This document shows positions 1-64,000 of a DNA stretch of 64,000 nucleotides, in pieces. Source of the stretch: Demequina pelophila (GTDB taxonomy: Bacteria > Actinomycetota > Actinomycetes > Actinomycetales > Demequinaceae). Both the position numbers and the translations under genes were made by a program. The notes beneath the pieces are model-generated. The model saw only the letters and a list, made by a program, of their open reading frames with translations, was not told the origin of the DNA and did not search any database. Each line of letters starts with the position of its first letter. Within the stretch, counting starts at the first letter, position 1. Where the stretch lies: the NCBI RefSeq assembly GCF_000971175.1, contig NZ_BBLY01000007.1, positions 1 through 64,000 of the forward strand, read 5' to 3'.

Positions 1-77
1 ATCAGTCCGAAGTATCCCCTCATGACGACGTTGCTTCCCCTCGTGCCACAGGCGCCACATCGTTCGGTCGGCGCGCA

Positions 78-119
78 AAGGCTCGCCCGTGTCCGCGAGC
101 GCGGACACGGGCGAGCCTT
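78..119 (-). terminator. Strong hairpin, likely terminator of the Hsp70 operon
   Basis: A perfect 19-bp inverted repeat (left arm 78-96, right arm 101-119) encloses the 4-base loop GAGC. It lies 9 bases downstream of the Hsp70 stop codon on the minus strand. Only a short T-run (TTT) follows on that strand, so it resembles the U-poor terminators common in actinobacteria. No gene is supported in positions 1-127. Confidence 0.75.
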
Positions 120-127
120 GGAATCGT

Positions 128-1816
128 CTACAGCAGGTAGCTGTACTTGCGAGCGAAGCCGCCGAGGGTGTCGCCGGCGTCGTGCCCGCTCTCCTTCGCC
201 CGGTCGATGGCGGCACGGACCTCTGCCGCTTCGGCGTCGTCGATGAACGGCATCACCTTCGACTGCAGCTCTGACACGTTCTTCTGCACCGCCGGATCGA
301 GCGAACTGGCCGCGCGCGGCTCCGGCTCGGCGAGCTTCCCGCTATCAAGGGCATCGGCCGATCGCTTCGCGATGGCGGCAAGCTTTCGTCGGTCGACCGA
401 TGCGCCGAAGGACACCACATCGTTGAGCAGCTCGTTGCCCAGGCTGTCCTCGGCGCCCACGTGCAGGATGCCGTCCACGTCGTAGCTGTACGTGAGGTCG
501 AGGGAGATCTCCCCCATGGGCTGCGGTTCGGGCAACGAGATCTCCCACTCCTTGAGCACCACGTTGTCCTGATCGTCGAGCGGCTTTGCCGGGTCGCCTT
601 CCATGACCTTGACCATGACGGCCTCCTGGTGATCGACCACCGGGAAGAACGTCTCCGTCACTCGCGCAGGAAGCTTGTGGTTGCGCGGAATCAGCTGGGA
701 GAACACCAGTCCGGAGCTAGGGTCGAGGCTGACCGTGCCGAGAGCATGCTCGGTCGAGACGAAGAAGTCGCGGTCATCGAGGTCGCCGGAGAGGATGGCC
801 GATGCGACCGCGGCACCCTCCGCCACGGCGGTCATCGGGTCGACGCCGGCGGCGGGGCCGCGGTCGAGCAGTTCCGACACGAAGTTGCGCACTGCCGGAA
901 CCTTGCAGGTGCCGCCCACGAGGACCAGAGCATCGATGTCGGAGTTCTGAAACCCCAGGTCGCTCAGGCACTGCTCGATGGGCTCGCGGACCCGCTCGAT
1001 CTGCTGGCGCACGGCCTTCTCGAACATGACGCGCGTCACCTGGCGGTACTCGCCGCCCGGGATCGGGATGCTCACCTGCTCGACCTGCGAGAGCATGATC
1101 TTCGCGCGCTCGATGTCGAGGCGGAAGCCCGCGCGGTCGCCGGCCGACCAGTGGGACGCATCGGCGACGGTGTCGAGCACCAGTCGCGACAGCGCGGTGT
1201 CGAAGTCGAGCCCGCCCAACTGCTGGATCCCCTTGGACGCCTGCTCCATGAAGACGCCCTCGATGTTGCGCAGCACGGTCACGTCGAGCGTGCCGCCGCC
1301 CCAGTCGACCACCATGAGGGTCTCCTCGGCCGCGGCGTTCATGCTGTACGCCATCGCCGCGGCCGTGGGCTCGTTGATGAGCGCCTTGACCTGGACGCCC
1401 GCCATGCCGGCGGCCAACTTGGTGCGGTGGCGCGCGATGCCGCGGCTGTTGGCGGGGATGGTGACCACGGCCTGATCGAACGCCACGCCCTGACCGGCGC
1501 TCGCGCGCTTCAGGTGGCCGAAGATCATGGTCGCGATCTCCTCGACCACGTATTCGACGCCGTCCACGTCGGCGACCTCCTCGGCACGCAGGAGGCGCTT
1601 GACCGCGGCCAGCGAGCCGGGGCGCTGCTTGGCGGCCCATCCGAAGATCGGCTCGTCGGCGTTGCCACGACCGAACACCGTGGGGAGGACGCGGTCGAAG
1701 CCGAGCGTCGCCCAGGAAGCCGGGGGCTCGTCGATCGCGAGGACGTCGGTGCGGCCGCCCGCAAACTGGGACACCACCGAGTTGGTGGTGCCGAAGTCGA
1801 TGCCGATGCCCGCCAT
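128..1816 (-). CDS. Hsp70 (DnaK) family chaperone ATPase
   Basis: This 562-residue Hsp70-family protein is predicted to be a cytoplasmic ATP-driven chaperone. It has phosphate-1 motif DFGTTNS (residues 7-13), NEPTAAAMAY (148-157), phosphate-2 motif DWGGGTLDVTV (171-181) and adenosine motif LVLVGGTCKVPAVR (297-310). A substrate-binding beta domain follows at about 375-470, with DVDGILHVGAED typical of the family. The C-terminal lid is short (DnaK is about 640 residues). It is the last of four minus-strand genes. I chose the ATG at 1816, which overlaps the previous stop as TGATG; a GTG three bases upstream is an alternative. Its partners suggest a dedicated chaperone module rather than the housekeeping dnaK operon. 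Family identity is certain; a defence role is inferred. Confidence 0.93.
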   Translation of the reverse strand: MAGIGIDFGTTNSVVSQFAGGRTDVLAIDEPPASWATLGFDRVLPTVFGRGNADEPIFGWAAKQRPGSLAAVKRLLRAEEVADVDGVEYVVEEIATMIFGHLKRASAGQGVAFDQAVVTIPANSRGIARHRTKLAAGMAGVQVKALINEPTAAAMAYSMNAAAEETLMVVDWGGGTLDVTVLRNIEGVFMEQASKGIQQLGGLDFDTALSRLVLDTVADASHWSAGDRAGFRLDIERAKIMLSQVEQVSIPIPGGEYRQVTRVMFEKAVRQQIERVREPIEQCLSDLGFQNSDIDALVLVGGTCKVPAVRNFVSELLDRGPAAGVDPMTAVAEGAAVASAILSGDLDDRDFFVSTEHALGTVSLDPSSGLVFSQLIPRNHKLPARVTETFFPVVDHQEAVMVKVMEGDPAKPLDDQDNVVLKEWEISLPEPQPMGEISLDLTYSYDVDGILHVGAEDSLGNELLNDVVSFGASVDRRKLAAIAKRSADALDSGKLAEPEPRAASSLDPAVQKNVSELQSKVMPFIDDAEAAEVRAAIDRAKESGHDAGDTLGGFARKYSYLL

Positions 1817-2391
1817 CACTTGGCCTTCGCCGTGTTCTCGTCGGACGTGATGGTCTCGGCCGCCTCGTCCAAGGCCGCGACGGCCTCCGGAGCTGCGTCC
1901 TCGGCGGGGGCCACGGCGACCTCCGGCTCGACCGTAACAGCGGGCGCAGGCTCAACTACGGGCTCTGGGGCCGACTTCTTCACTGCCCTCAGTCGTCCCT
2001 GGCGCACGAGTTGGCCGGTCGCGGTCACACGATACGCGGGGACCTCGACCTCGGCCTCCTCGCCCGCAGGGATTGTCGACTCGAAGGCGTGCGGGTCCCC
2101 AAAATCCTGGACGCGCTCCACGCCGGCCTGCAGCAGCCACTGGTCCACGAGGTTGCCAAGGTCCTCAAGGCTAGCGCCTCGCTGCAGCGCCGCGTCGATC
2201 TCTGCGATCTGGGCGACGTGCGCCTGACGCGCCGATGCCGAGGCCACAACCTGCTTGCGCAGTCCCTCATACGCCTGCGAGGACATCGATGTTCCTGGAT
2301 CCCGAACCACGAGTGCGGTGTGAATCAATTCCACCTCGCGCTCGAGTTTCTTCACGAGTTCGTGAGTCTCCTTGGCCCTGCGTCCGAACAT
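1816..2391 (-). CDS. GrpE-like nucleotide exchange factor
   Basis: A 191-residue protein with an N-terminal helical, probably coiled-coil half (residues about 5-80) that begins with charged repeats after MFGRRAKE. A compact segment at about 85-135 has the order of a GrpE beta-wing: a GVERVQDFGDP-type stretch, then HAFES, a polar loop, and a final strand reading QGRLRAV. The last 50 residues are a low-complexity Pro/Ala/Glu tail. GrpE proteins exchange ADP for ATP on Hsp70, and the next gene is an Hsp70 overlapping this stop codon, which supports the reading. The match was judged by eye and is remote, so GrpE-like is an inference from fold order plus context. Confidence 0.68.
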   Translation of the reverse strand: MFGRRAKETHELVKKLEREVELIHTALVVRDPGTSMSSQAYEGLRKQVVASASARQAHVAQIAEIDAALQRGASLEDLGNLVDQWLLQAGVERVQDFGDPHAFESTIPAGEEAEVEVPAYRVTATGQLVRQGRLRAVKKSAPEPVVEPAPAVTVEPEVAVAPAEDAAPEAVAALDEAAETITSDENTAKAK

Positions 2392-2393
2392 GG

Positions 2394-2813
2394 TCAGCCT
2401 TTCGTATCGAAACTGTGGAGAGTGGGAAGGGGACTGGTCTCTACGGTGCGGCGAAGCCGCACTGCGGCCTCAACGATCGCGCGCGCCTTGACCGCCTCAA
2501 TCTCGCCCGGGGGGGTCGGAGGGGTCTGGCGTGCCATCGGTTGCGGAGCCGGATTCAGGCGGCCGACCGCAGCGGGGATCTCGTAGACGCTGGGATCAGC
2601 GGGCATTCGGTAGTGGTCGATGGACTCGTGCGGATCTTCGAGGTCATGCTCGATCGCGTGCAAGGCGGCATTCAGGTCCTCGATCTCAAAGGGTGCATCC
2701 GCCATCCGGCGAAGCCGCCGCGAGGCCTTGGCGAAGGCCCGCGAGGCCTCCCGCTTGGTGACGCCAAACGGCACCCCGAGGATCAGGTAGGGGTTGTGCT
2801 TGCGCTCACTCAT
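2394..2813 (-). CDS. J-domain-like protein lacking the HPD motif
   Basis: A 139-residue protein that starts NPYLILGVPFG, the usual opening of a J-domain, followed by a basic helix (residues about 18-36, ending RRLRR). The His-Pro-Asp tripeptide that should follow helix II is absent; the sequence runs directly into an acidic helix at about 40-58. A proline-rich linker (about 80-105) and a final helix complete it. The start overlaps the upstream stop by four bases, and the GrpE-like gene begins two bases after this stop, so the genes are probably translationally coupled. In canonical J-proteins HPD is needed to stimulate Hsp70 ATPase. This one may therefore be an adaptor rather than an activator, or not a true J-protein. 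Confidence 0.62.
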   Translation of the reverse strand: MSERKHNPYLILGVPFGVTKREASRAFAKASRRLRRMADAPFEIEDLNAALHAIEHDLEDPHESIDHYRMPADPSVYEIPAAVGRLNPAPQPMARQTPPTPPGEIEAVKARAIVEAAVRLRRTVETSPLPTLHSFDTKG

Positions 2814-5311
2814 GGCCTCAACCTCTCCAACTCGGTCTTCATCTCCTCGACGCGAGCCAATACGCGTCCGAGGTGGGAGCGAACCATGTAGTCGTCGGCC
2901 AGAGGCATGAGCTTGGTCAGTAGCCTCCTCGTGTCGTTGACGAACTCCAGCAACGGATCGCGCATCTCGGACACCGCCTGCCAGTTCACGTTGTAACGCG
3001 GGATGCTGCGCACCATACTGACGAGCATGGTGTACGGGCGCGAAATCTCGTCGAGCTGCGAAGCGCGGCTCACCACGTAGGCCCGCGCGAGGCAGTCGCC
3101 CGCTCCGTCCACCAGGCCCACAAGCCGGGCTCGTTCGTCCGAACTCACACGATTCAGTTCGCGCTTGGAATCCGACACGAAATCAATGAATCGGAGGTTC
3201 GGCTCGCCCTCGTCCAGGCCCATCGCGATCGAGGCGACGGTGAGGCATTTGAGCGCAATCCGCTGGTGCGGCTCCATCGGCAGGTTCGCGTCGATCACCG
3301 TCAGCCCAAAGGCCGCGGCGCGCAACTCACCTGCGTCCTCGAGGAGCACCTGGATCGCCGCGTCAACCACCTGGTCGCGCTCCCGCGCGATCCATTCTTC
3401 CGGCGCTGGCCCTCGCAACTCCGCGCCGAGCGCCTTGAGGAAGGCTTCGGGCCCCCTCGCCCGAGCCTGGTACACCCGCACGGCAGGTGTATTCGCGTTG
3501 CGCCCGAACGAAGACTCGGGCTGTCGGCAAAGCCATGCATCGTCCTGGTTGGCGAGGACGTTGAGGATGTTCCGGTATCGCTCGGCAGGGAGGTCCTCCT
3601 TGATGAGCGGGCGCAGGGCTCCCGCGATCTCCGCGGGCAGGCTTGCCTGCTCGCTGTCGTCCCAGATCTTGCCGTCGTCGTTGAACCACAGCATGAGTGC
3701 GCGCTCGGCGGCGATCGCCCGCTGGTGCGCGGACGGCGCCTCGGTCGCGAGTTTCACCAGGTGGCGAGCGGCGGATTCGTGCTCGAGCGCGGTGGCCACG
3801 ACGGCGGCGTTCACGACGAGCGCGTCCGTGTACTCGCCTTCGAGCGCCGTGTTGAGCGCGCCGAGCGCGGACTCGGGCTCGCCCTGGAGCCAGAGCGAGC
3901 ACGCGATGATGTTGAGCAGTTCGTCGCGCACGGCCTCGCGCCGCGCGACCCCGAGTCCGGACCGGGCGATGGCGCGAGCGTCATCCCAATGCCAATCGAA
4001 CAGAGCATCCGAGGCTCGACGGAGCGCGGAAAGCTCGGCGTACTCGACCTGGATCGGCTCGGCAGCACGCAGGGTTCCGCCGGCGATCCCGCGCTCGATA
4101 AGCATGGGCCAGAGCGACCTATCGACGAGCACACCCGTGGGCGGATGCGCGTCCGAGGGCCCTCGCGACTCTAGGACCTGCACTGACCGGATCAGGGGGT
4201 CTTCACTGAGGTCGTCGAGCGATCCCCCGGAGGCGAGCGTGCGGAGGTCACGTATCGCGTCGACGGCGTTGGGCGCAAGCGCGGCATCGGCCGAGCTGTC
4301 TCCCGCCAGATGCCGCCTCAGCGCTTCCGCGTGGAACCTCAGTGACACGACCTGGTCGCTGGTGAGTTCCTCGGGCGCCGTCCGCGCCCGCACGTACGTA
4401 GCGAGAGTGGCGGCCGCGCGCCGCTCGGCCGTGCCCGCGTAGTGGACGACCTCGAGCGGAACGCCCCGCTCAATGAGGTCATCGACCATCCCAAGGGGCC
4501 AGTCGTGCTCCACCTGGACCGTCGGGCCGTCCGAAGTCGCGTGCGCATGCGCGGCGAGGAGCCGTCCGGCGGGTCCGACCTCCGCAAGCCAAGGTTTCGT
4601 CGCTACGAGTCGGAACTTGCGCGCGACTTCGCCCGCTACTGGAGCGAAGGTGTCTGCCACCGAGTGCGCCATGTCCTGCAACACGGCAAGCGGATGATCT
4701 CCGGGCTCCCCACAGTCCGCGAGCAGCGCGAGGCTCCTCGCCTCGGCAGCTTCGAGACCGTAGCGCAACGCGATCGTAGCCCGCACTCCAGCCGGGGATT
4801 TCGTGTCCGCGACGATCTGGCGCGCGAGATTGCGGGCACGATGCTCGTCACGCTCGCCCCGCAGGAACTCGTACTTGACGCGCCACGGGTCAATCGGGAC
4901 GCGGGCAAAATCCCCGACGGTCAGATTGAGCGCGCTGGCGTCCAACAGGAGCCCCACGGCCTCCCCCGGCTGCGTGAGGAGCCACGTGACGTACTTGCGC
5001 AACTCGTCGTCAACCGGTGGCGTCAGCCAGCCGCGGTGCTTCAGCTCGCGGTGTGCGACCGTCAGCCGACCGGCTCGCGATCGCACGTCCGGCGACGGGA
5101 CGACGGCGTCGGCCCTCTCCGCCATCTTCCTGAGCGGGATGGACCCGACCTCACCGGATTCCCACAGCACGGTCGCCAACTCGCCCCCGTCGAGCACCAC
5201 CGCGCGCCGTCTCCACAGGCCCTTGCGCGGCCACATGATGCATCCAACGACGGAGGGCGGTGGCTCGACGCAGATCTGCAGCGGCACCGCCTGGCGAACA
5301 TCTGTCGTCAC
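2810..5311 (-). CDS. Large helical-repeat protein of unknown function, first gene of Hsp70 operon
   Basis: An 833-residue protein I do not recognise. Residues about 15-60 look like a small beta-barrel (an SH3/Tudor-like run of short strands around Trp-Glu-Ser-Gly-Glu). The rest is almost entirely alpha-helical with Ala/Leu-rich repeats, reminiscent of TPR or HEAT scaffolds. No signal peptide, membrane segment, Walker motif or nuclease motif is visible. The start is GTG at 5311 with a purine-rich GAGGGGG just upstream. It leads the four-gene operon with J-like, GrpE-like and Hsp70 genes and overlaps the next gene by four bases. It is a plausible recognition scaffold or the client of the chaperone set, which is inferred from context only. 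Confidence 0.85.
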   Translation of the reverse strand: MTTDVRQAVPLQICVEPPPSVVGCIMWPRKGLWRRRAVVLDGGELATVLWESGEVGSIPLRKMAERADAVVPSPDVRSRAGRLTVAHRELKHRGWLTPPVDDELRKYVTWLLTQPGEAVGLLLDASALNLTVGDFARVPIDPWRVKYEFLRGERDEHRARNLARQIVADTKSPAGVRATIALRYGLEAAEARSLALLADCGEPGDHPLAVLQDMAHSVADTFAPVAGEVARKFRLVATKPWLAEVGPAGRLLAAHAHATSDGPTVQVEHDWPLGMVDDLIERGVPLEVVHYAGTAERRAAATLATYVRARTAPEELTSDQVVSLRFHAEALRRHLAGDSSADAALAPNAVDAIRDLRTLASGGSLDDLSEDPLIRSVQVLESRGPSDAHPPTGVLVDRSLWPMLIERGIAGGTLRAAEPIQVEYAELSALRRASDALFDWHWDDARAIARSGLGVARREAVRDELLNIIACSLWLQGEPESALGALNTALEGEYTDALVVNAAVVATALEHESAARHLVKLATEAPSAHQRAIAAERALMLWFNDDGKIWDDSEQASLPAEIAGALRPLIKEDLPAERYRNILNVLANQDDAWLCRQPESSFGRNANTPAVRVYQARARGPEAFLKALGAELRGPAPEEWIARERDQVVDAAIQVLLEDAGELRAAAFGLTVIDANLPMEPHQRIALKCLTVASIAMGLDEGEPNLRFIDFVSDSKRELNRVSSDERARLVGLVDGAGDCLARAYVVSRASQLDEISRPYTMLVSMVRSIPRYNVNWQAVSEMRDPLLEFVNDTRRLLTKLMPLADDYMVRSHLGRVLARVEEMKTELERLRP

Positions 5312-5368
5312 TCGAGCCCCCTCGCCTCGCAGACCGCCTCGGCGCGGCTTGTCGTCGCCACCGTATCG

Positions 5369-5386
5369 GAACTAACTGCAATAACT
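5369..5386 (-). promoter_or_regulatory. AT-rich patch in divergent intergenic region, possible promoter/operator
   Basis: In otherwise very GC-rich DNA between the Hsp70 operon (minus) and the exonuclease (plus), two 9-mers, GAACTAACT and GCAATAACT, lie side by side as an imperfect direct repeat. This is the most likely location of the Hsp70-operon promoter or its regulator site. No convincing -35/-10 pair was found. Confidence 0.3.
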
Positions 5387-5520
5387 GCCCCTCCCAAGGA
5401 GCCTTGTGACCAACACCTCAGAGCGGCTGCGCGGCGGTCCCGGGGCCCCTGTCCCCCGTCGCCGCCGCGACCGGGCCGTAGCATCGGCCTCACCCCCGCC
5501 ACGCACCCTGGAGACCCCCC

Positions 5521-6717
5521 ATGCCCGGCTTCGCCGTCATCGACCTGGAGACAACGGGCTTCGCCTACAAGTCCGCCGACCGCATCTGTGAGATCGCTGT
5601 GGTCCAGCTTGACAAGGACGGCCGCAGGGAGGACGCCTACACCACGCTGGTCAACCCGCAGCGCGATCTGGGCGCCCAGCACATCCACGGCATCGACGCC
5701 ACAGACACCCGCGTCGCACTGACGTTCGACCGCATCGTCGGCGACCTCACAGGACTGCTCGGCGGCCGCACCGTGGTGGCGCACAACGCGTCGTTCGACG
5801 TTCGCTTCCTCGCCGCCGAGTTCGGGCGAGCGGGCCTCCCCGTGGCCCTGACACCGGACGATGCGGTGTGCACGATGAAGCTGGCACGGCAGCTCGGCCT
5901 GCCGGCCAAGCTGGGCGACGCCTGCCGCCACTTCGGCATCCCGCTCGACGGCGCGCACGCGGCGCTCAACGACGCCGAAGCGACCGCGCGGCTCCTCGAC
6001 CGCTACCGCGCACTGCCCGAGGTCGCCGAGCAGTGGTCGGTCTTCGCCGGCCTGGGCGCCGGCGTGCGCTGGCCCGGCGCGCCGGTGCACGCCACCGCCC
6101 CCGTGCGCCGCGGCGCCACGCGCCCGGGCAGTGGCCTGCTCGAGTCCGTGGTCGCGGCGTTCGACGCGTCGCGCGCGGCCCCCGGCGAGCGCGCCTACCT
6201 CGAGGTCCTCCAGCGGGTCCTGCTCGACCGCAGGATCACCGTCGCCGAGCAGCGCGACCTGGACCGCGCCGCGGCCGCCGCGTCCCTGCGACCCGCCGAC
6301 CGCGCCCGCCTCCACCGCGCCTACATGCTCTCCGTGGTGGACGCCGCGTGCGACGACGACCTGCTCACCGTCGACGAGCGCGCCCACATCGTCCAGCTCG
6401 CCGGTCTCCTCGACCTCGCCGACCTCGAGGTCGAGGCGCTGCTCGCGCACGCCGGCGCGCACGTCACCACCGTCGAGACTGCCCGGGCGCTGAACCCCGG
6501 GGACCTCATCGTCTTCACCGGGCTCCCGGCAGCGGACAAGGCGCGCCTGACCGCGATCGCCGAGGCGCGTGGCCTGGTGGTGTGGCCCGGCGTCAAGAAG
6601 GGCGTGGCCGCGGTCATCGCGCAGGACCCCGGGTCCAACTCCGGCAAGGCCCGGAAGGCACGCGATCTTGGCATCCCCGTGATGGGGGCCGATGCGCTGG
6701 AGGGCGCCGCGCGGTAG
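5521..6717 (+). CDS. DEDDh 3'-5' exonuclease with C-terminal BRCT domain
   Basis: This 398-residue protein carries a DnaQ/epsilon-type exonuclease domain (residues 1-165). The catalytic set is visible: D8 and E10 in IDLETTGF, D93 in AHNASFDVRF, H146 and D151 in the last motif. Residues about 185-310 are helical and may be a TerB-like or linker domain. Residues about 318-392 have the pattern of a BRCT domain (LIVFTGLP, then ARGLVVWPGVKKGVAAVIA). Actinobacterial proteins of this architecture are annotated as exonucleases or polymerase-III epsilon-like proteins involved in repair. It is transcribed away from the Hsp70 operon, and its stop codon lies in a hairpin loop. Repair function is more likely than defence, but the position in the island is notable. 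Confidence 0.92.
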   Translation: MPGFAVIDLETTGFAYKSADRICEIAVVQLDKDGRREDAYTTLVNPQRDLGAQHIHGIDATDTRVALTFDRIVGDLTGLLGGRTVVAHNASFDVRFLAAEFGRAGLPVALTPDDAVCTMKLARQLGLPAKLGDACRHFGIPLDGAHAALNDAEATARLLDRYRALPEVAEQWSVFAGLGAGVRWPGAPVHATAPVRRGATRPGSGLLESVVAAFDASRAAPGERAYLEVLQRVLLDRRITVAEQRDLDRAAAAASLRPADRARLHRAYMLSVVDAACDDDLLTVDERAHIVQLAGLLDLADLEVEALLAHAGAHVTTVETARALNPGDLIVFTGLPAADKARLTAIAEARGLVVWPGVKKGVAAVIAQDPGSNSGKARKARDLGIPVMGADALEGAAR

Positions 6718-6723
6718 GCGCGG
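6707..6723 (+). terminator. Hairpin with stop codon in its loop
   Basis: CCGCGC (6707-6712) pairs with GCGCGG (6718-6723). The 5-base loop GGTAG contains the exonuclease stop codon TAG. No U-run follows. It also lies just beyond the 3' end of the convergent gene that stops at 6734. Confidence 0.45.
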
Positions 6724-6733
6724 ATAGGTGCTG

Positions 6734-7156
6734 TCAGACGTCCCAGACCTTGTCGGGATCGTCGAGCGCGGCGCGTACCTGCACCGGGTCGTGAAGATCC
6801 TTGAACGGGCTGGCTGCCGCAAGGGTGGTGATCGAGCCGAGAATCTCAGCCACGTTGCCGCCACCGTCCGTCATGGCCTTGTCGAGCGCGGCGAACAGGT
6901 TCTCGAAGTTCTTCTCGCGCTCGTCAAAGCTACGGTCAAGGTAGGTGAGGAACAGTTCGCTGCGCGCGTGAATCTCGGCCAGTGCAACCTGCTTCTGAGC
7001 CTCGATCACGTCGCGCTTCGTCTGCTCGGCTTCGCGCACCTGCGCGTACTCCTGCGCGGCGTCGACGATCGTATTGAGAACCGCGAGCGCTTCGAGGGCC
7101 GAGTGCGGTAACGCGCCGCCTGCGCCCTTCTTCGGGATGATCTGACCCTTGCTCAT
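6734..7156 (-). CDS. Small helical protein partnered with the glycine-rich membrane protein
   Basis: A 140-residue protein that I do not recognise. Residues about 18-95 are one long amphipathic, charged helix rich in Glu, Lys, Gln and Ala, probably a coiled coil. A short glycine break (about 98-101) and a second helix follow. There is no signal peptide or membrane segment. The ATG overlaps the stop of the upstream gene by four bases, so the two proteins are almost certainly made together. It could be the cytoplasmic partner, immunity protein or sensor for the membrane protein encoded just upstream. Confidence 0.8.
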   Translation of the reverse strand: MSKGQIIPKKGAGGALPHSALEALAVLNTIVDAAQEYAQVREAEQTKRDVIEAQKQVALAEIHARSELFLTYLDRSFDEREKNFENLFAALDKAMTDGGGNVAEILGSITTLAAASPFKDLHDPVQVRAALDDPDKVWDV

Positions 7157-8112
7157 GCGGCGTACTTTAGCTTGATCTTCAGCGATTCCTGGCTGGGACG
7201 CCCGTCGACATCGACAACAGGCGTGCCCAGGATCTTGCCCAAAGCGGCCATCAACAGGGCTGTCCGCTGGAAGTCGGCGAGGTGCGCTTCCGGATCGAAG
7301 TCCAGTCCGGCAAGCGCTTCGAGGCTCGCAAGGGCGCGCGCGTTCATCCGATCAAGCACGTCTTCAAGCTCTCCGATGCGCACCTCCACCTGTCGGAGGA
7401 GCGCTTGCTTCGCTTCCATCTCGGCAACTGCGACTTCGACGTTGGCCTCGATCTCCTTGGCCTTGGTCTTCGCCTTCTGCCCCTGCACCCCGACGGCGAA
7501 CCCGCCGATGAGCGCTGCGGGCGCGGCCGCGATTCCCGTGAGCATGAGCCCGCCCAGGGCCACGCCTCCGCCGCCAGCCGCGATGGATCCGCCTCCCAGC
7601 CAAGCCAATGTCGCGCTCTGCGCGGCGGCGCCGGACAAACCGGAGATCGCCGTGCCCGTGCTCGCGGCGGCGAACGACGTCACGCCCCACAGCGCGCCCT
7701 GCTGCATGGCGACCGCGCCAGCCGCAGCGCCCATGCCTCCCTTGAGGAGTGTGACGCTCTCGACCACACGCGCCTTGAGGTGGGGAATGTCGGGCTGCTC
7801 GACCTCGACGCCGTCCACGGTCGGCCTGCCGATGAGCCGGACTTTCTTCTCGTTCGCCTCGAGCCATTCGACCCAGCCGCCGAGCGTCGCCTTCTGGATG
7901 CGCAGCTGGCGCTTGCCGTAGGCGCCCGCGACAGCCTGCACGCGAGCCTCCTCAGCACGGAAGATGGTAAGGCGCGCCTCGTGGGTGCGCTGTGCCGTGC
8001 GAACCGTGTCCTTGGCGGACTTCATCTTGATGCCGCCGTCGATGGCGGCGCCCCCTCCGACAACCGCACTGACGCCGATGGCAACGGCCGCGACAACTAC
8101 TGGCAAAGGCAT
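7153..8112 (-). CDS. Glycine/alanine-rich (glycine-zipper-like) membrane protein
   Basis: A 319-residue protein. Residues 1-28 are a hydrophobic Val/Ala/Gly helix (an N-terminal anchor or uncleaved signal). Residues about 30-110 are a charged coiled coil. Residues about 118-210 are a long Gly/Ala/Ser-rich hydrophobic block (for example GAAAGAVAMQQGAL and GGGSIAAGGGGVALGG) that could form glycine-zipper membrane helices. Residues about 210-265 are a second coiled coil. No enzymatic motif is visible. A GGAG precedes the ATG. Together with the overlapping 140-residue gene it forms an isolated two-gene unit. A membrane-permeabilising effector is one possible role, inferred from composition and neighbourhood only. 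Confidence 0.82.
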   Translation of the reverse strand: MPLPVVVAAVAIGVSAVVGGGAAIDGGIKMKSAKDTVRTAQRTHEARLTIFRAEEARVQAVAGAYGKRQLRIQKATLGGWVEWLEANEKKVRLIGRPTVDGVEVEQPDIPHLKARVVESVTLLKGGMGAAAGAVAMQQGALWGVTSFAAASTGTAISGLSGAAAQSATLAWLGGGSIAAGGGGVALGGLMLTGIAAAPAALIGGFAVGVQGQKAKTKAKEIEANVEVAVAEMEAKQALLRQVEVRIGELEDVLDRMNARALASLEALAGLDFDPEAHLADFQRTALLMAALGKILGTPVVDVDGRPSQESLKIKLKYAA

Positions 8113-8474
8113 TCAGATCTCCGCTCGGCTCAATGGCTGTGCCGCACACCGGCGTGGGCGTTGCCATGCGCACGAAGCCTACTGGTGCGCGACACAGTCA
8201 AGGACAAGCGAAGGCCCCGGTGACCTCGAGCCCCGGCCATCGGGATCCCTGGGCGGATCCGGCGTGGGGTGGTGAGTCCAAGTCGCAGCGGTTTCCCCTC
8301 CGCCGCGTTCACTGATGCAGAGGGATGGAGCGCTGGGAGGTCGGGAGCCAACCGGAGAGTGCTCACTTGTTCACTCAGCAAGGCAGGAAGCCGATAGAGT
8401 CTGAGCCCGACACGATGTCGTGCCGAGACCAGGATCCCCGAAACTCGCCACGAGACGAGACCCGAGAAGGCCCG
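8113..8474. other. Divergent intergenic region, 362 bases, no gene supported
   Basis: The region separates the minus-strand membrane-protein gene from the plus-strand DUF6308-like gene. Possible frames inside it have shadow-like composition and no ribosome-binding site. It must hold promoters for both directions. TAGAGT near 8396 resembles a -10 element for the rightward gene, but no good -35 accompanies it. Confidence 0.5.
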
Positions 8475-9146
8475 ATGAGCGCAATGATTCCCGAGATCCT
8501 GCGTGCCGAAAGCACCGCCGTCGCAGTCGGCATGGTGCGCAGGTACTTCGGCAAGACCCCTGAGCCGGATCCGACCCTCAAGGAGAAGCCGGAGCCCTAT
8601 GACGGCGCTTCATTCGAGACGCTCGGCGGGAACTGGAACGACTCAGCGCACGCAAACACGATCACGGCGGGGGATCTCCTCGCCCTATCCGCTCTGTCGG
8701 TGTCGGTTTCGGGCAAGAGCGCGATCAAGATCATGAGTAGCGACTTCCTCGCGGAGGCTGAAAGCCTGCTCGCACACGTACCGGCCGACGTCTCGATCAG
8801 CGACCCGAGCGCCGACGCCCTCATCCAACGCAACGGGTATGCCGACCAGTTTTGGGACCTTCTCCAGACAGTCCCGGGATTCGGCCCCACACGCACGAGC
8901 AAGTTGATCGCTAGGAAGCGCCCGCTCCTGCTCCCGGTCTACGACTCTGTCGTACGGGACGTCCTCGGCCTCAAAGGCCCCAGGCACCACTGGACAAGAA
9001 TGCGCGAGATCATGACCGCCGACGGCAACTCGGTCGAGACGCGCGCGACTGAGATCCGAGACGAGGCCGGCGTCGACCCCATCGTCACTCCGCTTCGCAT
9101 CGTCGACGTGATCCTGTGGATGGAGGGCAAGGCGCACCGGAACTAG
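8475..9146 (+). CDS. DUF6308-like protein
   Basis: A 223-residue protein that resembles the actinobacterial DUF6308 family as I remember it. The diagnostic stretch at about residues 134-165 reads VPGFGPTRTSKLIARKRP followed by LLPVYDSVV, a helix-hairpin-helix-like element next to a conserved Tyr/Asp segment. The middle (about 60-95) is hydrophobic and helical. Function is unknown; the HhH-like element hints at nucleic-acid contact. The ATG at 8475 is chosen because GAGAAGG sits four bases upstream. Longer in-frame extensions lack such a site. It stands alone, with its own stop-codon hairpin downstream. Confidence 0.75.
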   Translation: MSAMIPEILRAESTAVAVGMVRRYFGKTPEPDPTLKEKPEPYDGASFETLGGNWNDSAHANTITAGDLLALSALSVSVSGKSAIKIMSSDFLAEAESLLAHVPADVSISDPSADALIQRNGYADQFWDLLQTVPGFGPTRTSKLIARKRPLLLPVYDSVVRDVLGLKGPRHHWTRMREIMTADGNSVETRATEIRDEAGVDPIVTPLRIVDVILWMEGKAHRN

Positions 9147-9156
9147 TCCGAGCGCC
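9131..9156 (+). terminator. Hairpin with stop codon in its loop
   Basis: GGCGC (9131-9135) pairs with GCGCC (9152-9156), and CGGA (9138-9141) with TCCG (9147-9150). The loop ACTAG contains the TAG stop of the DUF6308-like gene. Confidence 0.5.
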
Positions 9157-9237
9157 ACGCCTCTCGAGCGGTGCTAGGAACCCCTGCAATTGCCTCGGCA
9201 CGCTGCCGCGCAAACCCGAACACAAAGGAGTAGTCGG

Positions 9238-10350
9238 TTGGAAGTACCGTTTGACTCGCTCAGCCGCGGGCAGAGCGCCCGCCTCGTGTATCAAGTTACG
9301 GGAGGCAATGTCCCGGTCGGGAATCCAACCGAGATCCGGTTCAAACTACCGGCGGCAGGCGAGGACGCGGCCGATGCGCAGGCATCGAACTCACCTGCTG
9401 CGGGGCTCCTCACGGCCGCGGGAGCGGCAGGACTCTGTGACCTGGGGTTCGGGGCCGGCACGAACCTGCTCGATGCCGAAGCATTGGCGGTGGTCCGCCA
9501 ACTCGGTGCGAACGTCGAGCACGTCTGGGCGCCGTTCGCCGTGCAGATGCAGAACCTTGGCCTTGTGGCCGAACACTTGGGCCCACTTGATGTCGCTGAA
9601 GCCGAGCAGGGACTTCGGTCAGCGTTGAGGACCAACTTGGCGGAGGCCGTCACCTCGGACGGTGTCAACCTGACCGCATTCAAGCCGGTCCTGGACAGCG
9701 TCGAGGCCTTCACCGAATCGCTCGAGATGTTCGGATTCGGCATGCCGGCCAACCTTCGCCTGTCACCCGACGTACGGGGCATGCTCTCGACCGTCTGGTA
9801 CCTAGTTCACGGCGCACAACTCGCGTGGCTCGCAGAGCACAACATTGCGGTGGGAGCCGATCCGGAGCACGTAAGGGTCCACCCGCTCGACCAGGCTGTC
9901 AGCTTCCTTGTGCGACGGCTCTCGCTCTCGACTGTCGAATATCTCCAATTGCTGCGTATTGTCGCCGATGCGCCTGAGGACTTGATGGAGCCGTTCTCCG
10001 AGATCTTCGCCGACTCCGGAGCCGCAGCGAAGGTTCGCTTCGCCGAGTGGGTGCACGAACGACTGGTGGAGCCGATCTCTTTCACGCTCGCGCGATCGAG
10101 CATGATCTCCTTCCGCCTGGCGCACGACATCGACCCTGTGTTCGAGGGCCTCTATGACGACGCTGACTTCAGCAACGCGCAGGCCTGGATCACGGACTAT
10201 CTCCGGGCGTGGGTCATGTCGGATGCGGGCCTGATCTACCGCACGCAGACAATCCTCGAGATCCAGCAAGATGCGGAGTTCTGGTCCTCGCTGGCGGTGC
10301 AGGACGGCCACACCCCGTGGACCGAAGCGAATCTGGCCTTGTGGACCTAG
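9238..10350 (+). CDS. Uncharacterised protein upstream of the DISARM-like operon
   Basis: A 370-residue protein of unknown function. A Gly/Ala-rich hydrophobic patch at about residues 45-75 precedes a mostly helical remainder with aromatic clusters near the C-terminus. No Walker, nuclease or zinc motif is seen. The start is a judgement: TTG at 9238 is preceded by AAAGGAG (9224-9230), a strong ribosome-binding site at the right distance. The in-frame ATG at 9190 has none and would add 16 residues of shadow-like sequence. It precedes the DrmD-like gene in the same direction, but a small hairpin and an operator-like palindrome lie between them. Membership in the operon is therefore uncertain. 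Confidence 0.75.
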   Translation: MEVPFDSLSRGQSARLVYQVTGGNVPVGNPTEIRFKLPAAGEDAADAQASNSPAAGLLTAAGAAGLCDLGFGAGTNLLDAEALAVVRQLGANVEHVWAPFAVQMQNLGLVAEHLGPLDVAEAEQGLRSALRTNLAEAVTSDGVNLTAFKPVLDSVEAFTESLEMFGFGMPANLRLSPDVRGMLSTVWYLVHGAQLAWLAEHNIAVGADPEHVRVHPLDQAVSFLVRRLSLSTVEYLQLLRIVADAPEDLMEPFSEIFADSGAAAKVRFAEWVHERLVEPISFTLARSSMISFRLAHDIDPVFEGLYDDADFSNAQAWITDYLRAWVMSDAGLIYRTQTILEIQQDAEFWSSLAVQDGHTPWTEANLALWT

Positions 10351-10352
10351 GC

Positions 10353-10371
10353 CTCGCCGTCCTCGGGCGAG
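10353..10371 (+). terminator. Small hairpin after the uncharacterised gene
   Basis: CTCGCC (10353-10358) and GGCGAG (10366-10371) flank a 7-base loop two bases after the stop codon. Only six base pairs and no U-run, so it is at best a weak terminator or attenuator. Confidence 0.3.
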
Positions 10372-10397
10372 TCCAGTGATGGGCTTGGCCGCCCCGC

Positions 10398-10425
10398 TGT
10401 CACACCCCCCTGACACCATGTGTCA
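10398..10425 (+). promoter_or_regulatory. Operator-like palindrome cluster upstream of DISARM-like operon
   Basis: TGACAC (10411-10416), CAT, GTGTCA (10420-10425) form a perfect 6-bp inverted repeat. A further TGTCA half-site at 10398-10402 is inverted relative to the left arm. The cluster sits 45-70 bases upstream of the probable start of the DrmD-like gene, where a repressor site would be expected. No regulator gene with an obvious match lies in the window. Confidence 0.5.
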
Positions 10426-10470
10426 CGCCAGGCACCAAGCCCGGCATCGCTGAGGGAAGCAGAAAGTACA

Positions 10471-13380
10471 GTGACATCCGTGAGCACCGCCGCGCCCGAC
10501 CAGACTCAGACCAGCACCACAGACCTGAACGTCGCCCCGGGCTCGACAGTCGTGGTCAGAGACGAGGAATGGCTCGTCACCAACGTCACCGAGACCTCCG
10601 ACGGCCCCCTGGTCCACGTCCAGGGCCTCAGCGAACTGGTCCGCGGCACCACCGCGCAGTTCTTCGCCTCCCTGGACCGCATCACGCCGCTCGATCCCCA
10701 CGAGGCCAAGGTCACCGCCGACAACAGCCCCAAGTACCGCGACTCCCGCCTGTGGGTCGAGGCGATGCTCCGCAAGACGCCCGTCCCCATCACCGACACA
10801 TCACTGAGCGTTTCCCCGCACATGCTCGCGGATCAGCTCCCCTACCAGGCCACGGCCATCCGCCAGGCCCTCGACCCCGACAACCTCCGCCCGCGCATCC
10901 TGCTCGCGGACGCGGTCGGACTGGGCAAGACCATCGAGATCGGCATGATCCTGTCCGAGCTCGTCAGGCGCGGCCGCGGCGAGCGCATCCTGATCGTCAC
11001 CCCGCGCCACGTCCTCGAGCAGATGCAGCACGAGATGTGGACCCGGTTCGCCCTCCCCTTCGTCCGCCTCGACAGCGCCGGCATCCAGCGCGTCCGCCAG
11101 AAGCTCCCCGCCACGCGCAACCCCTTCACGTACTACAAGCGCGCCATCATCTCGATCGACACCCTCAAGTCGGACCGCTACCTCGCGCACCTGCGCAACC
11201 AGAAGTGGGACGCGGTGGTCATCGACGAGTCGCACAACCTCACCAACTCCGGCACCCTCAACAACCGCCTCGCGCGCACGCTCGCGCCCACGGCCGATGC
11301 GCTGATCCTCGCCTCCGCGACGCCCCACAACGGCAAGATGGAGTCCTTCGCGAACCTCATTCGCCTGCTCGAGCCCACCGCGGTCCGCCCCGACGGCACC
11401 CCCGACGCCGAGGAGACCACGCGGCTCCTCATCCGCCGCCACCGCAACTCCGACGAGGTCGCCGGCGTGGTCGGCGCCCAGTGGGCGCCGCGCAAGGACC
11501 CCCAGCACCAGCTGATCCCCGCATCGGCCACCGAGAACGCCGTCGCACAGGAGCTCCAGGACACCTGGCTCCACCCGAGCACCGGCCGCAGCCCCTACTC
11601 CGGCCAGACCGACTCCCTCTTCGGCTGGACCCTCGCCAAGGCGTTCCTCTCCAGCCCCGTGGCACTCGATGCATCCATCACTGACAGAATCAAGAAGCTC
11701 CGCGACCAGCCCGGCGACGCCGCCGACCAGGAGCGCGAGGCCCTCGAGCGCCTCCAGGACCTCAACGACCCGAGCACCGCCAAGAGCGCCAAGTACGACG
11801 CCCTGGTGGCCTACCTCATGTCCATCGGCGTCAAGAAGTCGAGCCCGATGCGCGCGGTCGTCTTCGCCGAGCGCGTCGCCACCCTGAACTGGCTCGCCGA
11901 GCACCTCCCCGAGAGCCTGGGCCTCAAGGCCGAGGCGGTCCAGGTCATGCACGGCGGCCTGTCCGACGAGGAGCAGATGCGCCTCATCGAGTCCTTCAAG
12001 CAGGAGTCCTCCCCCATCCGCGTCCTCGTCACCGGCGACGTCGCCTCCGAGGGCGTCAACCTCCACGCCCAGTGCCACGAGCTGGTCCACTACGACGTCC
12101 CGTGGTCGCTCATCCGCATCGAGCAGCGCAACGGCCGCATCGACCGCTACGGCCAGCGCCACTCGCCGCAGATCACCACGCTGATCCTCGACCCCACCTC
12201 CGAGCAGTTCAAGGGCGACCTCCGGGTCCTCCGCCGGCTCCTCGAGCGCGAGCACGCCGCACACCAGGCGCTCGGCGACGTCGCCTCGCTCATGGGCAAG
12301 TTCAACATCGGAGACGAGGAGGAGACGGTCCGCAAGATCCTCGCGGGCAAGGTCGAGGAGGACGATGCGGTGGTCACCCCCGAGGTGGCCGTCGAGGTGG
12401 ATCTGATCAGCCAGATCCTCAACCTCGGCGCCGGCGCCCCCGCGGCACCGACCGCGCCAGCAACGCCCGCGACCGCCACCCCCTCGTACCTCTACTCCTC
12501 CACGCTGGACTACCTCCGCGACGCCCTCGACGCCGCGTTCCCCGACAAGTCCGCCGCCCTCACCGACCGCCCCGGCGAGGGCGGCGTGAAGTGGCGCGAG
12601 TACAAGAACGACGGCATCGTCGAGTTCGCCCCGCCGCGTGATCTGCGCCAGCGCCTCGACGCCCTCCCGCAGACCTACCTGAGCGACCGCGACGTCAAGA
12701 CCACCTTCAAGCTCGCCGTCACCGACGCCAAGGGCAAGAGCGAGCTCGCGGCCGCACTGGCGGATTCCAAGGGCTCCAGCTGGCCCGCCGCGCACTTCCT
12801 GGGCCCCCAGCACCCCGTGGTGGACTGGGCGACCGACCGCGCGCTCGCCAGCCTCGAGCGCAACCACGTCTACGCGATGCGCGGCGACGTCGACTCCCCC
12901 ACCGTGCTGCTCATCGGCACGCTCACCAACAAGCGCGGCCACGTGGTCGCCGCCAGCCACATCGCGGCCTCCCGCCTCACCCCCAGCGCGCCCCAGTGCA
13001 TCGTCACCCCGTACCGCAGCGCCCTGGAGATGCTCGAGGACGCCGGCGTCACCCACGCCCAGTCCAACCCGGGCGCCATCACCGGCGCCGATGCGCTCCA
13101 GCCCCTGGTCCGCATGGCCGTCCGCGACGCCAGCGCCAGCCTGGAGAACCACCTGGACGCCGCCCGCCAGGCCACCACCGAGCGCGTCGAGCGCTGGGCC
13201 GGCCGCGCCACCGCGTGGGAGCGCGAGGCGGACACGCTCGCGCAGCGCACCACCGTCAAGACATCTCGCACCACGGTCCGCGAGGTCGAGCGGATGATCG
13301 AGGAGATGCGGCCCGACCGCTACCTGGTCCGCCCGCTGCTCGTGGTGGTGCCGCAGGACTTCTCCGAGGGGGACATCTGA
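10471..13380 (+). CDS. drmD: DrmD-like SNF2-family helicase (DISARM-like)
   Basis: An SNF2/superfamily-2 ATPase of about 969 residues. An N-terminal beta domain (residues about 20-75) of the PG-x-VVVRDEEWLV type is followed by Walker A ADAVGLGKTIE (about 147-157), DESH (252-255) and SATPHNG. The C-terminal helicase half has SEGVNL and QRNGRIDRYGQ. This layout and length match DISARM DrmD proteins, proposed to remodel or translocate on phage DNA. The start is uncertain: the GTG at 10420 lies inside the operator-like palindrome and has no ribosome-binding site. GTG 10471 follows AGGGAAG by 11 bases and is preferred. One base separates its stop from the methyltransferase ATG, so the two are co-translated. 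Confidence 0.87.
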   Translation: MTSVSTAAPDQTQTSTTDLNVAPGSTVVVRDEEWLVTNVTETSDGPLVHVQGLSELVRGTTAQFFASLDRITPLDPHEAKVTADNSPKYRDSRLWVEAMLRKTPVPITDTSLSVSPHMLADQLPYQATAIRQALDPDNLRPRILLADAVGLGKTIEIGMILSELVRRGRGERILIVTPRHVLEQMQHEMWTRFALPFVRLDSAGIQRVRQKLPATRNPFTYYKRAIISIDTLKSDRYLAHLRNQKWDAVVIDESHNLTNSGTLNNRLARTLAPTADALILASATPHNGKMESFANLIRLLEPTAVRPDGTPDAEETTRLLIRRHRNSDEVAGVVGAQWAPRKDPQHQLIPASATENAVAQELQDTWLHPSTGRSPYSGQTDSLFGWTLAKAFLSSPVALDASITDRIKKLRDQPGDAADQEREALERLQDLNDPSTAKSAKYDALVAYLMSIGVKKSSPMRAVVFAERVATLNWLAEHLPESLGLKAEAVQVMHGGLSDEEQMRLIESFKQESSPIRVLVTGDVASEGVNLHAQCHELVHYDVPWSLIRIEQRNGRIDRYGQRHSPQITTLILDPTSEQFKGDLRVLRRLLEREHAAHQALGDVASLMGKFNIGDEEETVRKILAGKVEEDDAVVTPEVAVEVDLISQILNLGAGAPAAPTAPATPATATPSYLYSSTLDYLRDALDAAFPDKSAALTDRPGEGGVKWREYKNDGIVEFAPPRDLRQRLDALPQTYLSDRDVKTTFKLAVTDAKGKSELAAALADSKGSSWPAAHFLGPQHPVVDWATDRALASLERNHVYAMRGDVDSPTVLLIGTLTNKRGHVVAASHIAASRLTPSAPQCIVTPYRSALEMLEDAGVTHAQSNPGAITGADALQPLVRMAVRDASASLENHLDAARQATTERVERWAGRATAWEREADTLAQRTTVKTSRTTVREVERMIEEMRPDRYLVRPLLVVVPQDFSEGDI

Positions 13381-13381
13381 C

Positions 13382-16300
13382 ATGGCCGTCTTCGACTCGA
13401 TCGTCAACGAGGGCGACTGGATCGGCGAGCACTTCCTCACCTCCGACGGCAAGGCTTCCTTCGCTGCGCAGGTGACCGCCCGCACCAAGGAGTGGAAGGA
13501 CGCCGAGGACTCCCCTCTGTCCCGCTTCACCGCCGCGCGCGGCGCGCTCGAGAAGGCGCTCGTCGGCATCGGCCAGAGCGACCACCCCGCGCAGGACGAG
13601 GTCGACGCCCTCCACGAGGAGTACCTGCGCGTGCTCGGCTTCCGCGGCGCCGGCTACGCGATCGGGGACGATGCGCACGTCACCACCGTGGGTGTGCCAG
13701 GGCTTTCTGGTGCCGCACCGCTGGCGATCGTCTCCGCGCGCCCGGCCGATGCGGTCGAGGACCTCCGCGACAAGGAGCGCGTGGGGCTGTGGGAGCCTTT
13801 CGAGGGAACCGACGGCAAGCCGTCCTGGTCGCTCCCCGGCCGCGTCAGCAGCCGATTTTCTGGCGACGATGCGCCGCGCTTCGTCCTCGTCCTGGCCGGC
13901 AGGTGGGCGCTGGTCGCCGAGGCGGCCCGCTGGGCCGAGGGCCGCTACCTGGCCGTGGATCTGCAACTGGTCGCCGAGCGCAACGACGCCAAGAACGGCG
14001 GCGAGATCCTCACCGCGCTGACCATCCTCTCCGCCGAATCGCTCGCCCCGGACGCCGAGGGGCGCACCTGGTGGGAAACGGTGCTCGAGGAGTCCGTGAA
14101 GCACACCGTGGGCGTGAGCAAGGACCTCCGCGAGGGGGTGCGCCGCTCGATCGAGATCCTCGCGAACGAGGTGGTCGCCCGGCGCGCCGCACAGGGGCTG
14201 GAGCCACTTCCGCAGGCCGAGGCACAAGCGCTTGCCAAGCAGTCGCTGCGCTACATCTACCGAATCCTCTTCCTCCTGTACGCAGAGGCCTCCCCTGAGC
14301 TCGGCGTGCTGCCCGTCGGCGCGCCGGAGTACGACGCGGGCTACAGCCTCGACCGCCTACGCGAACTGGTGCTCCAGGAGATCACCACCGAGCAGGCGCA
14401 GCACGGCACGCACCTGCACGCCTCGCTCGACGTGCTCTTCCGGCTGGTCGACCGGGGCCACTCCCCCGCATCGTCCCGCAGCGAGGACGCCGTGACCGAC
14501 TCGCTCACGTTCCGCAGCCTCCGTGCGGACCTTTTCCTCCCCCGAGCCGTCGCGTACCTCGACGAGGTGAAGCTCGGCAACGGCGCGCTCCAGCAGGTGC
14601 TCGAGCACCTGCTGCTGAGCAAGGAGAAGTCCAAGCGCGACCGCGGCTTCATCTCGTACGCGGAGCTGGGCATCAACCAGCTGGGTGCGGTGTACGAGGG
14701 CCTAATGTCGTACACCGGCTTCTTCGCGGAGGAGGACCTGTTCGAGGTCGCGAAGAACGGCGACTCGTCCAAGGGCTCGTGGGTGGTGCCGACCACCCGT
14801 TCCGAGGGCATCGCCGCGACAGATTTCGTCACCACCGAGGACCCCGAGACCGGCGAGAAGAAGCCCGTGATCCACGAGCGGGGCACGTTCGTGTTCCGCC
14901 TCGCGGGCCGGGAGCGCCAGCAGTCGGCGTCCTTCTACACGCCCGAGGTGCTCACTCGGTTCACCGTCTCGCAGGCACTCGCGGAGCTGCTCGATCAGGA
15001 CGGCAAGACCACCACCGCCGAGGAGATCCTGCAGCTCACGGTGTGCGAGCCGGCGCTCGGCTCGGGCGCGTTCGCCATCGAGGCGACGCGCCAGCTCGCC
15101 GCGGAGTACCTCAAGCGGCGCCAGGCCGAACTCGGCGAGAGGATCGCCCCCGAGGAGTACCAGAGGGAACTCCAGCGGGTGAAGGCGTACATCGCGCTTC
15201 ACAACGTGTACGGCGTGGACCTCAACGCGACGGCCGTCGAACTCGCGGAAATCTCGCTGTGGCTCGACACCATGGTCGAGGGCCTCGAGGCGCCGTGGTT
15301 CGGGCTTCACCTGCGCCGCGGCAACTCGCTCATCGGCGCGCGCAGCGCCGTCTACACGCGCGACACCATCAACGCCAAGGCGTGGCTCACCACGCCGCCC
15401 ATCGACATCACGCTCGGTGAGCGGGAGTCGCATCAGATCTGGCACTTCCTGCTGCCCGCCGAGGGCTGGGGCGCCGTCGCCGATGCCAAGGAGGCGAAGG
15501 ATCTCGCCCCCGACGCGGTCGCATCGCTCAAGGCGTGGCGCAGGTCCATCAAGGCCAAGCCGACCCGCAAGCAGCTGGACGACCTGGTGGAGCTCTCCTA
15601 CCGCGTCGACACGCTGTGGAAGATGGCTGCGCGAAGGCTCGAGATCGCGAACGGGCAGGCACGGCGGCCGATCCCGGTGTGGGGTCGCGAGGACGATGCG
15701 CCGGCTGGGATCGTGTCGCGAGAGCAGATCGAGGAGTCGCTCGCCGACGCGAACAGCGCCTACCGCCGCGTCCGCGCGGTCATGGACGCCTGGTGCGCGC
15801 TATGGTTCTGGCCGCTCACCGCAGACGTGCCACCGCCCACCCTCGACGAGTGGATCGCCACCTGCTTCGCGCTCGTTGGGCGTGCACCCGAGGCCCGGAG
15901 CAGAAGCCGGCTCGGGGCGGACACGCTCGCGAGCGCGGGCTCGTGGGATGAACTCAACGATGCCGAGGCGACGGATCTCGGATTCGCGGGAGTGACCCGA
16001 GCACAGGACCTAACGGTGGCGCACCCCTGGCTCGACGTTGCCGCTGGCACCGCCGCGCGACAGGGTTTCTTCCACTGGCAGTTCGAGTTCAGCCCTGTGT
16101 TCACGGATGGTGGATTCAGCCTTCAGGTCGGTAACCCACCGTGGGTGAGGCCGACGCTCGATACCGACGCCTTGCTCGCTGAGGGCGACCCTTGGTGGCA
16201 ACTCGCCAACAAGCCTGCCGAAGCCGCACGGATCGCAAAGAGAGACGCCACGCTCGCAGTTCCGGGCATGCGGGACCTTGTGCTCGATGCGACGGTTGAA

Positions 16301-17914
16301 GTTCTCAGCACCGCGAATTTCATCGGAAGCAGCGCCAACTACGCCGTTCTCTCCGGCCTGCAGCCGGACCTCTACCGATGCTTCATGGCGCAGACTTGGT
16401 CGCACATTGCAGGCGCTGGCGTAGCGGCGCTCATCCACCTTGAGTCGCATTTCACCGAGGAACGTGCCGGCCACCTTCGTGCTGAGACATACCGGCGCCT
16501 GCGGCGTCATTGGCAGTTCATCAATGAGCTCGAGTTGTTCGAAATCCAGCACCAGAAGATTTACGGCGTCAACGTGTACGGCGCCTCCACTGACACGCCT
16601 TCGTTCATTCAGGCGACGTGGCTCTACCACCCCGATACGGTCGATCGCTCATTCGGCCACGACGGTTCTGGCGCGGAGCCAGGTCTGAAGGACGACGAAG
16701 GCAATTGGGACCTGCGCCCGCATGCCTCTCGACTTGTCGTAGTCGGACCCGACATGCTCGAGACGTGGCACGGCGTGCTCGAGGAAGCCGGTACCCCGGT
16801 GCTCGAGACGCGAATGCTCTATACGGTGAACACGTCGGCGGCGAGGGTGCTCGACAAGCTCGCCGGCGCCCCAAGAATCCGTGGTCTCAAGTTGCGCTTC
16901 TCTCCGGGTTGGCATGAGAAGAACGATCGGGTAAAGGGTCGCTTCGTACAGGAGTGGGGCATGGCACCAACCTGGGATGACGCAATCCTGCAGGGCCCCC
17001 ACATCTACGTCGGCAACCCTATCTACAAGGGGCCCAACGAAACGATGGCGCATCACTTGGACTGGACCTCAACGGACCTCGAGGCCCTGCCCGCCAACGC
17101 GATCCCTGTCACTTCCTACAAACCTGCGGGTGACCGGCGAGCATACGATGCCGAGTACACGCATTGGGACGACGACGGATCGACCAAGAGTGCGCGCGAC
17201 TTCTATCGCATTGCCTGGCGCCGCATGGCAGCGAACACCGGTGAACGCACGCTGTTTCCAGCGCTCGTCCCCCCGGGCCCGGCGCTAATCCAGACAGTGG
17301 GATCAGCGGCCGCGCGCGAGATTCGCGAGACCCTCGTCGCTCTCGGGACCATGCAGAGCCTGATCGCGGACTTCGCTGTTAGAGCAGCGCCGAAGAACGA
17401 CATCCTGTTCTCGACAGTCGAGCGTCTTCCCGTGGTGACCGGAGATCTCCGCTCCGAGATCGTCCGCCGAGTCCTCAAGCTGAATGCGATTACCTCCGCA
17501 TACTCGAAGGCGTGGGAGATCGAAAATGCGATATTGGGCGCGTGGAATCCACAGGCGCCCGCACGGCGAGCCCTCGAACGCCGCCAACTCCAAGTCGAGA
17601 TCGACGCCCTCGTCGCGCTCGGCCTGGGCGTCACCGCCGACGAACTCTGCACCGTCTATCGCACCCAGTTCGCTGTCCTGCGCAAATACGACCAAGAGAA
17701 CCACTACGACTCCAACGGACGCCTCGTGCCCAACGAGGTGCTGAAGCTCTACAAGGCCAAGGGCGAGAACCTGACCGTAGAGGAGCGCACCGCGACCCAC
17801 CCCGGTAGCGGCATCGACTACACCTACGAGTTCCCCTTCGTGGTCCCCGACCGGGAGAAGGATATGCGTGAGGCCTACGCGAAGTTCGAGGCCGAGTTCG
17901 GAGACGATCTGTGA
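13382..17914 (+). CDS. Giant N6-adenine DNA methyltransferase (Eco57I/DrmMI-like)
   Basis: A 1510-residue protein predicted to methylate adenine in DNA. SAM-binding motif I, CEPALGSGAF, lies at about residues 555-564, preceded by SFYTPEVLTRF, the usual Eco57I-type lead-in. Catalytic motif IV, NPPW, lies at about 917-920. Residues 1-520 are helical and contain no recognised nuclease. The size and operon place it with DISARM class-1 methylases or PglX/type IIG enzymes. From about 15,850 to 17,560 (residues about 820-1390, covering motif IV and the likely target-recognition region) codon use is clearly less GC-biased than on both sides, suggesting segmental replacement. The GTG of the next gene overlaps its stop by four bases. 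Methylase identity is firm; exact subtype is inferred. Confidence 0.92.
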   Translation: MAVFDSIVNEGDWIGEHFLTSDGKASFAAQVTARTKEWKDAEDSPLSRFTAARGALEKALVGIGQSDHPAQDEVDALHEEYLRVLGFRGAGYAIGDDAHVTTVGVPGLSGAAPLAIVSARPADAVEDLRDKERVGLWEPFEGTDGKPSWSLPGRVSSRFSGDDAPRFVLVLAGRWALVAEAARWAEGRYLAVDLQLVAERNDAKNGGEILTALTILSAESLAPDAEGRTWWETVLEESVKHTVGVSKDLREGVRRSIEILANEVVARRAAQGLEPLPQAEAQALAKQSLRYIYRILFLLYAEASPELGVLPVGAPEYDAGYSLDRLRELVLQEITTEQAQHGTHLHASLDVLFRLVDRGHSPASSRSEDAVTDSLTFRSLRADLFLPRAVAYLDEVKLGNGALQQVLEHLLLSKEKSKRDRGFISYAELGINQLGAVYEGLMSYTGFFAEEDLFEVAKNGDSSKGSWVVPTTRSEGIAATDFVTTEDPETGEKKPVIHERGTFVFRLAGRERQQSASFYTPEVLTRFTVSQALAELLDQDGKTTTAEEILQLTVCEPALGSGAFAIEATRQLAAEYLKRRQAELGERIAPEEYQRELQRVKAYIALHNVYGVDLNATAVELAEISLWLDTMVEGLEAPWFGLHLRRGNSLIGARSAVYTRDTINAKAWLTTPPIDITLGERESHQIWHFLLPAEGWGAVADAKEAKDLAPDAVASLKAWRRSIKAKPTRKQLDDLVELSYRVDTLWKMAARRLEIANGQARRPIPVWGREDDAPAGIVSREQIEESLADANSAYRRVRAVMDAWCALWFWPLTADVPPPTLDEWIATCFALVGRAPEARSRSRLGADTLASAGSWDELNDAEATDLGFAGVTRAQDLTVAHPWLDVAAGTAARQGFFHWQFEFSPVFTDGGFSLQVGNPPWVRPTLDTDALLAEGDPWWQLANKPAEAARIAKRDATLAVPGMRDLVLDATVEVLSTANFIGSSANYAVLSGLQPDLYRCFMAQTWSHIAGAGVAALIHLESHFTEERAGHLRAETYRRLRRHWQFINELELFEIQHQKIYGVNVYGASTDTPSFIQATWLYHPDTVDRSFGHDGSGAEPGLKDDEGNWDLRPHASRLVVVGPDMLETWHGVLEEAGTPVLETRMLYTVNTSAARVLDKLAGAPRIRGLKLRFSPGWHEKNDRVKGRFVQEWGMAPTWDDAILQGPHIYVGNPIYKGPNETMAHHLDWTSTDLEALPANAIPVTSYKPAGDRRAYDAEYTHWDDDGSTKSARDFYRIAWRRMAANTGERTLFPALVPPGPALIQTVGSAAAREIRETLVALGTMQSLIADFAVRAAPKNDILFSTVERLPVVTGDLRSEIVRRVLKLNAITSAYSKAWEIENAILGAWNPQAPARRALERRQLQVEIDALVALGLGVTADELCTVYRTQFAVLRKYDQENHYDSNGRLVPNEVLKLYKAKGENLTVEERTATHPGSGIDYTYEFPFVVPDREKDMREAYAKFEAEFGDDL

Positions 17915-20900
17915 GCGAGCTTCTCCCGTCCCTGCAGGCAAAGGAGATCCGCTCGGGCCTGCTCGAGTACCTCGCCACCACGTTCGCACTCACCGACGGC
18001 GACGCCCAGGCGGCGCTCAAGGACTTCCTCGAGAACGCATCGTCCGGCATCTTCAAGGGACCTTTCGTGCGCCTGCGCCTGCCGTTCCGCCCGGCCGAGC
18101 CGGGCTGGGAGGACGCGCTCGGCTGGGTACCTGACGGGTTCGTCCCGTACGGCCACCAGGCAGCGGCATTTGGGCGCCTTTCAAGCTCCCTCCACGCGCG
18201 CCCGCTGCCCACGCTCGTCACCACCGGCACCGGCTCCGGCAAGACCGAGGCGTTCCTCTTCCCGCTCCTGGACCACGCCCGCCGCATGCGCGCCGCCGGC
18301 CAGACCGGCATCAAGGCGCTGATCCTCTACCCGATGAACGCGCTCGCCAACGACCAGGCCAAGCGCCTCACCAAGCTCCTCACCAGCGACACCCGGCTCG
18401 CGGGCCTGACCGCCGCGATCTATACCGGCGAGGACTCCGGCCGCCGTACGGTGGTCTCCGAGAAGGGCCTCATCACCGACCGCGACGTGATCCGATCGTC
18501 GCCGCCGGACATCCTCCTCACCAACTACAAGATGCTCGACCAGCTGCTGCTCCGCGCCGCCGACCAGCCCCTCTGGTCCGCGAGCGCCGACAGCCTCCAG
18601 TACCTGGTCCTCGACGAGTTCCACACCTACGACGGCGCCCAGGGCACCGACGTCGCCATGCTCCTGCGCCGCCTCGGCCTCACCCTCCGCAGCCACCAAG
18701 GCGACGGCCTCTCCGAGGAGGACCTCGCGCGCCCGCTCGGTCGCATCACCCCTATCGCCACGTCCGCGACGCTCGGCGACAAGGGCGACCCCGGCGTCAT
18801 GCTCGGCTTCGCGCACACCGTGTTCGGCGAGAAGTTCGGCGACGATGCCGTGGTCACCGAGTCCCGCATGACCTACGACGAGTGGGCCGCACGCCTCGGC
18901 GCCACCTCACCGGGCGTCGGCCTCGAGCCGCTCGCCCTCGACGCCGACGCGGTCGCCGCCGCGGTCCCCCGCTGGCGCGACGCCTCGGCCGCCCAGGACG
19001 CGGAGGGCCTCGCCCGCACCGCGCTGGCCGACCTGTGCCCCGGCGCGGACATCCCCACCGACCCGCGCGGCCTCGCCCGCACCGTCGCGGCGCTGCCGCT
19101 AGTCCGGGCGCTCACCGCCGCATCGGCCGACGCCACGTCCCTGACGGACCTGGCCGCCGCCGTGCTGCCGGAGAAGGACGCGGCCGCCCCGACCGCCGAC
19201 TGGCAGTCCACCCGCGAGGAGTTCCTCCTCTACGTGCTCGCCGCGCTCAGCCACGTCCGCGCCGTCGCCGGCCCCGAGCGCCTCCCCATGCTCAACGTGG
19301 ACCTGCACCTGTGGGTCCGCGAGCTCAGCCGCATCGACCGCCGCGCGGGTGCCACGCCCAGCTACCTGTGGACCGACGACGGCGCCATCGTCCACTCCGA
19401 GGACGCCGCCCTCGACGACACGATCGAGCGCCCCGCCTACCCCGCCGTCTTCTGCCGCCACTGCGGCCGCTCCGGCTGGGGCGTCACACTCGCCCCCACG
19501 GGCGCCGCGATCGACGACGACACCGCCTCGATCCGCCGCAAGCACATGGCCAAGGAGGCCCGCTTCCGCGCGCTGCTCTACGCGCCCTCCGAGGCCGACG
19601 CCTCCGAGCTCGCCGCCGAGCCCATCACCGGCCTCGCCTACTGGCGCATCAACGACCGCGAGCTCGCGTGGGCCGCGCCCGACGAGGACGACGAGGATCT
19701 CCGCGACGGCTGGGTCCTCCCCGTCCTCACCCAGACCGGGGACGATGCGGACGACGCCTCACTCAAGGACACCTGCCCCGCGTGCGGCACCAAGGACGCG
19801 ATCCGCTTCCTCGGCTCTGCGATCGCGACCATGCTGTCCGTGTCCCTGTCCACGCTTTTCGGCAGCGCCGGGCTCGACCAGCACGAGAAGAAGGCCCTGG
19901 TCTTCACCGACTCCGTCCAGGACGCCGCCCACCGCGCCGGCTTCGTCGAGACACGCTCCCACTCCCTCACCGTCCGCTCGCTCCTCATGGACGCGGTGCC
20001 CGCGACGGGCTCGGTCAGCCTCGACGAACTCGCCGAGCGCATCATCCGCGACGCGGGGGACGATGCGGTGGCCAGGTATCGCATCCTCCCGCCCGACCTG
20101 GTGGACCACGAGGGCTTCGCGCCGTTCTGGCAGCAGAAGACCGCGGCCAAGGTCACCAAGCGCGTGCGCGACCGGGTCCAGAACCGGCTGCTGTTCGACG
20201 CGATCCTCGAGTTCGGCCTCCAGTCCCGCGTGGGTCGCACGCTCGAGCTCACCGGCTCGGTCGCGGCGCACGTGGACGCGGGCGGGATCGACAGGCTCGC
20301 GCGCATCGCCCGCAAGGCGATCGAGGGCGCGGACATCCAGGTGCTGGGCGAGGACTCGGACGCCGCGCTGGCCGCCTGGGTGCGCGGCGTGCTGGTGTAC
20401 CTGCGCCAGCAGGGCGGCGTCCACCACCGCTGGCTCGACGGCTACATCGCCGAGGACGGCAACCGCTGGAAGATCTGGGGCGGCCGCCCCAAGAACGTGG
20501 GCATGCCCGCCTTCCCCAAGGGCCGCCCGGCGCCCGAGCTGCCGCGCGTGGGCTCCAGTCGTGCCGCCACCCGCAACTCGGAGTTCGTCAACGTCGCCAA
20601 CGCGCAGTCCTGGTACGCGCGCTGGGCGCAGCGGGTGCTGGGAGTGCCGGGCCAGGCCGCCGCTTCGTTCGCCCGCGCGCTGTTCGTCGAGCTCGCGAAG
20701 GCCGATCTGGTCCTCGAGCACGCCGTCAAGGACTCCGGGGCGACCGTGTACTCGCTGGACCCGGGCATCGTCATGCTGTCGCGCATCGGCGACGACGACC
20801 TCGCCACCGGCGCCACCCTGCTCGCGTGCGACGTGTGCTCCAACGTGGTCCCCGGCGGCCGCGAGGCGGTCGCCCAGCTCGAGGGCGCCCCCTGCGTGGT

Positions 20901-23900
20901 CCTGCGCTGCCCGGGGTTCCTGGCGCGCAAGCCCTCCGAGCCCAACTTCTACCGCCGCTTCTACGGCGACGCGGCGATGCGGCGCATCGTCGCCCGCGAG
21001 CACACGTCGCTGCTCCAGGACAAGGTGCGCCTCGAGTTCGAGACCGGCTTCAAGGAGTCCGGCGAGCGCCCCGAGGCACCCAACGTGCTGGTCGCGACGC
21101 CCACGCTCGAGATGGGCATCGACATCGGCGACCTGTCGACGGTGTTCCTGTCCTCGCTCCCCCGCTCGGTCGCCTCGTACCTCCAGCGCGTGGGCCGCGC
21201 GGGCCGCCTCACCGGCAACGCGCTCAACCTCGCGTTCGTGACGGGCCGCGGCGAGCAGCTCCCGCGCCTGCAGGACCCGCTGTCCGTCATCAACGGCGAG
21301 GTCCGCCCGCCGGCGACCTACCTGGACGCCGAGGAGATCCTCCAGCGCCAGTACATCGCCCACCTGGTGGACACGCTCGCGCGCGACACCTCCCTGGCGC
21401 ACCCGACCGAGGCGTCGAAGGTCATGGCCTCGTCGGAGCCGGGGACGTTCCTGGGCGACCTCATCGCCTTCGCAGAGGACGATGCGCGGGGCCACGTCAC
21501 GCGGTTCCTCGCCAGCTTCGATTCGCTCGCCGAGTCCACGCGCGAGGCGCTGCTCGCCTGGGCCGTGCCCGTGGCGGGCGAGGGCTCGAGCGGCGTCGCG
21601 GAGCTGGTGTTTGGGGCCTCGCGCCGGTGGGCGACGACGCTCGCTGAACTCGAATACCGGCGCAAGGCCATCGAAGACGAGATCCCACGTCTGCGTGACA
21701 AAGCCAAGATGCCCGCCGCGACCGAGGACGAGAAACGCGACGCGCGGAGCGCGGAGGGCTCGCTCAAACTCGTGAAGTCGCAACTCGCGGACATGAAGTC
21801 GAAGTGGTGGGTCGGCGTGCTCGAGGAGTACGGGATCCTGCCCAACTACACGCTGCTGGACGACTCGGTAGAACTTGCGATCGCGCTCAACTGGGTGGAC
21901 GACGAGGGCAACTTCGAGTCCGAGCCCATGTCCTACGCGCGCGGGTCTCGGACGGCGCTGAGCGAGTTCGCGCCGGGCGCGACGTTCTACGCGGGCGGCC
22001 TCGAGATCGTCATCGACGCGGTCGAGCTGGGGACCGAGGGCGACAGCATTCGCGCCCTCGCGCTGTGCGGCGCATGCGGGTACACCAAGGACGTCACCGA
22101 GGGCGGCTCGGTCACGGTGTGCCCGCGCTGCGGCGACAGGCAGATCGCCGACGTCAGTCAGCGACTCGAGGTGCTCGAGTTCACGCGCGCCTCGGCCGAG
22201 GTCAAGCGCGACGAGCAGCGCATCTCCGATCGCCGCGACGACCGCGAGCGCGCCCGATTCCACGTGGTCACCGCGCCTGACATCGACCCCACGTTCGAGC
22301 GGGGCTCCTGGTACGTGCAGAACTACGACTTCGGCGCCCGCTACTTCTCCAAGCTCAGCATCACGTGGCTCAACCTGGGCCGCGCGGACCAGCAGGCCAA
22401 TAGCCTGATGATCGCCGGCGAGGAGCGGCAGGCGCCGCTGTTCCCGCTGTGCGAGGGCTGCGGCAAGAAGGACAACACCGCGGGCACCAACAACCCGTGG
22501 GACCACCGGACGTGGTGCCGCCACCGCAACGCCACGAAGGAGCGCACCCTCAAGGTCGCGCTCACGCGGACGCTCAGCACCCAGGGCGTGCTGCTGCGGC
22601 TGCCACTCGCGGTCACCGTGGGCGACTCGTTCGCCGTGCCGAGCCTGAAGGCCGCGGTGCTGCTGGGCCTGCGCGAGGAGTTCGGCGGCGCGCCCGATCA
22701 CATCGACGTCGTGGTCTCCGTCGACCCGCAGCCCAGCGACGCGGACGGGACTCCCGCCCAGGCGCTGCTGCTCCACGACGTGGTCCCCGGCGGCACCGGG
22801 TACTTGGCCGATCTCACCGACCCCGACAAGGTGTGGAGCCTGCTGCGGCGGGCCTGGGCCGTGCTCGCGAACTGCGAGTGCCGCGAAACCGACAAGCTCG
22901 CGTGCCACCGCTGCCTGCTGCCGTTCGCGCGCTCCGGCGAGGTGACGCACGTGTCGCGGGCGCTCGCCGAGCGCCACCTCGCGGACATCCTGTTCGCCGG
23001 CTCCGCCGAGGGCGCGGAGCCGCCCGCCACCCGACTCTGGAACGTGACCGAGCAGCCGCCGGTGGTTGTCGATATCGAGAGCCACCTGGAGCAGGCGTTC
23101 CGCGCGGTGCTGCAGGAGGCGCTGACCAAGGCGGGAGCCAAGGTCTCGTCGAAGCCTGGCCCGAACGGGACGCGCATCCAGGCGTCCTTCCCGGGCCAGC
23201 CGCTGCGGTGGACCATCGACCCGCAGGAGAAGATGGGCGGGGTCATGCCCGACTTCCTGCTGTGGTCGGACACCGGCGCGGACGAGCACAAGATCGCCAT
23301 CTTCACGGACGGGCACCGGTGGCATGCGACACCGTCGGTGAACCGGATCGCCGATGACGCCCGCAAGCGCGCCATGCTGCGCGACAAGGGCATCCGGGTG
23401 CTGGCCGTGACCGCGGCGGACCTCGAGGAGTGGCGCCGCGGCACCATCGAGCCACCGGCGTGGATGGATCCCGGGATTACCCAGCACCTCATGGCGCAGG
23501 CTCAGGCTCGTTTCGGCCCCTCGGATGTGGCATCGGCGGCAAGCGGGCCGCTGTCATTCCTCGTCGAATGGATGCGATCACCTCGCCCCGACGAACTGCG
23601 ATCGCTGGCGGACCAAGCGGCGTATTACTTCCTCAACCCCGCTCAGGTGCGCTTTGTCCCCGAGCCTGGGTCCTCGCTCGAAACCATCGCTGCGCGGGCT
23701 ATTCGCGACGGGGAGCATCCTGCCTCCGCCGCGCAGCCGCGCGCATGGCTGTGGCGCTCCGGCCCACTGGTGCTCACCGCAGAGGTGCTCTCAAACGGCG
23801 GGTCCAGCGTTGCGCTCGTGCTCGACGACTCGGACGACGCCGTCGCCGATTCCTCCCACAAGGTCGCCTGGCAGGAATGGCTGCGGCTGGCGAACCTGTT

Positions 23901-24276
23901 CGGGCTGCGCAACCACTCCACCGTCATCACGGCGCTCAGCGAGGTGGAGTCCACGAAGGCGTCAGGCGGGTCGGTCCTCGAGCCCGAAGCGGAGAAGGCG
24001 CTGCTCTCCCCCGAGTGGGAGGAGCTGCGCGACCTGGCCGAGACGGACGCCGAGCGCAGCCTCATCGAGGAGCTCGCCACCGCATCGGCCCCCGTGGCGT
24101 TGCCCGAGCAGGGCCGCGAGGTCGGAGACGGCACTCCCCTGGCGCTGTCCTGGCCCGACCGCAAGGTGGTGGTGGACCTCGACCTGGACCCAGCCGTCGC
24201 ATCGTCCCTCGCGAGCGAGGACTGGACCGTCGTGCCCGCTACGCTCGCGTCCATCACCGCCGCGCTCACGGCGTAG
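17911..24276 (+). CDS. Giant DEAD/DEAH helicase with DUF1998 and C-terminal nuclease-like domain (DrmA-DrmB/DruE-like)
   Basis: A 2121-residue protein starting at GTG 17911. Walker A TTGTGSGKTEAF lies at about 102-113 and the DExH box DEFHTYDGAQGTD at about 235-247. Helicase motifs V-VI (EMGIDIGDLS, QRVGRAGR) are at about 1068-1100. Cys pairs at about 516, 620, 973, 1387-1410 and 1514, and CECRETDKLACHRCLLPF at about 1656-1673, form zinc ribbons; the last is the DUF1998/MZB signature. Residues about 1780-1845 read PDFLLW, then FTDGHRWH, then RVLAV, like a Vsr/DUF559 restriction-endonuclease fold. In DISARM the helicase (DrmA) and DUF1998 protein (DrmB) are separate; Druantia DruE is a single large protein of this kind. 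It is best called DrmA/B- or DruE-like. Confidence 0.9.
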   Translation: MSELLPSLQAKEIRSGLLEYLATTFALTDGDAQAALKDFLENASSGIFKGPFVRLRLPFRPAEPGWEDALGWVPDGFVPYGHQAAAFGRLSSSLHARPLPTLVTTGTGSGKTEAFLFPLLDHARRMRAAGQTGIKALILYPMNALANDQAKRLTKLLTSDTRLAGLTAAIYTGEDSGRRTVVSEKGLITDRDVIRSSPPDILLTNYKMLDQLLLRAADQPLWSASADSLQYLVLDEFHTYDGAQGTDVAMLLRRLGLTLRSHQGDGLSEEDLARPLGRITPIATSATLGDKGDPGVMLGFAHTVFGEKFGDDAVVTESRMTYDEWAARLGATSPGVGLEPLALDADAVAAAVPRWRDASAAQDAEGLARTALADLCPGADIPTDPRGLARTVAALPLVRALTAASADATSLTDLAAAVLPEKDAAAPTADWQSTREEFLLYVLAALSHVRAVAGPERLPMLNVDLHLWVRELSRIDRRAGATPSYLWTDDGAIVHSEDAALDDTIERPAYPAVFCRHCGRSGWGVTLAPTGAAIDDDTASIRRKHMAKEARFRALLYAPSEADASELAAEPITGLAYWRINDRELAWAAPDEDDEDLRDGWVLPVLTQTGDDADDASLKDTCPACGTKDAIRFLGSAIATMLSVSLSTLFGSAGLDQHEKKALVFTDSVQDAAHRAGFVETRSHSLTVRSLLMDAVPATGSVSLDELAERIIRDAGDDAVARYRILPPDLVDHEGFAPFWQQKTAAKVTKRVRDRVQNRLLFDAILEFGLQSRVGRTLELTGSVAAHVDAGGIDRLARIARKAIEGADIQVLGEDSDAALAAWVRGVLVYLRQQGGVHHRWLDGYIAEDGNRWKIWGGRPKNVGMPAFPKGRPAPELPRVGSSRAATRNSEFVNVANAQSWYARWAQRVLGVPGQAAASFARALFVELAKADLVLEHAVKDSGATVYSLDPGIVMLSRIGDDDLATGATLLACDVCSNVVPGGREAVAQLEGAPCVVLRCPGFLARKPSEPNFYRRFYGDAAMRRIVAREHTSLLQDKVRLEFETGFKESGERPEAPNVLVATPTLEMGIDIGDLSTVFLSSLPRSVASYLQRVGRAGRLTGNALNLAFVTGRGEQLPRLQDPLSVINGEVRPPATYLDAEEILQRQYIAHLVDTLARDTSLAHPTEASKVMASSEPGTFLGDLIAFAEDDARGHVTRFLASFDSLAESTREALLAWAVPVAGEGSSGVAELVFGASRRWATTLAELEYRRKAIEDEIPRLRDKAKMPAATEDEKRDARSAEGSLKLVKSQLADMKSKWWVGVLEEYGILPNYTLLDDSVELAIALNWVDDEGNFESEPMSYARGSRTALSEFAPGATFYAGGLEIVIDAVELGTEGDSIRALALCGACGYTKDVTEGGSVTVCPRCGDRQIADVSQRLEVLEFTRASAEVKRDEQRISDRRDDRERARFHVVTAPDIDPTFERGSWYVQNYDFGARYFSKLSITWLNLGRADQQANSLMIAGEERQAPLFPLCEGCGKKDNTAGTNNPWDHRTWCRHRNATKERTLKVALTRTLSTQGVLLRLPLAVTVGDSFAVPSLKAAVLLGLREEFGGAPDHIDVVVSVDPQPSDADGTPAQALLLHDVVPGGTGYLADLTDPDKVWSLLRRAWAVLANCECRETDKLACHRCLLPFARSGEVTHVSRALAERHLADILFAGSAEGAEPPATRLWNVTEQPPVVVDIESHLEQAFRAVLQEALTKAGAKVSSKPGPNGTRIQASFPGQPLRWTIDPQEKMGGVMPDFLLWSDTGADEHKIAIFTDGHRWHATPSVNRIADDARKRAMLRDKGIRVLAVTAADLEEWRRGTIEPPAWMDPGITQHLMAQAQARFGPSDVASAASGPLSFLVEWMRSPRPDELRSLADQAAYYFLNPAQVRFVPEPGSSLETIAARAIRDGEHPASAAQPRAWLWRSGPLVLTAEVLSNGGSSVALVLDDSDDAVADSSHKVAWQEWLRLANLFGLRNHSTVITALSEVESTKASGGSVLEPEAEKALLSPEWEELRDLAETDAERSLIEELATASAPVALPEQGREVGDGTPLALSWPDRKVVVDLDLDPAVASSLASEDWTVVPATLASITAALTA

Positions 24277-24288
24277 TCAAGGAGAGTC

Positions 24289-26502
24289 ATGCCGCTGCTC
24301 GAGATGATGAACCCCAAGGAGAAGCTCGAGAAGGACCTGAAGGTCAAGGTCTTCGACTTCCTGGGCAAGCTTCAGGAGAGCGACGCAATCCCCGGGCTGC
24401 ACATCGAGCCGCTCAACAACGTGGCGGACCCCCGCGTGCGCACCGGGCGCGTCGACATCCAGTACCGGGCGGTGCTGTTCAAGCTCGACCTCAAGGTGGG
24501 CGTGAAGTACGTCTACGTGGGCACCTGGAACCACGACGACGCGATCAAGCGGGCGCAGCGGATGCGCCTGTCGGTGAACGCGGTCGGCGGGTTCACGGAG
24601 ATCGTCGAGGAGGAGCCGGAGGCTGCTTCGGTTGTTGTTGACGGCGGGGCCGGCCCTTTCGGCGGAGCCGCGGCTCCCGCGCTGTCCCAGCTCGAGCAGT
24701 GGGGCTTCACCGCCGCGGACCTGACCGGCAGGCTGGGCCTCTCGGCGTCGCTCGCCACGGCCGCGATGGCCGCGCCCGACAAGGAGGCGCTGCTCGAGAT
24801 CGCCGTGCGGGACGGCGGCTGGCAGGGCGAGGCGCTCATGTACCTGCACGACGGCCTGAGCCTCGACGACATCCGCGCCAAGTTCAGCCTCGACGAGCCG
24901 GTGGAGCAGGACCCGGAGGACTCCGAGGACGAGCGGATCGAGAAGGGCTTCGAGCACCCGACCGCGCGGGCGCAGTTCACGTTCGTGGGCGACCAGGACG
25001 AGCTGCAGAAGGCGATCGAGGCCACCGACTTCGGCGCGTGGCGCGTGTTCCTCCACCCCGACCAGCGCAAGTACGCGACCAAGCACTACAACGGCGCGTT
25101 CCGCCTGTCCGGCGGCGCCGGCACGGGCAAGACCGTGGTGCTGGTGCACCGCGCGCGGGAGCTGTGGAAGGCGAACCCGGACGCGCGCATCGTGCTCACG
25201 ACGTACACCAAGAACCTCGCGGACATGCTGGCGTCCAACGTGCGGCAACTGGATCCGGAGGTGCCGCTGGCCTCGGCTCTCGGGGAGCCGGGCGTGTACG
25301 TCACCAACGTCGACGCGCTGATCGCGCGGGTGCTCAAGGGCGCCGGGCTGGGAGTCGCGGCGGCGTCGGAGGCGGTCCTCGGGCTGCCGGTCACGCACGT
25401 CAGCAACCGCACGGCGAACGATGCGTGGCAGGCCGCGATCGACGCGGCCGGGTCCGCGCTGCCGGACGAACTCAAGACGCCGGGATTCTTCGCCGCCGAG
25501 TACTCGATGGTGGTGCTGCCGTCGCGTATTTCGAACCGGGCTGAGTACTTCTCTGTGGCGCGCCCGGGGCGCGGCGTGGCGCTCAACCGGGCGGCGCGCG
25601 CGAAGGTGTGGGCGGTGATCGAGGCGTACCGCGCATCGGCCAACATCGACGGCGCGATCGACTACGAGGAGGCGGCCGCGATCGCGGCTTCACATGTGTC
25701 GCTGGCCGGGGGCGACGCGCGCCTCGCCGATCATGTGCTGGTCGACGAGGGCCAGGACCTGACGCCGGCGCGCTGGCAGTTCCTGCGGGCGCTGGCGCCG
25801 GAGGGTCCGGACGACCTCTTCATCGCGGAGGACTCGCACCAGCGCATCTACGGCCAGAAGGTGGTGCTGGGGCGGTACGGGATCCGGATCGTGGGCCGCT
25901 CACAGCGGCTGACGCTGAACTACCGGACCACGGAGCAGAACCTGCAGTGGGCGGTCAGTGTGCTGTCGGGGGCGGAGTACTCGGACGTCGAGGGGGCCGA
26001 GGAGTCGACGGCGGGCTACCACTCCGCGCGGCTGGGGCCGGTGCCGGAGTTGGTGTCCTGCTCCTCCGTGACCGAGGAGTACGACGCGGTGGCGTCTCGG
26101 CTGCTTGCGTGGCTCGACGAGGACGGGGTCGCGCCCGAATCGCTCGCGGTGCTGGTGCGGGACAAGGCGACGCAGGCCCGGCTGGCGACGGCGCTGGGCG
26201 ACCGCGGCGTGACCGTGCAGCAGGTGGACCGCGGGTCGATCCGCGCCGGCCACCCGTCCGTGCTCACGATGCACCGCGCGAAGGGCACGGAGTTCGCGCG
26301 CGTGGTGCTGGCGGGGGTCTCTGCGGGGGCTGTGCCGGCGGCCATGCGGTCCGAGCAGTACTCGTCGGATTCGGAGGCGGACGCGCTGCTGCGCGAGCGT
26401 TCGCTGCTCTACGTCGCGGCGACGAGGGCGAGGGATGTGCTCGTGGTGACGTGGGCGGGGGCAAAGAGTTCGCTGCTCGACGCCGCCGAGCGTGAGGCGT
26501 GA
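24289..26502 (+). CDS. UvrD/Rep-family helicase with RelE-like N-terminal domain
   Basis: A 737-residue superfamily-I helicase. Walker A SGGAGTGKTVV lies at about 275-285, motif II VDEGQDLTPARW at about 484-495, and motifs V/VI (MHRAKGTEF, LYVAATRARD) near 661-720. Residues about 20-105 look like a RelE/ParE-type fold: a stretch reading DPRVRTGRVDIQYRAVLF, then a core strand and WNHDDAIKRAQRM, as in other actinobacterial RelE-UvrD fusions. A helical linker (about 120-215) follows. AAGGAG precedes the ATG, 12 bases after the upstream stop, so it is the last gene of the DISARM-like operon. Published DISARM loci usually end in a PLD gene (DrmC) instead. Helicase identity is firm; the RelE-like assignment is by eye. 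Confidence 0.88.
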   Translation: MPLLEMMNPKEKLEKDLKVKVFDFLGKLQESDAIPGLHIEPLNNVADPRVRTGRVDIQYRAVLFKLDLKVGVKYVYVGTWNHDDAIKRAQRMRLSVNAVGGFTEIVEEEPEAASVVVDGGAGPFGGAAAPALSQLEQWGFTAADLTGRLGLSASLATAAMAAPDKEALLEIAVRDGGWQGEALMYLHDGLSLDDIRAKFSLDEPVEQDPEDSEDERIEKGFEHPTARAQFTFVGDQDELQKAIEATDFGAWRVFLHPDQRKYATKHYNGAFRLSGGAGTGKTVVLVHRARELWKANPDARIVLTTYTKNLADMLASNVRQLDPEVPLASALGEPGVYVTNVDALIARVLKGAGLGVAAASEAVLGLPVTHVSNRTANDAWQAAIDAAGSALPDELKTPGFFAAEYSMVVLPSRISNRAEYFSVARPGRGVALNRAARAKVWAVIEAYRASANIDGAIDYEEAAAIAASHVSLAGGDARLADHVLVDEGQDLTPARWQFLRALAPEGPDDLFIAEDSHQRIYGQKVVLGRYGIRIVGRSQRLTLNYRTTEQNLQWAVSVLSGAEYSDVEGAEESTAGYHSARLGPVPELVSCSSVTEEYDAVASRLLAWLDEDGVAPESLAVLVRDKATQARLATALGDRGVTVQQVDRGSIRAGHPSVLTMHRAKGTEFARVVLAGVSAGAVPAAMRSEQYSSDSEADALLRERSLLYVAATRARDVLVVTWAGAKSSLLDAAEREA

Positions 26503-26606
26503 ACGCGGATTGGTCCACGGAGCGGAAGTCGCCGTCCTCGCCACGATCGTAGGTAGTCACCGCTCGCAAGCATGCCGCGCAATCTTCAGAAGAAGTCGGC
26601 AACCCC

Positions 26607-26645
26607 CTGTGGGAGCGGTGCCCACGTATCAGTGGCTCTCCACAG
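26607..26645 (-). terminator. Bulged hairpin around the GmrSD-like stop codon
   Basis: CTGTGG (26607-26612) pairs with CCACAG (26640-26645), GAG (26613-26615) with CTC (26636-26638), and CCAC (26622-26625) with GTGG (26632-26635). The loop GTATCA contains the minus-strand stop codon. It lies between the convergent UvrD and DUF262 genes. Confidence 0.45.
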
Positions 26646-28386
26646 CCCCCAGAACGCGACTGAGCGCCGCAGCGAGCATCGCGCGCCGCTCATTGAAGAA
26701 GCGCTCGAAGTCGTCCGCCGACGACGGGAGCACTGGCAGAAGGTTTCGTGCGCGGTAGGCCTCGAGATCCGACCCCGTAGCGAAATACGAGCCGGCCCAG
26801 GACGCCGGATCGGAATCAGACTTCGAGATGTTCAGCAGGCCCTCCAACAGTTGCAGGTTGGGAAGTTGATCTCTCATGGCCTCGACTCGAGCCAAGTCTT
26901 GCTCGGGGACGCCCGCCGACCTCAACGCCTTTCGCGACAGCAGCGCAGCCGGGTAGACGTGGTCAACGTGGTGGACGTTGCGGGTATCGACGTGGTCGAA
27001 GATGGTGGCCAACAAGGCGAAAGTGCCGCGGGATCCATAGTTGCGGGCAAGCAGCTCCTCGATTCGGTCAGGCGTGGCCTGAAGCGGCTTGCCCCGAGCC
27101 GCCATGCGGCGCTCAAGTTCGGCGACCGGGAATTCGCGGTCGCCATGGGTCCGAAGCCCGTCGCGAAGGTCTCGCAGCAGCGAGTCGAGCCCGGAGCCCC
27201 AAACGCCAGAGGCCACGAGAGATCTCAGGACCCAACGCTTCATCGCGAGGCGATCGCCACTCTCTGCAGGCGCTTCGCGGTACTTCTGAGTGAGGCCTCG
27301 ACGGTGGACGTAGTACGCGAGTGGAATGAGCACGCTATCGGCGGTAAGTGTCGACTCCGAGAGCCCAAAGTCAGCTAGCAGCCCTGTTGCCACTTCGAGA
27401 GACTCGGCGATGCGGTCCCAATGCTCGTCAAGGAGCGCCATGTTCTCAGCCGTGAAGTTCTTGACCTTGAAGCTGAAGTCCGAGACGTCGGCGAGGAGCA
27501 ATCCGGCCTTCAGCACCAAGTCCTTGCTGATGTTGAACCCGGGATCCGTGGCATTGAGACGGTCGACGAGCCCGTGAACGGCCTCCCGAGCGTCGCGCTC
27601 CTTCCACTGCGCCGTCGCCACCGACAGCAAGAGGTCGCTGTACGACAAGACGGTGCCGCCTGAGTTGACGCGAATGAATATGTCCAGCACTCGCTCGATG
27701 TCTTGCTCGGTCTCCTGGTAGAAGTTCACGAGGTTGTCGCCATGAAGGACCTGCCAAAGCTGACCAAGTCGCTTGCCAACCATCTGTTCGTTTCCGAGGC
27801 CAGCCTGCGACGCCAGCCCAAACACGTCGAAGGGCTGTTCCGCTTCGTAGACCCGATGAACGGGGAACCAGTACCGCCGCTCGGACTCGTCCATCGCAGC
27901 GAGCGCCTCGCTCGTATGGAATCGGAAGTCGTATACGAGGCCATCGTCGTTGTGTTCGGCCTCGCGTCCTGCATGGAGGTAGAGCCTCCGTGCGGGATAG
28001 GCGCCTGGATCTCCGTAGCGGCCCCACTTGCGCCGAGAGGCGTAGGAACCCCGAAGTCCGATGTTGAGCGAGGTGAGCCTCTGCTGTCCGTCCAGGACCG
28101 CGACGGCCGACTGGCCCGCGACAACGTCGACACCGGGATTGTGCCGGTTCGTGAGTTCATTGTAGTCCTTCATGAACCCGTAGAACCGGAACTGCCGAAC
28201 GGTATCGGGCTCCACCTTCCAGGACAGGAAACTGCCGATCGGGTAGCCGCGCATGAGGGAGTCGAATAGACGCGTGATCTGTCCTGGCTTCCAGACGTAT
28301 TCACGCTGGATTGCGGGAAGAATCAACTCCTGCTTTTGGATCATGGTCAGCGTGGACGCGATGGTTGTCGTCGGCAGGTAGCCCAT
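26629..28386 (-). CDS. GmrSD-like DUF262/DUF1524 protein
   Basis: A 585-residue protein. Its N-terminal DUF262 domain has ILPAIQREYVWKPGQI (residues about 22-37) and the nucleotide-binding signature DGQQRLTSL (99-107). The C-terminal DUF1524 HNH-type region near residue 470 keeps the Asp-His pair (HHVDHVYP), followed by an Asn-rich stretch (NLQLLEGLLNISK). This order is that of single-chain GmrSD/BrxU-type type IV enzymes, which cut DNA carrying modified bases such as glucosylated hydroxymethylcytosine. The gene is convergent with the DISARM-like operon and has visibly lower GC than it. A TAGAAT box just upstream of the ATG suggests a leaderless transcript. Family assignment is firm; the target modification is unknown. 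Confidence 0.9.
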   Translation of the reverse strand: MGYLPTTTIASTLTMIQKQELILPAIQREYVWKPGQITRLFDSLMRGYPIGSFLSWKVEPDTVRQFRFYGFMKDYNELTNRHNPGVDVVAGQSAVAVLDGQQRLTSLNIGLRGSYASRRKWGRYGDPGAYPARRLYLHAGREAEHNDDGLVYDFRFHTSEALAAMDESERRYWFPVHRVYEAEQPFDVFGLASQAGLGNEQMVGKRLGQLWQVLHGDNLVNFYQETEQDIERVLDIFIRVNSGGTVLSYSDLLLSVATAQWKERDAREAVHGLVDRLNATDPGFNISKDLVLKAGLLLADVSDFSFKVKNFTAENMALLDEHWDRIAESLEVATGLLADFGLSESTLTADSVLIPLAYYVHRRGLTQKYREAPAESGDRLAMKRWVLRSLVASGVWGSGLDSLLRDLRDGLRTHGDREFPVAELERRMAARGKPLQATPDRIEELLARNYGSRGTFALLATIFDHVDTRNVHHVDHVYPAALLSRKALRSAGVPEQDLARVEAMRDQLPNLQLLEGLLNISKSDSDPASWAGSYFATGSDLEAYRARNLLPVLPSSADDFERFFNERRAMLAAALSRVLGAVESH

Positions 28387-28394
28387 GAGGGGCG

Positions 28395-28400
28395 ATTCTA
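28395..28400 (-). promoter_or_regulatory. -10 element of the GmrSD-like gene (leaderless start)
   Basis: On the minus strand TAGAAT (five of six matches to TATAAT) ends eight bases before the ATG at 28386, and no Shine-Dalgarno sequence lies between. This spacing would place the transcription start at or next to the ATG. No convincing -35 box was found. Confidence 0.5.
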
Positions 28401-28524
28401 CTTCACTTGGTCGAACGCAATAGCGATGGCGGGGCTGCTCAGGCTTTGGTGGACACCGTGGTGTGGCCGGGGATCGGCCCCGTCTAGCTTCCCCAAGGCT
28501 GGCGCTAAACGCAGAGAAGCCCCG

Positions 28525-28752
28525 ATGAGAAGACCCGGATGTCCCGGCCGGGTTCCGGCGTCGAGCGCTTGGCCCGCTCGCGGAGTAGACGCCGGGGATA
28601 GCCCATCGTCATCAGGTCCGTTTGATGAGTCGACGCCGCGCGAACGTATTCGCGAGCAGTATTTCGCGTTCCTCGACGCGCGGGCGCAGATGTTGGACGA
28701 GCACATGCGCGCGCGTACCGGATCGGCTCTGGTCGGCACTCACAAGCACTAG
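28525..28752 (+). CDS. Doubtful small protein or gene remnant
   Basis: A 75-codon frame starting at ATG 28525 with a weak AGAGAAG upstream. The first half is low-complexity Pro/Ser/Gly/Arg. The second half (residues about 36-75), beginning TPRERIREQYFAFLDARAQM, is a convincing amphipathic helix. It could be the surviving end of a larger gene. No family is recognised. Confidence 0.28.
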   Translation: MRRPGCPGRVPASSAWPARGVDAGDSPSSSGPFDESTPRERIREQYFAFLDARAQMLDEHMRARTGSALVGTHKH

Positions 28753-28774
28753 CGAGCTGGGAGGGCTGGTCCGT

Positions 28775-28806
28775 CGAACCTCCGGGACGTCCATCCCGGA
28801 GGTTCG
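28775..28806. terminator. Perfect 13-bp hairpin between convergent frames
   Basis: CGAACCTCCGGGA (28775-28787) and TCCCGGAGGTTCG (28794-28806) form a perfect inverted repeat with the loop CGTCCA. It lies 13 bases beyond the stop of the minus-strand PH-like gene, so it is a likely terminator that could act in both directions. Confidence 0.75.
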
Positions 28807-28819
28807 CGGCGGCGCCGCC

Positions 28820-30415
28820 CTACTCAACCAGCGACGTGGACCATCCGGACTCGAGTTGGGGTAGCGCGAGACCAGACGGCAGATGCTTGCCAAGCGAGTT
28901 CTTCTCCTCGCTCGGCATCGAGATTCGGCTCTGCACCAACGCAAGGAACGCGAGCACCCCGCCGGCCGCGACAATCGACTGCGGAAACTCCCACACGAGA
29001 TTGCGATCCTTGGTGATCACGTCGACGTCGATGCGCTCCTTGGGCGGAGCGTCGTGGAGCCTCACATATCGCACGTCGCCATTGCCGATCTCGTGCTCGA
29101 AACTCCCGTACTTGTCGAAGTCACCGCGCTTGGCCACAAGAATTCGCTCGTCGGTGATGGCGATCAACGAGTCCCCGGTATCCCGCTCCCGGCCCTGCAC
29201 CAGTTCCTTCGCATACGCAATCGCTTCGAGCTTCTCCCCTCGCCGCAGGGACCACCCGATCACCGGCAGGACGTGGTCAGCGATCGGCTCCGACCCAACG
29301 CAGGCTGTCGTGGGCATCTTCGCCTCTACCTTGGGCTCACCCAAGTGCGCACCCAGTTGCTCCAGCACGTCGACAAGTCGACCTGCAATCTGTGCCGCCG
29401 CTTTTGCGTCGCTGCCCTTTCCGAAGATCGGGAGTGTGCGGCCGCCTGGGAGCGCCGCGATGATGCTGACCTCGCGATGCACGTCGTCAAGGAGTTCGCC
29501 AAGGGTCTGCACCGAGCGGTCGAATTCCGCACGGGCTTCAGCCACGAGTCGCTCGACGAGCGCGCCGTTGGTGCCGTCGGGGTCTGGCCTGCCCCGCACG
29601 TTGCTGACGCGCAGAGCCTGGTACTGAAACCATGCGTTGTGCGCGACGATCAGCGAGTGTGCGTCGTGCGCGAGCGCCTGGCCACTGTTTTGCAGGTAGT
29701 CGCGGCGCTTCTGGTGATCACGGGTCGACTTGAGGAACTCCGCGTGGCCAGCGACCAGTGTCTTGAAGAGATCTCGCTGCGTCTCGAGTTCCGCCTCCTT
29801 GCCCCTGATGTTCTCCCAGACCGCGTCACTCGCGGTTCCGACATGCATCGCCTCGTCAACAGCCTTCGAGACAGCACGCTGGAGCCCGTGGAGTTCCGCC
29901 CACTGTTCCGCGCGGATGGTGCCCAGCAGTTCCCGGGTGGCAGCGAGGTTCTGCTCGACCAGGCCGGAAATCTGGTTGAGCTGCATCTGCATCGCGGCCA
30001 TGGCGATGGCTGGTCCGGCCGCGGCCACAATCGAAGCCGTGGTCGCGCCCGCCGCAGGCGCCCACCGCACCTGGGTCGCGAACTTTCCGCTCTGTGCGGT
30101 CAGCACGCCCAAGTTGTACGAGCCATCCTTCACAACGTTGGCACCCGTCGCGAGCGCGCGCATCGTCTCCGGGGCAAGGCGCACCAGCCCCTGGGCTTGC
30201 ATCGCGGCATTCACGCCCTGCGCTGCAACGTTGGCCGCACCAGTCGCCTGTGCGACTGCAGCCCCGATCGCCTGTTGGTCGGATTGCGGGACAAAGGTGA
30301 GCGGAGTGAGTTCAAATCCTTCGGGCGGCACGCCGAACACCAGTGCCGTCCCGGGCGCGATCTCTACAAGGCTGGTCGCGGGCTCGTGGCCCCCAGTCTC
30401 CCTGTCGTCAGCCAT
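28820..30415 (-). CDS. Uncharacterised protein with hydrophobic core, coiled coil and PH-like C-terminal domain
   Basis: A 531-residue protein of unknown function. Residues about 50-115 are Ala/Gly/Gln-rich and partly hydrophobic. Residues about 115-165 hold an Ala/Met-rich segment that could insert in or lie on a membrane. Residues about 165-300 are charged coiled coil. Residues about 395-480 resemble a bacterial PH domain (a strand reading DSLIAITDERILVAKRG, then alternating strands ending with an aromatic segment). I chose ATG 30415, preceded on its strand by AAGGAAAGG; the in-frame extension upstream looks non-coding. It has no close operon partner. A membrane-associated sensor or structural protein is possible; no enzymatic motif is visible. 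Confidence 0.8.
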   Translation of the reverse strand: MADDRETGGHEPATSLVEIAPGTALVFGVPPEGFELTPLTFVPQSDQQAIGAAVAQATGAANVAAQGVNAAMQAQGLVRLAPETMRALATGANVVKDGSYNLGVLTAQSGKFATQVRWAPAAGATTASIVAAAGPAIAMAAMQMQLNQISGLVEQNLAATRELLGTIRAEQWAELHGLQRAVSKAVDEAMHVGTASDAVWENIRGKEAELETQRDLFKTLVAGHAEFLKSTRDHQKRRDYLQNSGQALAHDAHSLIVAHNAWFQYQALRVSNVRGRPDPDGTNGALVERLVAEARAEFDRSVQTLGELLDDVHREVSIIAALPGGRTLPIFGKGSDAKAAAQIAGRLVDVLEQLGAHLGEPKVEAKMPTTACVGSEPIADHVLPVIGWSLRRGEKLEAIAYAKELVQGRERDTGDSLIAITDERILVAKRGDFDKYGSFEHEIGNGDVRYVRLHDAPPKERIDVDVITKDRNLVWEFPQSIVAAGGVLAFLALVQSRISMPSEEKNSLGKHLPSGLALPQLESGWSTSLVE

Positions 30416-30660
30416 GGCTTGTGCCTTTCCTTGCACGGTGGGCGTTTTGAGCCACCCTAGCGTCGGTGACCTCGGTGTCGCGCTGTCCGTGGCACTCGAC
30501 TCTGCGTGAGATTCGCCACGGGACTTGACCTCCCAGCCGTGCGGCCGCAACCGATCGATATCAGTACGCATGTGCCGGGGTGCGCGTCAGCGCGTCACTC
30601 AACAAGGATGACAGTCGCGACCCACCGCGACGGCCGATGCGCACGTGAGATCCGCCACGC

Positions 30661-30680
30661 GGCCGCCTGCTCAGGCGGCC
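30661..30680 (-). terminator. Perfect 8-bp hairpin at the ADP-ribosylglycohydrolase stop codon
   Basis: GGCCGCCT (30661-30668) pairs with AGGCGGCC (30673-30680). The loop GCTC holds two of the three bases of the minus-strand TGA stop (30671-30673). No U-run follows. Confidence 0.6.
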
Positions 30681-31666
30681 TCACCCCCGCGCACCGCGGC
30701 CTCCGCCAGCGCCACCAACTCCTCCGCTCCGAGCCCGAGGTGCCCGTGCACCAGCTCGCGCCAACCCGCCGGGATCGCCTCGACCCCGCACAGCGCCCCC
30801 GCGAGCGCGCCGGCGATCGCCGCGACCGTGTCCGTGTCGTTGTGGATCCGCACGCACTCCTCGACCACCCGGAGGAACGCCTCGGCCGTGTGCGTCGCCG
30901 GGTCGTCGAGCGCGATCCCGGCGGCACAGATCGCGGCATACGCGGCCTGGACGGCGTGGACCACCCAGCCGTTGGCGTCGAACGAGTCCGGATCCGCGCC
31001 GTCTGCCTCCGCGAGCAACGCACCCCAGCGCGCGCCGGCCTCTTCGCCTACCGCGGCCAGCGCATCGTCCAGGCGCACCCGCCCGTCGCGGACGGCCAGG
31101 TGGATCAGCACGCTCCACAGGGCGGCGCCGTCGCGAGCATCGGCCTCCCAGTGCGTGAGCGCGGCGATGCCGCGCGCGGCCGCCACGACTCGCGCGACCC
31201 CGTCCGCCTCACCCAGATACGCGAGCCCCACCGGGCCTGTCCTCATGACCGAGCCGTTGCCGGCGCTGCGCCCCTTGCTCTCGTGGACGGCGAGGGCGGA
31301 GTCACGGGCGGCCGCCGCATCGTCCCCCCGCATCCCCCGGAACACCTCCGAGGTCTGGATGCCCACGTCCTTGGCGTCGCGTGCCCAGTCGCGCCAATCG
31401 CGAACAACGCGGTCCTGCGCCTCGGTGCCGGCGAGGTCGAGCCCGTCGGCGGCGGCGCGGAGGATCGGGACGGCCATGGCGGTGTCGTCGGTCCACTCCC
31501 CCGGCTCCCAGGTGTGGCTGCCCACCATGTCCGCGGCGGTTCCGGCGAGCGTCAGGTGGGGACGCGCGGGGCCGAACTCGTACGGCGCTCCCACCGCATC
31601 TGCGACGGCGGAGCCAAGAATGGCGCCGGCGGCGCGGCGGGTCAGGTCGACGGTGCTCGCGGTCAT
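30671..31666 (-). CDS. ADP-ribosylglycohydrolase family protein (DraG-like)
   Basis: A 331-residue enzyme predicted to remove ADP-ribose from proteins or nucleic acids, or to hydrolyse related ADP-ribosyl compounds. The family metal site is intact: the GEWTDDTA motif (T59, D60, D61) and HNDTDT near the end (N276, D277, D279). GSVMRTGPVGL lies at about 136-146. Length is normal for the family. ATG 31666 is chosen because AAGGGG lies just upstream on its strand. It is divergent from an NrtR-like ADP-ribose-sensing regulator across a short shared operator region, so it is very probably controlled by that regulator. Family and active site are clear; substrate is unknown. Confidence 0.93.
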   Translation of the reverse strand: MTASTVDLTRRAAGAILGSAVADAVGAPYEFGPARPHLTLAGTAADMVGSHTWEPGEWTDDTAMAVPILRAAADGLDLAGTEAQDRVVRDWRDWARDAKDVGIQTSEVFRGMRGDDAAAARDSALAVHESKGRSAGNGSVMRTGPVGLAYLGEADGVARVVAAARGIAALTHWEADARDGAALWSVLIHLAVRDGRVRLDDALAAVGEEAGARWGALLAEADGADPDSFDANGWVVHAVQAAYAAICAAGIALDDPATHTAEAFLRVVEECVRIHNDTDTVAAIAGALAGALCGVEAIPAGWRELVHGHLGLGAEELVALAEAAVRGGEAA

Positions 31667-31690
31667 GGAAGTCCCCTTCGATCGAAAGAT

Positions 31691-31737
31691 AGCGCACAAT
31701 CGCGCCAATTGACATGTTAGCGCAATCTTGCGATATT
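31691..31737 (+). promoter_or_regulatory. Rightward promoter with duplicated operator, shared by divergent genes
   Basis: TTGACA (31709-31714) and GATATT (31732-31737) form a -35/-10 pair with 17-bp spacing. This puts transcription start at about 31744, the GTG of the NrtR-like gene, so the mRNA is probably leaderless. Two related sites, AGCGCACAATCGCGC (31691-31705) and AGCGCAATCTTGCGA (31719-31733), occur here. The second contains the perfect palindrome CGCAA-TC-TTGCG inside the spacer. Both look like binding sites for the adjacent regulator. Confidence 0.65.
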
Positions 31738-31743
31738 GAGGCC

Positions 31744-32403
31744 GTGACCGAGTATCGCGACTCCGCCGGCAAGACGCTGACCGACTACCCGCGCCCCTCC
31801 ATCGCGGTCGACACCGCGGTGCTGACCGTGGTCGACGGCACGCTCACCGTCGTCCTGGTCGAGGACGGCCGGGACGACGCGGCGGGCACGCGCCGCCTAC
31901 CCGGCACCTTCCTCCACCCCGGCGAGACCCTGGCCGATGCGGTGCGCCGCTCCCTCGCGGACAAGGCCGGGCTGGGCGGACTCGCCCCCAAGCAGCTCCA
32001 CGTGTTCGACGCGCTCGACCGCGACGACCGCGGCTGGGTGCTCTCGGTCGCCCACCTCGTCGCAGTGCCGGTCGGCTCGTTGGGCGAGCCGCGCATCGTC
32101 CCGGTGGCCGAGGTCGGGCCGCTGGCGTACGACCACGCGGAAATCCTGGCGCTGGCGGTCGCGCGGCTGCGCGCGGACTACGCGTCGCGGCCGGACCCGT
32201 GGGGGCTGCTCGGGGACTCGCCGTTCACGCTGCTGGAGCTCGAGCGGCTGCACCGTGCCGTCGATCCCGGCCGACGCGAGTCGAAGGACACGTTCCGCCG
32301 GCTCATGGAGCCGCAGCTGACCGATACGGGCGAGACGCGGTCCGGGACGGTCGGGAAGCCTGCCAGACTCTTCATCCACCCCTCACCAGGAGGCCGCTCA
32401 TGA
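31744..32403 (+). CDS. NrtR-like transcriptional regulator (inactive NUDIX plus winged helix)
   Basis: A 219-residue protein. Its NUDIX domain (residues about 17-140) has lost the catalytic REUxEE pattern: in the box after LPGTFLHPGE the key positions are S70, D73 and K74. This is as expected for NrtR-type sensors, which bind ADP-ribose-like ligands without cleaving them. The C-terminal part (about 145-215) has the winged-helix pattern FTLLELERLHRAV, then a FRRLM segment. GTG 31744 is chosen because it coincides with the start predicted from the promoter; an in-frame ATG 30 bases upstream would lie inside the -35 box. It likely represses itself and the divergent ADP-ribosylglycohydrolase. It overlaps the next gene by four bases. 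Confidence 0.85.
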   Translation: MTEYRDSAGKTLTDYPRPSIAVDTAVLTVVDGTLTVVLVEDGRDDAAGTRRLPGTFLHPGETLADAVRRSLADKAGLGGLAPKQLHVFDALDRDDRGWVLSVAHLVAVPVGSLGEPRIVPVAEVGPLAYDHAEILALAVARLRADYASRPDPWGLLGDSPFTLLELERLHRAVDPGRRESKDTFRRLMEPQLTDTGETRSGTVGKPARLFIHPSPGGRS

Positions 32404-32999
32404 CCGACCCTCACGACTACCTCGCTGCCAAGTCTCGCCAGTACACCTGTGGCTCTTGCGGCTGGACAGGGCTCGGTGGAGATCTGGCGGTCATTGAGGC
32501 GTTCGCGGAGCTCGCCGAGTATGGGTGCCCCCGCTGCGACAGCAAGGTCGCGGTGCTGGCATTCCCCCTCAGGAGCGAGATCGAGGCCGCGGCCGACCGC
32601 GGAGACAAGGCGGCTTGGTCCATGCTCCGGCGAGCCGCTGACGCGGACGCACACGCAGCCCGTGTCAAAGCCTCACGGGAGCGGCCGCTCCAGCTGCCCG
32701 ACCCAACCGAGGGCCACGGAGTGCACGCGTCCCTCGAGTTGGAACAGCAGGCAAACCACGATGCAATGCTCGTGCTGCTCGTCAACGGCGTCGAGGTCCG
32801 GCGCGAGGTCGCCGCATTTGAGAGCACCGAGCCGGCGCACCGCCTGCTGCAGGCACTGAAGGACCACTACGGCAACGACCTGCTCTCCTTCGACCCGTGG
32901 CCGGCGACGCTCTACCTCCTCGGAGACCGCCTGAACGGAGCCTCCGAACTCGAGAAGATGGTCGCCGACCTGCCGCAACGCGACGGTGGCCGGCGGTAG
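32400..32999 (+). CDS. Zinc-ribbon protein of unknown function
   Basis: A 199-residue protein whose ATG overlaps the stop of the NrtR-like gene by four bases, so it is in the same transcript. Residues about 17-55 contain two Cys-x2-Cys pairs (YTCGSCGW and GCPRCDS), a small zinc ribbon. The middle is charged and helical (about 65-100). The C-terminal third is a mixed alpha/beta domain beginning near NHDAMLVLLVNG. No catalytic motif is recognised. Co-transcription with an ADP-ribose regulator hints at a link to NAD or ADP-ribose metabolism, but this is only context. Confidence 0.78.
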   Translation: MTDPHDYLAAKSRQYTCGSCGWTGLGGDLAVIEAFAELAEYGCPRCDSKVAVLAFPLRSEIEAAADRGDKAAWSMLRRAADADAHAARVKASRERPLQLPDPTEGHGVHASLELEQQANHDAMLVLLVNGVEVRREVAAFESTEPAHRLLQALKDHYGNDLLSFDPWPATLYLLGDRLNGASELEKMVADLPQRDGGRR

Positions 33000-33017
33000 G
33001 CCAATCGGCCTCGCCGG
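32990..33017 (+). terminator. Hairpin across the zinc-ribbon gene stop codon
   Basis: CCGGCG (32990-32995) pairs with CGCCGG (33012-33017), and AGGCC (32998-33002) with GGCCT (33007-33011). There is a 2-base bulge and the loop AATC. The TAG stop spans the bulge and inner stem. No U-run. Confidence 0.55.
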
Positions 33018-33143
33018 TGCGGCGGTTCGGTTGCCTGCTCACGCAGGTGTAGACCAGCGTGCAACATGGCCCTGCACGCACCAGGGCGCTGCAAGCCGCT
33101 GGCGTCCTCGCGGTCGTGGACGCCCCGGTGGACTCACCGGGCA

Positions 33144-33183
33144 TTGACGCATGTGCCGGGCGCGTCTGTACTAGAGACGTACA
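33144..33183 (+). promoter_or_regulatory. Promoter and operator of the DUF1778 antitoxin gene
   Basis: TTGACG (33144-33149) and TGTACT (33167-33172) are a -35/-10 pair with 17-bp spacing. Two nested inverted repeats overlap the -10: CGTCT-GTACTAG-AGACG (33163-33179) and TGTAC with GTACA (33167-33171 and 33179-33183). They are suited to autorepression by the ribbon-helix-helix antitoxin. Confidence 0.6.
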
Positions 33184-33205
33184 TCATGCCCATAGGAGGA
33201 CCTCC

Positions 33206-33484
33206 ATGGCCGAGACGAAGGCGCGCATCAACATGCGGGTGAGCGAGCAGAACCTCGCGATCATCCGGGACGCGGCCGCAGCGAACGGCCAGGACATGAC
33301 GTCCTTCGTGCTCGGCGCGGCGCTCGAGCGAGCCCGCGCGGTGCTGATCGAGTCCCACGTCATTCGGATCACCCCAGCCGAGATGGAGCGTCTCGAATCG
33401 GCCCTCGACGCGGAGCCGCGGGAGATCCCCGCGTTGCGGGAGCTGCTGAGCCGGCCGGCGATCGCGGTCGGACCGCGACCGTGA
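33206..33484 (+). CDS. DUF1778 (TacA-like) ribbon-helix-helix antitoxin
   Basis: A 92-residue protein. The N-terminal ribbon-helix-helix is clear (ARINMRVSEQNLAIIRDAAA, residues about 6-25, then NGQDMTSFVLGAALERA). A C-terminal toxin-binding tail follows with the family-like segment ITPAEMERLESAL. DUF1778 proteins bind their own promoter and neutralise GNAT acetyltransferase toxins. AGGAGG lies eight bases upstream of the ATG. The frame that follows overlaps by four bases in the place where the toxin should be, but does not look like a GNAT enzyme, so the antitoxin may be orphaned. Family identity is strong. Confidence 0.88.
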   Translation: MAETKARINMRVSEQNLAIIRDAAAANGQDMTSFVLGAALERARAVLIESHVIRITPAEMERLESALDAEPREIPALRELLSRPAIAVGPRP

Positions 33485-33750
33485 CGCGGCGATGGCCGTG
33501 GGGACGAGCGGCTTCACATGCAGAGGCGCCGGAGACGATTGAGCGCAAGGACTTCGTCATCGCGCCGGTGCAGTACTACGCGGCTCGCGCCCGCGTGAAG
33601 GCCGATCGCATCCTCGGCTACGAGATCCCGATAAACGTCCTCGCCGCCGCCTCCGCCCGCCCCGACAAGCCAGTCAATTTCGATCACGGCGACGTCCACC
33701 TGGTGGTTCGGGTGGTGAGAGACGGCGCGACGGAGAGCACGGGGGCCTGA
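33481..33750 (+). CDS. Small hypothetical protein in the toxin position
   Basis: An 89-codon frame starting at GTG 33481, overlapping the antitoxin stop by four bases. Residues about 20-75 read as a plausible globular protein (FVIAPVQYYAARARVKADR, then a Leu/Ile/Val-rich segment). It lacks the acetyl-CoA loop Q/R-x-x-G-x-G/A of GNAT toxins and is about half their length. It may be an unrelated small protein, a very diverged toxin, or a remnant after deletion. Confidence 0.5.
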   Translation: MTRRWPWGRAASHAEAPETIERKDFVIAPVQYYAARARVKADRILGYEIPINVLAAASARPDKPVNFDHGDVHLVVRVVRDGATESTGA

Positions 33751-34194
33751 CAACGGTCGGTCCGAGGAAAGCAGACAGCCTTCACAAAAACCTAGATCGA
33801 GCGAGCAGCTTTCGCGCGACCGAGGCGCGTGAAGGGACGGGCGCCTTGCCGAGCGAGCGCCACCGGCCATCCCCCGGCCTCGCTCGATCACCGCATCGTC
33901 CCCGATTCCCCCGCCTCCCGGCCGCATCGCCTGCCCACTGAGGGACCACAAACGCGGGAGGCTTTGGCATCCGGTCGGCCGAGCGCCAGTTCAGGGTCTC
34001 GGCAGCGCGCCCGCAAGGGGCTCCGCCATCGCACCGTCAAACCCTGCAGCCGCATCGTCGAGCGACATACTCGGCGCCCCCGACGACGTTCCGAGACGCG
34101 CTCTCGGATGGACCGGTCCTCGACCGACGGGGGGTCGGTCGGCACGCGAGGCGCGAGCGGACCTTGGTACCGCTGTCGCGCCGTTCGCTTCCCC
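33751..34194. other. Intergenic region, about 440 bases, no gene supported
   Basis: The frames present have biased, shadow-like composition and no ribosome-binding sites. A short AT-rich stretch occurs near 33781-33800. One copy of the island-wide GGACGATGC motif (reverse orientation) is present near 33895. The right end leads into the promoter of the SNF2 gene. Confidence 0.45.
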
Positions 34195-34234
34195 TAGAAT
34201 CTTCGAAACTTGAGGCGCATCGTTGCGCATCGTT
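34195..34234 (+). promoter_or_regulatory. -10 box and tandem decamer upstream of the SNF2-HelD pair
   Basis: TAGAAT (34195-34200) is a good -10 element about 50 bases before the proposed GTG start. No clear -35 accompanies it. Directly downstream, GCGCATCGTT is repeated head-to-tail (34215-34224 and 34225-34234), in the predicted 5' untranslated region, and may be a regulator site. Confidence 0.45.
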
Positions 34235-34253
34235 CCTGAGAGGCTCCTTCCAC

Positions 34254-37200
34254 GTGCACACTGACGCGTTCGCCTACACGCCGGCGATCGATCTGGAACC
34301 CGCGATGTTCGCGGACGGCCGGGTCGATCGACTCGTCGTGCTCGACACCGGGTTCGACGACGTACTGCAGGGCGTCGGCGAAGCACGGTGGCTCGGTGAC
34401 GCTGACTGCGAGCTTCCGGTCGGCTACTACACCTTCGGCGGGATCGAGAGCCCCTTAGCACTGTTCGTCCCGTTCGGGGGCGATCCCGGACACGGCACCG
34501 CCACGCCGGTGGGTGAACTGGAGGACGGCCACCCGCTTGTGGAGGCCTGGCGGTGGGCCGAGTCTTGGTGGGAACGGGCGAACCCCGTGAGCCTGCCGCG
34601 GTTCGAAGTGCGGCAGGCGTTGGTTCGGCGAGCCTCCGGCATCGAGGTCGTTCCTTCGCAGCGGCGCTTCTCCTACGGCAACTGGTCGTACAAGGTGACG
34701 GTTGAAGGGTCGACGCGCTGGGAGCCTGAATCGAGCCTCCAAGAGGCGGTGCGGGACGACGACCCGGTTCAGTGGGTCCAGCAACCGCCGGCCCCAATCG
34801 ACCGCTTCGCGGCTACCCTGACCCGTGCCAAGCTCAAGGGCCGGTTCGCGGACACGCTCTTCTCCTTCCGCGCGACACGCACGATCTTCCGGCCGTACCA
34901 GTTCAAGCCCGTAATGAAGCTGTTGCAGACCGGCAAGGACCGCCTGCTCATCGCCGACGAGGTCGGCCTGGGCAAGACCATCGAGGCGGGCCTGGTGTGG
35001 ACCGAGCTCGAGGCGCGAGGCCAGGCGGACCGCGCGCTCATCGTGTGCCCCTCTTCCCTACTCGGCAAGTGGATGCAGGAGATGGAGCAGCGCTTCAACT
35101 TCGAGCTCGAGGAACTCGACTCCCGGGGCCTCGAGAAGTTCCTGACGCGCTTCCGCGAGAACCGCCTGCCTCCACGCTTCCGCTACATCACGAGTCTCGA
35201 GCGCCTGCGCACGTGGGACGGACTCGACGTGCTCGCGGACGACCCGCCGGAGCTCGACCTCATCATCGTCGACGAGGCCCACGCGATGAGGAACACCGGC
35301 ACCCGCTCCTACGAACTGGGCTCGCAGCTGCAGTCGTGGAGCAACGCGCTGGTCTTCCTCACCGCGACACCCATCAACCTGCGCCAGACCGATCTCTACA
35401 ACCTCCTCGACCTGCTGGTGCCCGAGGACATGGGCGACGTCACCGACCTGCTCGAAAGGCTCGAGCCGAACCGGGCGCTCAACGCCGTCGGCAGGCTGCT
35501 GGCCGATCGGGATGCGACAGCACAGGAACGATGCGCCGCGCTCGATGACATGCCCCGATCGCGGTACAGCCACTACGTCCAGGCCCGCCCCGACTACGCC
35601 CGGCTCCGCGAGATCATCGGGCAGTCCTCGCTCGAGCCGAAGGACGTGGTCGAGGCGCGACGCCTGATCGCTGAGCTCAACACCCTCTCGACCGTGATCA
35701 CGCGCACCAAGAAGTCCGAGGTCCAGGAGGAGAAGCCCATCCGAGACCCACGGTGGGTGCGCGTGGAGTGGAGCGCCGAGGAGACTCGCTTCTACGACGA
35801 GTATCTGGAGTGGTGCCAGGCACGCGCGGATGTCGCCGGGATGCCAATCCAGTTCGCGATGCAGATGCCCCTGCGGCTCGCCAGCGCATGCCTCCCGATG
35901 GCCCGGCTCGCCGTCCTCGAATGGACTCCCGCGCTGTTCGAGGACGATGACGAAGCGGTGGAGTCGCTCGCGGAGTCGCGCCTGGTCGAGCCGCACCGAG
36001 CGCTCGTCGAGGCGGCGGAGGCCCTCGCCCCCGGCGTCGACACCAAGTTCGACAAGTTGCTTCCCCTGCTCGAGCAGATGGTCGCCGAGGGCCACCAGAC
36101 GCTCGTCTTCACGTTCTCCCGACCGACCATCCGCTACCTGCGGCAACGGCTCGGCTCCCGATTCCGGGTCGCGGAGCTTCACGGCGGCGTGGACCGCGAG
36201 GGTCGCCGGCGCGTCATGGCGGACTTCCGCGCCGGCCTGTACGACATCGTGATCGCCAACCGCGTCGCGAGCGAAGGCCTGGACTTCGAGTTCTGCTCCA
36301 CGCTCATCAACTACGACCTCCCGTGGAACCCCATGGAGATCGAGCAGCGCATCGGCCGCATCGACCGCATCGGCCAGAAGTCTTCCAAGCTGCTGGTCGC
36401 GAGCTTCCACAACGACGCCACCATCGATGAGCCGATCCTGCATCGGGTGCTCGACCGGATCGAGATCTTCGAGGACTCGATCGGCGCGCTCGAACCGATC
36501 GTCAACCGCGAGATGCGCAACCTGCAGGGTGCGTTCGACTTCCGCCTCGACACCCGGGAGCGGCTGCAGAAGGCGGATCAGTTCGCGAACGCCGTCGAGG
36601 AGAACAGGGCCGGCCTCGCCGACGTCGCCGACGCCGCGACCGCGCTCATGGTCGGCAACGACGTCGACGTCAGCGGCCTCGAGGACACGCTCGAGAAGAC
36701 CGGGAAGTACATCGGCCAAAGCGAGCTCGCGCACCTGATCGCCGACTGGGCCGCGATCGAGGACGCGCCCGGTGTGACCGTCGCCCCCGACGGCGGCACC
36801 GTCGCGGTGCGCGGCAACGCCGAGATGGCGCGCCGGGTCGAGGCGCTGTCCACCTCGCGTCGGCGCTCACGTGCGGAGGTCGAGCCCTACATCGCTTCGC
36901 TGCGTTCCGGCGTCGAGCTGCACTTCGCGCTCGACCAGGAGCTCGCCCGCACCGGCCGCTTCGACCTCCTGACCGCGACCAACCCGCTGGTGATGGCTGC
37001 GACGGAGGTGCCCGGACACCGTGAGGTCCGCTTCACCCATGCCCGGGCCCGGCGCCACGACGACACGGTCCCCACCGGCACCTACGTGGTCGCGCTCGCG
37101 CGGGCCACCCTGCGTCCCCGAGACGAGTCCGAGCTGTGGGCGACGGCCGTCGCTCCGTCGGGCCGGATCGACGCCGGTCCCGTCTCCGACGCGCTGCTCG

Positions 37201-37586
37201 CGGCCCTCGCGCGCGGTGAGCTCGAGGAGCCCGTGCAGGCGCTCGACACGAGCCGGCTACCGCGGCTCACCCAGCGCGCGTTGGACTCGCTCCTCGCGCG
37301 CCACGTCACGGAGGGCGAACGCGTGGCGCGCGAGCACGCGGCCACGTCCGCGCTGCGCCGCGAGACGTTGGAGCAGCAGCACGCCAGGCGTCTCGCATCG
37401 TTCGACCAGCGGATCGCCACCACCTTGAAGAAGTACCCCGACCCTAAGAAGGTGCGCGGCTTCGAAGGCATGCGCCGCAAGGCCATCGCGCGGCATGCCG
37501 ATCTGCTCCACCGGCTCGACGCCGAAGCCACCCCGACCATCGAATTCGAACCCATCGCCGTGTGCGTCATGGAGGTAGTCCCGTGA
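34254..37586 (+). CDS. SNF2-family helicase of the DrmD type
   Basis: An SNF2-type ATPase of about 1110 residues. The N-terminal 200 residues are a mixed, Trp-rich domain without a recognised family. Walker A ADEVGLGKTIEAGL lies at about 234-247, DEAH (VDEAHAMRNTG) at about 338-348 and TATPINLRQ near 370. The C-terminal helicase half ends with ASEGLDFEF, then EQRIGRIDRIGQ near 695-706. The last 400 residues are helical. GTG 34254 is preferred, with GAGAGG ten bases upstream. It is co-translated with the HelD-like gene (four-base overlap). Proteins of this type occur in DISARM-like and other phage-defence loci; no methylase is adjacent here. Enzyme class is firm; system identity is open. Confidence 0.88.
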   Translation: MHTDAFAYTPAIDLEPAMFADGRVDRLVVLDTGFDDVLQGVGEARWLGDADCELPVGYYTFGGIESPLALFVPFGGDPGHGTATPVGELEDGHPLVEAWRWAESWWERANPVSLPRFEVRQALVRRASGIEVVPSQRRFSYGNWSYKVTVEGSTRWEPESSLQEAVRDDDPVQWVQQPPAPIDRFAATLTRAKLKGRFADTLFSFRATRTIFRPYQFKPVMKLLQTGKDRLLIADEVGLGKTIEAGLVWTELEARGQADRALIVCPSSLLGKWMQEMEQRFNFELEELDSRGLEKFLTRFRENRLPPRFRYITSLERLRTWDGLDVLADDPPELDLIIVDEAHAMRNTGTRSYELGSQLQSWSNALVFLTATPINLRQTDLYNLLDLLVPEDMGDVTDLLERLEPNRALNAVGRLLADRDATAQERCAALDDMPRSRYSHYVQARPDYARLREIIGQSSLEPKDVVEARRLIAELNTLSTVITRTKKSEVQEEKPIRDPRWVRVEWSAEETRFYDEYLEWCQARADVAGMPIQFAMQMPLRLASACLPMARLAVLEWTPALFEDDDEAVESLAESRLVEPHRALVEAAEALAPGVDTKFDKLLPLLEQMVAEGHQTLVFTFSRPTIRYLRQRLGSRFRVAELHGGVDREGRRRVMADFRAGLYDIVIANRVASEGLDFEFCSTLINYDLPWNPMEIEQRIGRIDRIGQKSSKLLVASFHNDATIDEPILHRVLDRIEIFEDSIGALEPIVNREMRNLQGAFDFRLDTRERLQKADQFANAVEENRAGLADVADAATALMVGNDVDVSGLEDTLEKTGKYIGQSELAHLIADWAAIEDAPGVTVAPDGGTVAVRGNAEMARRVEALSTSRRRSRAEVEPYIASLRSGVELHFALDQELARTGRFDLLTATNPLVMAATEVPGHREVRFTHARARRHDDTVPTGTYVVALARATLRPRDESELWATAVAPSGRIDAGPVSDALLAALARGELEEPVQALDTSRLPRLTQRALDSLLARHVTEGERVAREHAATSALRRETLEQQHARRLASFDQRIATTLKKYPDPKKVRGFEGMRRKAIARHADLLHRLDAEATPTIEFEPIAVCVMEVVP

Positions 37587-39547
37587 ACAAGGACCAGGTG
37601 GTCGCGCACGAGCGCGCACGCGAAGCCCTGTACCGGCGCGAGGTGAAGGAGAAGCACGATCGCCCGGTGGACTTCGCACGTCCCCGCAATCTCGAATGGC
37701 ACCGGCGCGGGCTGCGCGAGGCGGCGCCCGCGCCGTTCGGGCTGTTCGCCGGCCGCGTCGCGCTGCGGGGCGAGCATGAGCACGTGCCGCACGGCGAGTT
37801 CTACATCGGCACCGCACACCTGGACCACCCCGACTACACGGTATTCAGCTGGGCCGCGCCCGTGGCCGCGACGTTCTTCCACTCCCACGGGCATCACCTC
37901 TGCGACCACGTCGTGGGCAAGCGGACGTTCGACCACGACGATCGCCAACAGATCTCGGACTACGAGGACTCTCGGCACGCCGATGACGCCCCCTGGCCGC
38001 TCTTTCAGGCGCGCGGACTCGCGGTACCGAAGGCTCCCGGGTCGCAGATGCCGGGAGCGGGGCGCATGCCGGTGTTCCCGGCCGGCCGTGCCAGCGACAC
38101 ACCCGAGCCCGAGCCGGCGGGCGGGGAGAGCGAGCGGCCCACGCGGCAGCGGCCCCGCCGACGCGACCTCCGCGGCGGCGAGATCCTGCGCAAGCGGCTC
38201 CAGAGGCCCCGGACCGACGGACTTGCGCCGGTGCTCGCCACGCTCCAGCCAGAGCAGTACAACCTCGCCTCCTGGACTGCGGGCGAGCACCTGATCGTCG
38301 AGGGCCACCCGGGCACCGGCAAGACCGTGATCGCAGTGCATCGCGCCGCCTATCTCACGTCGCCCGAGTACAACGCGGACGCGGCCGACGGGGCGAAGGT
38401 AGACAAGTTGCTCATCGTGGGACCGACCGACGAGTACGTCGACCACGTGACGGGAGCAATCTCACACCTCACCGGAGGCTCGGCGTCGGTCACCGCGTTC
38501 TCCCTGCGCCGCATCATCGCGATCGCCGCCGGGCTGCTCGAGGTGCCCGAGGGCAAGGCCATCACTCGACCCGAGGACGGGTCGTACGACCTCTGGTTCC
38601 TCGCCGAGCGCGCGGTCGACGTGCTGCGGCTCCGGAAGGGGCTGGTGCCCAAGCGGTCCACCCTCATCAAGGCGGCCTACAGCCTGCTGCGGGCCAACGG
38701 CGAGCAGGGTCAGGTCATCACGACCGACCCGCACTGGCGCGAGTACCTTGCGTCTCTGCCGCCCTATGAGAAGGCACGGACCATGCGCAACCACGCGCCG
38801 CTGATCGCCTGCCTGGGGCTTCACGTCGGCAGGCCCGACGAGCTGCCGACGTTCGATCACGTGGTGGTCGACGAGGCGCAGGACGTCATGGCAGTCGAGT
38901 GGGCGATGATCGACGCCCTCAACCCCGCCGAGCACTGGACCCTGCTCGGTGACATGCACCAGCGGCGCTCGGACGCCGCCTTGCCGTCGTGGCAGGACGT
39001 CGCCGAGAAACTGTCGATCCTGGACGCGTCGGGGCGCGCGCCGGTGGTGACCATCAGCAACGGGTACCGGTCGACCGCCACCATCATGGAGTACGCCAAC
39101 CGGCTCCTGCGGCACGCGGATCGCGAGCTCGAATCAATCCAGACCGACGGACCGCCCGTCGGGGTCGTCACGAGCAGCGAGTCCGCGCTCCACGAGAACG
39201 CCGTGGCACAGGCCTCGGACCTGTCCCGCACCTACCGGGACGGGACGGTCGCGATCATAGGGGTGGAGGGCCCCGCCACCGAGGTGGTGCTGCGTCAGCG
39301 CAACTGGACCAAGGATCCGCACCTGCGCTACCGCTGGCACCTCGACGGCCGCACGCTCGACCTGGTCCATCCGGACCACGCGCGCGGCCTCGAGTGGGAC
39401 GCCGTGGTCGTGGTCGAGCCGTCGCGCTTCCCGGAGAACTTCCGCCGGCACGGTCTGCTCTACACCAGCCTCACGCGAGCCAACCGCGAGCTGCGCATCG
39501 TCCACGCGCGCAAGCTCCCTGCCGCGCTCGGCGACTCCTCGACCTGA
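37583..39547 (+). CDS. HelD-like UvrD-superfamily helicase
   Basis: A 654-residue superfamily-I ATPase. Residues about 70-130 resemble the HelD N-terminal region (GEFYIGTAHL, then FSWAAPVAATFF). A Pro/Arg-rich linker (about 150-205) leads to Walker A GHPGTGKTVIAV (about 241-252) and motif II VVDEAQDVMAVEW (about 427-439). The C-terminal half has YRSTATIMEYANR and LYTSLTRA. The long N-terminal coiled coil that HelD inserts into RNA polymerase is absent or very short, so a DNA-directed role is as likely. GTG 37583 is chosen: GGAGG sits seven bases upstream and it overlaps the SNF2 stop. The pair probably works as one unit. Confidence 0.87.
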   Translation: MNKDQVVAHERAREALYRREVKEKHDRPVDFARPRNLEWHRRGLREAAPAPFGLFAGRVALRGEHEHVPHGEFYIGTAHLDHPDYTVFSWAAPVAATFFHSHGHHLCDHVVGKRTFDHDDRQQISDYEDSRHADDAPWPLFQARGLAVPKAPGSQMPGAGRMPVFPAGRASDTPEPEPAGGESERPTRQRPRRRDLRGGEILRKRLQRPRTDGLAPVLATLQPEQYNLASWTAGEHLIVEGHPGTGKTVIAVHRAAYLTSPEYNADAADGAKVDKLLIVGPTDEYVDHVTGAISHLTGGSASVTAFSLRRIIAIAAGLLEVPEGKAITRPEDGSYDLWFLAERAVDVLRLRKGLVPKRSTLIKAAYSLLRANGEQGQVITTDPHWREYLASLPPYEKARTMRNHAPLIACLGLHVGRPDELPTFDHVVVDEAQDVMAVEWAMIDALNPAEHWTLLGDMHQRRSDAALPSWQDVAEKLSILDASGRAPVVTISNGYRSTATIMEYANRLLRHADRELESIQTDGPPVGVVTSSESALHENAVAQASDLSRTYRDGTVAIIGVEGPATEVVLRQRNWTKDPHLRYRWHLDGRTLDLVHPDHARGLEWDAVVVVEPSRFPENFRRHGLLYTSLTRANRELRIVHARKLPAALGDSST

Positions 39548-39549
39548 CA

Positions 39550-39593
39550 CGGCGGCGGGAAGGGTTTCACTCTCGAGTCCCTTCCCGCTGCCG
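39550..39593. terminator. 15-bp hairpin between convergent genes
   Basis: Arms 39550-39564 and 39579-39593 pair over 15 positions with one G-U wobble (core GCGGGAAGGG with CCCTTCCCGC) around a 14-base loop. It starts two bases after the HelD-like stop and lies beyond the convergent DUF262 gene, so it could serve both. Confidence 0.65.
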
Positions 39594-39600
39594 TCGCCAG

Positions 39601-39638
39601 CGAGGTGTGTGGGCGCGTCAGCGCGCCCGCGCACCTCG
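39601..39638 (-). terminator. 17-bp hairpin with DUF262 stop codon in its loop
   Basis: Arms 39601-39617 and 39622-39638 pair over 17 positions with two G-U wobbles. The 4-base loop TCAG contains the complete minus-strand stop codon (39618-39620). The last codons of the DUF262 gene form one arm. Confidence 0.65.
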
Positions 39639-41426
39639 TCGCATGTTGGCCTGGGCCCACGCGACGAAGGGCTCGACACGGTCCGTGCGGGGGTCGACGG
39701 ACCAGATGAGCCCGAACATCTCGGCGAGCCAGGCGTTGCGCATCTCGATGGTGAAGTGCGCCCACTCCGGAACATCGGCGAGGTCACGGGTGATGAGAGG
39801 CTTGGCCGTCGCGAAACGCGCCCGCTTCTCCGCGAACGGCGTGTCCTTTGTCTTGGTGTGGCGGCTGGTGACGAGCGTCTTGTTGCCCACCGCGGTCACG
39901 ATGGCCTGGTAGCCGTCGTACTCCTCGCCGTCGGGTCCGAAGACCTCGGCCCGCCACGCAGGCGTCACGCGCTCGGGCGCGACCTGCTCGATGAACAGCT
40001 TCTTCGGGTCGAAGGGCACAACGTCCTCGCCGACGCGCTGGGCGAGCGCGCGCTCGATTCCGTGAAGAATCGCGCGAGGCTGGGCGACGCCGCTGCCACG
40101 CTCGCGCATGTAGGTCTGCGCGTCGAAGTCGAAGGTCGCGAGGCCTCGCAGCGCCTGGACGGCTGCCGCGGCGTGGTGGCTGTCGCGAAGCGCCACCGCG
40201 ACCTCCTGGAATCGAGTCTCGAGCTCCTGGGCGTTGCGGCCGGCCATGAACCAGCGGACGGTGAGCACGTTGCACAGACGCACCAGCTCGGCGCGGTCCT
40301 CGGACGCGATCGCGACGTTGTCGCTCAGCGCGGCCAGCGCCATCACGCGGTACGAGTCGGCCAGGGTCGCGAGGACCTGAAGGTGGTACTCGGTGTCGCC
40401 GCCCATCGCCGGGGTGAGAAGGTCGCCGTAGACACTGGCCTCGTCGCATAGGTCCTGCCAGAAGGCGAGGGCGTTGGCGCGCGCGACCAGCGGATCGTCG
40501 TCGGCGATCCGGCGCTCGACCATGGTCGGCACTGCCTTCTTCTGGACCTTCTCAGGGCTGGTCGACACGAGGTAGTGGCGGAGGTACTGGTCGACGGCCG
40601 CCGTGCCGACCTCCCTGTTCAGGTCCTCCCACTGCTGCAGGAGCGTGACGTGCTCGTCCTGCGCCTGCGCCTCGGGCAGGTCTTTGGTGATGTGCTGAAG
40701 CACGGTGCCACGCACGATGTCGGCGGGGCCGAGCGGCAGACCACGGTTGTTGAGCGTCATGAAGACCTCGAGCGACTCCGCCAGCGCCGACGTGCTGATG
40801 CATAGCACGAGCAGGTTGTTACGCAGCGCGTCGAACAGCGTGGCAATGCGCTGAAGCCGCTCGGCGTCGGTGGCTCGGTATTCGAGGTCCTCACGGACCA
40901 GCTTCTGGAGGCGGTAGTAGCCCCGGCGAAGCGCCAGGGTGAGCGAGATGCCCGACCGAGGCATCGGTCGACGGTCCCTGGGAGACGCGTGCACGTGCTC
41001 CTCGAACATGGTCCGGAGCATCGGGTTGGTCTTGAAACGAGAGTCGGCGCTGTCGTGGCTTGCGTAGATGAAGTCCTCGATCTGGCTGAGGACGTCGCGT
41101 GGGCGCCCGCCGGGACGCACCGGGTCGAGAACCGCCGAGGGAAGCGCGGTCGCCTCGTCGCGCAGACGCGAGGCCAGCATGAACAGGGTGGTCAGCCGCT
41201 GCTGCCCATCGACCACGGCGCAGTGTTTCTCGTCCTCGGTGTCCTGAAGGATGAGCGTGCCGACGAAGTGACGCTGTCCCGTCTCCGCCGTGCCGACGAG
41301 GTCCTCGAACAGCTCGTCGATCTGGGCATTGCCCCATGCGTAGTTGCGCTGGTACTCGGCAACCTCGATCTGCGCGTATCGCGCGATCGCGTCTCCGAGT
41401 CCCTCGACCTTGCCGCTTGCGAGCAT
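39618..41426 (-). CDS. DUF262 protein with degenerate DUF1524 domain
   Basis: A 602-residue protein. The DUF262 part is intact: EVAEYQRNYAWGNAQIDELF (residues about 21-40) and VVDGQQRLTTLF (about 71-82). The C-terminal DUF1524 region keeps its overall order (residues about 468-575, with GNKTLV, FAEKR and a final W-x-x-E-M-F) but has lost the catalytic signature. The usual I-E-H-I-x-P reads IEQVAP, and the conserved Asn of the GN-x-T-L segment's downstream partner is missing. DUF262/DUF1524 proteins are GmrSD-type nucleases; this one may bind or hydrolyse nucleotide without cutting DNA. It faces the SNF2-HelD pair and follows, on the same strand, the membrane/HhH gene. Confidence 0.88.
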   Translation of the reverse strand: MLASGKVEGLGDAIARYAQIEVAEYQRNYAWGNAQIDELFEDLVGTAETGQRHFVGTLILQDTEDEKHCAVVDGQQRLTTLFMLASRLRDEATALPSAVLDPVRPGGRPRDVLSQIEDFIYASHDSADSRFKTNPMLRTMFEEHVHASPRDRRPMPRSGISLTLALRRGYYRLQKLVREDLEYRATDAERLQRIATLFDALRNNLLVLCISTSALAESLEVFMTLNNRGLPLGPADIVRGTVLQHITKDLPEAQAQDEHVTLLQQWEDLNREVGTAAVDQYLRHYLVSTSPEKVQKKAVPTMVERRIADDDPLVARANALAFWQDLCDEASVYGDLLTPAMGGDTEYHLQVLATLADSYRVMALAALSDNVAIASEDRAELVRLCNVLTVRWFMAGRNAQELETRFQEVAVALRDSHHAAAAVQALRGLATFDFDAQTYMRERGSGVAQPRAILHGIERALAQRVGEDVVPFDPKKLFIEQVAPERVTPAWRAEVFGPDGEEYDGYQAIVTAVGNKTLVTSRHTKTKDTPFAEKRARFATAKPLITRDLADVPEWAHFTIEMRNAWLAEMFGLIWSVDPRTDRVEPFVAWAQANMRRGARAR

Positions 41427-41499
41427 GTGCTGGAGTTCCCCTCAGGTGGTGGTGTGGCGTGCGAGTGTGATCGTGCGGGTGGGGACTGACATCGGGCCG

Positions 41500-41515
41500 T
41501 CGGCGGCTACGCCGA
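41500..41515 (-). terminator. Hairpin with stop codon in its loop
   Basis: TCGGCG (41500-41505) pairs with CGCCGA (41510-41515). The loop GCTA contains the minus-strand TAG stop of the membrane/HhH gene (41507-41509). Confidence 0.45.
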
Positions 41516-42445
41516 GAACCGGAGGGACCGGGTGAGACGTGCATCCTCGTCGTCCGAGAGGTCTACGGCGGTCCTGACCTCGGCCATCGACCCGTAGTCG
41601 CCGCGCACGTACTTCATGGTCACCAGGAACCGCGCGAGTTCGGGGTCGATGTCGGCGTGCTCGGCGAGCTGGCCCGCGGTGGTCTGGTTGATGTTGATGG
41701 TGCCGTCGTCTCGCGGCGCGGGCGGTTCCGGCAGCGGGCCGTCGAACTCGTCGGACGGCCGGGGTGAGGTGCGCACCGGCTGCGCGGGCGTGGACGGACC
41801 CTCTGTCGGCACGCTCGCAGGCCGCCGTACGGCGAGCTCAGGTTCGGGCGCCGCCGCGGCGGGCGACGGTGCGGGTGCCTCTTCAGTCGGCGGCACCACG
41901 CTCGGGGCGGGCGCGCCGGGTGCTGGAACGGGAACCGCAGGCACCGGAACCACAGGGGCGGCGAGCACAGCGGGGGCCGGCGGGGTGCTTTCATGCCGAC
42001 CCGCAGGTGGCGGGCCATAGGCCGGTGACGCCGCGAGCGGCGGTGCACCGGCGGTAGTCGGCGGGGCCGGCGCAGCTGCGTTTTGTCTCTGAGCGAGCCT
42101 CTCGGCGAGCTCAGCCAGGTAGCGCCCATTCATCACGGTCGATTGGATCACCGGGCCGAACCAGAAGGCGAGAAACAGGGCTGCACCCAACGGCACGAGG
42201 CCCGCCCCCGTCGTCAACATCGCGCACCAGAAGACGGCGATCCATATGCCACCGAAGAGGAAGTACTTGGGCTTTGCCGTTCGGATACCAGCCACCAGGA
42301 ACCCGAGCCAGTTCAGGAGTCCAAGGCTGAACAGGGACGGGAAGATCCACCACGAGTTCCTCAGACGCCACGCGCGGTTGCTCAGCCTCGCTCGCGCCTC
42401 ATGCGAGAACTCGTCGGGCAGTGGCGACGGCGCCGTTGCAGTCAT
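41507..42445 (-). CDS. Membrane protein with C-terminal helix-hairpin-helix domain
   Basis: A 312-residue protein. Two or three hydrophobic helices lie at about residues 33-105 (WWIFPSLFSLGLLNWLGFLV, FLFGGIWIAVFWCAMLTTGA and a third after it). A long Pro/Ala-rich linker (about 125-245) follows. A ComEA-like helix-hairpin-helix sits at about 250-310 (TININQTTAGQLAEHADI, then GDYGSMAEVRTA). ATG 42445 has GAGG six bases upstream. This layout places the HhH domain at the end of a flexible tether from the membrane. HhH tails of this type appear in DNA-binding and competence proteins, but here the short domain may simply be a protein-interaction element. Function unknown. Confidence 0.82.
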   Translation of the reverse strand: MTATAPSPLPDEFSHEARARLSNRAWRLRNSWWIFPSLFSLGLLNWLGFLVAGIRTAKPKYFLFGGIWIAVFWCAMLTTGAGLVPLGAALFLAFWFGPVIQSTVMNGRYLAELAERLAQRQNAAAPAPPTTAGAPPLAASPAYGPPPAGRHESTPPAPAVLAAPVVPVPAVPVPAPGAPAPSVVPPTEEAPAPSPAAAAPEPELAVRRPASVPTEGPSTPAQPVRTSPRPSDEFDGPLPEPPAPRDDGTININQTTAGQLAEHADIDPELARFLVTMKYVRGDYGSMAEVRTAVDLSDDEDARLTRSLRFSA

Positions 42446-42558
42446 GGGTACCTCAAGGTGGACGGAAGAAACGTGGCACCTAGGGTACCGGCCGGGCGAG
42501 CCTTCGAGACCCGTCCGACGTCCCGGCGCGGACCGAGACGTTCTCGATGAGCCGCTGC

Positions 42559-43608
42559 TCACGGCAGGTACTCGAGCACGGCTCCGTTCGTGTGCGCGAT
42601 CAGGCTGCCATGCAACAGCTCCCGCGGAGGACACTCCCCCGCACGGTCGAGTTGGATGCGCGTGCCGTCGGTCAGTGGCCCGTCGACCCAGACGATGCGG
42701 CCGTAGGGAGTATCGACCGCGCCCACGCGGTCCGTGCGACGCGAATGCACGTCGGGTAGCGCGATCTCGGCGACCACCAGCGAATGGTCACTGAGCGGCG
42801 CGTCGCCCGTGCGGACGTCGTGGTCGTATCGCACGCTGAGCGCCCGGACGGGCGGCGAGACCAGAGTGTGGTCGAAGCATCGAGCCGCGCCGCCGCGCAC
42901 GACGTGCGTCGGCTCGGGCTCGACCCCCGCCTGCCTCGTCGCAGGCCGGCCGGGCCACCGGGCCTGGGCGACCGCCGCATCGTCCCCCAGCAGGCTCTCG
43001 ACGGCCGCCTGCCACCGGGCACGCGAGTCCGTCTCGCCGAACCTGTCGGTCCAGTCGCCGGTCACCGTGCCGTCGGGGAGCGCGCGGAACGACTGGAGCG
43101 TCGGTACGAACGTGCGTGGCTCGTTGAAGTCGCCGACGACGATGCATGGGCCGGGCACGGCGAGGAGGCCCTCGTGGAGCGCCTCGAGGGTCCTGACCTT
43201 GTCCCAGCCATTGCCGGCCGCGTTCGGGGCGTGCACGGAGACAACCCGGACGGCATGACCGGGCACCTCGACGTCGGCCGCGGCGATCAGTTGAGGCCAT
43301 GGCGCCTCGACGGGCCGGGCGACCGGCGCAAGCGGCCACCTGCTCGCGATGACGTTGCCGTACCGCTTGCGGCGGTCACGTCGGATATGGTCCGCGGCGC
43401 CGTGCCCGCTGAAGTGCGCGAACGGGAGCCCCGCGCGGGTCAGGTGTGCGGAGAGCCGCTCGAAGGTCGCGCCGCGACTTGAGACCTCCTGCAGCGCGAC
43501 CACGTCCGGCGCGTGTGCGGCGAGAGCATCGGCGATCGCCGCCAGCCGCTCGTCGCTTGCGCCGCGGATCGCCTGGATGTTCCAGGAGGCGATCGTGTAC
43601 GCGGTCAC
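42559..43608 (-). CDS. Endonuclease/exonuclease/phosphatase (EEP) family hydrolase
   Basis: A 349-residue protein of the DNase I/exonuclease III-like EEP superfamily, which cleaves phosphodiester or phosphate esters with metal help. Hallmark motifs are present: SWNIQ (residues 8-12), LQEVS with E41, GDFNEP (about 168-173) and the C-terminal LSDHSLV (about 278). A further about 60-residue tail follows the catalytic domain and has no known match. The start is GTG 43608. No signal peptide is seen, so the enzyme is cytoplasmic. It is divergent from the Mrr gene by only 66 bases. It could act on phage or cellular nucleic acid or on a small phosphoester; the substrate cannot be told from sequence. 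Confidence 0.88.
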   Translation of the reverse strand: MTAYTIASWNIQAIRGASDERLAAIADALAAHAPDVVALQEVSSRGATFERLSAHLTRAGLPFAHFSGHGAADHIRRDRRKRYGNVIASRWPLAPVARPVEAPWPQLIAAADVEVPGHAVRVVSVHAPNAAGNGWDKVRTLEALHEGLLAVPGPCIVVGDFNEPRTFVPTLQSFRALPDGTVTGDWTDRFGETDSRARWQAAVESLLGDDAAVAQARWPGRPATRQAGVEPEPTHVVRGGAARCFDHTLVSPPVRALSVRYDHDVRTGDAPLSDHSLVVAEIALPDVHSRRTDRVGAVDTPYGRIVWVDGPLTDGTRIQLDRAGECPPRELLHGSLIAHTNGAVLEYLP

Positions 43609-43674
43609 AAGGACGACGGTAGTCGGGGTCTCGGACCCGCCGGACCGTGCTGTCGCGGCGATAGCATCGCTCCC

Positions 43675-44595
43675 ATGTCTGACCCCGCACCGTCACGCGT
43701 CCCCATCTGGCCCGAGTTCGTCCGGCCTGTCCTGCTCACTGCCTCTCAGGAGGCCGTGGTCTCTCGCCGGACTCTCGTCGCTCGCAGCATCGACCTGCTT
43801 GATCTCGACGACGACGCCCGTGAAGAGACGCTCGACAGTGGAGGCTCGCGCGCACACAACCGCGCACAGTGGGCGATCACGCACGCGACCAAGGCGGGAC
43901 TTGTCGCTCGCGTCGCCCGCGGCGAGTACGAACTCACGGACGCCGGACGAGCCTGGCTCACTGACTTCCCCACTGGCATCCACGACTTCAGCACAGCCAA
44001 CGAGTTCTTCACGCCGTTCTGGCCCGAGAAGACGCGCGCTGCTGCACCGGCAGTCGAGGCGTCACCCGCGTCGGAGACCACCGATCCGATCGAGCTCATC
44101 GAGGACGGCGTCGCACTGATCAAGGCCGAGGTGGCCGCAACGCTGCTCGATCGGCTCCGCGGCGCCGATCCGGCCTTCTTCGAACAGGCTGTCGTCGAGG
44201 TCCTTCTCGCCATGGGCTACGGCGGCAGCGAGCAACGCGGCAAACGCATCGGGGGCACGGGCGACGGCGGAGTGGATGGGGTGATCGATCAGGACGCTCT
44301 CGGGCTCGACCAGATCTACGTCCAGGCCAAGCGCTACAACGCAGGCAACACCGTCGGCCGCGAGGCGATTCAGGCATTCATCGGAGCACTCCACGGATTC
44401 GGCGCGAGCCGCGGGGTCTTCATCACCTCGAGCGACTTCACACAGCACGCTCGCGACTACGCCCGGCAGATCCCGACCCGGATCATCCTGATCAACGGCG
44501 ACCGGCTCGCCGAGCTGATGATCAAGTACCGGGTCGGGGTTCAGGTGGAGAAGCGCTACGACGTGGTCAAGGTCGACGAGGACTTCTTCGAGTAG
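43675..44595 (+). CDS. mrr: Mrr-type restriction endonuclease
   Basis: A 306-residue protein with an N-terminal winged-helix Mrr_N domain (residues about 8-100) and a C-terminal PD-(D/E)XK nuclease domain (about 155-300). Catalytic residues are visible: GTGDGGVDGVID with D201 and YVQAKRYN with Q217 and K219. Mrr enzymes are type IV restriction factors that cut DNA carrying foreign methylation, often methyl-adenine. A host with its own adenine methylase 26 kb away (13.4-17.9 kb) must avoid self-cutting, so its specificity should differ from that methylase. It stands alone, convergent with the helicase-PLD operon. Start ATG 43675. Family identity is strong. Confidence 0.93.
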   Translation: MSDPAPSRVPIWPEFVRPVLLTASQEAVVSRRTLVARSIDLLDLDDDAREETLDSGGSRAHNRAQWAITHATKAGLVARVARGEYELTDAGRAWLTDFPTGIHDFSTANEFFTPFWPEKTRAAAPAVEASPASETTDPIELIEDGVALIKAEVAATLLDRLRGADPAFFEQAVVEVLLAMGYGGSEQRGKRIGGTGDGGVDGVIDQDALGLDQIYVQAKRYNAGNTVGREAIQAFIGALHGFGASRGVFITSSDFTQHARDYARQIPTRIILINGDRLAELMIKYRVGVQVEKRYDVVKVDEDFFE

Positions 44596-44603
44596 GCAGA
44601 CCG

Positions 44604-47600
44604 TCACGCTGGTCGCGGCGGGCTGAGGTCGATCCGCAACCACTCGGTCCCCTCGCCCATCGCCTGGATCAGCTCGTCCTGGCGCGGTTGCCCGAGCAAC
44701 TGACGGTAGGTCACCACGGTGCGCATGAGCCTGCGGTAGTGCTGCAACTCGCGGCTGAGTGGGAGCGCCGGCACGTATCGCTCGATCTTCGCGCCGCCCT
44801 CCGACGAGTACACCCAGAACGGCACCACCTCCGAATCCGCGCCGTCGCGCGCCGCGACGGCCGCGGCGAAGGCCGCCGCCCAGGGATCCGGGTCGTCGCT
44901 CTTCAATGCGGCGCCAGTGAAGTCCCGTGCCACGTTCTTGCGCACCGCGTGCCCCTTGTACCGGTGCACCCGACCCTCCCGCTGTTCGAGATCGACAGGG
45001 TTCCCGGGCAGGTTCCAGTGGACGATGGCATGGCTGTAGGTGTGGAAGTCCAGGCCCTCCTGCCCCACCGACGTCGACGCGAGCACGAACGGCCGGAACG
45101 GCGAGTTGTAGGCGACCCGCACGGTCCCCTCACGCATGAGCGCGCTGTCGCTGGCCTGGGTTCTGCCATAGCGGGCCGCAAAGTGGCTGGACATGCGCTG
45201 CGCGTCCGCCACCACGCGCCCGTCCTCGACACGCACATCCTCGACGACGTTGGCGGCAGTGCGGATGGACAGCGCCTCGGCCATCACCTCAGCGATGCGC
45301 GGCGCGCGCCGCAGCAGCTCGACGTCCTGGAGCCCCTCGGATTCGACGAGGACGTGCGCATACTCGTCGAGCACCGCCTGCAGACAGCCGTCGAGACAAT
45401 GTCGTGCCACTTCCCGCCAGTACACCTCGCCCTCAACTGTGCGCAGCAACGCCACGATCTCCGGCTTGTTGAACAGCGACCGCAGCCCCTGTGCGACGGT
45501 GAAGGCGGACGCGCGCACCTGTGGATCATCCAGTGAATCGCCGCCACCGCACACGCGCGACAGCGCACGCAGGGCCAGCGTGCCGGGGCCGCCGAGCGCA
45601 AGCTCGGTCAGAACTTCTGCGAGGTCGTGAGGCCAGGCACCGAGGCCGATGCGCTCCACGTCATCAAGCGTCGCGGCTCCGTCGAGTCGTTCGAACAGCC
45701 GCAGGTGCTCGTTGAGCCACCCGGGCCCGTCCTCGCCGCCGGACTCCGCCTCGCGACGCACCTGGGACACGAATTCCCCGACACCGGTGCCCCCCTCGGT
45801 TGCTCCCATCAGGGCCGGAGCAGCCCAGTACCAGCGCGAGTCGGTCGCGCCACCGTGGGTCTTGAGGTGCGCGATGCGCCCGAGCGCCGCGTCCACACGG
45901 TGACGCACGATGCCGATGAGCCAGTCGCGGTCCATCGGCATCGCGCCGTGCTCGCGAGCGATCGCGAGAGGATCGCCAAGCCGCGCGAGTGCAGGCTGCG
46001 GGAACAGCAGCGCCGCCGTGGTGCCCGACTGCCGGTACTGGAGCGGCGGCGTGACTGGACGATGCGCGTCGTAGTCACGGTGTTCGACCCCGCTGGCCTC
46101 GATGGTGCGCCTCTCGGCCTCGTAGCTCGTCATCACCGCAACGGACTTCGGGACCACCGCCCAGGCGGAGAAGATCAGCCGCTTGGTGAAGTCCGCGAGC
46201 TCCGGCTCCGCGTAAGCCCCGCGCGGGTTGTAGTACGGCAGCGACGGCGGAAGCCACGCCAACTGCCACGCCCCGCGATCGAGCACGTCGGCAAGCAAGC
46301 CGCGCAACTTGGCGTTGCCCGGGTCCACCCGGCGGTAGTGGACGATGTCCTGCCAGGACAGCAACCCTCCCGCGCCGTCCAGCACGCGTGCGAGTTCCGG
46401 ATCCTCGCGCTCGACCGCGGCCTCGAAGTGCTGGCGAACCAGGTAGGAGTTGCGCTCCATCAGATTGAGCGGGTACGGCGTGCTGCGCCAGTACTCGAAC
46501 ACGTCGTGGCGGTCCAGGGCCCGCGCGACCTTGTCGAAGGTCACCCATGCCTCGAGATCCTGTACTCCCAGCGCGAGGCCTGGCATGTCCCTCTGCGCGA
46601 GCATCCCGTCCCGGTCGGGCGTCGACGCGAGTCGCTCGGTTCTCGCCATGAAGCGCCTCAGCTCGGCCTCGACCCTCCCGCGGGCGGCCGCCCCCTCGGG
46701 CTGGGCGCCCGCGAGCGCCGCGTCGCGCATGGTCCTCAGGTCGCGGCGCACCCGGCCGGCCGCCTCGCGCCCGCCGAGGAACTCGACCGTCCGGTTGAAG
46801 TCGGCGAAGTGATCGTCACCGGCAGGCTCGTCCGGCAGCGTGTACATCTTGAAGGGGGTGGCCGACAACAGCAGGACCCGTGCGTTCACATGGTCGAACA
46901 CCTCGCGCGCGAGGTCCGCACCGTAGCCGTCCCCGTCGAGTACGTCCTTGAAGCGCTGGAACTCGTCGAGGATCACCAGGTCCGGCTCGAGATGCTCGAC
47001 ACCGGCCTTGGCGACCAGGTGGCGCAGCATGCCCACGAGGCGATCCCGCCGCCACCGCAGCTCGTCGGGCGCGCGCGATCGCAGGTGCGTGTACTCGGCT
47101 GCGCACGCCTCGAGCTCATCGCGCAGCGCGCCGCCCTGAGGTCCGACGGCTCGGGCGATCTCCTCGTGGAAGGAGTCGACCAGTTGCTGGTCGAGGCTTT
47201 CACGGTCGAACCATCGCAGCTGGCCCTCGAAACGGTCGCGGCGCACGCCGCCGCGGAAGAACTTCACCCAGGCTGCCTTGTGAATGACGTCTCTGCCCCA
47301 GCGCTCGGCGAGCATGGTGTGAAGCAGAACGCGCTCGCGCGACGCTCCTCCCGAACTGCCAACCGAGAACGATGTTCCGGGGGTGAACGAGACGAAGTTG
47401 ATCTTCTGGCCGCGCAGATCACGAATCACCTGTGGCAGCAGGGTGAGACGATCGGCATGCCGCATGACCGTCCCGCCGACCACGTTGAGTCGGCTGAGGT
47501 TCTGCCTGGCGATCTGGGAGTTCGAGCAGATGTAGACGACGTCGATCCGTTCCTCCTTGTCCCAGAGGTAGTCGACGGTCTTCGCGATGACGCCCTTGGC

Positions 47601-47753
47601 GACCATGGTCTTTCCCAGACCGACCTCGTCGGCGACCAGGAACCGCTTGGTCCAGTCATCGTCGGTCCACAGGCGGCGGAACGCATAGTCGACGGTGTCC
47701 CGCTGGAAGTCCTTGAGGCTCGCGAGGACCCGCTCGTGGTCGGGCTTCTTCAT
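44604..47753 (-). CDS. SNF2-type helicase of the PLD/DUF6361 operon
   Basis: A 1049-residue superfamily-2 ATPase. Walker A ADEVGLGKT lies at residues 41-49, unusually close to the N-terminus. Motif II is DEFQ (near 263-266), followed by LLSATPFKMY. Residues about 300-780 are a long helical insertion without recognised motifs. The second RecA half is at about 880-950 with GQEGLDFHTYSHAIVHWN and EQREGRVHRYKGH. ATG 47753 overlaps the PLD gene stop by four bases, so it is the last gene of a translationally coupled set. DEFQ in place of DEAH/DEAD is seen in some defence helicases. It probably drives the PLD nuclease along DNA; this is inferred from the operon. Confidence 0.88.
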   Translation of the reverse strand: MKKPDHERVLASLKDFQRDTVDYAFRRLWTDDDWTKRFLVADEVGLGKTMVAKGVIAKTVDYLWDKEERIDVVYICSNSQIARQNLSRLNVVGGTVMRHADRLTLLPQVIRDLRGQKINFVSFTPGTSFSVGSSGGASRERVLLHTMLAERWGRDVIHKAAWVKFFRGGVRRDRFEGQLRWFDRESLDQQLVDSFHEEIARAVGPQGGALRDELEACAAEYTHLRSRAPDELRWRRDRLVGMLRHLVAKAGVEHLEPDLVILDEFQRFKDVLDGDGYGADLAREVFDHVNARVLLLSATPFKMYTLPDEPAGDDHFADFNRTVEFLGGREAAGRVRRDLRTMRDAALAGAQPEGAAARGRVEAELRRFMARTERLASTPDRDGMLAQRDMPGLALGVQDLEAWVTFDKVARALDRHDVFEYWRSTPYPLNLMERNSYLVRQHFEAAVEREDPELARVLDGAGGLLSWQDIVHYRRVDPGNAKLRGLLADVLDRGAWQLAWLPPSLPYYNPRGAYAEPELADFTKRLIFSAWAVVPKSVAVMTSYEAERRTIEASGVEHRDYDAHRPVTPPLQYRQSGTTAALLFPQPALARLGDPLAIAREHGAMPMDRDWLIGIVRHRVDAALGRIAHLKTHGGATDSRWYWAAPALMGATEGGTGVGEFVSQVRREAESGGEDGPGWLNEHLRLFERLDGAATLDDVERIGLGAWPHDLAEVLTELALGGPGTLALRALSRVCGGGDSLDDPQVRASAFTVAQGLRSLFNKPEIVALLRTVEGEVYWREVARHCLDGCLQAVLDEYAHVLVESEGLQDVELLRRAPRIAEVMAEALSIRTAANVVEDVRVEDGRVVADAQRMSSHFAARYGRTQASDSALMREGTVRVAYNSPFRPFVLASTSVGQEGLDFHTYSHAIVHWNLPGNPVDLEQREGRVHRYKGHAVRKNVARDFTGAALKSDDPDPWAAAFAAAVAARDGADSEVVPFWVYSSEGGAKIERYVPALPLSRELQHYRRLMRTVVTYRQLLGQPRQDELIQAMGEGTEWLRIDLSPPRPA

Positions 47754-49573
47754 GCGCGGCGCTCCTGGTGCACAGCCCACACCACGGACCACAACTCGTC
47801 AAAGCCATCGGGCAGCGCCGGCCCATCGGGCACGCCTCGGATCTCGTCGACGGCGCTGGCGATGCGCGCCAACGCACCCTCGTCGCGCCCCGTGGCACGC
47901 ACCATTGGCTCGAAGAGCGCGATGTCGACCAACTCGCCTGCGGGCGCGGATCCCCACGTGCGTTCGCCGGTCGCACCGGCCAGGTCGGCGATGAGCGAGT
48001 CGTACGCCGGGTCGCCGAGCAGGAAGACCAGATACCTGAGGACGTCCTGAGGCGTGGCGAGCACGGACTTCAGCGCGTGCTGACGGCGATCGCCCACCTC
48101 TCCCGACAACGTGGCCTTGATCACGCATCGCCGGGTCACGCGCGCATCGCCCTCGCCGGCGGTGGTCTCGACGGCGATGAAGGGCGTGACGTGGTTGCCT
48201 GCGATCTGCCAGACCGATGTGGCGGCGAGCGCGGTCGACTGGCTGTCGCGCGGCAGCGAGATGGGCCAGACCCGGGTCTCCCCCGGCGGATTCTCAGGCC
48301 AGGACATGGTGACGGCGACCTCGACGACGTCGCCGTCGACGGCGTCCACCCGCGCATCGACCCCGCGCTCGGCGATCGCACGGTGAAAGGCCTCGATCGC
48401 GTAGGTCACGGCGATGCTCGCATCGTCGATGCCGTCCTCCTCCGCGATCGTCGCCGACTCGAGCATGCGGGTGAGCCCGGGAGCATCGTCCGTGCCGTCG
48501 AGCACGCTCATGACTCCGCAGTCGCGAGTACGACCCGTGAGGACCGCGTCGAACTCGACGTTGTTGCCCCACCGGCGGCTGGTGAGGTTCGCACTTCCGG
48601 TCACCACCATCGAGCGGGATCCCGGCAGATCGAGCACGAAGGTCTTTGCATGGAGCCCCTCGCGCGCGCCGGCGAGTTCCGAGAGGGCGCGCTCGGCCTC
48701 TCCGATGTCCTCGTCCGGGTCGGCCTCCGCCAGGCGCTGAAGCACGTGGGCCTTCCACCCGGCGATCGCACGGCCCCCGACGAGTTCGAGGGTCTCCTGC
48801 CGGGACACGAGCGTGCGATTCGTGGTGAGCCGCGCGAGTTCGTCGAGTGCGGACGACGTGAGGAACGGGCTGATCGCGAGCAGCCGCCGAGCCCGAGTCG
48901 GGAACGGCCAGACCTCGGCTCCGTCAATCCCGATCGGGAGCAACTCGCCGCCGTCGAAGCCGGCCGGTGGGGCGAATCGGACTCGCGCGAGCCCATCGGC
49001 GAGGTCCGCGATCTCCCCGGCCCGGGCATCGTCCACCGCCCGGAGCGCGAGCCCGGGAAGCGCCTCGACGAATTGCGCGAGCGGCTCCGCCGGGATCGTT
49101 CCACGCGAATCCTCGTCGAGCACGAGCGCGGTGTCCCACGACCGGTCCTGCGTGAGGTTGCGGCTGAGGATCACGGCACGATGCGCGGCGCGGCCCTCGG
49201 TATCGCGGAACCGGAGCGCCCAGACCTTCGGGTGGAAGATCGCCCCTTCGCGCGGCGCGGAGACCTCGACCACGCTGTCCTCGACGAACGCCACGAGAGC
49301 GCGGTAGGAGGCGGGCACGTCGATCCCGCCCGCCTGGCAGAACACGGTGGCGCGTTCGGCGTATCTGCGGACGGACTCGAGGAGGGCGATCGGGTCGGCG
49401 GAGTCCGGGTCGGTGCCGCCGACCTGCTCGTGGACAGCGAACGACAGCGGCGCGAGCAACAACGATGTGAGGTTGAGGGAGTATGTGGTGCCCACGGCCA
49501 CTTCGAGGGCGAATCCGGAGGGCGGGCGGAGCGCATCCGTGAGCAGGACTCGGGTCTCCGGGGCGAGAGTCAC
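47750..49573 (-). CDS. Phospholipase D-like (HKD) nuclease
   Basis: A 607-residue protein with two HxK elements. The first is H114-P-K116 in IFHPKVWALRF, followed by SRNLT. The second is H308-A-K310 with D315, followed by GSANLTSRRWGNN (326-338), a complete HKD motif ending with a conserved Glu. PLD-family nucleases hydrolyse DNA or RNA phosphodiesters; the DISARM DrmC protein is one. The C-terminal 200 residues form an extra, uncharacterised domain. The GTG at 49573 overlaps the DUF6361-like stop by four bases, and its own stop overlaps the helicase ATG. It is the likely nuclease of the four-gene operon. No signal peptide is present, so it acts in the cytoplasm. Confidence 0.88.
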   Translation of the reverse strand: MTLAPETRVLLTDALRPPSGFALEVAVGTTYSLNLTSLLLAPLSFAVHEQVGGTDPDSADPIALLESVRRYAERATVFCQAGGIDVPASYRALVAFVEDSVVEVSAPREGAIFHPKVWALRFRDTEGRAAHRAVILSRNLTQDRSWDTALVLDEDSRGTIPAEPLAQFVEALPGLALRAVDDARAGEIADLADGLARVRFAPPAGFDGGELLPIGIDGAEVWPFPTRARRLLAISPFLTSSALDELARLTTNRTLVSRQETLELVGGRAIAGWKAHVLQRLAEADPDEDIGEAERALSELAGAREGLHAKTFVLDLPGSRSMVVTGSANLTSRRWGNNVEFDAVLTGRTRDCGVMSVLDGTDDAPGLTRMLESATIAEEDGIDDASIAVTYAIEAFHRAIAERGVDARVDAVDGDVVEVAVTMSWPENPPGETRVWPISLPRDSQSTALAATSVWQIAGNHVTPFIAVETTAGEGDARVTRRCVIKATLSGEVGDRRQHALKSVLATPQDVLRYLVFLLGDPAYDSLIADLAGATGERTWGSAPAGELVDIALFEPMVRATGRDEGALARIASAVDEIRGVPDGPALPDGFDELWSVVWAVHQERRA

Positions 49574-50784
49574 GCGGCCTCCCTCGCGTCGTAGAGATCC
49601 TCCAGATGCGAGCGCGTCTCGTTCCACCGATAGGTGAGGCGACCGAGCCCGCTGGAGCCGGGCCAGATGTCGAGCGCCGACTGGTTGTAGAAGCGTGCGC
49701 GCGGTCCCTTGATCTGCCGCTCGCGCGTCGCGACCAGATGCTCGGCATCGGCGCTCGTGGAGAGATCGACGCCCGTCGCAACCAGGTCCAGCCATGCGTC
49801 GACGAAAGTGCACGTCAACGACCTCAGACGCGGGTTCTGGTCCGCCATCAGCGCCCAGAACCCTCCCCTGTCCCATCCAGCGACGGTGCGTGCCGGGTCC
49901 TCTTCCTGCTGCCAGGCGGTCAGCGCCGCGTGATGGCGCTCGACCACGTCCTCGCGACGCGCCTTGCGCGCGAGCCCGAGGTTGTAGACGAGAGCGGCGC
50001 CGTGGACCAGCAGGCTGAAACGCCGCGCGTGCTCGATGGTCTGCGCGGTCACCGAGTCGAGGTCGCTGAGGTTCGCGATCTCCCACGGCGCCGCCGCTCC
50101 GGCGCCATCGAGAGCCGACGACACGTTCTCCGGCTGATGACGGATGAGCCACGCGAGCAGCGACCCCTCGGTGGCAGAGACGATGCGGTCGCCCAGATAG
50201 TCGCCTTCCTGAGCGCTCAAGGCGAAAGTGGCGGCCGAGAGCAGGTCGCTGGGGACAACCGGGAGGTGCGGGTCCAATCCCACCGTGGGAAGGATCTCGC
50301 GAGCCTCCGGGTCGTCGGCCGCCGCGGCGCGCTGCGCGAGCGACCGCATGTCGTGCTGACGCCGGAAATACGCGTCCGATGACGACGAGTCGACGATTCC
50401 CCACGAGCCGAGCACCGACCAGTAGACGACGCTGGGGAGCCGCTTGAGCTTGCGCCCGGCCACGTTGCCGAGGACTCCCTCATCCTCTCCGCCGGCCCGG
50501 AGGCTGCCGATGAGACGAAACTCGAGTTCGCGGAACTCGGCCGCCATCTCGGTTGGCGTCCGCTTGGTCGCCGCGCGCTGCATGAGCCACGGCAGGAACA
50601 GCACGTACCTGAGTCGCGTGTGCAGGGTCGATGTGCCCGGGAACATGGCGTTCGCGAGAGTGTCACGAATCGAACCGATGCCGAGCTCGTCGACGGTCCC
50701 TGGCTGGCGAAAGAGCTCGACGATCTCGATCATCCTGCGGCGCTGTGCGTCGTCGTTGTCGAGCCAGCCGAAGCTTGAGGTCAT
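49570..50784 (-). CDS. DUF6361-like protein
   Basis: A 404-residue protein resembling the DUF6361 family as I remember it. It opens with SSFGWLD, then RMIEIVELFRQPGTVDELG (about 19-37), and a strongly conserved-looking segment FPGTSTLHTRLRYVLFLPWL (about 50-70). The rest is helical with Trp-rich stretches. No catalytic motif is seen. ATG 50784 is preferred to upstream in-frame starts because the family's N-terminus begins here. It overlaps the PLD gene by four bases. Such proteins sit beside PLD nucleases and SNF2 helicases in other genomes, consistent with a recognition or adaptor subunit. Function not known. Confidence 0.78.
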   Translation of the reverse strand: MTSSFGWLDNDDAQRRRMIEIVELFRQPGTVDELGIGSIRDTLANAMFPGTSTLHTRLRYVLFLPWLMQRAATKRTPTEMAAEFRELEFRLIGSLRAGGEDEGVLGNVAGRKLKRLPSVVYWSVLGSWGIVDSSSSDAYFRRQHDMRSLAQRAAAADDPEAREILPTVGLDPHLPVVPSDLLSAATFALSAQEGDYLGDRIVSATEGSLLAWLIRHQPENVSSALDGAGAAAPWEIANLSDLDSVTAQTIEHARRFSLLVHGAALVYNLGLARKARREDVVERHHAALTAWQQEEDPARTVAGWDRGGFWALMADQNPRLRSLTCTFVDAWLDLVATGVDLSTSADAEHLVATRERQIKGPRARFYNQSALDIWPGSSGLGRLTYRWNETRSHLEDLYDAREAA

Positions 50785-50827
50785 GGCCTCATTATCCGCA
50801 TCGGCACCTCGAGGCATCGCCCGAGCC

Positions 50828-52036
50828 CTAGCGAGAACCGATCGCGTGAAGCACCGCATCGCGTAGGCGCACGTCGTCAGCGGCGATCCCCGTGAGCACG
50901 TCCGCAAGGCTCACCGTCGTCGCCACATTGCGGTCGATCCCGGATCCCTCGGGCGCCTGCCTCGTCACGAAGACCGTCGAGTAGTCCGGTGTCGCGATGT
51001 CGCCGGTGCAGACCTTGTACTCGGCGACCGCGGTAGGCCCGAACTCCAGGTAGATCATCGGTGCCGCCTCACCGCGCTCAAGGACGATGCAGAACTCCCA
51101 CATTCCCTGGTAGTTCGCCTTGACGCCGACGATGGGATGCGCCGGGGCGGTCGCGTTCACCTGGCCGACCAGCACGTGCTCGGCGTACCACTTGAGCGCG
51201 CGCTTGATCTCGCCCAGGGTGCGCCGGCCCTCCTCGAATTGATGCTTGGCGTGTTGCGCGACCTCGTCCCCGAATTCCGCGGCGGCGCGCTCCTGTGGCC
51301 GGAAGCCATAGCGGTCGGACTCGCCGGTCGCGCACAGTGCCGCGATGAAATCGATGCTCTCGTCGGTGCTCACAGGCCTCACTTCTTCCACGAACTGCTC
51401 CGCCATCTGCTGAATGAAGAACGCCTGGTCTGGATGTGCAACGCGCCACCGGGAGTCCCTGTCAAGGTAGTCGCGCAACGCGGTGATCAGCTCCGCGTAC
51501 GTGACGACCGCGGCGTCCTCCCACCCGCTGTCTTGGCGCCACGGCTCCCGGCGCCCACACAGCAGGACCACCACCGCATCGTCCACCCCGCTGCGGCCGA
51601 AATCGAGGTAGCACTGGTGGCAGTGCCCGTGACCGTCGGAGGTCCAGTAGTTCTCCACGACGATTCGGGCGCGCTCGCCGGCCAGCACGATGTCCGCGAT
51701 GTCCTTGCCCGCCTCCTGGCGCCCGGGGGTCTTGTGCGCGCACGCGACGTGCCCGCATGTGTCGACCTCCTGAGCGACGCGGTAGCCGGTCGCCGGGAAG
51801 CGAGCCGGGTCGCGGAGCCCATCGTTGACCTGCTGCACGAAGATCCGCTGGAAGGCGTCGCCGAGGCCGTGCGTCCCCTCGGCGTCGAAGAGCCAGGCGA
51901 ACACGTTCGACAGCTGCTTCTCGTGAGTGCCGTGGTGCATCACCGTGAACACGTTGAAGCGCTCGGCGAGCGACCGCGACAGCGACGGCACCAACGCCGT
52001 CACCAGTCGATCGAAGTCATGTACTTCCGTGTTCAC
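50828..52036 (-). CDS. PD-(D/E)XK-like nuclease-fold protein with altered catalytic site
   Basis: A 402-residue protein resembling PDDEXK_4-type nucleases. NVFAWLFD (about 44-51) resembles the family's opening helix. A core strand reads DIADIVLAGERARIVVENYW (residues 112-131). The metal-binding Asp is D115, but the expected E-x-K is E128-N-Y. A His/Cys cluster (HGHCHQC, about 136-142, with CGHVACAH at 94-101) could bind zinc. The lost lysine suggests an inactive or repurposed nuclease fold, perhaps DNA- or nucleotide-binding. It starts at GTG 52036 and lies 43 bases upstream of the DUF6361-like gene on the same strand, so it probably leads the four-gene operon. Confidence 0.75.
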   Translation of the reverse strand: MNTEVHDFDRLVTALVPSLSRSLAERFNVFTVMHHGTHEKQLSNVFAWLFDAEGTHGLGDAFQRIFVQQVNDGLRDPARFPATGYRVAQEVDTCGHVACAHKTPGRQEAGKDIADIVLAGERARIVVENYWTSDGHGHCHQCYLDFGRSGVDDAVVVLLCGRREPWRQDSGWEDAAVVTYAELITALRDYLDRDSRWRVAHPDQAFFIQQMAEQFVEEVRPVSTDESIDFIAALCATGESDRYGFRPQERAAAEFGDEVAQHAKHQFEEGRRTLGEIKRALKWYAEHVLVGQVNATAPAHPIVGVKANYQGMWEFCIVLERGEAAPMIYLEFGPTAVAEYKVCTGDIATPDYSTVFVTRQAPEGSGIDRNVATTVSLADVLTGIAADDVRLRDAVLHAIGSR

Positions 52037-52186
52037 GCCTCGACGCTAGTGGCCGCGGGTCTCGGTCAGACGACAAACACGACCGCGTGTGACGCTCCCC
52101 ACAGCCATGGGCTTCAGCTCCGGCCCAGGATCAGCCGACTGCCAGGATGTCTCCGGTACCTGCGGTGACAAACCACGGAGGCGGCG

Positions 52187-53098
52187 ATGGACGGCATGGT
52201 TCTCAAGCATTGGAAGCGCTATGGCAAGGAGCGCGTCTACGCCAACGCGGCCGACGGAATCAGGCTCGGCTTCCTTGACCTCCAGACCGGCGAAGTCACG
52301 CTCGAGGAGGGCACCGACCCGTCGGTGGCCGACGCGCTTCGGGCCTGGCGCGCCGATGGCGACGAACCGGCCCCCGCATCGGCCCCAATCATGGACACGG
52401 ACAAGAGCAACGACACCGATGACGTGTCCGACGAGCCGCCCTCACCGCACGCCGAACCCGAGTGGGCCGACCTCGCCGCTCGCCGACCCGGGCAGTTGGC
52501 GCGCGACGCGGCAGCTGCGGCGTGGGAACGCGAGAAGCGCGTCGGCAAGGTGATGCCCCTGCTGTTCCGCGCGCTCGACGTGAACACCGAGGAGCGTGCC
52601 TGGCGCCGGGGCGCCGAGGGCGAGGAGAAGATCGGCGCCGCGCTCGACAAGATGGCAAAGCACGGCTGGCGGATTCTCCACTCGATCCCGGTCGGAGACA
52701 ACGCAGACATCGATCACCTCGCGATCGGCCCCGGCGGTGTCATCCTGGTCAACGCGAAGCACCACCCGGGCGCGAGGGTCACCGTCACGAAGCACGCCGT
52801 CCTGGTCAACGGAGCCAAGACCGACCACGCCGATCAGGCGAGGCGGCAGGCCAAGCGCGCCTACACGATGCTGCGATCCGCGGGAGCTGATGTGAAGCGC
52901 GTGCAGCCCTGGATCGCCGTCTACAACGGGAATCTGCTGCAGCCGGAACTGAAGCATGCGGGCTCGCTCGCGGGCGTCGGCGTGGTGACCAACCACAACA
53001 TCGACACCAACCTCAAGCGCCTGGACCCGGCATTGACCGCCGACGAGGTCGACGCCATCTACTCGATCGCGCGCCGCTCAACCACCTGGACGCCGTAG
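52187..53098 (+). CDS. NERD-domain protein
   Basis: A 303-residue protein with a C-terminal NERD (nuclease-related) domain at about 140-245. It has GAEGEEKIGAAL, then the core DNADIDHLAIGPGGVILVNA with D174 and D176, and K191 in VNAKHH. NERD domains are related to PD-(D/E)XK nucleases and occur in DNA-processing proteins. The N-terminal 130 residues form a small uncharacterised part with an acidic linker. GGAGG precedes the ATG by a few bases. It is divergent from the nuclease-fold gene and convergent with the unknown gene at 53111. Family identity is good; activity is uncertain. Confidence 0.87.
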   Translation: MDGMVLKHWKRYGKERVYANAADGIRLGFLDLQTGEVTLEEGTDPSVADALRAWRADGDEPAPASAPIMDTDKSNDTDDVSDEPPSPHAEPEWADLAARRPGQLARDAAAAAWEREKRVGKVMPLLFRALDVNTEERAWRRGAEGEEKIGAALDKMAKHGWRILHSIPVGDNADIDHLAIGPGGVILVNAKHHPGARVTVTKHAVLVNGAKTDHADQARRQAKRAYTMLRSAGADVKRVQPWIAVYNGNLLQPELKHAGSLAGVGVVTNHNIDTNLKRLDPALTADEVDAIYSIARRSTTWTP

Positions 53099-53102
53099 CC
53101 CC

Positions 53103-53121
53103 GGCTCGGCTCAACCGAGCC
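53103..53121. terminator. Hairpin with minus-strand stop codon in its loop
   Basis: GGCTCGG (53103-53109) pairs perfectly with CCGAGCC (53115-53121). The loop CTCAA contains the stop codon of the convergent minus-strand gene (53111-53113). It starts five bases after the NERD gene stop, so it can serve both genes. No U-run. Confidence 0.6.
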
Positions 53122-54856
53122 GATCCCGCTCCTCGATGATCGCCGCGCGACGGTCCGACACCAGCAGGTCCGCGGCCCCCAGCGCCAGCGCTCCCCAGGG
53201 CGTGGGCGGCGGGGCACCGATCGCGCGCAGCATCGGCTGGGCACGTTCGGACACGGAACCGTCGACACCGAACCACCCGGTGAACTCCTTGGCGTTCACT
53301 CCCTTGCTGTGCGCGCCCACGGTGTCGTTCGCGCGGCCGATCGCCCACCCGATCGCGGCCGCGCCACGCGGCACCGAGGCTCGACGTCGGAAGATCGCCG
53401 GGTCCTCGATCGCGACACGCGCGAGGAAGCGTCGCATCGCGGTGCGGTGCTCGACGTCGAGCCGCTCGCCGGCCACGCGGTCCAGAAGTTCCAGGAACTC
53501 GCCGACCCGCTCACGGATGTCCTCGGCGATGCCGCCCCAGGCGAAGTCCTCGTCGGGCAGCGGCTCCGCATCGAGCGCATCCAACGCCTCGTAGCCGCCC
53601 ACGGCCTCCTCGAGCTCGGCACGCACCAGCCACTCCAGGTCGAACGGGTCGATTCCCGCCATGGGGTCGCCGCCGCTCATCGCGAGCGCGAACGGGTCCA
53701 CCGCATCAGCGATCGCGGTGAGCACCGCGGCGGTCTCTGCCGCATCGACTCCCTCGCGCCGGTGCACGAACGCGACGTAGGTCGCCAGCAGGGTCGGCAA
53801 CTCCTCGACCTCCTCGTAGCCCACCATCACCTTTCGCGGCATCCAGTCGAGAAGGAACCGCTCGGCGACGCTCTCGCTCCACCGCAGAGGGCCGCCGACG
53901 TTGTAGGTGGAGCCGAAGTGGAGGATCATGTCGAGCCCGAACTCGGCGTCCTCATCGTCGATCACCTGGTCCCCCGCGTACGCGAGGAACTCCGCGCGCA
54001 ACGCCTCGACCTGAGCGTCGTCCCACGGCTCGTCACCCTCGGCCACACCCCCGGCGGGCAGCAAAGTGAGCAGCCACTCGATGGAGGGCCGGAGCATGGG
54101 CCAGTGGTCACTCTCGGGCATGCCGAGCGTGCGACGGCCCTGCTCCAGGGCGGCGCTCACGGTCGCCCGCGCCGTCGCCGGGTCCCAGTCGGCGAAGCGC
54201 GTCTGGCTCGAGTCGCCGAACGCCCCCGCTCGCATGTCCCCGATGATCCGGTGGAGGGGCTCGGGAATGAGGAATGCGTCCTTCACCGCCGAGCCGAGGT
54301 TGTGATCGATGTAGATCACCGCCGTGAACTGCGCGCCGGAGGCGAACCGCAAGCCCAGCATGCAGTTCTCACCGTCGCCCAGCGTCTCCGTCATGCGTGC
54401 GACCGACGTCTCGACCCGGCCCTCGGCAAGGTCGCGCAGCCATAGCGGCAGCGGATGACGCCGTCGCGACAGTTCCGCGCCGATCTCCACCAGGAGCGCG
54501 TCGTCCGCGGGCAGCATCCGACTCATCACCGTGAGGAGGGCCGTGGTCTCCGCGTAGGGGATCTCGAGGAACGATCGGACGAGGTCAACCCGAGGGACCA
54601 CCTCCCGATCCGCATCGCCCCACAGGTCATCGCCCCACACGTCCTGGTCCCGAGAATCGGAGACCTCGAGCATCCCGCTCACGAGCCCGATCAGCTCGAC
54701 AGGGCTGTCCGAGCGGAGCGCCTGCCGCACCCCGTCCAGCAGGTCCGGCGCGGGCGAGTGTCCGAGGTCACCGCCCCCGGGCACCGCTTCGAGGTGGCGG
54801 CGGGGCTCCACTCGACGATGGATGGGGCGCTTGGGGTGGCGTCGCTTTTTGGGCAC
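53111..54856 (-). CDS. Uncharacterised protein, mostly helical
   Basis: A 581-residue protein I do not recognise. A basic, Arg/Lys-rich N-terminus (residues 1-25, PKKRRHPKRPIHRR) could contact nucleic acid. Residues about 40-240 form a mixed domain with a beta-strand segment near FTAVIYIDH. The remainder is helical and acidic, with repeated Asp/Glu/Leu helices up to about residue 470. The last 110 residues are Arg- and Gly-rich and end in a helix. The start is GTG 54856. No catalytic motif, membrane segment or zinc site is visible. It shares a terminator with the convergent NERD gene and has no operon partner. Confidence 0.82.
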   Translation of the reverse strand: MPKKRRHPKRPIHRRVEPRRHLEAVPGGGDLGHSPAPDLLDGVRQALRSDSPVELIGLVSGMLEVSDSRDQDVWGDDLWGDADREVVPRVDLVRSFLEIPYAETTALLTVMSRMLPADDALLVEIGAELSRRRHPLPLWLRDLAEGRVETSVARMTETLGDGENCMLGLRFASGAQFTAVIYIDHNLGSAVKDAFLIPEPLHRIIGDMRAGAFGDSSQTRFADWDPATARATVSAALEQGRRTLGMPESDHWPMLRPSIEWLLTLLPAGGVAEGDEPWDDAQVEALRAEFLAYAGDQVIDDEDAEFGLDMILHFGSTYNVGGPLRWSESVAERFLLDWMPRKVMVGYEEVEELPTLLATYVAFVHRREGVDAAETAAVLTAIADAVDPFALAMSGGDPMAGIDPFDLEWLVRAELEEAVGGYEALDALDAEPLPDEDFAWGGIAEDIRERVGEFLELLDRVAGERLDVEHRTAMRRFLARVAIEDPAIFRRRASVPRGAAAIGWAIGRANDTVGAHSKGVNAKEFTGWFGVDGSVSERAQPMLRAIGAPPPTPWGALALGAADLLVSDRRAAIIEERDRLG

Positions 54857-54970
54857 GGGTCGAGGCTACCCGCCGGCGAGCGGCCGCCCACGAGTTCTCC
54901 ACAGCCCCTTTCGGAGCGCTTGTGGCACACCTAGATTGAGGCGAGTCCCCATACCGACGGAGGGACGGCC

Positions 54971-55087
54971 ATGGCCATCACCGCATCGGACGCGCGCAGG
55001 CGCCTTTTCCCGCTCATCGAGCAGGTCAGTACCGACGCGGCCCTACGCTCCGGCCGCGGAGAGGTTCACGACCTCGACCGCACGTAG
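54971..55087 (+). pseudogene. YefM-type antitoxin relic
   Basis: Starting at ATG 54971, 11 bases behind a good GGAGGG, the frame reads MAITASDARRRLFPLIEQV, a near-perfect YefM/Phd antitoxin N-terminus. The remaining 19 codons diverge from the family pattern and stop at TAG 55087. Intact YefM proteins are about 80-90 residues, so the DNA-binding half survives and the toxin-binding part is lost. No YoeB-type toxin follows; the next gene is on the other strand. This is the leftover of a toxin-antitoxin pair, though a short repressor cannot be excluded. Confidence 0.6.
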
Positions 55088-55123
55088 GTACCGCCGGCGC
55101 ACCTTCAAGAACGGCCCGCCACA

Positions 55124-55702
55124 TCAGTCATCGCAGCCGCAGCTCCCCGCCGCGGTCCGCGCCTGCCAGCACGTCTCGCATACGCCGTAGTCGCGCTCGA
55201 CCGGCCGCGGTGACCGCGCCGGCGCGACCGCAGTCGGCACCACGGGGCTCGGCACCACCGGGGCCGATGCACGGGGCGCCTTCTCCCCCGCCGCACCCAC
55301 GACCGGGGCGACAGGGGCCGCCGAGGCGGCTGTCGCATCGTGCACAGGCGCATCGTCAGCCGGCACGACCGTGGGCGCGGCGACCACCTTGGGGAAGGCG
55401 ACGCTCCAGTTCTCGGTGCCGGCGCGGTTGACCTTGGAGCGGATGCCCTCGGTGAGCCCGGAGGCGGACACGGCCTCGACGCGCGACGAGAACCACTCGA
55501 CGCCGCGGTGGGTTACGTGCAGGGGGTGCATCCCGTCGATGCGGATCGCCTTGACGTAGCTCGCCTTCACCTCGCAGCCGACGATGCCGGCGCGCAGCGC
55601 GATCTGACGCACGAGCGGCCGGTGGGCGGCCTCCAGCTCGAACCGGTCCAGCGCATCGTCCAGGGGAATCAGGGTCGTCTCGATCACGCCATAGGGTCGC
55701 AT
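55124..55702 (-). CDS. Uncharacterised protein with C-terminal Cys cluster
   Basis: A 192-residue protein. Residues 1-105 are a globular alpha/beta domain (TTLIPLDDALDRFEL, then VKASYVKAIRIDGMH and a WFSSRV segment). Residues about 108-170 are a Pro/Ala/Val-rich linker. The last 20 residues are VCETCWQARTAAGSCGCDD, with four cysteines likely to bind zinc. It is last in the minus-strand membrane-protein group but itself has no membrane segment. No function is assigned. Confidence 0.72.
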   Translation of the reverse strand: MRPYGVIETTLIPLDDALDRFELEAAHRPLVRQIALRAGIVGCEVKASYVKAIRIDGMHPLHVTHRGVEWFSSRVEAVSASGLTEGIRSKVNRAGTENWSVAFPKVVAAPTVVPADDAPVHDATAASAAPVAPVVGAAGEKAPRASAPVVPSPVVPTAVAPARSPRPVERDYGVCETCWQARTAAGSCGCDD

Positions 55703-55723
55703 GCCGCGTCCGGCACCGGGTCC

Positions 55724-55763
55724 GCTGAAGGTCCGGCCCCGAACCGGGGGCCGGACCTTCAGC
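55724..55763 (-). terminator. Perfect 17-bp hairpin after the PASTA gene
   Basis: Arms 55724-55740 and 55747-55763 form a perfect 17-bp stem (core GGTCCGGCCCC with GGGGCCGGACC) around the loop GAACCG. It lies 13 bases beyond the PASTA-gene stop on the minus strand. No U-run, but very stable. Confidence 0.75.
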
Positions 55764-55775
55764 TCGCGAGGCGGG

Positions 55776-56423
55776 TCAGCAGGTCTCGCTGAGCTTCACC
55801 GACCAGAGGGTGACGATCTCGCCGATGCTCGTCTCGGTGCCGGCGGCCGGCTCCTGAGCGCACACCTGCCAGTTGGTGTCGATGAGCTGCCTCCGGCCGT
55901 CGCCCGTCCAGTCCTCCTGGTCGAGGAAGTACGAGCCGAGCTCCTGCAGCGAGTCCTGCGCCAGCTGCAGATTCATGCCGACGAGGCTCGGCATGGTGAA
56001 GGTCTCGGACACGGACGGGGCCTCGCGCTCCTCGGCCGGCTCGACGTCGCCGTCGGCACCGACGACGCCCGCTTCCTCGGCGGCCTCCTCCAAGGAGGTG
56101 AGCATGGTCGAAAGCTCGGAGGCGCGGGTCTCGGCGTCCTCGACGGCGCCCTCGAGCTCGGCGATCTGCGCGTCGAACTCGGCGTTGGTCGCCTCGAGTT
56201 CGGCGATCTCCCCGTCACGCTGTTCGACGGTCCGCTCGAGCGACCGGTACTCGCTCGACGCGGTGGGGTCTCCGCCACCTACCGTCGCGACGACTCCGAG
56301 CACGAGCCCCGCGAGAGCGACCGCACCGTACTGCGCCCAAGGGCGCTGCCACACGGGCAGATCATTCGGGCTCTGGCTGGACGTGGGCGCGCCCGGGGGC
56401 GGCGGCGGGGTGTACTGCGTCAT
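55776..56423 (-). CDS. Membrane protein with C-terminal PASTA-like domain
   Basis: A 215-residue protein. The proline-rich N-terminus (residues 1-25) precedes a transmembrane helix at about 30-48 (AVALAGLVLGVVATVGGG). A coiled coil spans about 55-110 and a PASTA-like domain lies at about 140-210 (MPSLVGMNLQLAQDSLQELG, then a QEP-type segment). The PASTA part should be outside the cell, where such domains bind cell-wall material in kinases and penicillin-binding proteins. No kinase is attached. Its N-terminal half matches the neighbouring Ltp-like protein in order and wording, so the two are related by N-terminal duplication. AGGAGG precedes the ATG. Confidence 0.88.
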   Translation of the reverse strand: MTQYTPPPPPGAPTSSQSPNDLPVWQRPWAQYGAVALAGLVLGVVATVGGGDPTASSEYRSLERTVEQRDGEIAELEATNAEFDAQIAELEGAVEDAETRASELSTMLTSLEEAAEEAGVVGADGDVEPAEEREAPSVSETFTMPSLVGMNLQLAQDSLQELGSYFLDQEDWTGDGRRQLIDTNWQVCAQEPAAGTETSIGEIVTLWSVKLSETC

Positions 56424-56487
56424 GGCATCCTCCTCAACTGACGGCCGCCACGGGCCACGGAAACGATTGCGTGCTGTTCGCGGTTGA

Positions 56488-57414
56488 TCACAGCCCCACC
56501 TCGCTCACACCGTAGGCCGCCTGCTCGGCCGTGAATCCCTCGAACTCGAGCTGGCTGATCAGGCCGGCGCGGGAGAACGAGGAGAAGTCCAGATACTCCT
56601 CGGCCTTCTTCGCGGCCTGCTCCATCCAGTCGGTGCCTGCGGCGTCCACGCCGTGGGTGGCCTGCTCCGTGGTGTAGCCCTCGAATTCGAGCTGACCGAT
56701 CAATCCCGACCGCGAAAACGCCGAAAACTCCAGGTAATCCACAGCGCTTCGCGCGGCCTGCGCCATCCAGTCTGCGCCGACGGCGTCGACGGCGTACTCC
56801 GCGTCCGCCGTCTCATAGCCCTCGAACTCGAGCTGACCGATCAATCCCGAACGCGAGAACGCAGAGAACGCCAGGTACGACTCCGCCGATCGCCGCGCGT
56901 TGTTCTGCGCCACCGTCTCGGTGGAGCCGGAGTCTGTCGATTCGGTTGAGCCAGAGTTCGTCGACTCCGCGGAGTCGGTCGTCGGCGCCTCCGCCTCCTC
57001 GGCCTCGTAGACGTCGTCGTCCGCCGGCGCGGCTGCGGCGTCGTCGACCGCGTCCTGCAACTCGGTGGCACGCTTCTCAAGCTCCTGCGCGAGATCATCG
57101 GCCTCGTCGCGTGCGGTCTCGAGCTCCACGATGCGCGCGTCGAGCGCAGCGGACTGCTCCTCAAGGGCCTCGAGTTCCGCGGCGCGGTCGGCAGCCGTCA
57201 CCTCGAGCGCGCGGTACTCGTCCGACTCGGTCGGGTCGTCGCCGCCGCCGGTGATCATCGTGCCGATGACCATGCCGCCCACTGCGGCGCCCGCGAAGCG
57301 GACCCACGTGCGCTGCCAGAACGGCTTGTCCGCCGTGGGCGGTGCCGGCGGGGCCAGCGGAGTGCCTGGCGGCGCCGGAGGCGGCGCGGGTGGTCCCTGT
57401 TGGGTGTGGTTCAT
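56488..57414 (-). CDS. Membrane protein with three Ltp-type repeats
   Basis: A 308-residue protein. A proline-rich N-terminus (1-25) precedes a transmembrane helix at about 35-53 (FAGAAVGGMVIGTMITGGG). A coiled coil (about 60-120) is followed by a Ser/Thr/Glu-rich linker (about 125-170). Three repeats of the Ltp (PF07553) type follow at about 172-308; each has YL-x-FSAFSR-x-GLI-x-QLEFEG. Proteins with this repeat include the lipoprotein Ltp of phage TP-J34, which blocks phage DNA entry, but the repeat is also common in actinobacterial surface proteins. There is no lipobox here. ATG 57414 has GAGGGG upstream. The role is unknown; superinfection exclusion is only one option. Confidence 0.88.
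   Translation of the reverse strand: MNHTQQGPPAPPPAPPGTPLAPPAPPTADKPFWQRTWVRFAGAAVGGMVIGTMITGGGDDPTESDEYRALEVTAADRAAELEALEEQSAALDARIVELETARDEADDLAQELEKRATELQDAVDDAAAAPADDDVYEAEEAEAPTTDSAESTNSGSTESTDSGSTETVAQNNARRSAESYLAFSAFSRSGLIGQLEFEGYETADAEYAVDAVGADWMAQAARSAVDYLEFSAFSRSGLIGQLEFEGYTTEQATHGVDAAGTDWMEQAAKKAEEYLDFSSFSRAGLISQLEFEGFTAEQAAYGVSEVGL
56676..56877 (-). repeat. Near-identical tandem coding repeats in the Ltp-type gene
   Basis: The 61-base blocks 56676-56736 and 56817-56877 differ at about six positions, 141 bases (47 codons) apart. A third, more diverged copy lies at about 56535-56595. These are the Ltp repeats, and the two similar ones suggest a recent internal duplication. Confidence 0.8.
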
Positions 57415-57504
57415 GGTGTCCCCCTCAGAACATTGCTGCATTGGATGTCGCGGGATGGGTGAGTAGCAGGTAGCCGACGAAAGCCCGGCTGGAAGAAGAG
57501 CGCC

Positions 57505-58422
57505 TCAGAGGCCCAGGATCTTGTCCTTGGCGAGCTTGAACTCGTCGTCCGTGAGCAACCGCTCGTACCGGAGGTTCGACAGTTGCTGCAGCTTCTCCGC
57601 CGGCGGCTGGCCGGTGTTGTCCAGGATGGTCCGCACCAGCTCCTGAATGTCGGCGGTGCTGGCGGCCGCCGGAGCCAGGGACTCGACGTGACCGACGAGC
57701 CTCGCTGCCAGGAGCCGTGCCTCGTCAACGGCATCCGGCTGGATGGCGACGGACATGGACCACGACGCGCTCGTGAACTGGAGAGTCGCGCGGCGCATGT
57801 CGTGCTGCTGGTTGACCACACGCTTCCGGCCGTTCCTGTCCTCCTCCACGTGCGAGCTCACCTGGACCGCGCCGTCCACGAAGACCTGGCAACGGGTCGA
57901 CGCGTCGACGTCGTGAGCCTCCTGCCCGAACACCACCCAGTCGCGAAAGACCTCGACGGACCCGCCGGACACCGCGGCCACGTACCCGAAACGCGGTGAG
58001 TCGAGGTCGCCACGGTCGAACCCGATCGAGTCCAAGGCGGCGTCGAAACGCGCCGCGGCGTCCGCCGGGTACTCGCGCGCAAGCACCGACTCCAGATTGC
58101 GGTACGCAACCAGCTTGGCGCCGCCGCCCTCGGCTGCGGCCAGGGCATCCGTGGCGGCCTGCACGGCCTGCTCCCGTCGCTCCGCCGCCGCGGCCCGACG
58201 CTGGGCGGTTGCGGGGCTCTCGCCCACCCCCCGCAGCAGGTAGACGGAACCCGCGATCAGCGCCAGCGCCAAGACGAGCGAGACCGGCTCGCCGCCGAGG
58301 CCCGCGAGCAGGAAGAGGCCGCCGAGGCCCGCCAGGGCGATGCCCGTGCCCCGGTGCTCGTAGCGCGCGGCGAAGGGCCTTCGTGTCTCCGCCGAGTTCA
58401 AGGCTTCATCGATTTGACTCAT
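57505..58422 (-). CDS. Membrane-anchored protein with C-terminal SHOCT motif
   Basis: A 305-residue protein. Two hydrophobic segments near residues 28-65 (IALAGLGGLFLLAGLG and VSLVLALALIAGSVYLL) are followed by an Ala/Glu coiled coil (about 70-100). A beta-rich central domain (about 140-235) is next. The C-terminal segment reads LQQLSNLRYERLLTDDEFK, the signature of the short helical SHOCT domain, which is usually a C-terminal oligomerisation element. It is the first gene in the minus-strand membrane-protein group and is followed by the Ltp-type gene 90 bases on. The N-terminal anchor and C-terminal SHOCT suggest a membrane-attached binding protein; no enzyme motif is seen. Confidence 0.87.
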   Translation of the reverse strand: MSQIDEALNSAETRRPFAARYEHRGTGIALAGLGGLFLLAGLGGEPVSLVLALALIAGSVYLLRGVGESPATAQRRAAAAERREQAVQAATDALAAAEGGGAKLVAYRNLESVLAREYPADAAARFDAALDSIGFDRGDLDSPRFGYVAAVSGGSVEVFRDWVVFGQEAHDVDASTRCQVFVDGAVQVSSHVEEDRNGRKRVVNQQHDMRRATLQFTSASWSMSVAIQPDAVDEARLLAARLVGHVESLAPAAASTADIQELVRTILDNTGQPPAEKLQQLSNLRYERLLTDDEFKLAKDKILGL

Positions 58423-58520
58423 GCAAAAACCGTAAGTTCACACAAGTTCCCGTGAGTGCGAACCAACTCCTCGAAGGCCGTGACATCCGCCACAACCGGG
58501 CAAAGCGCCTCCGGCGCCCA

Positions 58521-58543
58521 GGACCCAGGTCCCGCCCTGGTCC
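58521..58543 (-). terminator. Bulged hairpin after the 5'-nucleotidase gene
   Basis: GGACC and AGG (58521-58525, 58527-58529) pair with CCT and GGTCC (58536-58543) with a one-base bulge on the left arm. It lies about 15 bases beyond the minus-strand stop. No U-run. Confidence 0.35.
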
Positions 58544-58557
58544 CGCGCAGCGGCCTC

Positions 58558-59490
58558 CTACGCCACCTCGTTCGCGACGCCGTACGGCACGTGCACCCCG
58601 GCGGCGTGCGACAGCGCGCCCGTGAGGTGACCGTCCTGGTCGTCGAAGAACACGTGCGGGCGCATCACCGCGAGCACCTTGGCCTTCTCGACGCCGCCCA
58701 GGAAGAACGCGTCGTTGACCGTCACGCCCCAGCTCCGCAGCGACAGCACCGCGCGCTCGTGCGCCGGGGCGCCCCGCGCGGTGATCAGCGCGATCCGCAC
58801 CCGCGGCTCATACGACGGGTCCAGGCCCTGGCGCTCCTGCTCCAAGCGCTGGATGCGGTTGAGGTCCTCGAGCAGCGGCTTGAGCAGCCCGGGCGCGTGC
58901 GCGACGTCGCGCTTGGCGACCTCGTTGGCCGTGAAGCCCTCGATCCCGTCCGCGCGGTACACGCGCTCGGACTCGTCCGTGGCGAGCACCGCGTCGAAGT
59001 CGAAGGCGATCCGCAGCGAGCGGTCGGCGTCGTCGTAGTCCGCGGTCGAGGGCAGCACGTGACCCGCCGGGTGCCCGGCGCGGACGGCGGCGAGCACGTC
59101 CTCGCGGTGCTGCGAGAGGAACAGGCTCATGCCCAGCGCCTCGATGTAGTCGAGCGGCGCGCGCCCCTGGGTGAAGATCGCGCGCTTCACGTCGAGCCCG
59201 TGGTGCTCGATCGACCGCATGACGCGCATGCCCGTCGAGGCGTCGTTGCGCGACAGCACGATCACCTCGACCACCGGGTCCGCCGGACGCAGGTCGTTGA
59301 GCTGCAGCAGACGCTTGATGAACGGGAACGCCGGACCGCCCTCGAGCGGCACGTCGACGTGACGGTCCTGGTATTCAGCGTAGGCACGCTCGCCGTGCTC
59401 GCGGAAGTACGCGTCGGACTCCGTCAGATCGAACAGCGCCGACGACGCCACGCCCACGACCAGCCGGCCCTCGAGACTGTAGGCGGGCAT
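58558..59490 (-). CDS. 5'-nucleotidase of the cN-I family
   Basis: A 310-residue enzyme predicted to dephosphorylate nucleoside monophosphates such as AMP or IMP. Family elements are visible: GVASSALFDLTESDAYF near residues 14-30, RIAFDFDAVLATDESE at about 160-175 (phosphohydrolase Asp pair) and LITARGAP with a GVEKAKVL segment near 238-275. The length is typical. GGAGGA lies just upstream of the ATG. The gene stands between the membrane-protein group and the UvrD helicase on the same strand. Role is nucleotide salvage or turnover; nothing links it directly to defence. Confidence 0.9.
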   Translation of the reverse strand: MPAYSLEGRLVVGVASSALFDLTESDAYFREHGERAYAEYQDRHVDVPLEGGPAFPFIKRLLQLNDLRPADPVVEVIVLSRNDASTGMRVMRSIEHHGLDVKRAIFTQGRAPLDYIEALGMSLFLSQHREDVLAAVRAGHPAGHVLPSTADYDDADRSLRIAFDFDAVLATDESERVYRADGIEGFTANEVAKRDVAHAPGLLKPLLEDLNRIQRLEQERQGLDPSYEPRVRIALITARGAPAHERAVLSLRSWGVTVNDAFFLGGVEKAKVLAVMRPHVFFDDQDGHLTGALSHAAGVHVPYGVANEVA

Positions 59491-59616
59491 GGGTCCTCCG
59501 GGAACATGAGCGGGCGGTGCGCCTCCACACGGTAGCGACGCACGGCCCGGGGCGCCAATGGACGATGCGGGGCCTCCTCCCGCGCGCGGCCTCGACGCCG
59601 GGATCGGTGCGACCTG

Positions 59617-61719
59617 CTACCAGTCCACATCCCCCAGGTCGACGCCCAGGTCGATCTCGGCCGGCGCGGGCCGAGCTGCCCCCGCCTCGCCGGCACCCGG
59701 ACCGCCGGCACCCGAGTCGCCAGCCCCCGGGCCACCCGCACCCGAGCCACCAGCCCCACCCCGCCCCAGCACCGGCCGGGGCGGCCGCGGAGCCCAGTGA
59801 GCCACCTCGCTCACCAGCGTCTCGGGCAGGCCTCCCAGGAAGTACGCGTCCTCGGCCTCGACCACCCCGGCCGAGCCGCCCACCCACGCCCGCACCGGCG
59901 TGTGCACCACGGATCGCGTGATGATCAGCCGGTCCTTGGCCCGCGTGAGCGCCACGTAGAGCACGCGCCGCTCCTCCTCGACCTCGGCTTCGTCGCCCAG
60001 CGCGCGCGGCGACGGGTACGCCCCCGCCGAGACCCCGGTGCAGAACGCCCAGTCCCGCTCGAGACCCTTCGCCGAGTGCACCGTGGACAGGATCACGTGA
60101 TCCGTGGTCCGGTCCTCCGCGGTGAGCTCGGACGTGAACACCGGCGACAGCAGGTACTCCTCGATGAATTCGAGGATGGAGGACCGCGACGCCGCGAGCC
60201 GCTCGACATGCACCAGGTCGCGCGCGCGAGCCTCCCAGTTCTCGTTGCGGTACTTGTGGGCCAGGACGGGCTGGAGCATCGCGGCGGCCCGGCCCACCGC
60301 ATCGTCCACCCGGGCGCTCGCGTCCTCGATCGCGTCGAGGCCGTCGCGCAGCCACGCGGGCAGCGAGGCCAGTCCCACGGACCGCGCCTCCCGCGCCGAC
60401 GCCCCGGCGGCCCGCGCGTCCAGCACCGCGTCGAACGCGCGCACCGCGGTCCGGTCCCCCACGCGCGGCACCAGGGTGAGCAGCCGCATCCACGCGACCT
60501 CGTCGTCCGGATTCGCGACCACCCGCAGCGCCGCGAGCACGTCCCGCACGTGCGCGCTCTCGAGCAGCTTCACGCCGCCGAAGAACACGTACGGGATCTC
60601 GTTCTCCACCAGCCGCGCCTCGATCGCGCGCCCGGAGTAGTTGGTGCGCGTGAGCACCAGGTGCGTCCCCCACGGCCGGCCGTCGCCGTGGGCGCGGAGC
60701 ATCTCCGCGGCGATCCAGCCGGCCTCGTCCTGCGGCGTCTCGAACGAGTGCAGCTCCGGCCTCGCGCCCCGCCCTCGCACGGCGCGCAGGTGCTTGTCGT
60801 AGCCCAGCGGCGAGCGGTCGAGCAGCCAGTTGGAGACGTCCAGGATCTCCTGCGTGGACCGGTAGTTGTCCTCGAGCTTGAGCACGCGCGCGCCGGGCAC
60901 GCGGTCGCGGAACGAGTGGATGGACTCAAAGTCCGCGCCGCGGAAGCCGTAGATCGACTGCGCGTCGTCGCCCACACAGTAGAAGCGCGTGTGCGGCACC
61001 AGCGGGTCGATGATCTGCCACTGCAGCGGGTTGGTGTCCTGCATCTCGTCGATGAGGACCTCGTCGTACCGCGATCCCACCCACGCCGCGACCTCCGGGT
61101 CGGCGAGCCGGGCCGCGAAGATCGTGAGGATGTCGTCGTAGTTGAGGTAGCGCCGCTCCTTCTTGCGCTCCTCGAACGCGCGCACCACGGTCGCGACGGC
61201 CTTGACGTCGATGGTCTGGTCGGGATGCTTGGCGCGGATCGCCTGCGCAAGCGGCACCCGCGTGTTCCGCGCGAAGGACACCAGGTCGATGATCTGCGAC
61301 GCCTTGAGCCCCTCGACGCGCTTGCCGCGCCCCAGCACGCCGCGCATGACCTGCGCCTGATCGTCCTGGTCGAGCACGCTCCAGCCCTCGTACCCGAACA
61401 CGTCCGGGGCGGCGCGCACCTCCCGCATCGCCCACCCGTGGAAGGTCATGGCAGAGACCTGGGACGATGCGCGGGCCGCCTCCCCCTGGACGCGCGACCT
61501 GATCTCCGCGGCCGAGCGCCGCGTGAACGTGATCGCCAGGATCCGTTCGGGCGAGGCGCCCTGGCGGATGAGGTGGCGGATGCGCGCCACGATCGTGGTC
61601 GTCTTGCCCGTCCCGGCGCCCGCGAGCACCAGGTTGTGGCTCGCGCCGGTGGTGACGGCCTCGCGCTGCGCGGGGTTGAGGTCCTCGAACACCCCGCCCT
61701 GCGCCGCGCTCTCCACCAT
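59617..61719 (-). CDS. UvrD/PcrA-type DNA helicase
   Basis: A superfamily-I helicase of about 700 residues for DNA unwinding and repair. Walker A AGAGTGKTTTIVARI lies near residues 33-47, then FTRRSAAEIRSR. Motif II is DEMQD (IDEMQDTNPLQWQII, about 232-246), and motif III is GDDAQSIYGFRGA. Motifs V and VI are TVHSAKGLE and LYVALTRAKD. The C-terminal 60 residues are Gly/Ala/Pro-rich low complexity with repeated GGPGAG, ending in an acidic DLGDVDW tail, a common tether for partner proteins. ATG 61719 is chosen, but GTG 61749 would add ten residues. It diverges from the lipase-like gene. Housekeeping repair is likely, since no defence partner is adjacent. Confidence 0.9.
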   Translation of the reverse strand: MVESAAQGGVFEDLNPAQREAVTTGASHNLVLAGAGTGKTTTIVARIRHLIRQGASPERILAITFTRRSAAEIRSRVQGEAARASSQVSAMTFHGWAMREVRAAPDVFGYEGWSVLDQDDQAQVMRGVLGRGKRVEGLKASQIIDLVSFARNTRVPLAQAIRAKHPDQTIDVKAVATVVRAFEERKKERRYLNYDDILTIFAARLADPEVAAWVGSRYDEVLIDEMQDTNPLQWQIIDPLVPHTRFYCVGDDAQSIYGFRGADFESIHSFRDRVPGARVLKLEDNYRSTQEILDVSNWLLDRSPLGYDKHLRAVRGRGARPELHSFETPQDEAGWIAAEMLRAHGDGRPWGTHLVLTRTNYSGRAIEARLVENEIPYVFFGGVKLLESAHVRDVLAALRVVANPDDEVAWMRLLTLVPRVGDRTAVRAFDAVLDARAAGASAREARSVGLASLPAWLRDGLDAIEDASARVDDAVGRAAAMLQPVLAHKYRNENWEARARDLVHVERLAASRSSILEFIEEYLLSPVFTSELTAEDRTTDHVILSTVHSAKGLERDWAFCTGVSAGAYPSPRALGDEAEVEEERRVLYVALTRAKDRLIITRSVVHTPVRAWVGGSAGVVEAEDAYFLGGLPETLVSEVAHWAPRPPRPVLGRGGAGGSGAGGPGAGDSGAGGPGAGEAGAARPAPAEIDLGVDLGDVDW

Positions 61720-61829
61720 GCCCACCACTGTAGGCGCGGGGACCGACACCCCCGCCCGTGCATCGTCCCCGGTTGCGACCCCGCCCGGAGGGGCGGAAGG
61801 TGGAAGCGCGGGCGAGGCAAGGGGGCACC

Positions 61830-63512
61830 ATGGACGACCGCTACCCGGTGGTGTATGTGCGTGGCTACGCGGGAGGGCCGGCGGGCATCGACACGGCGGT
61901 GGACGATGCGTTCTACGGCTTCAACAAGGGCTCCACCGTGGTGCGGGTGGGCGGGGACGGCGAGCCGCTGTTCCATCAGTTCGAGTCGCCGCTGCTGCGG
62001 CTGATGATCGACGAGGGCTACGACCTGATCGTCCGCGGCGACCAGCACGCGACCCTGCAGCGGGCGCGCGCGAACTCGCTCGACCCGGCGTCCATCTGGG
62101 TGTACCGCTTCTACGACCTGCACTCGCGCACCTTCGGCGGCGCCAACCCGGACGTCTTCGACCTGCGCGCGGCCGCGCTGGGCCTGTACGACTTCATCGA
62201 GCTCATCCGCGACCGGGTGCACGGGCGCCCGCCGGTCTACCTGGTCGCCCACTCGATGGGCGGGCTCGTGTGCCGGTCGATGCTGCAGACGGTGTGCGGC
62301 ACGCCCCGCGAGGACGGCGCCGTGCGCGACGCGGGGCCGGACACGGTGGCCAAGCTGCTCACCATGGGCACCCCGCACGGCGGCATCGAGACCCGTTTCG
62401 CGCTGGCGGACCTGCTCAACGAGCACGTGGGCATCTTCGGCTCGGAGATGTTCGCGCGCGCCAACATGCACGAGTTCCTCGCGCCCGCCGCCCAGGACAC
62501 CGGCGACTACGACCCGCAGGTGATGCCCGAGGAGGCGCTGCCGTCCGACCGCGCGTTCTGCGTGGTGGGCACCAACCCGTCCGACTACGGGCTCGCGCGC
62601 AAGGCCATCGGGGTGAAGTCGGACGGCCTGGTGCGCATCGAGAACGCGTACGTCAAGGGTGCGCCGCGCGCGTTCGTCCACCGCGCGCACTCGGGCTCGT
62701 ACGGCCTGGTCAACTCGGAGGAGGCCTACCAGAACCTGCGCCGCTTCCTGTTCGCGAAGTGGCGGGTGCGCGTGCACCTGGTGGGCGTGGACTTCACGCA
62801 CGAGGACTCGCTGGCGGGGCTGTCGCTCGAGCAGCTGCGGCAGCGGCTGGCGAGGCTCGAGGGCGGCGCCGAGTTCGACCGTCCGGACCTCGACTCCTTC
62901 TGGCAGGCCGACGTCCAGGTCACCGTCCGCGGCCTGCCCGTGATCCTCCACGAGCAGTCGGTCGACAAACACTGCCCCATCCAGCTCACCGAGGAGCAGT
63001 TGCGCCGGCGCATCGCGGCGCTCACCGCGGGTGCCGACCTCACGGACACGGACACCGCCGACACGCCCGTGCCCCTCGCGAGCGTCTACCTGCTCGGGAA
63101 GGCAAGGTTCAATCGGGACCGGAGCCGAGCATCGTCCACCACCCATCCCGGGCCGGTGCCGCGCGACCCGCGGGCGGCCCCCGACTCCGGCCTGAGCCGC
63201 TACGCCCTGCGCATGCGCGTGTTCCGCCTCACCGAGACGGGCGGCTTCTTGGGGATGGGCGGCCACCTCGAGCAGGTGGCGGACTGGGAGGACTCGCTCA
63301 TCGTCGACGTGGGTCCCGCAGGGGACGATGGACTGGTCGCCTGGGCGCGATGGGCCTCCGAGATCCCGGGTCCCAATGCGTCCTACGACCCGAGCGGCAC
63401 TCCCCCGCTCGACTTCCCCGGCTGGGTCGCCGAGGTGCCGCTGCCGCGGGCCGCGCGCGACGGGGTCCTGGGCGACCGAGCGCGGCTTCGCCTCGAGATC
63501 ACGGAGGCGTGA
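61830..63512 (+). CDS. Alpha/beta-hydrolase (lipase-like)
   Basis: A 560-residue protein with a lipase-type alpha/beta-hydrolase domain in the first half. The nucleophile elbow AHSMGGLV puts the catalytic serine at S142. GTPHGGIE at about 177-184 is the typical next element. No signal peptide is seen, so it acts inside the cell or is released by other means. The C-terminal half (about 330-560) is mixed with no recognised family and includes a beta-rich segment near 450-480. ATG 61830 has an AAGGGGG-like site a few bases upstream. The substrate, an ester or lipid, is unknown. Divergent from UvrD, convergent with an SDR gene. Confidence 0.85.
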   Translation: MDDRYPVVYVRGYAGGPAGIDTAVDDAFYGFNKGSTVVRVGGDGEPLFHQFESPLLRLMIDEGYDLIVRGDQHATLQRARANSLDPASIWVYRFYDLHSRTFGGANPDVFDLRAAALGLYDFIELIRDRVHGRPPVYLVAHSMGGLVCRSMLQTVCGTPREDGAVRDAGPDTVAKLLTMGTPHGGIETRFALADLLNEHVGIFGSEMFARANMHEFLAPAAQDTGDYDPQVMPEEALPSDRAFCVVGTNPSDYGLARKAIGVKSDGLVRIENAYVKGAPRAFVHRAHSGSYGLVNSEEAYQNLRRFLFAKWRVRVHLVGVDFTHEDSLAGLSLEQLRQRLARLEGGAEFDRPDLDSFWQADVQVTVRGLPVILHEQSVDKHCPIQLTEEQLRRRIAALTAGADLTDTDTADTPVPLASVYLLGKARFNRDRSRASSTTHPGPVPRDPRAAPDSGLSRYALRMRVFRLTETGGFLGMGGHLEQVADWEDSLIVDVGPAGDDGLVAWARWASEIPGPNASYDPSGTPPLDFPGWVAEVPLPRAARDGVLGDRARLRLEITEA

Positions 63513-63534
63513 GGGCCGTTGCTCCCGGCCGTGC

Positions 63535-63550
63535 GGCGGCTACTCCCGCC
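63535..63550 (-). terminator. Hairpin with SDR stop codon in its loop
   Basis: GGCGG (63535-63539) pairs with CCGCC (63546-63550). The loop CTACTC holds the minus-strand TAG stop (63540-63542). Confidence 0.4.
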
Positions 63551-64000
63551 CGTCCTCGAGCGGGATGAGCATCTCGCGGAAGCCGCCGTCCGAGGCGTGC
63601 AGCGCCCAGATGCGCTCGGCCACGCCGTCGATCCCGTTCTCCACCTGGAGCTTCGGGATGGCGCCCGGGATGACCAGCTGATGGACGCGCACCGGCTCGT
63701 CCGCGAGGGCGTCGTGCAGCATCTCGCCGTACGCGGACTCGGCCGGGAACGCGACGGAGGTGCCGGCGAAGCCGTGCCGCGCCTGGATCGACGTGCCCCC
63801 GTTGATGAGGACGATGCTGCCCTCGCCCCGGGCGCGCATCCCCGGCAGCACGGCGCGCACCGCGTGGATGAGGCCCAGCGCGGAGAAGCGCAGCGCCTCG
63901 AGTGCGAGCTCCGGGGTGAGGTCGAGCACGGGCTTCAGGTAGTCGCGCGACGGGAGCGGGCTGTACTGCAGGACGGCGACGGGGCCGAGCGCCTCGCCGG
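63540..64000 (-). CDS. Short-chain dehydrogenase/reductase, C-terminal part (runs off window)
   Basis: The last 152 codons of a gene whose start lies beyond position 64000. The visible part reads as the second half of an SDR oxidoreductase: VAVLQYSPLP, a long helix ending LGLIHAVRAVLPGMRARG, then GSIVLINGGTSIQARHG. The catalytic Ser and Tyr region follows near AFPAESAYGEML (the usual Tyr-x-x-x-Lys is replaced by Y-G-E-M). An NAD(P)-dependent oxidoreductase is likely, perhaps atypical. The first-half Rossmann motif cannot be seen. Confidence 0.8.
   Translation of the reverse strand, partial: GEALGPVAVLQYSPLPSRDYLKPVLDLTPELALEALRFSALGLIHAVRAVLPGMRARGEGSIVLINGGTSIQARHGFAGTSVAFPAESAYGEMLHDALADEPVRVHQLVIPGAIPKLQVENGIDGVAERIWALHASDGGFREMLIPLEDGRE

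Follow-up and report, generated by a model that had tools for sequence, protein, structure and literature searches.

At the left end of a 64,000-nucleotide stretch of Demequina pelophila DNA (the window, which forms the start of contig C5), a chaperone operon lies in a dense defence island, and its J-like, GrpE-like and Hsp70 genes belong to a conserved cassette that recurs across actinobacterial families in direct contact with defence operons of several types. The Hsp70s of this cassette form a clade of their own, most of them are fused to an NYN RNase domain, and the residues of the canonical J-Hsp70 contact are missing from both partners. Its recurrence beside many different antiviral systems, often with the RNase fusion, suggests that chaperones serve as immune switches. 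The window operon may accordingly be read, tentatively and with somewhat less than even confidence, as an actinobacterial defence-linked Hsp70 cassette that acts as a chaperone relay and gates an effector.

A sequence-only reading of the window had proposed four closely packed minus-strand genes followed by a strong terminator, and these features are present (Table 1). A 4-base overlap joins the scaffold and J-like genes, a 2-base gap separates the J-like and GrpE-like genes, and the GrpE-like and Hsp70 genes again overlap by 4 bases; judged from this layout, translational coupling is likely. The terminator-like hairpin is G+C-rich, though just three T follow its stem, and the 127-base stretch downstream of Hsp70 folds with a minimum free energy of -65.6 kcal/mol (z -4.2). 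A consensus terminator scan did not include this hairpin among its listed sites. When the four operon proteins were scanned against Pfam, a family was matched for Hsp70 alone. The DnaK, GrpE and DnaJ genes of the host genome lie together on another contig (C2), and the window operon is therefore a second, private chaperone set, distinct from the housekeeping dnaK operon, as had been claimed.

Table 1. Operon and ARMADA type II features of the window, with two related operons at loci of other genera
Feature	Position	Strand	Basis or remark
Terminator-like hairpin, 19 bp, 3' of Hsp70 stop codon	78..119 (approximate)	-	Folding
Hsp70, separate subfamily, 563 aa	128..1819	-	PF00012, E 6e-76
GrpE-like nucleotide-exchange factor, 191 aa	1816..2391	-	AlphaFold2 model and PDB fold matches
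J-like protein without HPD, 139 aa	2394..2813	-	ORF
Helical scaffold/adaptor, 833 aa	2810..5311	-	ORF; start GTG 5311 (with RBS-like GAGGGGG) or ATG 5236 (giving 808 aa)
ArmA, BrxHII/RapA-like SNF2 helicase	10420..13380	+	PADLOC DrmD/BrxHII matches; PMC12458937; start 10420 or 10480
ArmB, PglX/type IIG-like methyltransferase	13382..17914	+	PADLOC REase_MTase_IIG and DrmMI matches
ArmC, YprA/DruE-like helicase with MZB (DUF1998)	17911..24276	+	PADLOC DruE matches, PF09369
ArmD, GajB-like UvrD helicase	24289..26502	+	Family searches
Scaffold-J-GrpE-Hsp70 operon with TerY-P-like genes (Lentzea, Actinophytocola)	L117:11229-15451, L120:10136-14335		

The window Hsp70 keeps the residues of the ATPase motifs (GIDFGTTNS, DWGGGT, NEPTAAA and the lysine of FGWxAK) and carries the subfamily motifs DWGGGT, FGWxAK and PMTAVA. 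Its lid is short, as had been proposed, with about 90 residues beyond the beta domain and no full-length helical lid. In a phylogenetic tree, the subfamily forms one clade apart from 22 DnaKs (support 100/100), and the scaffold-type Hsp70s, including that of the window, form a subclade within it (94/82). A PADLOC match to PDC-M61B (E 1e-5) was rejected as an identity for the window Hsp70, since it reflects generic Hsp70 similarity over one segment.

In DnaK, Arg167 contacts the aspartate of the HPD motif of J proteins, and this contact is usually regarded as essential. The equivalent residue is Ala in the window Hsp70 and Ala, Thr or Met in all 78 readable members of the subfamily, and it is Arg in 23 of 23 DnaKs. 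On the other side of the contact, HPD is absent from the window J-like protein, as the sequence-only reading had noted, and from nearly all relatives in which the motif region was found, the letters HPD occurring nearby in one of 49 fusion proteins. Both sides of the contact are thus lost, which, at the level of sequence, fits a rewired J-Hsp70 partnership. The description of the operon as a complete chaperone machine was overstated, because the J-like protein lacks HPD and the Hsp70 no longer has the arginine that partners it. A further change affects the C-terminus: in place of the lid, 57 of the 81 Hsp70s carry an NYN RNase domain, identified as RNase_Zc3h12a/NYN (PF11977; E 8e-7 and 1e-8 in two members), in which the motifs DGSN, VDAT, GDAL and NDN are conserved and the acidic residues kept. 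The Druantia-IV-linked and scaffold-type Hsp70s, the window's included, have no NYN domain.

The GrpE-like designation holds by fold and fails by sequence. The AlphaFold2 model of the window protein (pLDDT 82) features a long helix, a helical region and a C-terminal beta domain, and its two best PDB matches in Foldseek are both GrpE (3a6m, E 4.8e-3, probability 1.00; 8gb3_E, E 0.21). The protein has no match to Pfam PF01025, and profile comparison with GrpE (hhalign) gave a non-significant probability of about 1%. The model, built as a monomer, thus supports a predicted GrpE fold that lacks a sequence-level GrpE signature.

The scaffold gene had been presented as an unknown first gene of the operon. 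The protein indeed matches no family in Pfam, PADLOC or NCBIfam, and a profile search returned no known housekeeping family; matches to Coatomer_E and shikimate kinase fell below the cut-off and were rejected. It is not, however, a separate fourth part. In Streptomyces, the J-like domain forms the C-terminus of a fusion protein of ~500-600 aa, and columns 261-510 of the scaffold profile align with the N-terminal region of these fusions (hhalign, 98.4% probability), so that the homologous residues, about 260-510, make up the middle third of the window protein. The window J-like protein aligns with the C-terminus of the same fusions (profile comparison, 97.8%), in the same order as the scaffold part. 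Since both align to one fusion protein in the same order, the window pair is, on profile comparison, a split form of one Streptomyces-type fused adaptor. The model of such a Streptomyces-type fusion, rather than of the window's own scaffold, is all-helical and confident (pLDDT 89). Its PDB matches are weak ones to TPR-like proteins, among them the co-chaperone P58IPK, and a TPR identity was rejected because they were not significant (E 0.07-0.13).

The J-like protein of the window has no Pfam match (PF00226). A pooled J-like profile aligned with canonical J domains at 88.7% over helices I-II, a span of 28 columns only, and scored 33.3, the best of 40 column-shuffled controls reaching 14.3. Searched against 396 genomes of the phylum, the J profile recovered itself alone, the query being too short and divergent.

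The scaffold gene is rare, being found in 2 of 47 Demequinaceae genomes and, at the level of the order, in 2 of 396. The second carrier is Demequina gelatinilytica NBRC 109390 (G006), whose scaffold is 60% identical and in which the same operon is divergent from a complete ARMADA II; the two carriers may share one acquisition. Further scaffold members occur in Lentzea, Actinophytocola and one metagenome-assembled genome. Conservation of the operon in all relatives at a fixed non-defence position, which would have gone against the sequence-only proposal, is not what is seen: it is absent from most of the family and occupies no fixed housekeeping site. When 396 genomes were searched with the Hsp70 profile, the result was swamped by DnaK, yet it yielded a first Streptomyces Hsp70, whose gene follows GrpE-like and J-like coding regions, with Druantia IV genes further upstream. 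A fragment of this Hsp70 subfamily was then used to query one genome from each of about 85,000 species, yielding 482 relatives. The best 80 of these, obtained with a Streptomyces-led query, gave 79 loci, nearly all actinobacterial and mostly from Streptomyces, in which genes were called with a purpose-built caller (codon log-odds) and then clustered. The J-like, GrpE-like and Hsp70 genes occur together and in that order at nearly all 79 loci (J-like, 72 fused and 6 separate; GrpE-like, 74; Hsp70, 81 loci), and the 4-base overlap between the GrpE-like and Hsp70 genes is found at 68 of 73. The cassette is patchy in Streptomyces as well (11/199). Plasmids and phages searched with the scaffold, Hsp70, GrpE-like and fusion proteins gave no cassette member, and Hsp70 matches on viral contigs reached 25-33% only.

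The recurrence of the gene order near defence genes, which the sequence-only reading had put forward as a check, is seen with several kinds of partner. DruF4-DruL4-DruE4 (Druantia IV) lies directly upstream of the cassette at about 15 Streptomyces loci, a UvrD-like helicase is upstream at 11 loci, and some loci have RapA-PglX upstream and LeoBC/LeoA dynamins downstream. Other partners are TmtA (upstream), YprA-RapA (downstream), PglW with a DruE-like protein, and ArmC/ArmD in convergent orientation. These genes are often co-directional with the cassette and overlap or abut it, as where the end of DruE4 is the start of the J gene. In Lentzea and Actinophytocola, the scaffold-type operon runs straight into genes for vWA, kinase, vWA, PP2C and kinase proteins, a TerY-P-like set, and vWA and PP2C genes are also near the metagenomic scaffold-type locus (L124). 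Homologs of the window Arm proteins were found within 10 kb of the cassette at 34 of 78 non-Demequina loci and at 9 of 24 in the non-redundant set, compared with none in a control of 34 random 20-kb windows from the single genus Streptomyces (Fisher p 1e-4 for the non-redundant set). About half of the loci lack an Arm homolog over this distance. A single chromosomal site in Streptomyces, with flanks 64-94% alike, is occupied by four cassette clades whose Hsp70s are 37-57% identical and which are accompanied by different partner genes.

Two side observations concern the surroundings of these loci. The Streptomyces hotspot (L064/L041, L075, L080, L096, L137, L142) holds different chaperone cassettes in different species and is flanked by an HTH-N6-methyltransferase/408-aa pair on one side and a GNAT/solute-binding transporter set on the other. 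Also, 20 of the 79 loci, from several families, encode a protein of 560-750 aa with an N-terminal HTH (VTAAEISRIAGVTRATVSNWRRRH...; e.g. L107:1437-3380) beside the cassette, which is a putative N6-methyltransferase.

In the window itself, defence genes do lie to the right of the operon, but those at 10420-26502, previously called DISARM-like, are ARMADA type II, with BrxHII-like, PglX-like, YprA-like and GajB-like genes arranged in the order that is strictly kept in the published system (Bell et al., 2025; PMC12458937). DISARM is characterized by a drmA/drmB pair with the PLD nuclease drmC; its label was rejected here on the grounds of a single unsplit DruE-like YprA with MZB, and the scanned proteins included none named DrmB or DrmC. 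The N-terminal 250 residues of ArmD, where ARMADA II proteins of the GajB-like kind carry a RelE-like region, have no Pfam match. The island spans about 50 kb, and its further members at 26629-52036, with PADLOC names used as annotations, are the GmrSD-type proteins HEC-05 and HEC-06, a relative of PDC-S26, a pair made up of DrmD-like and UvrD helicases (34254-39547) and, on the minus strand, all of ZacABC (44604-50784). Between the operon and ARMADA II, a DEDDh exonuclease with a BRCT-like C-terminus (5521-6717; strong match to PADLOC candidate PDC-S48, E 4e-131) is divergent from the scaffold gene; it is not beside the operon in D. gelatinilytica. It is followed at 6734-8112 by two overlapping minus-strand genes, encoding a 319-aa relative of PDC-M09A with glycine-rich membrane-like stretches and a 140-aa protein for which no family was found. 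In D. gelatinilytica, ARMADA II is adjoined by a second helicase (L008:12-5087), which belongs to the DruE4/YprA cluster and has about 1,691 aa.

Both Demequina carriers have the operon beside a complete ARMADA II, so that the ARMADA link of the window's own cassette type is drawn from two related genomes. A third Demequina (G021) has ARMADA II and no scaffold gene, and the E. coli ARMADA II tested by Bell et al. (2025; PMC12458937) consists of four genes, none of them for a chaperone. ARMADA as such can therefore do without the cassette.

The independence of ARMADA II, which folds and works in E. coli in the absence of the cassette (PMC12458937), also weighs against an unlikely but serious alternative, namely that the cassette serves solely as a private chaperone in the folding or assembly of very large defence proteins, with no part in sensing. 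The co-transcribed partners are often huge multidomain enzymes (helicases of 1,500-2,100 residues, methyltransferases of about 1,400), for which a dedicated Hsp70/J/GrpE set would be classical help, and the scaffold-J part, being the most divergent, could be client-specific. However, close cassettes swap unrelated partners (RapA-PglX-Leo in place of UvrD-like, with Hsp70 fragments 83% alike), and an RNase fusion in most of the Hsp70s would be unexpected for a pure folding factor. The same fusion would give many members an effector of their own and thus favours a second alternative, judged rather improbable, in which the cassette is an autonomous defence system, carried in islands beside incidental neighbours. 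The interchangeable partners at the shared chromosomal site agree with this, as does the presence of the trio at several loci with no recognized adjoining defence gene (e.g. L089, L094, L100), but co-directional partner genes overlap or abut the cassette at many loci and the window Hsp70 itself has no nuclease domain. That the cassette is a non-immune stress or proteostasis operon landed in islands by chance, proteostasis being the usual role of Hsp70 systems, is very improbable given its patchy spread, its strong enrichment beside defence genes relative to random windows, the RNase fusion and the loss of the canonical J-Hsp70 contact.

Under the preferred reading of a chaperone relay, the helical scaffold and its J-like partner would form an adaptor that recognizes a cue or client, which may be a product of the phage or part of the defence machine encoded nearby, and hands it to the dedicated Hsp70. 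Through ATP hydrolysis and GrpE-like nucleotide exchange, the client would be held or released, and the effector thereby gated. In most relatives, this effector would be the NYN RNase fused to Hsp70; in the Druantia-IV-linked and scaffold-type members, including the window's, it would be a partner in trans, for which the ARMADA II helicase/nuclease set is the most plausible candidate in the window. Client recognition, gating and the role of ARMADA as effector are what we infer from this arrangement. It counts against the relay that the other scaffold-type members (Lentzea, Actinophytocola and the metagenomic locus) adjoin TerY-P or vWA/PP2C genes and not ARMADA. The wider proposal, of an immune module in which a rewired Hsp70 cycle switches the detection of infection into action, through the NYN RNase in most members and partner helicase-nucleases otherwise, is possible but somewhat doubtful.

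Several described systems bear on this proposal. In the available part of their description (Kaur et al., 2020; PMC7159879), GAP1-N2 GTPase conflict systems feature HSP70, GrpE and an FNIII-DnaJ or TPR protein; they are predicted conflict operons, largely actinobacterial, and resemble the cassette in that Hsp70, GrpE and the J/TPR protein form a dedicated set. Unlike in those systems, no GAP1-N2 GTPase operon was recognized among the scanned neighbours of the cassette, in a scan run without a GAP1-N2 profile; the partners are of YprA, RapA, PglX and UvrD type, and the available text of that paper mentions neither NYN fusion nor loss of HPD. A Rhodococcus pseudokoreensis plasmid carries an Hsp70-TPR-GrpE-FtsK operon beside Tn7-like transposition genes (L042:7601-13989); its Hsp70 falls outside the cassette subfamily in the tree and may be of GAP1-N2 type. 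CoCoNuTs (Bell et al., 2024; PMC11090510) include Hsp70-like CnuD domains, sometimes with TerY-P genes, and are thus another case of defence operons with an Hsp70-like component. However, that domain is fused to McrB/McrC homologs and its ATP motifs are degenerate, and DnaJ is absent from the text (PMC11090510), whereas the cassette Hsp70 is a separate protein with intact motif residues and its own GrpE-like and J-like partners.

The partner systems themselves have been defined without chaperones. The published text on ARMADA II does not mention Hsp70, DnaK, GrpE or DnaJ (PMC12458937), and Druantia IV, whose genes stand immediately before the cassette in Streptomyces, is defined by DruE, DruF and DruL, with no chaperone in either the definition or the text (PADLOC; PMC8565338). 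As far as the accessible portion of its report goes, bNACHT25 uses the host housekeeping DnaJ for phage sensing (PMC12169576), which offers, by analogy, a possible precedent for a J protein in the relay; the cassette differs in being a private, HPD-less set rather than housekeeping DnaJ. A full-text literature search, covering few subscription papers and no supplements, returned no description of the cassette, and for that reason its novelty is provisional, with the Hsp70-GrpE-DnaJ sets of GAP1-N2 systems and the Hsp70 domains of CoCoNuTs as precedents.

If the proposal is true, chaperone cycles would be a general regulatory layer of actinobacterial immunity, common to Druantia IV, ARMADA, TmtA, Leo and other systems and omitted from their published definitions. 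Such a layer would explain how large helicase-nuclease systems stay off or are switched on. It would also make the chaperone-RNase fusion an immune effector, and the cassette would offer a natural case of a J protein and an Hsp70 cooperating in the absence of the HPD-Arg167 contact.

Follow-up and report, generated by a model that had tools for sequence, protein, structure and literature searches.

Identity of the operon

Which defence system is encoded by the four co-directional genes of Demequina pelophila at positions 10420–26502 (+ strand) of the window, by which we mean the whole 64,000-nucleotide stretch of DNA analysed? An earlier note on this DNA placed the operon between DISARM and Druantia and suggested that it may be an undescribed subtype. 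The placement was sound; the claim to novelty falls, as the exact gene set and order have already been published and phage-tested as ARMADA Type II (PMC12458937). By sequence comparison the locus is very probably a complete ARMADA Type II anti-phage operon, armA-armB-armC-armD, an assignment that follows from the match of the published gene set, the order, and the RelE-UvrD and Vsr domains. ARMADA Type II has been a known kind since 2025, and the Demequina operon is not an undescribed mixture; rather, a recently described class of defence is found intact in this genus. Its genes are:

10420–13380, + strand: armA, RapA/BrxHII/DrmD-like SNF2 helicase (986 aa, counted from the first GTG)
13382–17914, + strand: armB, PglX-like N6-adenine DNA methyltransferase (1510 aa)
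17911–24276, + strand: armC, YprA-family SF2 helicase with putative Zn-binding modules and a predicted C-terminal Vsr-type nuclease (2121 aa)
24289–26502, + strand: armD, GajB/UvrD-like SF1 helicase bearing a fused RelE-like domain (737 aa)

Between armA and armB lies a gap of 1 base, armB and armC overlap by 4 bases, and 12 bases separate armC from armD; the ORF coordinates agree exactly with the single operon that had been described on these spacings. The start given for the first gene, 10471, is indeed an in-frame GTG, but the ORF opens earlier, with its first in-frame GTG at 10420; from the sequence, GTG 10471 or 10480 is also possible. Pfam assigns SNF2-rel_dom and Helicase_C to ArmA; Eco57I and MmeI_Mtase domains, of the N6 methyltransferase type, to ArmB; DEAD, Helicase_C and MZB (DUF1998) to ArmC; and UvrD-helicase/UvrD_N and UvrD_C to ArmD.

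A genome search for the four-gene order, as had been proposed, found it again in dozens of Actinomycetota. Such recurrence, together with the long alignments to the E. coli proteins given below, lies far beyond chance. Within Demequina, only 3 genomes out of 44 encode a full-length ArmC, a pattern consistent with gain and loss by transfer; the two nearest relatives among named genomes are D. gelatinilytica and D. sediminicola.

Comparison with the E. coli system

ARMADA was defined by Bell et al. (bioRxiv, Sept 2025; PMC12458937), who described the Type II order as armA (BrxHII/RapA-like), armB (PglX-like), armC (YprA with Vsr) and armD (RelE-UvrD, GajB-like). Their E. coli systems, from NCTC 12900 and ATCC 8739, provide broad, non-abortive phage protection in which cells survive; all four arm genes are required, and mutants in ATPase or methyltransferase motifs lose function, with partial loss for two mutants (PMC12458937). 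We used the phage-tested ATCC 8739 locus, reached by way of an E. coli plasmid bearing these four genes, as the reference. The window proteins align with their ATCC 8739 counterparts as follows: ArmA, 34.6% identity over 849 aa (E 1e-145); ArmB, 33.4% over 1454 aa (E 0); ArmC, 30.4% over 1935 aa (E 0); and ArmD, 32.8% over 737 aa (E 1e-96). Though these alignments span most of each length, identity to the tested proteins is only 30–35%. Each of the eight residues that Bell et al. mutated is conserved in the window proteins; they are the Walker A/B residues of ArmA (K170 and D269), ArmC and ArmD (K281 and D486) and the GxG and NPPW residues of ArmB (G560 of the SAM motif, and N918).

In a tree of 25 YprA-family proteins, 17 ArmC sequences, including those of the window and of E. 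coli ATCC 8739, lie on one side of a branch with an SH-aLRT of 100, with DruE and DrmA outside; the window ArmC adjoins that of D. gelatinilytica. The tree was built without ARMADA Type I sequences, and long branches make its deeper joins unsure.

Alternative assignments

The reading first put forward for this locus, a new subtype of DISARM with a DrmA-DrmB fusion and another gene in place of DrmC, is very unlikely. Much of what it drew on holds: the relationship of the SNF2 protein and the methylase to DrmD and DrmMI is borne out by profile matches of ArmA to DrmD (1.2e-91; NCBIfam DISARM_DrmD, 342 bits) and weaker matches of ArmB to DrmMI, and ArmC does combine the DrmA-like and the DrmB-like function in a single DruE-like chain of 2121 residues with a nuclease-like end. 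The missing drmC is likewise confirmed, with no PLD in any of the four proteins by Pfam and a RelE-UvrD gene instead; the sole PLD-like match seen across the window falls on ZacB, at a distance of 21 kb. However, the DISARM and Druantia profile runs that had been suggested as a check go against the proposal: NCBIfam DISARM scores are all below cut-off (610 bits for DrmD, and 20 of 999 bits for DrmA), ArmC has DruE rather than DrmA as its best profiles, and it groups with E. coli ArmC in the tree, while the published ARMADA Type II family fits exactly. Nor is the fusion of helicase and DUF1998 a novelty, for in the YprA family the two typically share a single chain, DISARM being the branch that splits them (PMC12458937). 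The DISARM reading is already refuted unless DISARM is redefined to take in ARMADA.

A Druantia variant, which would account for the best PADLOC profiles of ArmC (DruE3, E 3.9e-78; DruE1, E 1.3e-69), is more improbable still. These profile matches are partial pieces, and the E. coli DruE, encoded in the same island as E. coli ArmC, gives only partial alignments to the window ArmC (best E 3e-30), where E. coli ArmC reaches E 0 over 1935 aa. The tree sets ArmC apart from DruE, and no PADLOC match to a DruH/DruF partner was seen among the ten neighbour ORFs tested. We give equally little credence to ArmB being an orphan type IIG restriction enzyme beside unrelated helicases. The PADLOC profile PDLC03611 'REase_MTase_IIG' does span the full length of ArmB (1523 bits), but at the expected ExK position of the putative N-terminal nuclease motif the window has IVSAR, E. 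coli ArmB does not keep the motif, and the PD-(D/E)xK motif is kept, at motif level only, in just a few ArmB relatives. Furthermore, dozens of genomes have armB linked with armA and armC, and it is one of the four genes needed in E. coli (PMC12458937). In a PADLOC v2 scan, the ARMADA II methyltransferase would carry the label of an orphan type IIG enzyme.

The nuclease-like end of ArmC and the RelE-like start of ArmD

Three domains were delimited in ArmC and ArmD:

22648–22917, + strand: DUF1998/MZB zinc cluster of ArmC (residues 1580–1669; Pfam PF09369, E 2.8e-10)
23074–23589, + strand: predicted nuclease domain of ArmC, Vsr-like (EDxHD / PD-(D/E)xK), about residues 1722–1893
24289–24618, + strand: predicted N-terminal RelE/YoeB-like fold of ArmD (residues 1–110)

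The four Cys of the zinc cluster are invariant across 37 relatives, and ArmC contains seven CxxC motifs, most of them placed as in E. coli ArmC. The family has been described with a BrxA-like insertion, beta-barrel Zn modules and a MarR-like domain (PMC12458937).

Within the C-terminal domain, the candidate active-site residues E1727, D1781, D1800 and H1805 are invariant in the same number of relatives (37) and, by alignment, are also kept in E. coli ArmC. A PDB sequence search with the C-terminus returned chance matches only, and a first Foldseek pass with the whole model of this end gave no significant match. A second-look structural alignment of the model matched the catalytic domain of I-Bth0305I (3r3p; Z 8.7, 97/97 aa) and 3hrl (Z 8.1), which were the cleanest single-domain matches and both of which we take to be Vsr-like. 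On the basis of the motif and this second-look alignment, the end of ArmC is a predicted Vsr-type/EDxHD nuclease, in agreement with PMC12458937.

The AlphaFold model of the ArmD N-terminus (38-sequence input) has a pLDDT of 88, and its best Foldseek matches are all YoeB/ParE/YafQ toxins (top E 4.5e-3, probability 1.00). All 38 sequences of the actinobacterial set have R51, R54, R60, H82 and D83, and the YR and HD motifs are present in E. coli ArmD too. This modelled, RelE-like assignment is in line with PMC12458937. The models and invariant residues thereby bear out both the nuclease-like end of ArmC and the RelE-like start of ArmD noticed earlier. We also considered whether some relatives possess ArmDs without RelE, with matches starting only at residue 100–140; this was rejected, as the RelE motif was present in 11 of 11 loci read, so that all of the diverged ArmDs inspected keep the domain. 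Residues of the RelE domain were not among the mutants of PMC12458937, and the invariant R54, R60, H82 and D83 are targets within this toxin-like domain.

A variable, predicted recognition region in ArmB

Turning to how the operon might distinguish self from phage—a question left open by PMC12458937—comparison with D. gelatinilytica delimits one region of ArmB:

15869–17581, + strand: ArmB, predicted region for DNA recognition (specificity), about residues 830–1400

Residues 1–825 of ArmB are 92–99% identical to those of D. gelatinilytica, about residues 826–1425 are 49–73% identical, and the last 85 residues return to 95%. The armB DNA follows the same course, from about 90% down to 41% at the lowest point and then up again. 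ArmA (87%) and ArmD (77%) show no drop of this size, and ArmC (83%) dips at residues 301–450 and near its C-terminal end. In PglX of BREX, the N-terminal half methylates and the C-terminal half reads the motif (PMC11341690). Together, this division of PglX and the block pattern of ArmB identity suggest that ArmB would be a self-marker whose site is set by residues of about 830–1400, and by these alignments the predicted C-terminal recognition region is exchanged between close relatives.

The first of the two dips in ArmC (residues 301–450, window 18811–19260) has 53–61% identity to the closest relative, against 83% overall, and sits soon after RecA1, where PMC12458937 puts the BrxA-like insert. 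Possibly, this stretch co-varies with the ArmB recognition region.

The window genome has a single armB only; among relatives, genome G255 (locus L135) carries armB at 4064–8887 (+ strand) followed by an inverted, N-terminally truncated copy at 9072–10823 (− strand) and, beyond it, a tyrosine recombinase at 10785–11657 (+ strand; Pfam E 1.9e-19). Blocks of 158, 255, 267 and 335 bp are perfectly identical between the two copies and are parted by three divergent segments, which correspond to residues 1043–1089, 1175–1191 and 1281–1392 of the window ArmB. These segments fall within the same stretch and thus support the placement of the specificity region at about residues 830–1400. Invertible specificity genes are usually laid out in this way, and ArmB specificity in G255 is probably phase-variable. 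In G320 (L136) there is a shorter inverted armB copy with 81% identity and an ATPase gene between; no recombinase was seen by this copy.

Cargo between armB and armC

An order-level sample, not picked for the question of cargo, provided 33 loci with armB and armC on one contig. Twelve of these (G064, G090, G176, G199, G212, G225, G232, G255, G320, G341, G393 and G411) carry 1–13 kb between the two genes, frequently with GmrSD/HEC-05 genes among the cargo, and none of the measurable armA-armB and armC-armD junctions has an insertion of at least 1 kb. The chance of all 12 insertions falling at one of three junctions is about 6e-6, or about 1e-3 if only the seven genera are counted. Pfam assigns the cargo of sample and further loci as follows:

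L122, L124, L127, L130, L131 and L055: GmrSD
L081: FRG and PIN
L083: OLD-type ATPase and AlbA_2
L119: OLD-type ATPase with UvrD, as in Gabija
L120: ThsB-type TIR
L133/L025: Sa_NUDIX protein

These gene positions point to the armB-armC junction as a fixed cargo slot in the ARMADA II operons of Actinomycetota. A strict gene order has been stated for ARMADA, and armB-armC cargo is absent from the main text of PMC12458937; the swap of the recognition region and the inverted cassette, like the cargo, go beyond that text. A parallel is found in BREX, whose GmrSD gene brxU sits as an insertion next to pglX (Picton et al. 2021, PMC8565348).

On balance, we favour a reading in which ARMADA II of Actinomycetota is modular and re-targetable: ArmB specificity would be exchanged between close relatives, the window's own armB included, and in at least one genome switched by inversion through a silent, inverted 3′ cassette of armB and a tyrosine recombinase dedicated to it; the armB-armC slot would load defence genes. 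As part of the same reading, and with the same modest preference, genes in the slot, most often of GmrSD type, would catch phages with modified DNA. The specificity region, the cargo slot and the phase-variable relative each bear on self/phage discrimination by ARMADA.

Two loci contain a second, diverged armC 5′ end upstream of the cargo: L020 (830–1781 and 3643–4596; 954 bp at 84%) and L081 (8342–8503 and 9878–10038; 162 bp at 81%). As only these two have it, a duplicated armC 5′ end was rejected as a general signature of insertion. Other rearrangements were also observed. The ARMADA II genes are permuted to C-D-A-B in G347 (L134), and armD is doubled in tandem after armC in G320 (L116:520–5773). 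On a Tsukamurella tyrosinosolvens plasmid (NZ_LR134452; L091:5543–30005), a UvrD-DrmA-DrmB-ArmA-ArmB-ArmC-ArmD-UvrD array places DISARM drmA/drmB immediately before the ARMADA II operon, with ArmC split into two ORFs. In D. gelatinilytica (G020, L077:552–9087), the Druantia type II genes DruF2 and DruE2 lie a few kb from ARMADA II.

Neighbourhood of the operon

The window operon sits among other defence genes. Two minus-strand genes lie right behind armD, outside the core:

26629–28386, − strand: HEC-05 / GmrSD_N (DUF262) protein (PADLOC HEC-05, E 2.7e-204; Pfam GmrSD_N)
28820–30571, − strand: 583-aa protein with no Pfam or PADLOC match

Both belong to families seen in the armB-armC slot elsewhere: relatives of the HEC-05 protein with 45% identity lie between armB and armC in two Pseudonocardia, and a homologue of the 583-aa protein (34% over 462 aa) does so in the Propionibacteriaceae genome L020.

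Upstream, two genes were considered as parts of the system and rejected. For the DUF6308 gene (8325–9146), only two distant DUF6308 matches were seen beside ARMADA loci elsewhere, and the gene at 9190–10350 (386 aa, no match) was not found beside other ARMADA loci, upstream coverage of the compared loci being incomplete in both cases. Matches to the integrase family PF00589 in this genome are all on other contigs, and the window contains no tRNA; thus no mobile element was recognised.

Further along, a second DrmD-like SNF2 helicase (1140 aa) overlaps a UvrD/Schlafen-type SF1 helicase (661 aa) at 34164–39547 (+ strand); these two genes form a helicase unit of their own. Another restriction gene of GmrSD type (DUF262), the second in the window, is located at 39618–41426 (− strand), and the Zac defence system is represented by ZacC and ZacB at 44604–50404 (− strand; PADLOC 1120 and 555 bits).

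Proposed mechanism

We propose that the N-terminal methyltransferase of ArmB would mark one adenine motif on host DNA, with its C-terminal region (about residues 830–1400) reading, and so setting, the methylation site. On unmarked phage DNA, the SNF2/RapA-like motor ArmA and the YprA helicase of ArmC would engage and translocate, and the predicted Vsr-type nuclease at the C-terminus of ArmC may then cut. ArmD, a UvrD-type helicase with a RelE fold, could help to process the DNA, its RelE part possibly acting in RNA cleavage or as a docking module.

Comparison with known systems

The operon resembles class 1 DISARM in its DrmD-like SNF2 helicase and DrmMI-like (PglX-like) methyltransferase. It differs in carrying helicase and DUF1998 in one 2121-aa chain, with no separate drmA/drmB, in having a RelE-UvrD gene and no PLD gene, and in DISARM profile scores under the cut-off. 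With Druantia types II and III it shares a DruE-like YprA helicase, ArmC; unlike DruE, ArmC falls in a separate clade, no DruH/DruF was found among the neighbour ORFs tested, and the operon includes methyltransferase and SNF2 genes. In addition, ArmC has a predicted Vsr end, in contrast to the PLD ends of Druantia type III.

BREX with an embedded BrxU (PMC8565348) is similar in its PglX-like methyltransferase with a C-terminal recognition region and in the GmrSD-type gene inserted alongside that of the methyltransferase, an arrangement that many ARMADA II relatives share. However, the ARMADA operon is without PglZ, BrxC and BrxL, and the GmrSD-type gene of the window lies behind armD on the opposite strand. 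Compared with ARMADA Type II of E. coli, the window operon belongs to an actinobacterial host and is 30–35% identical; no Zorya or Druantia was recognised adjacent to it in the window, where HEC-05, GmrSD and ZacBC are nearby instead. With that system it shares the same four genes, in the same order, with the same domain fusions and the same essential residues.
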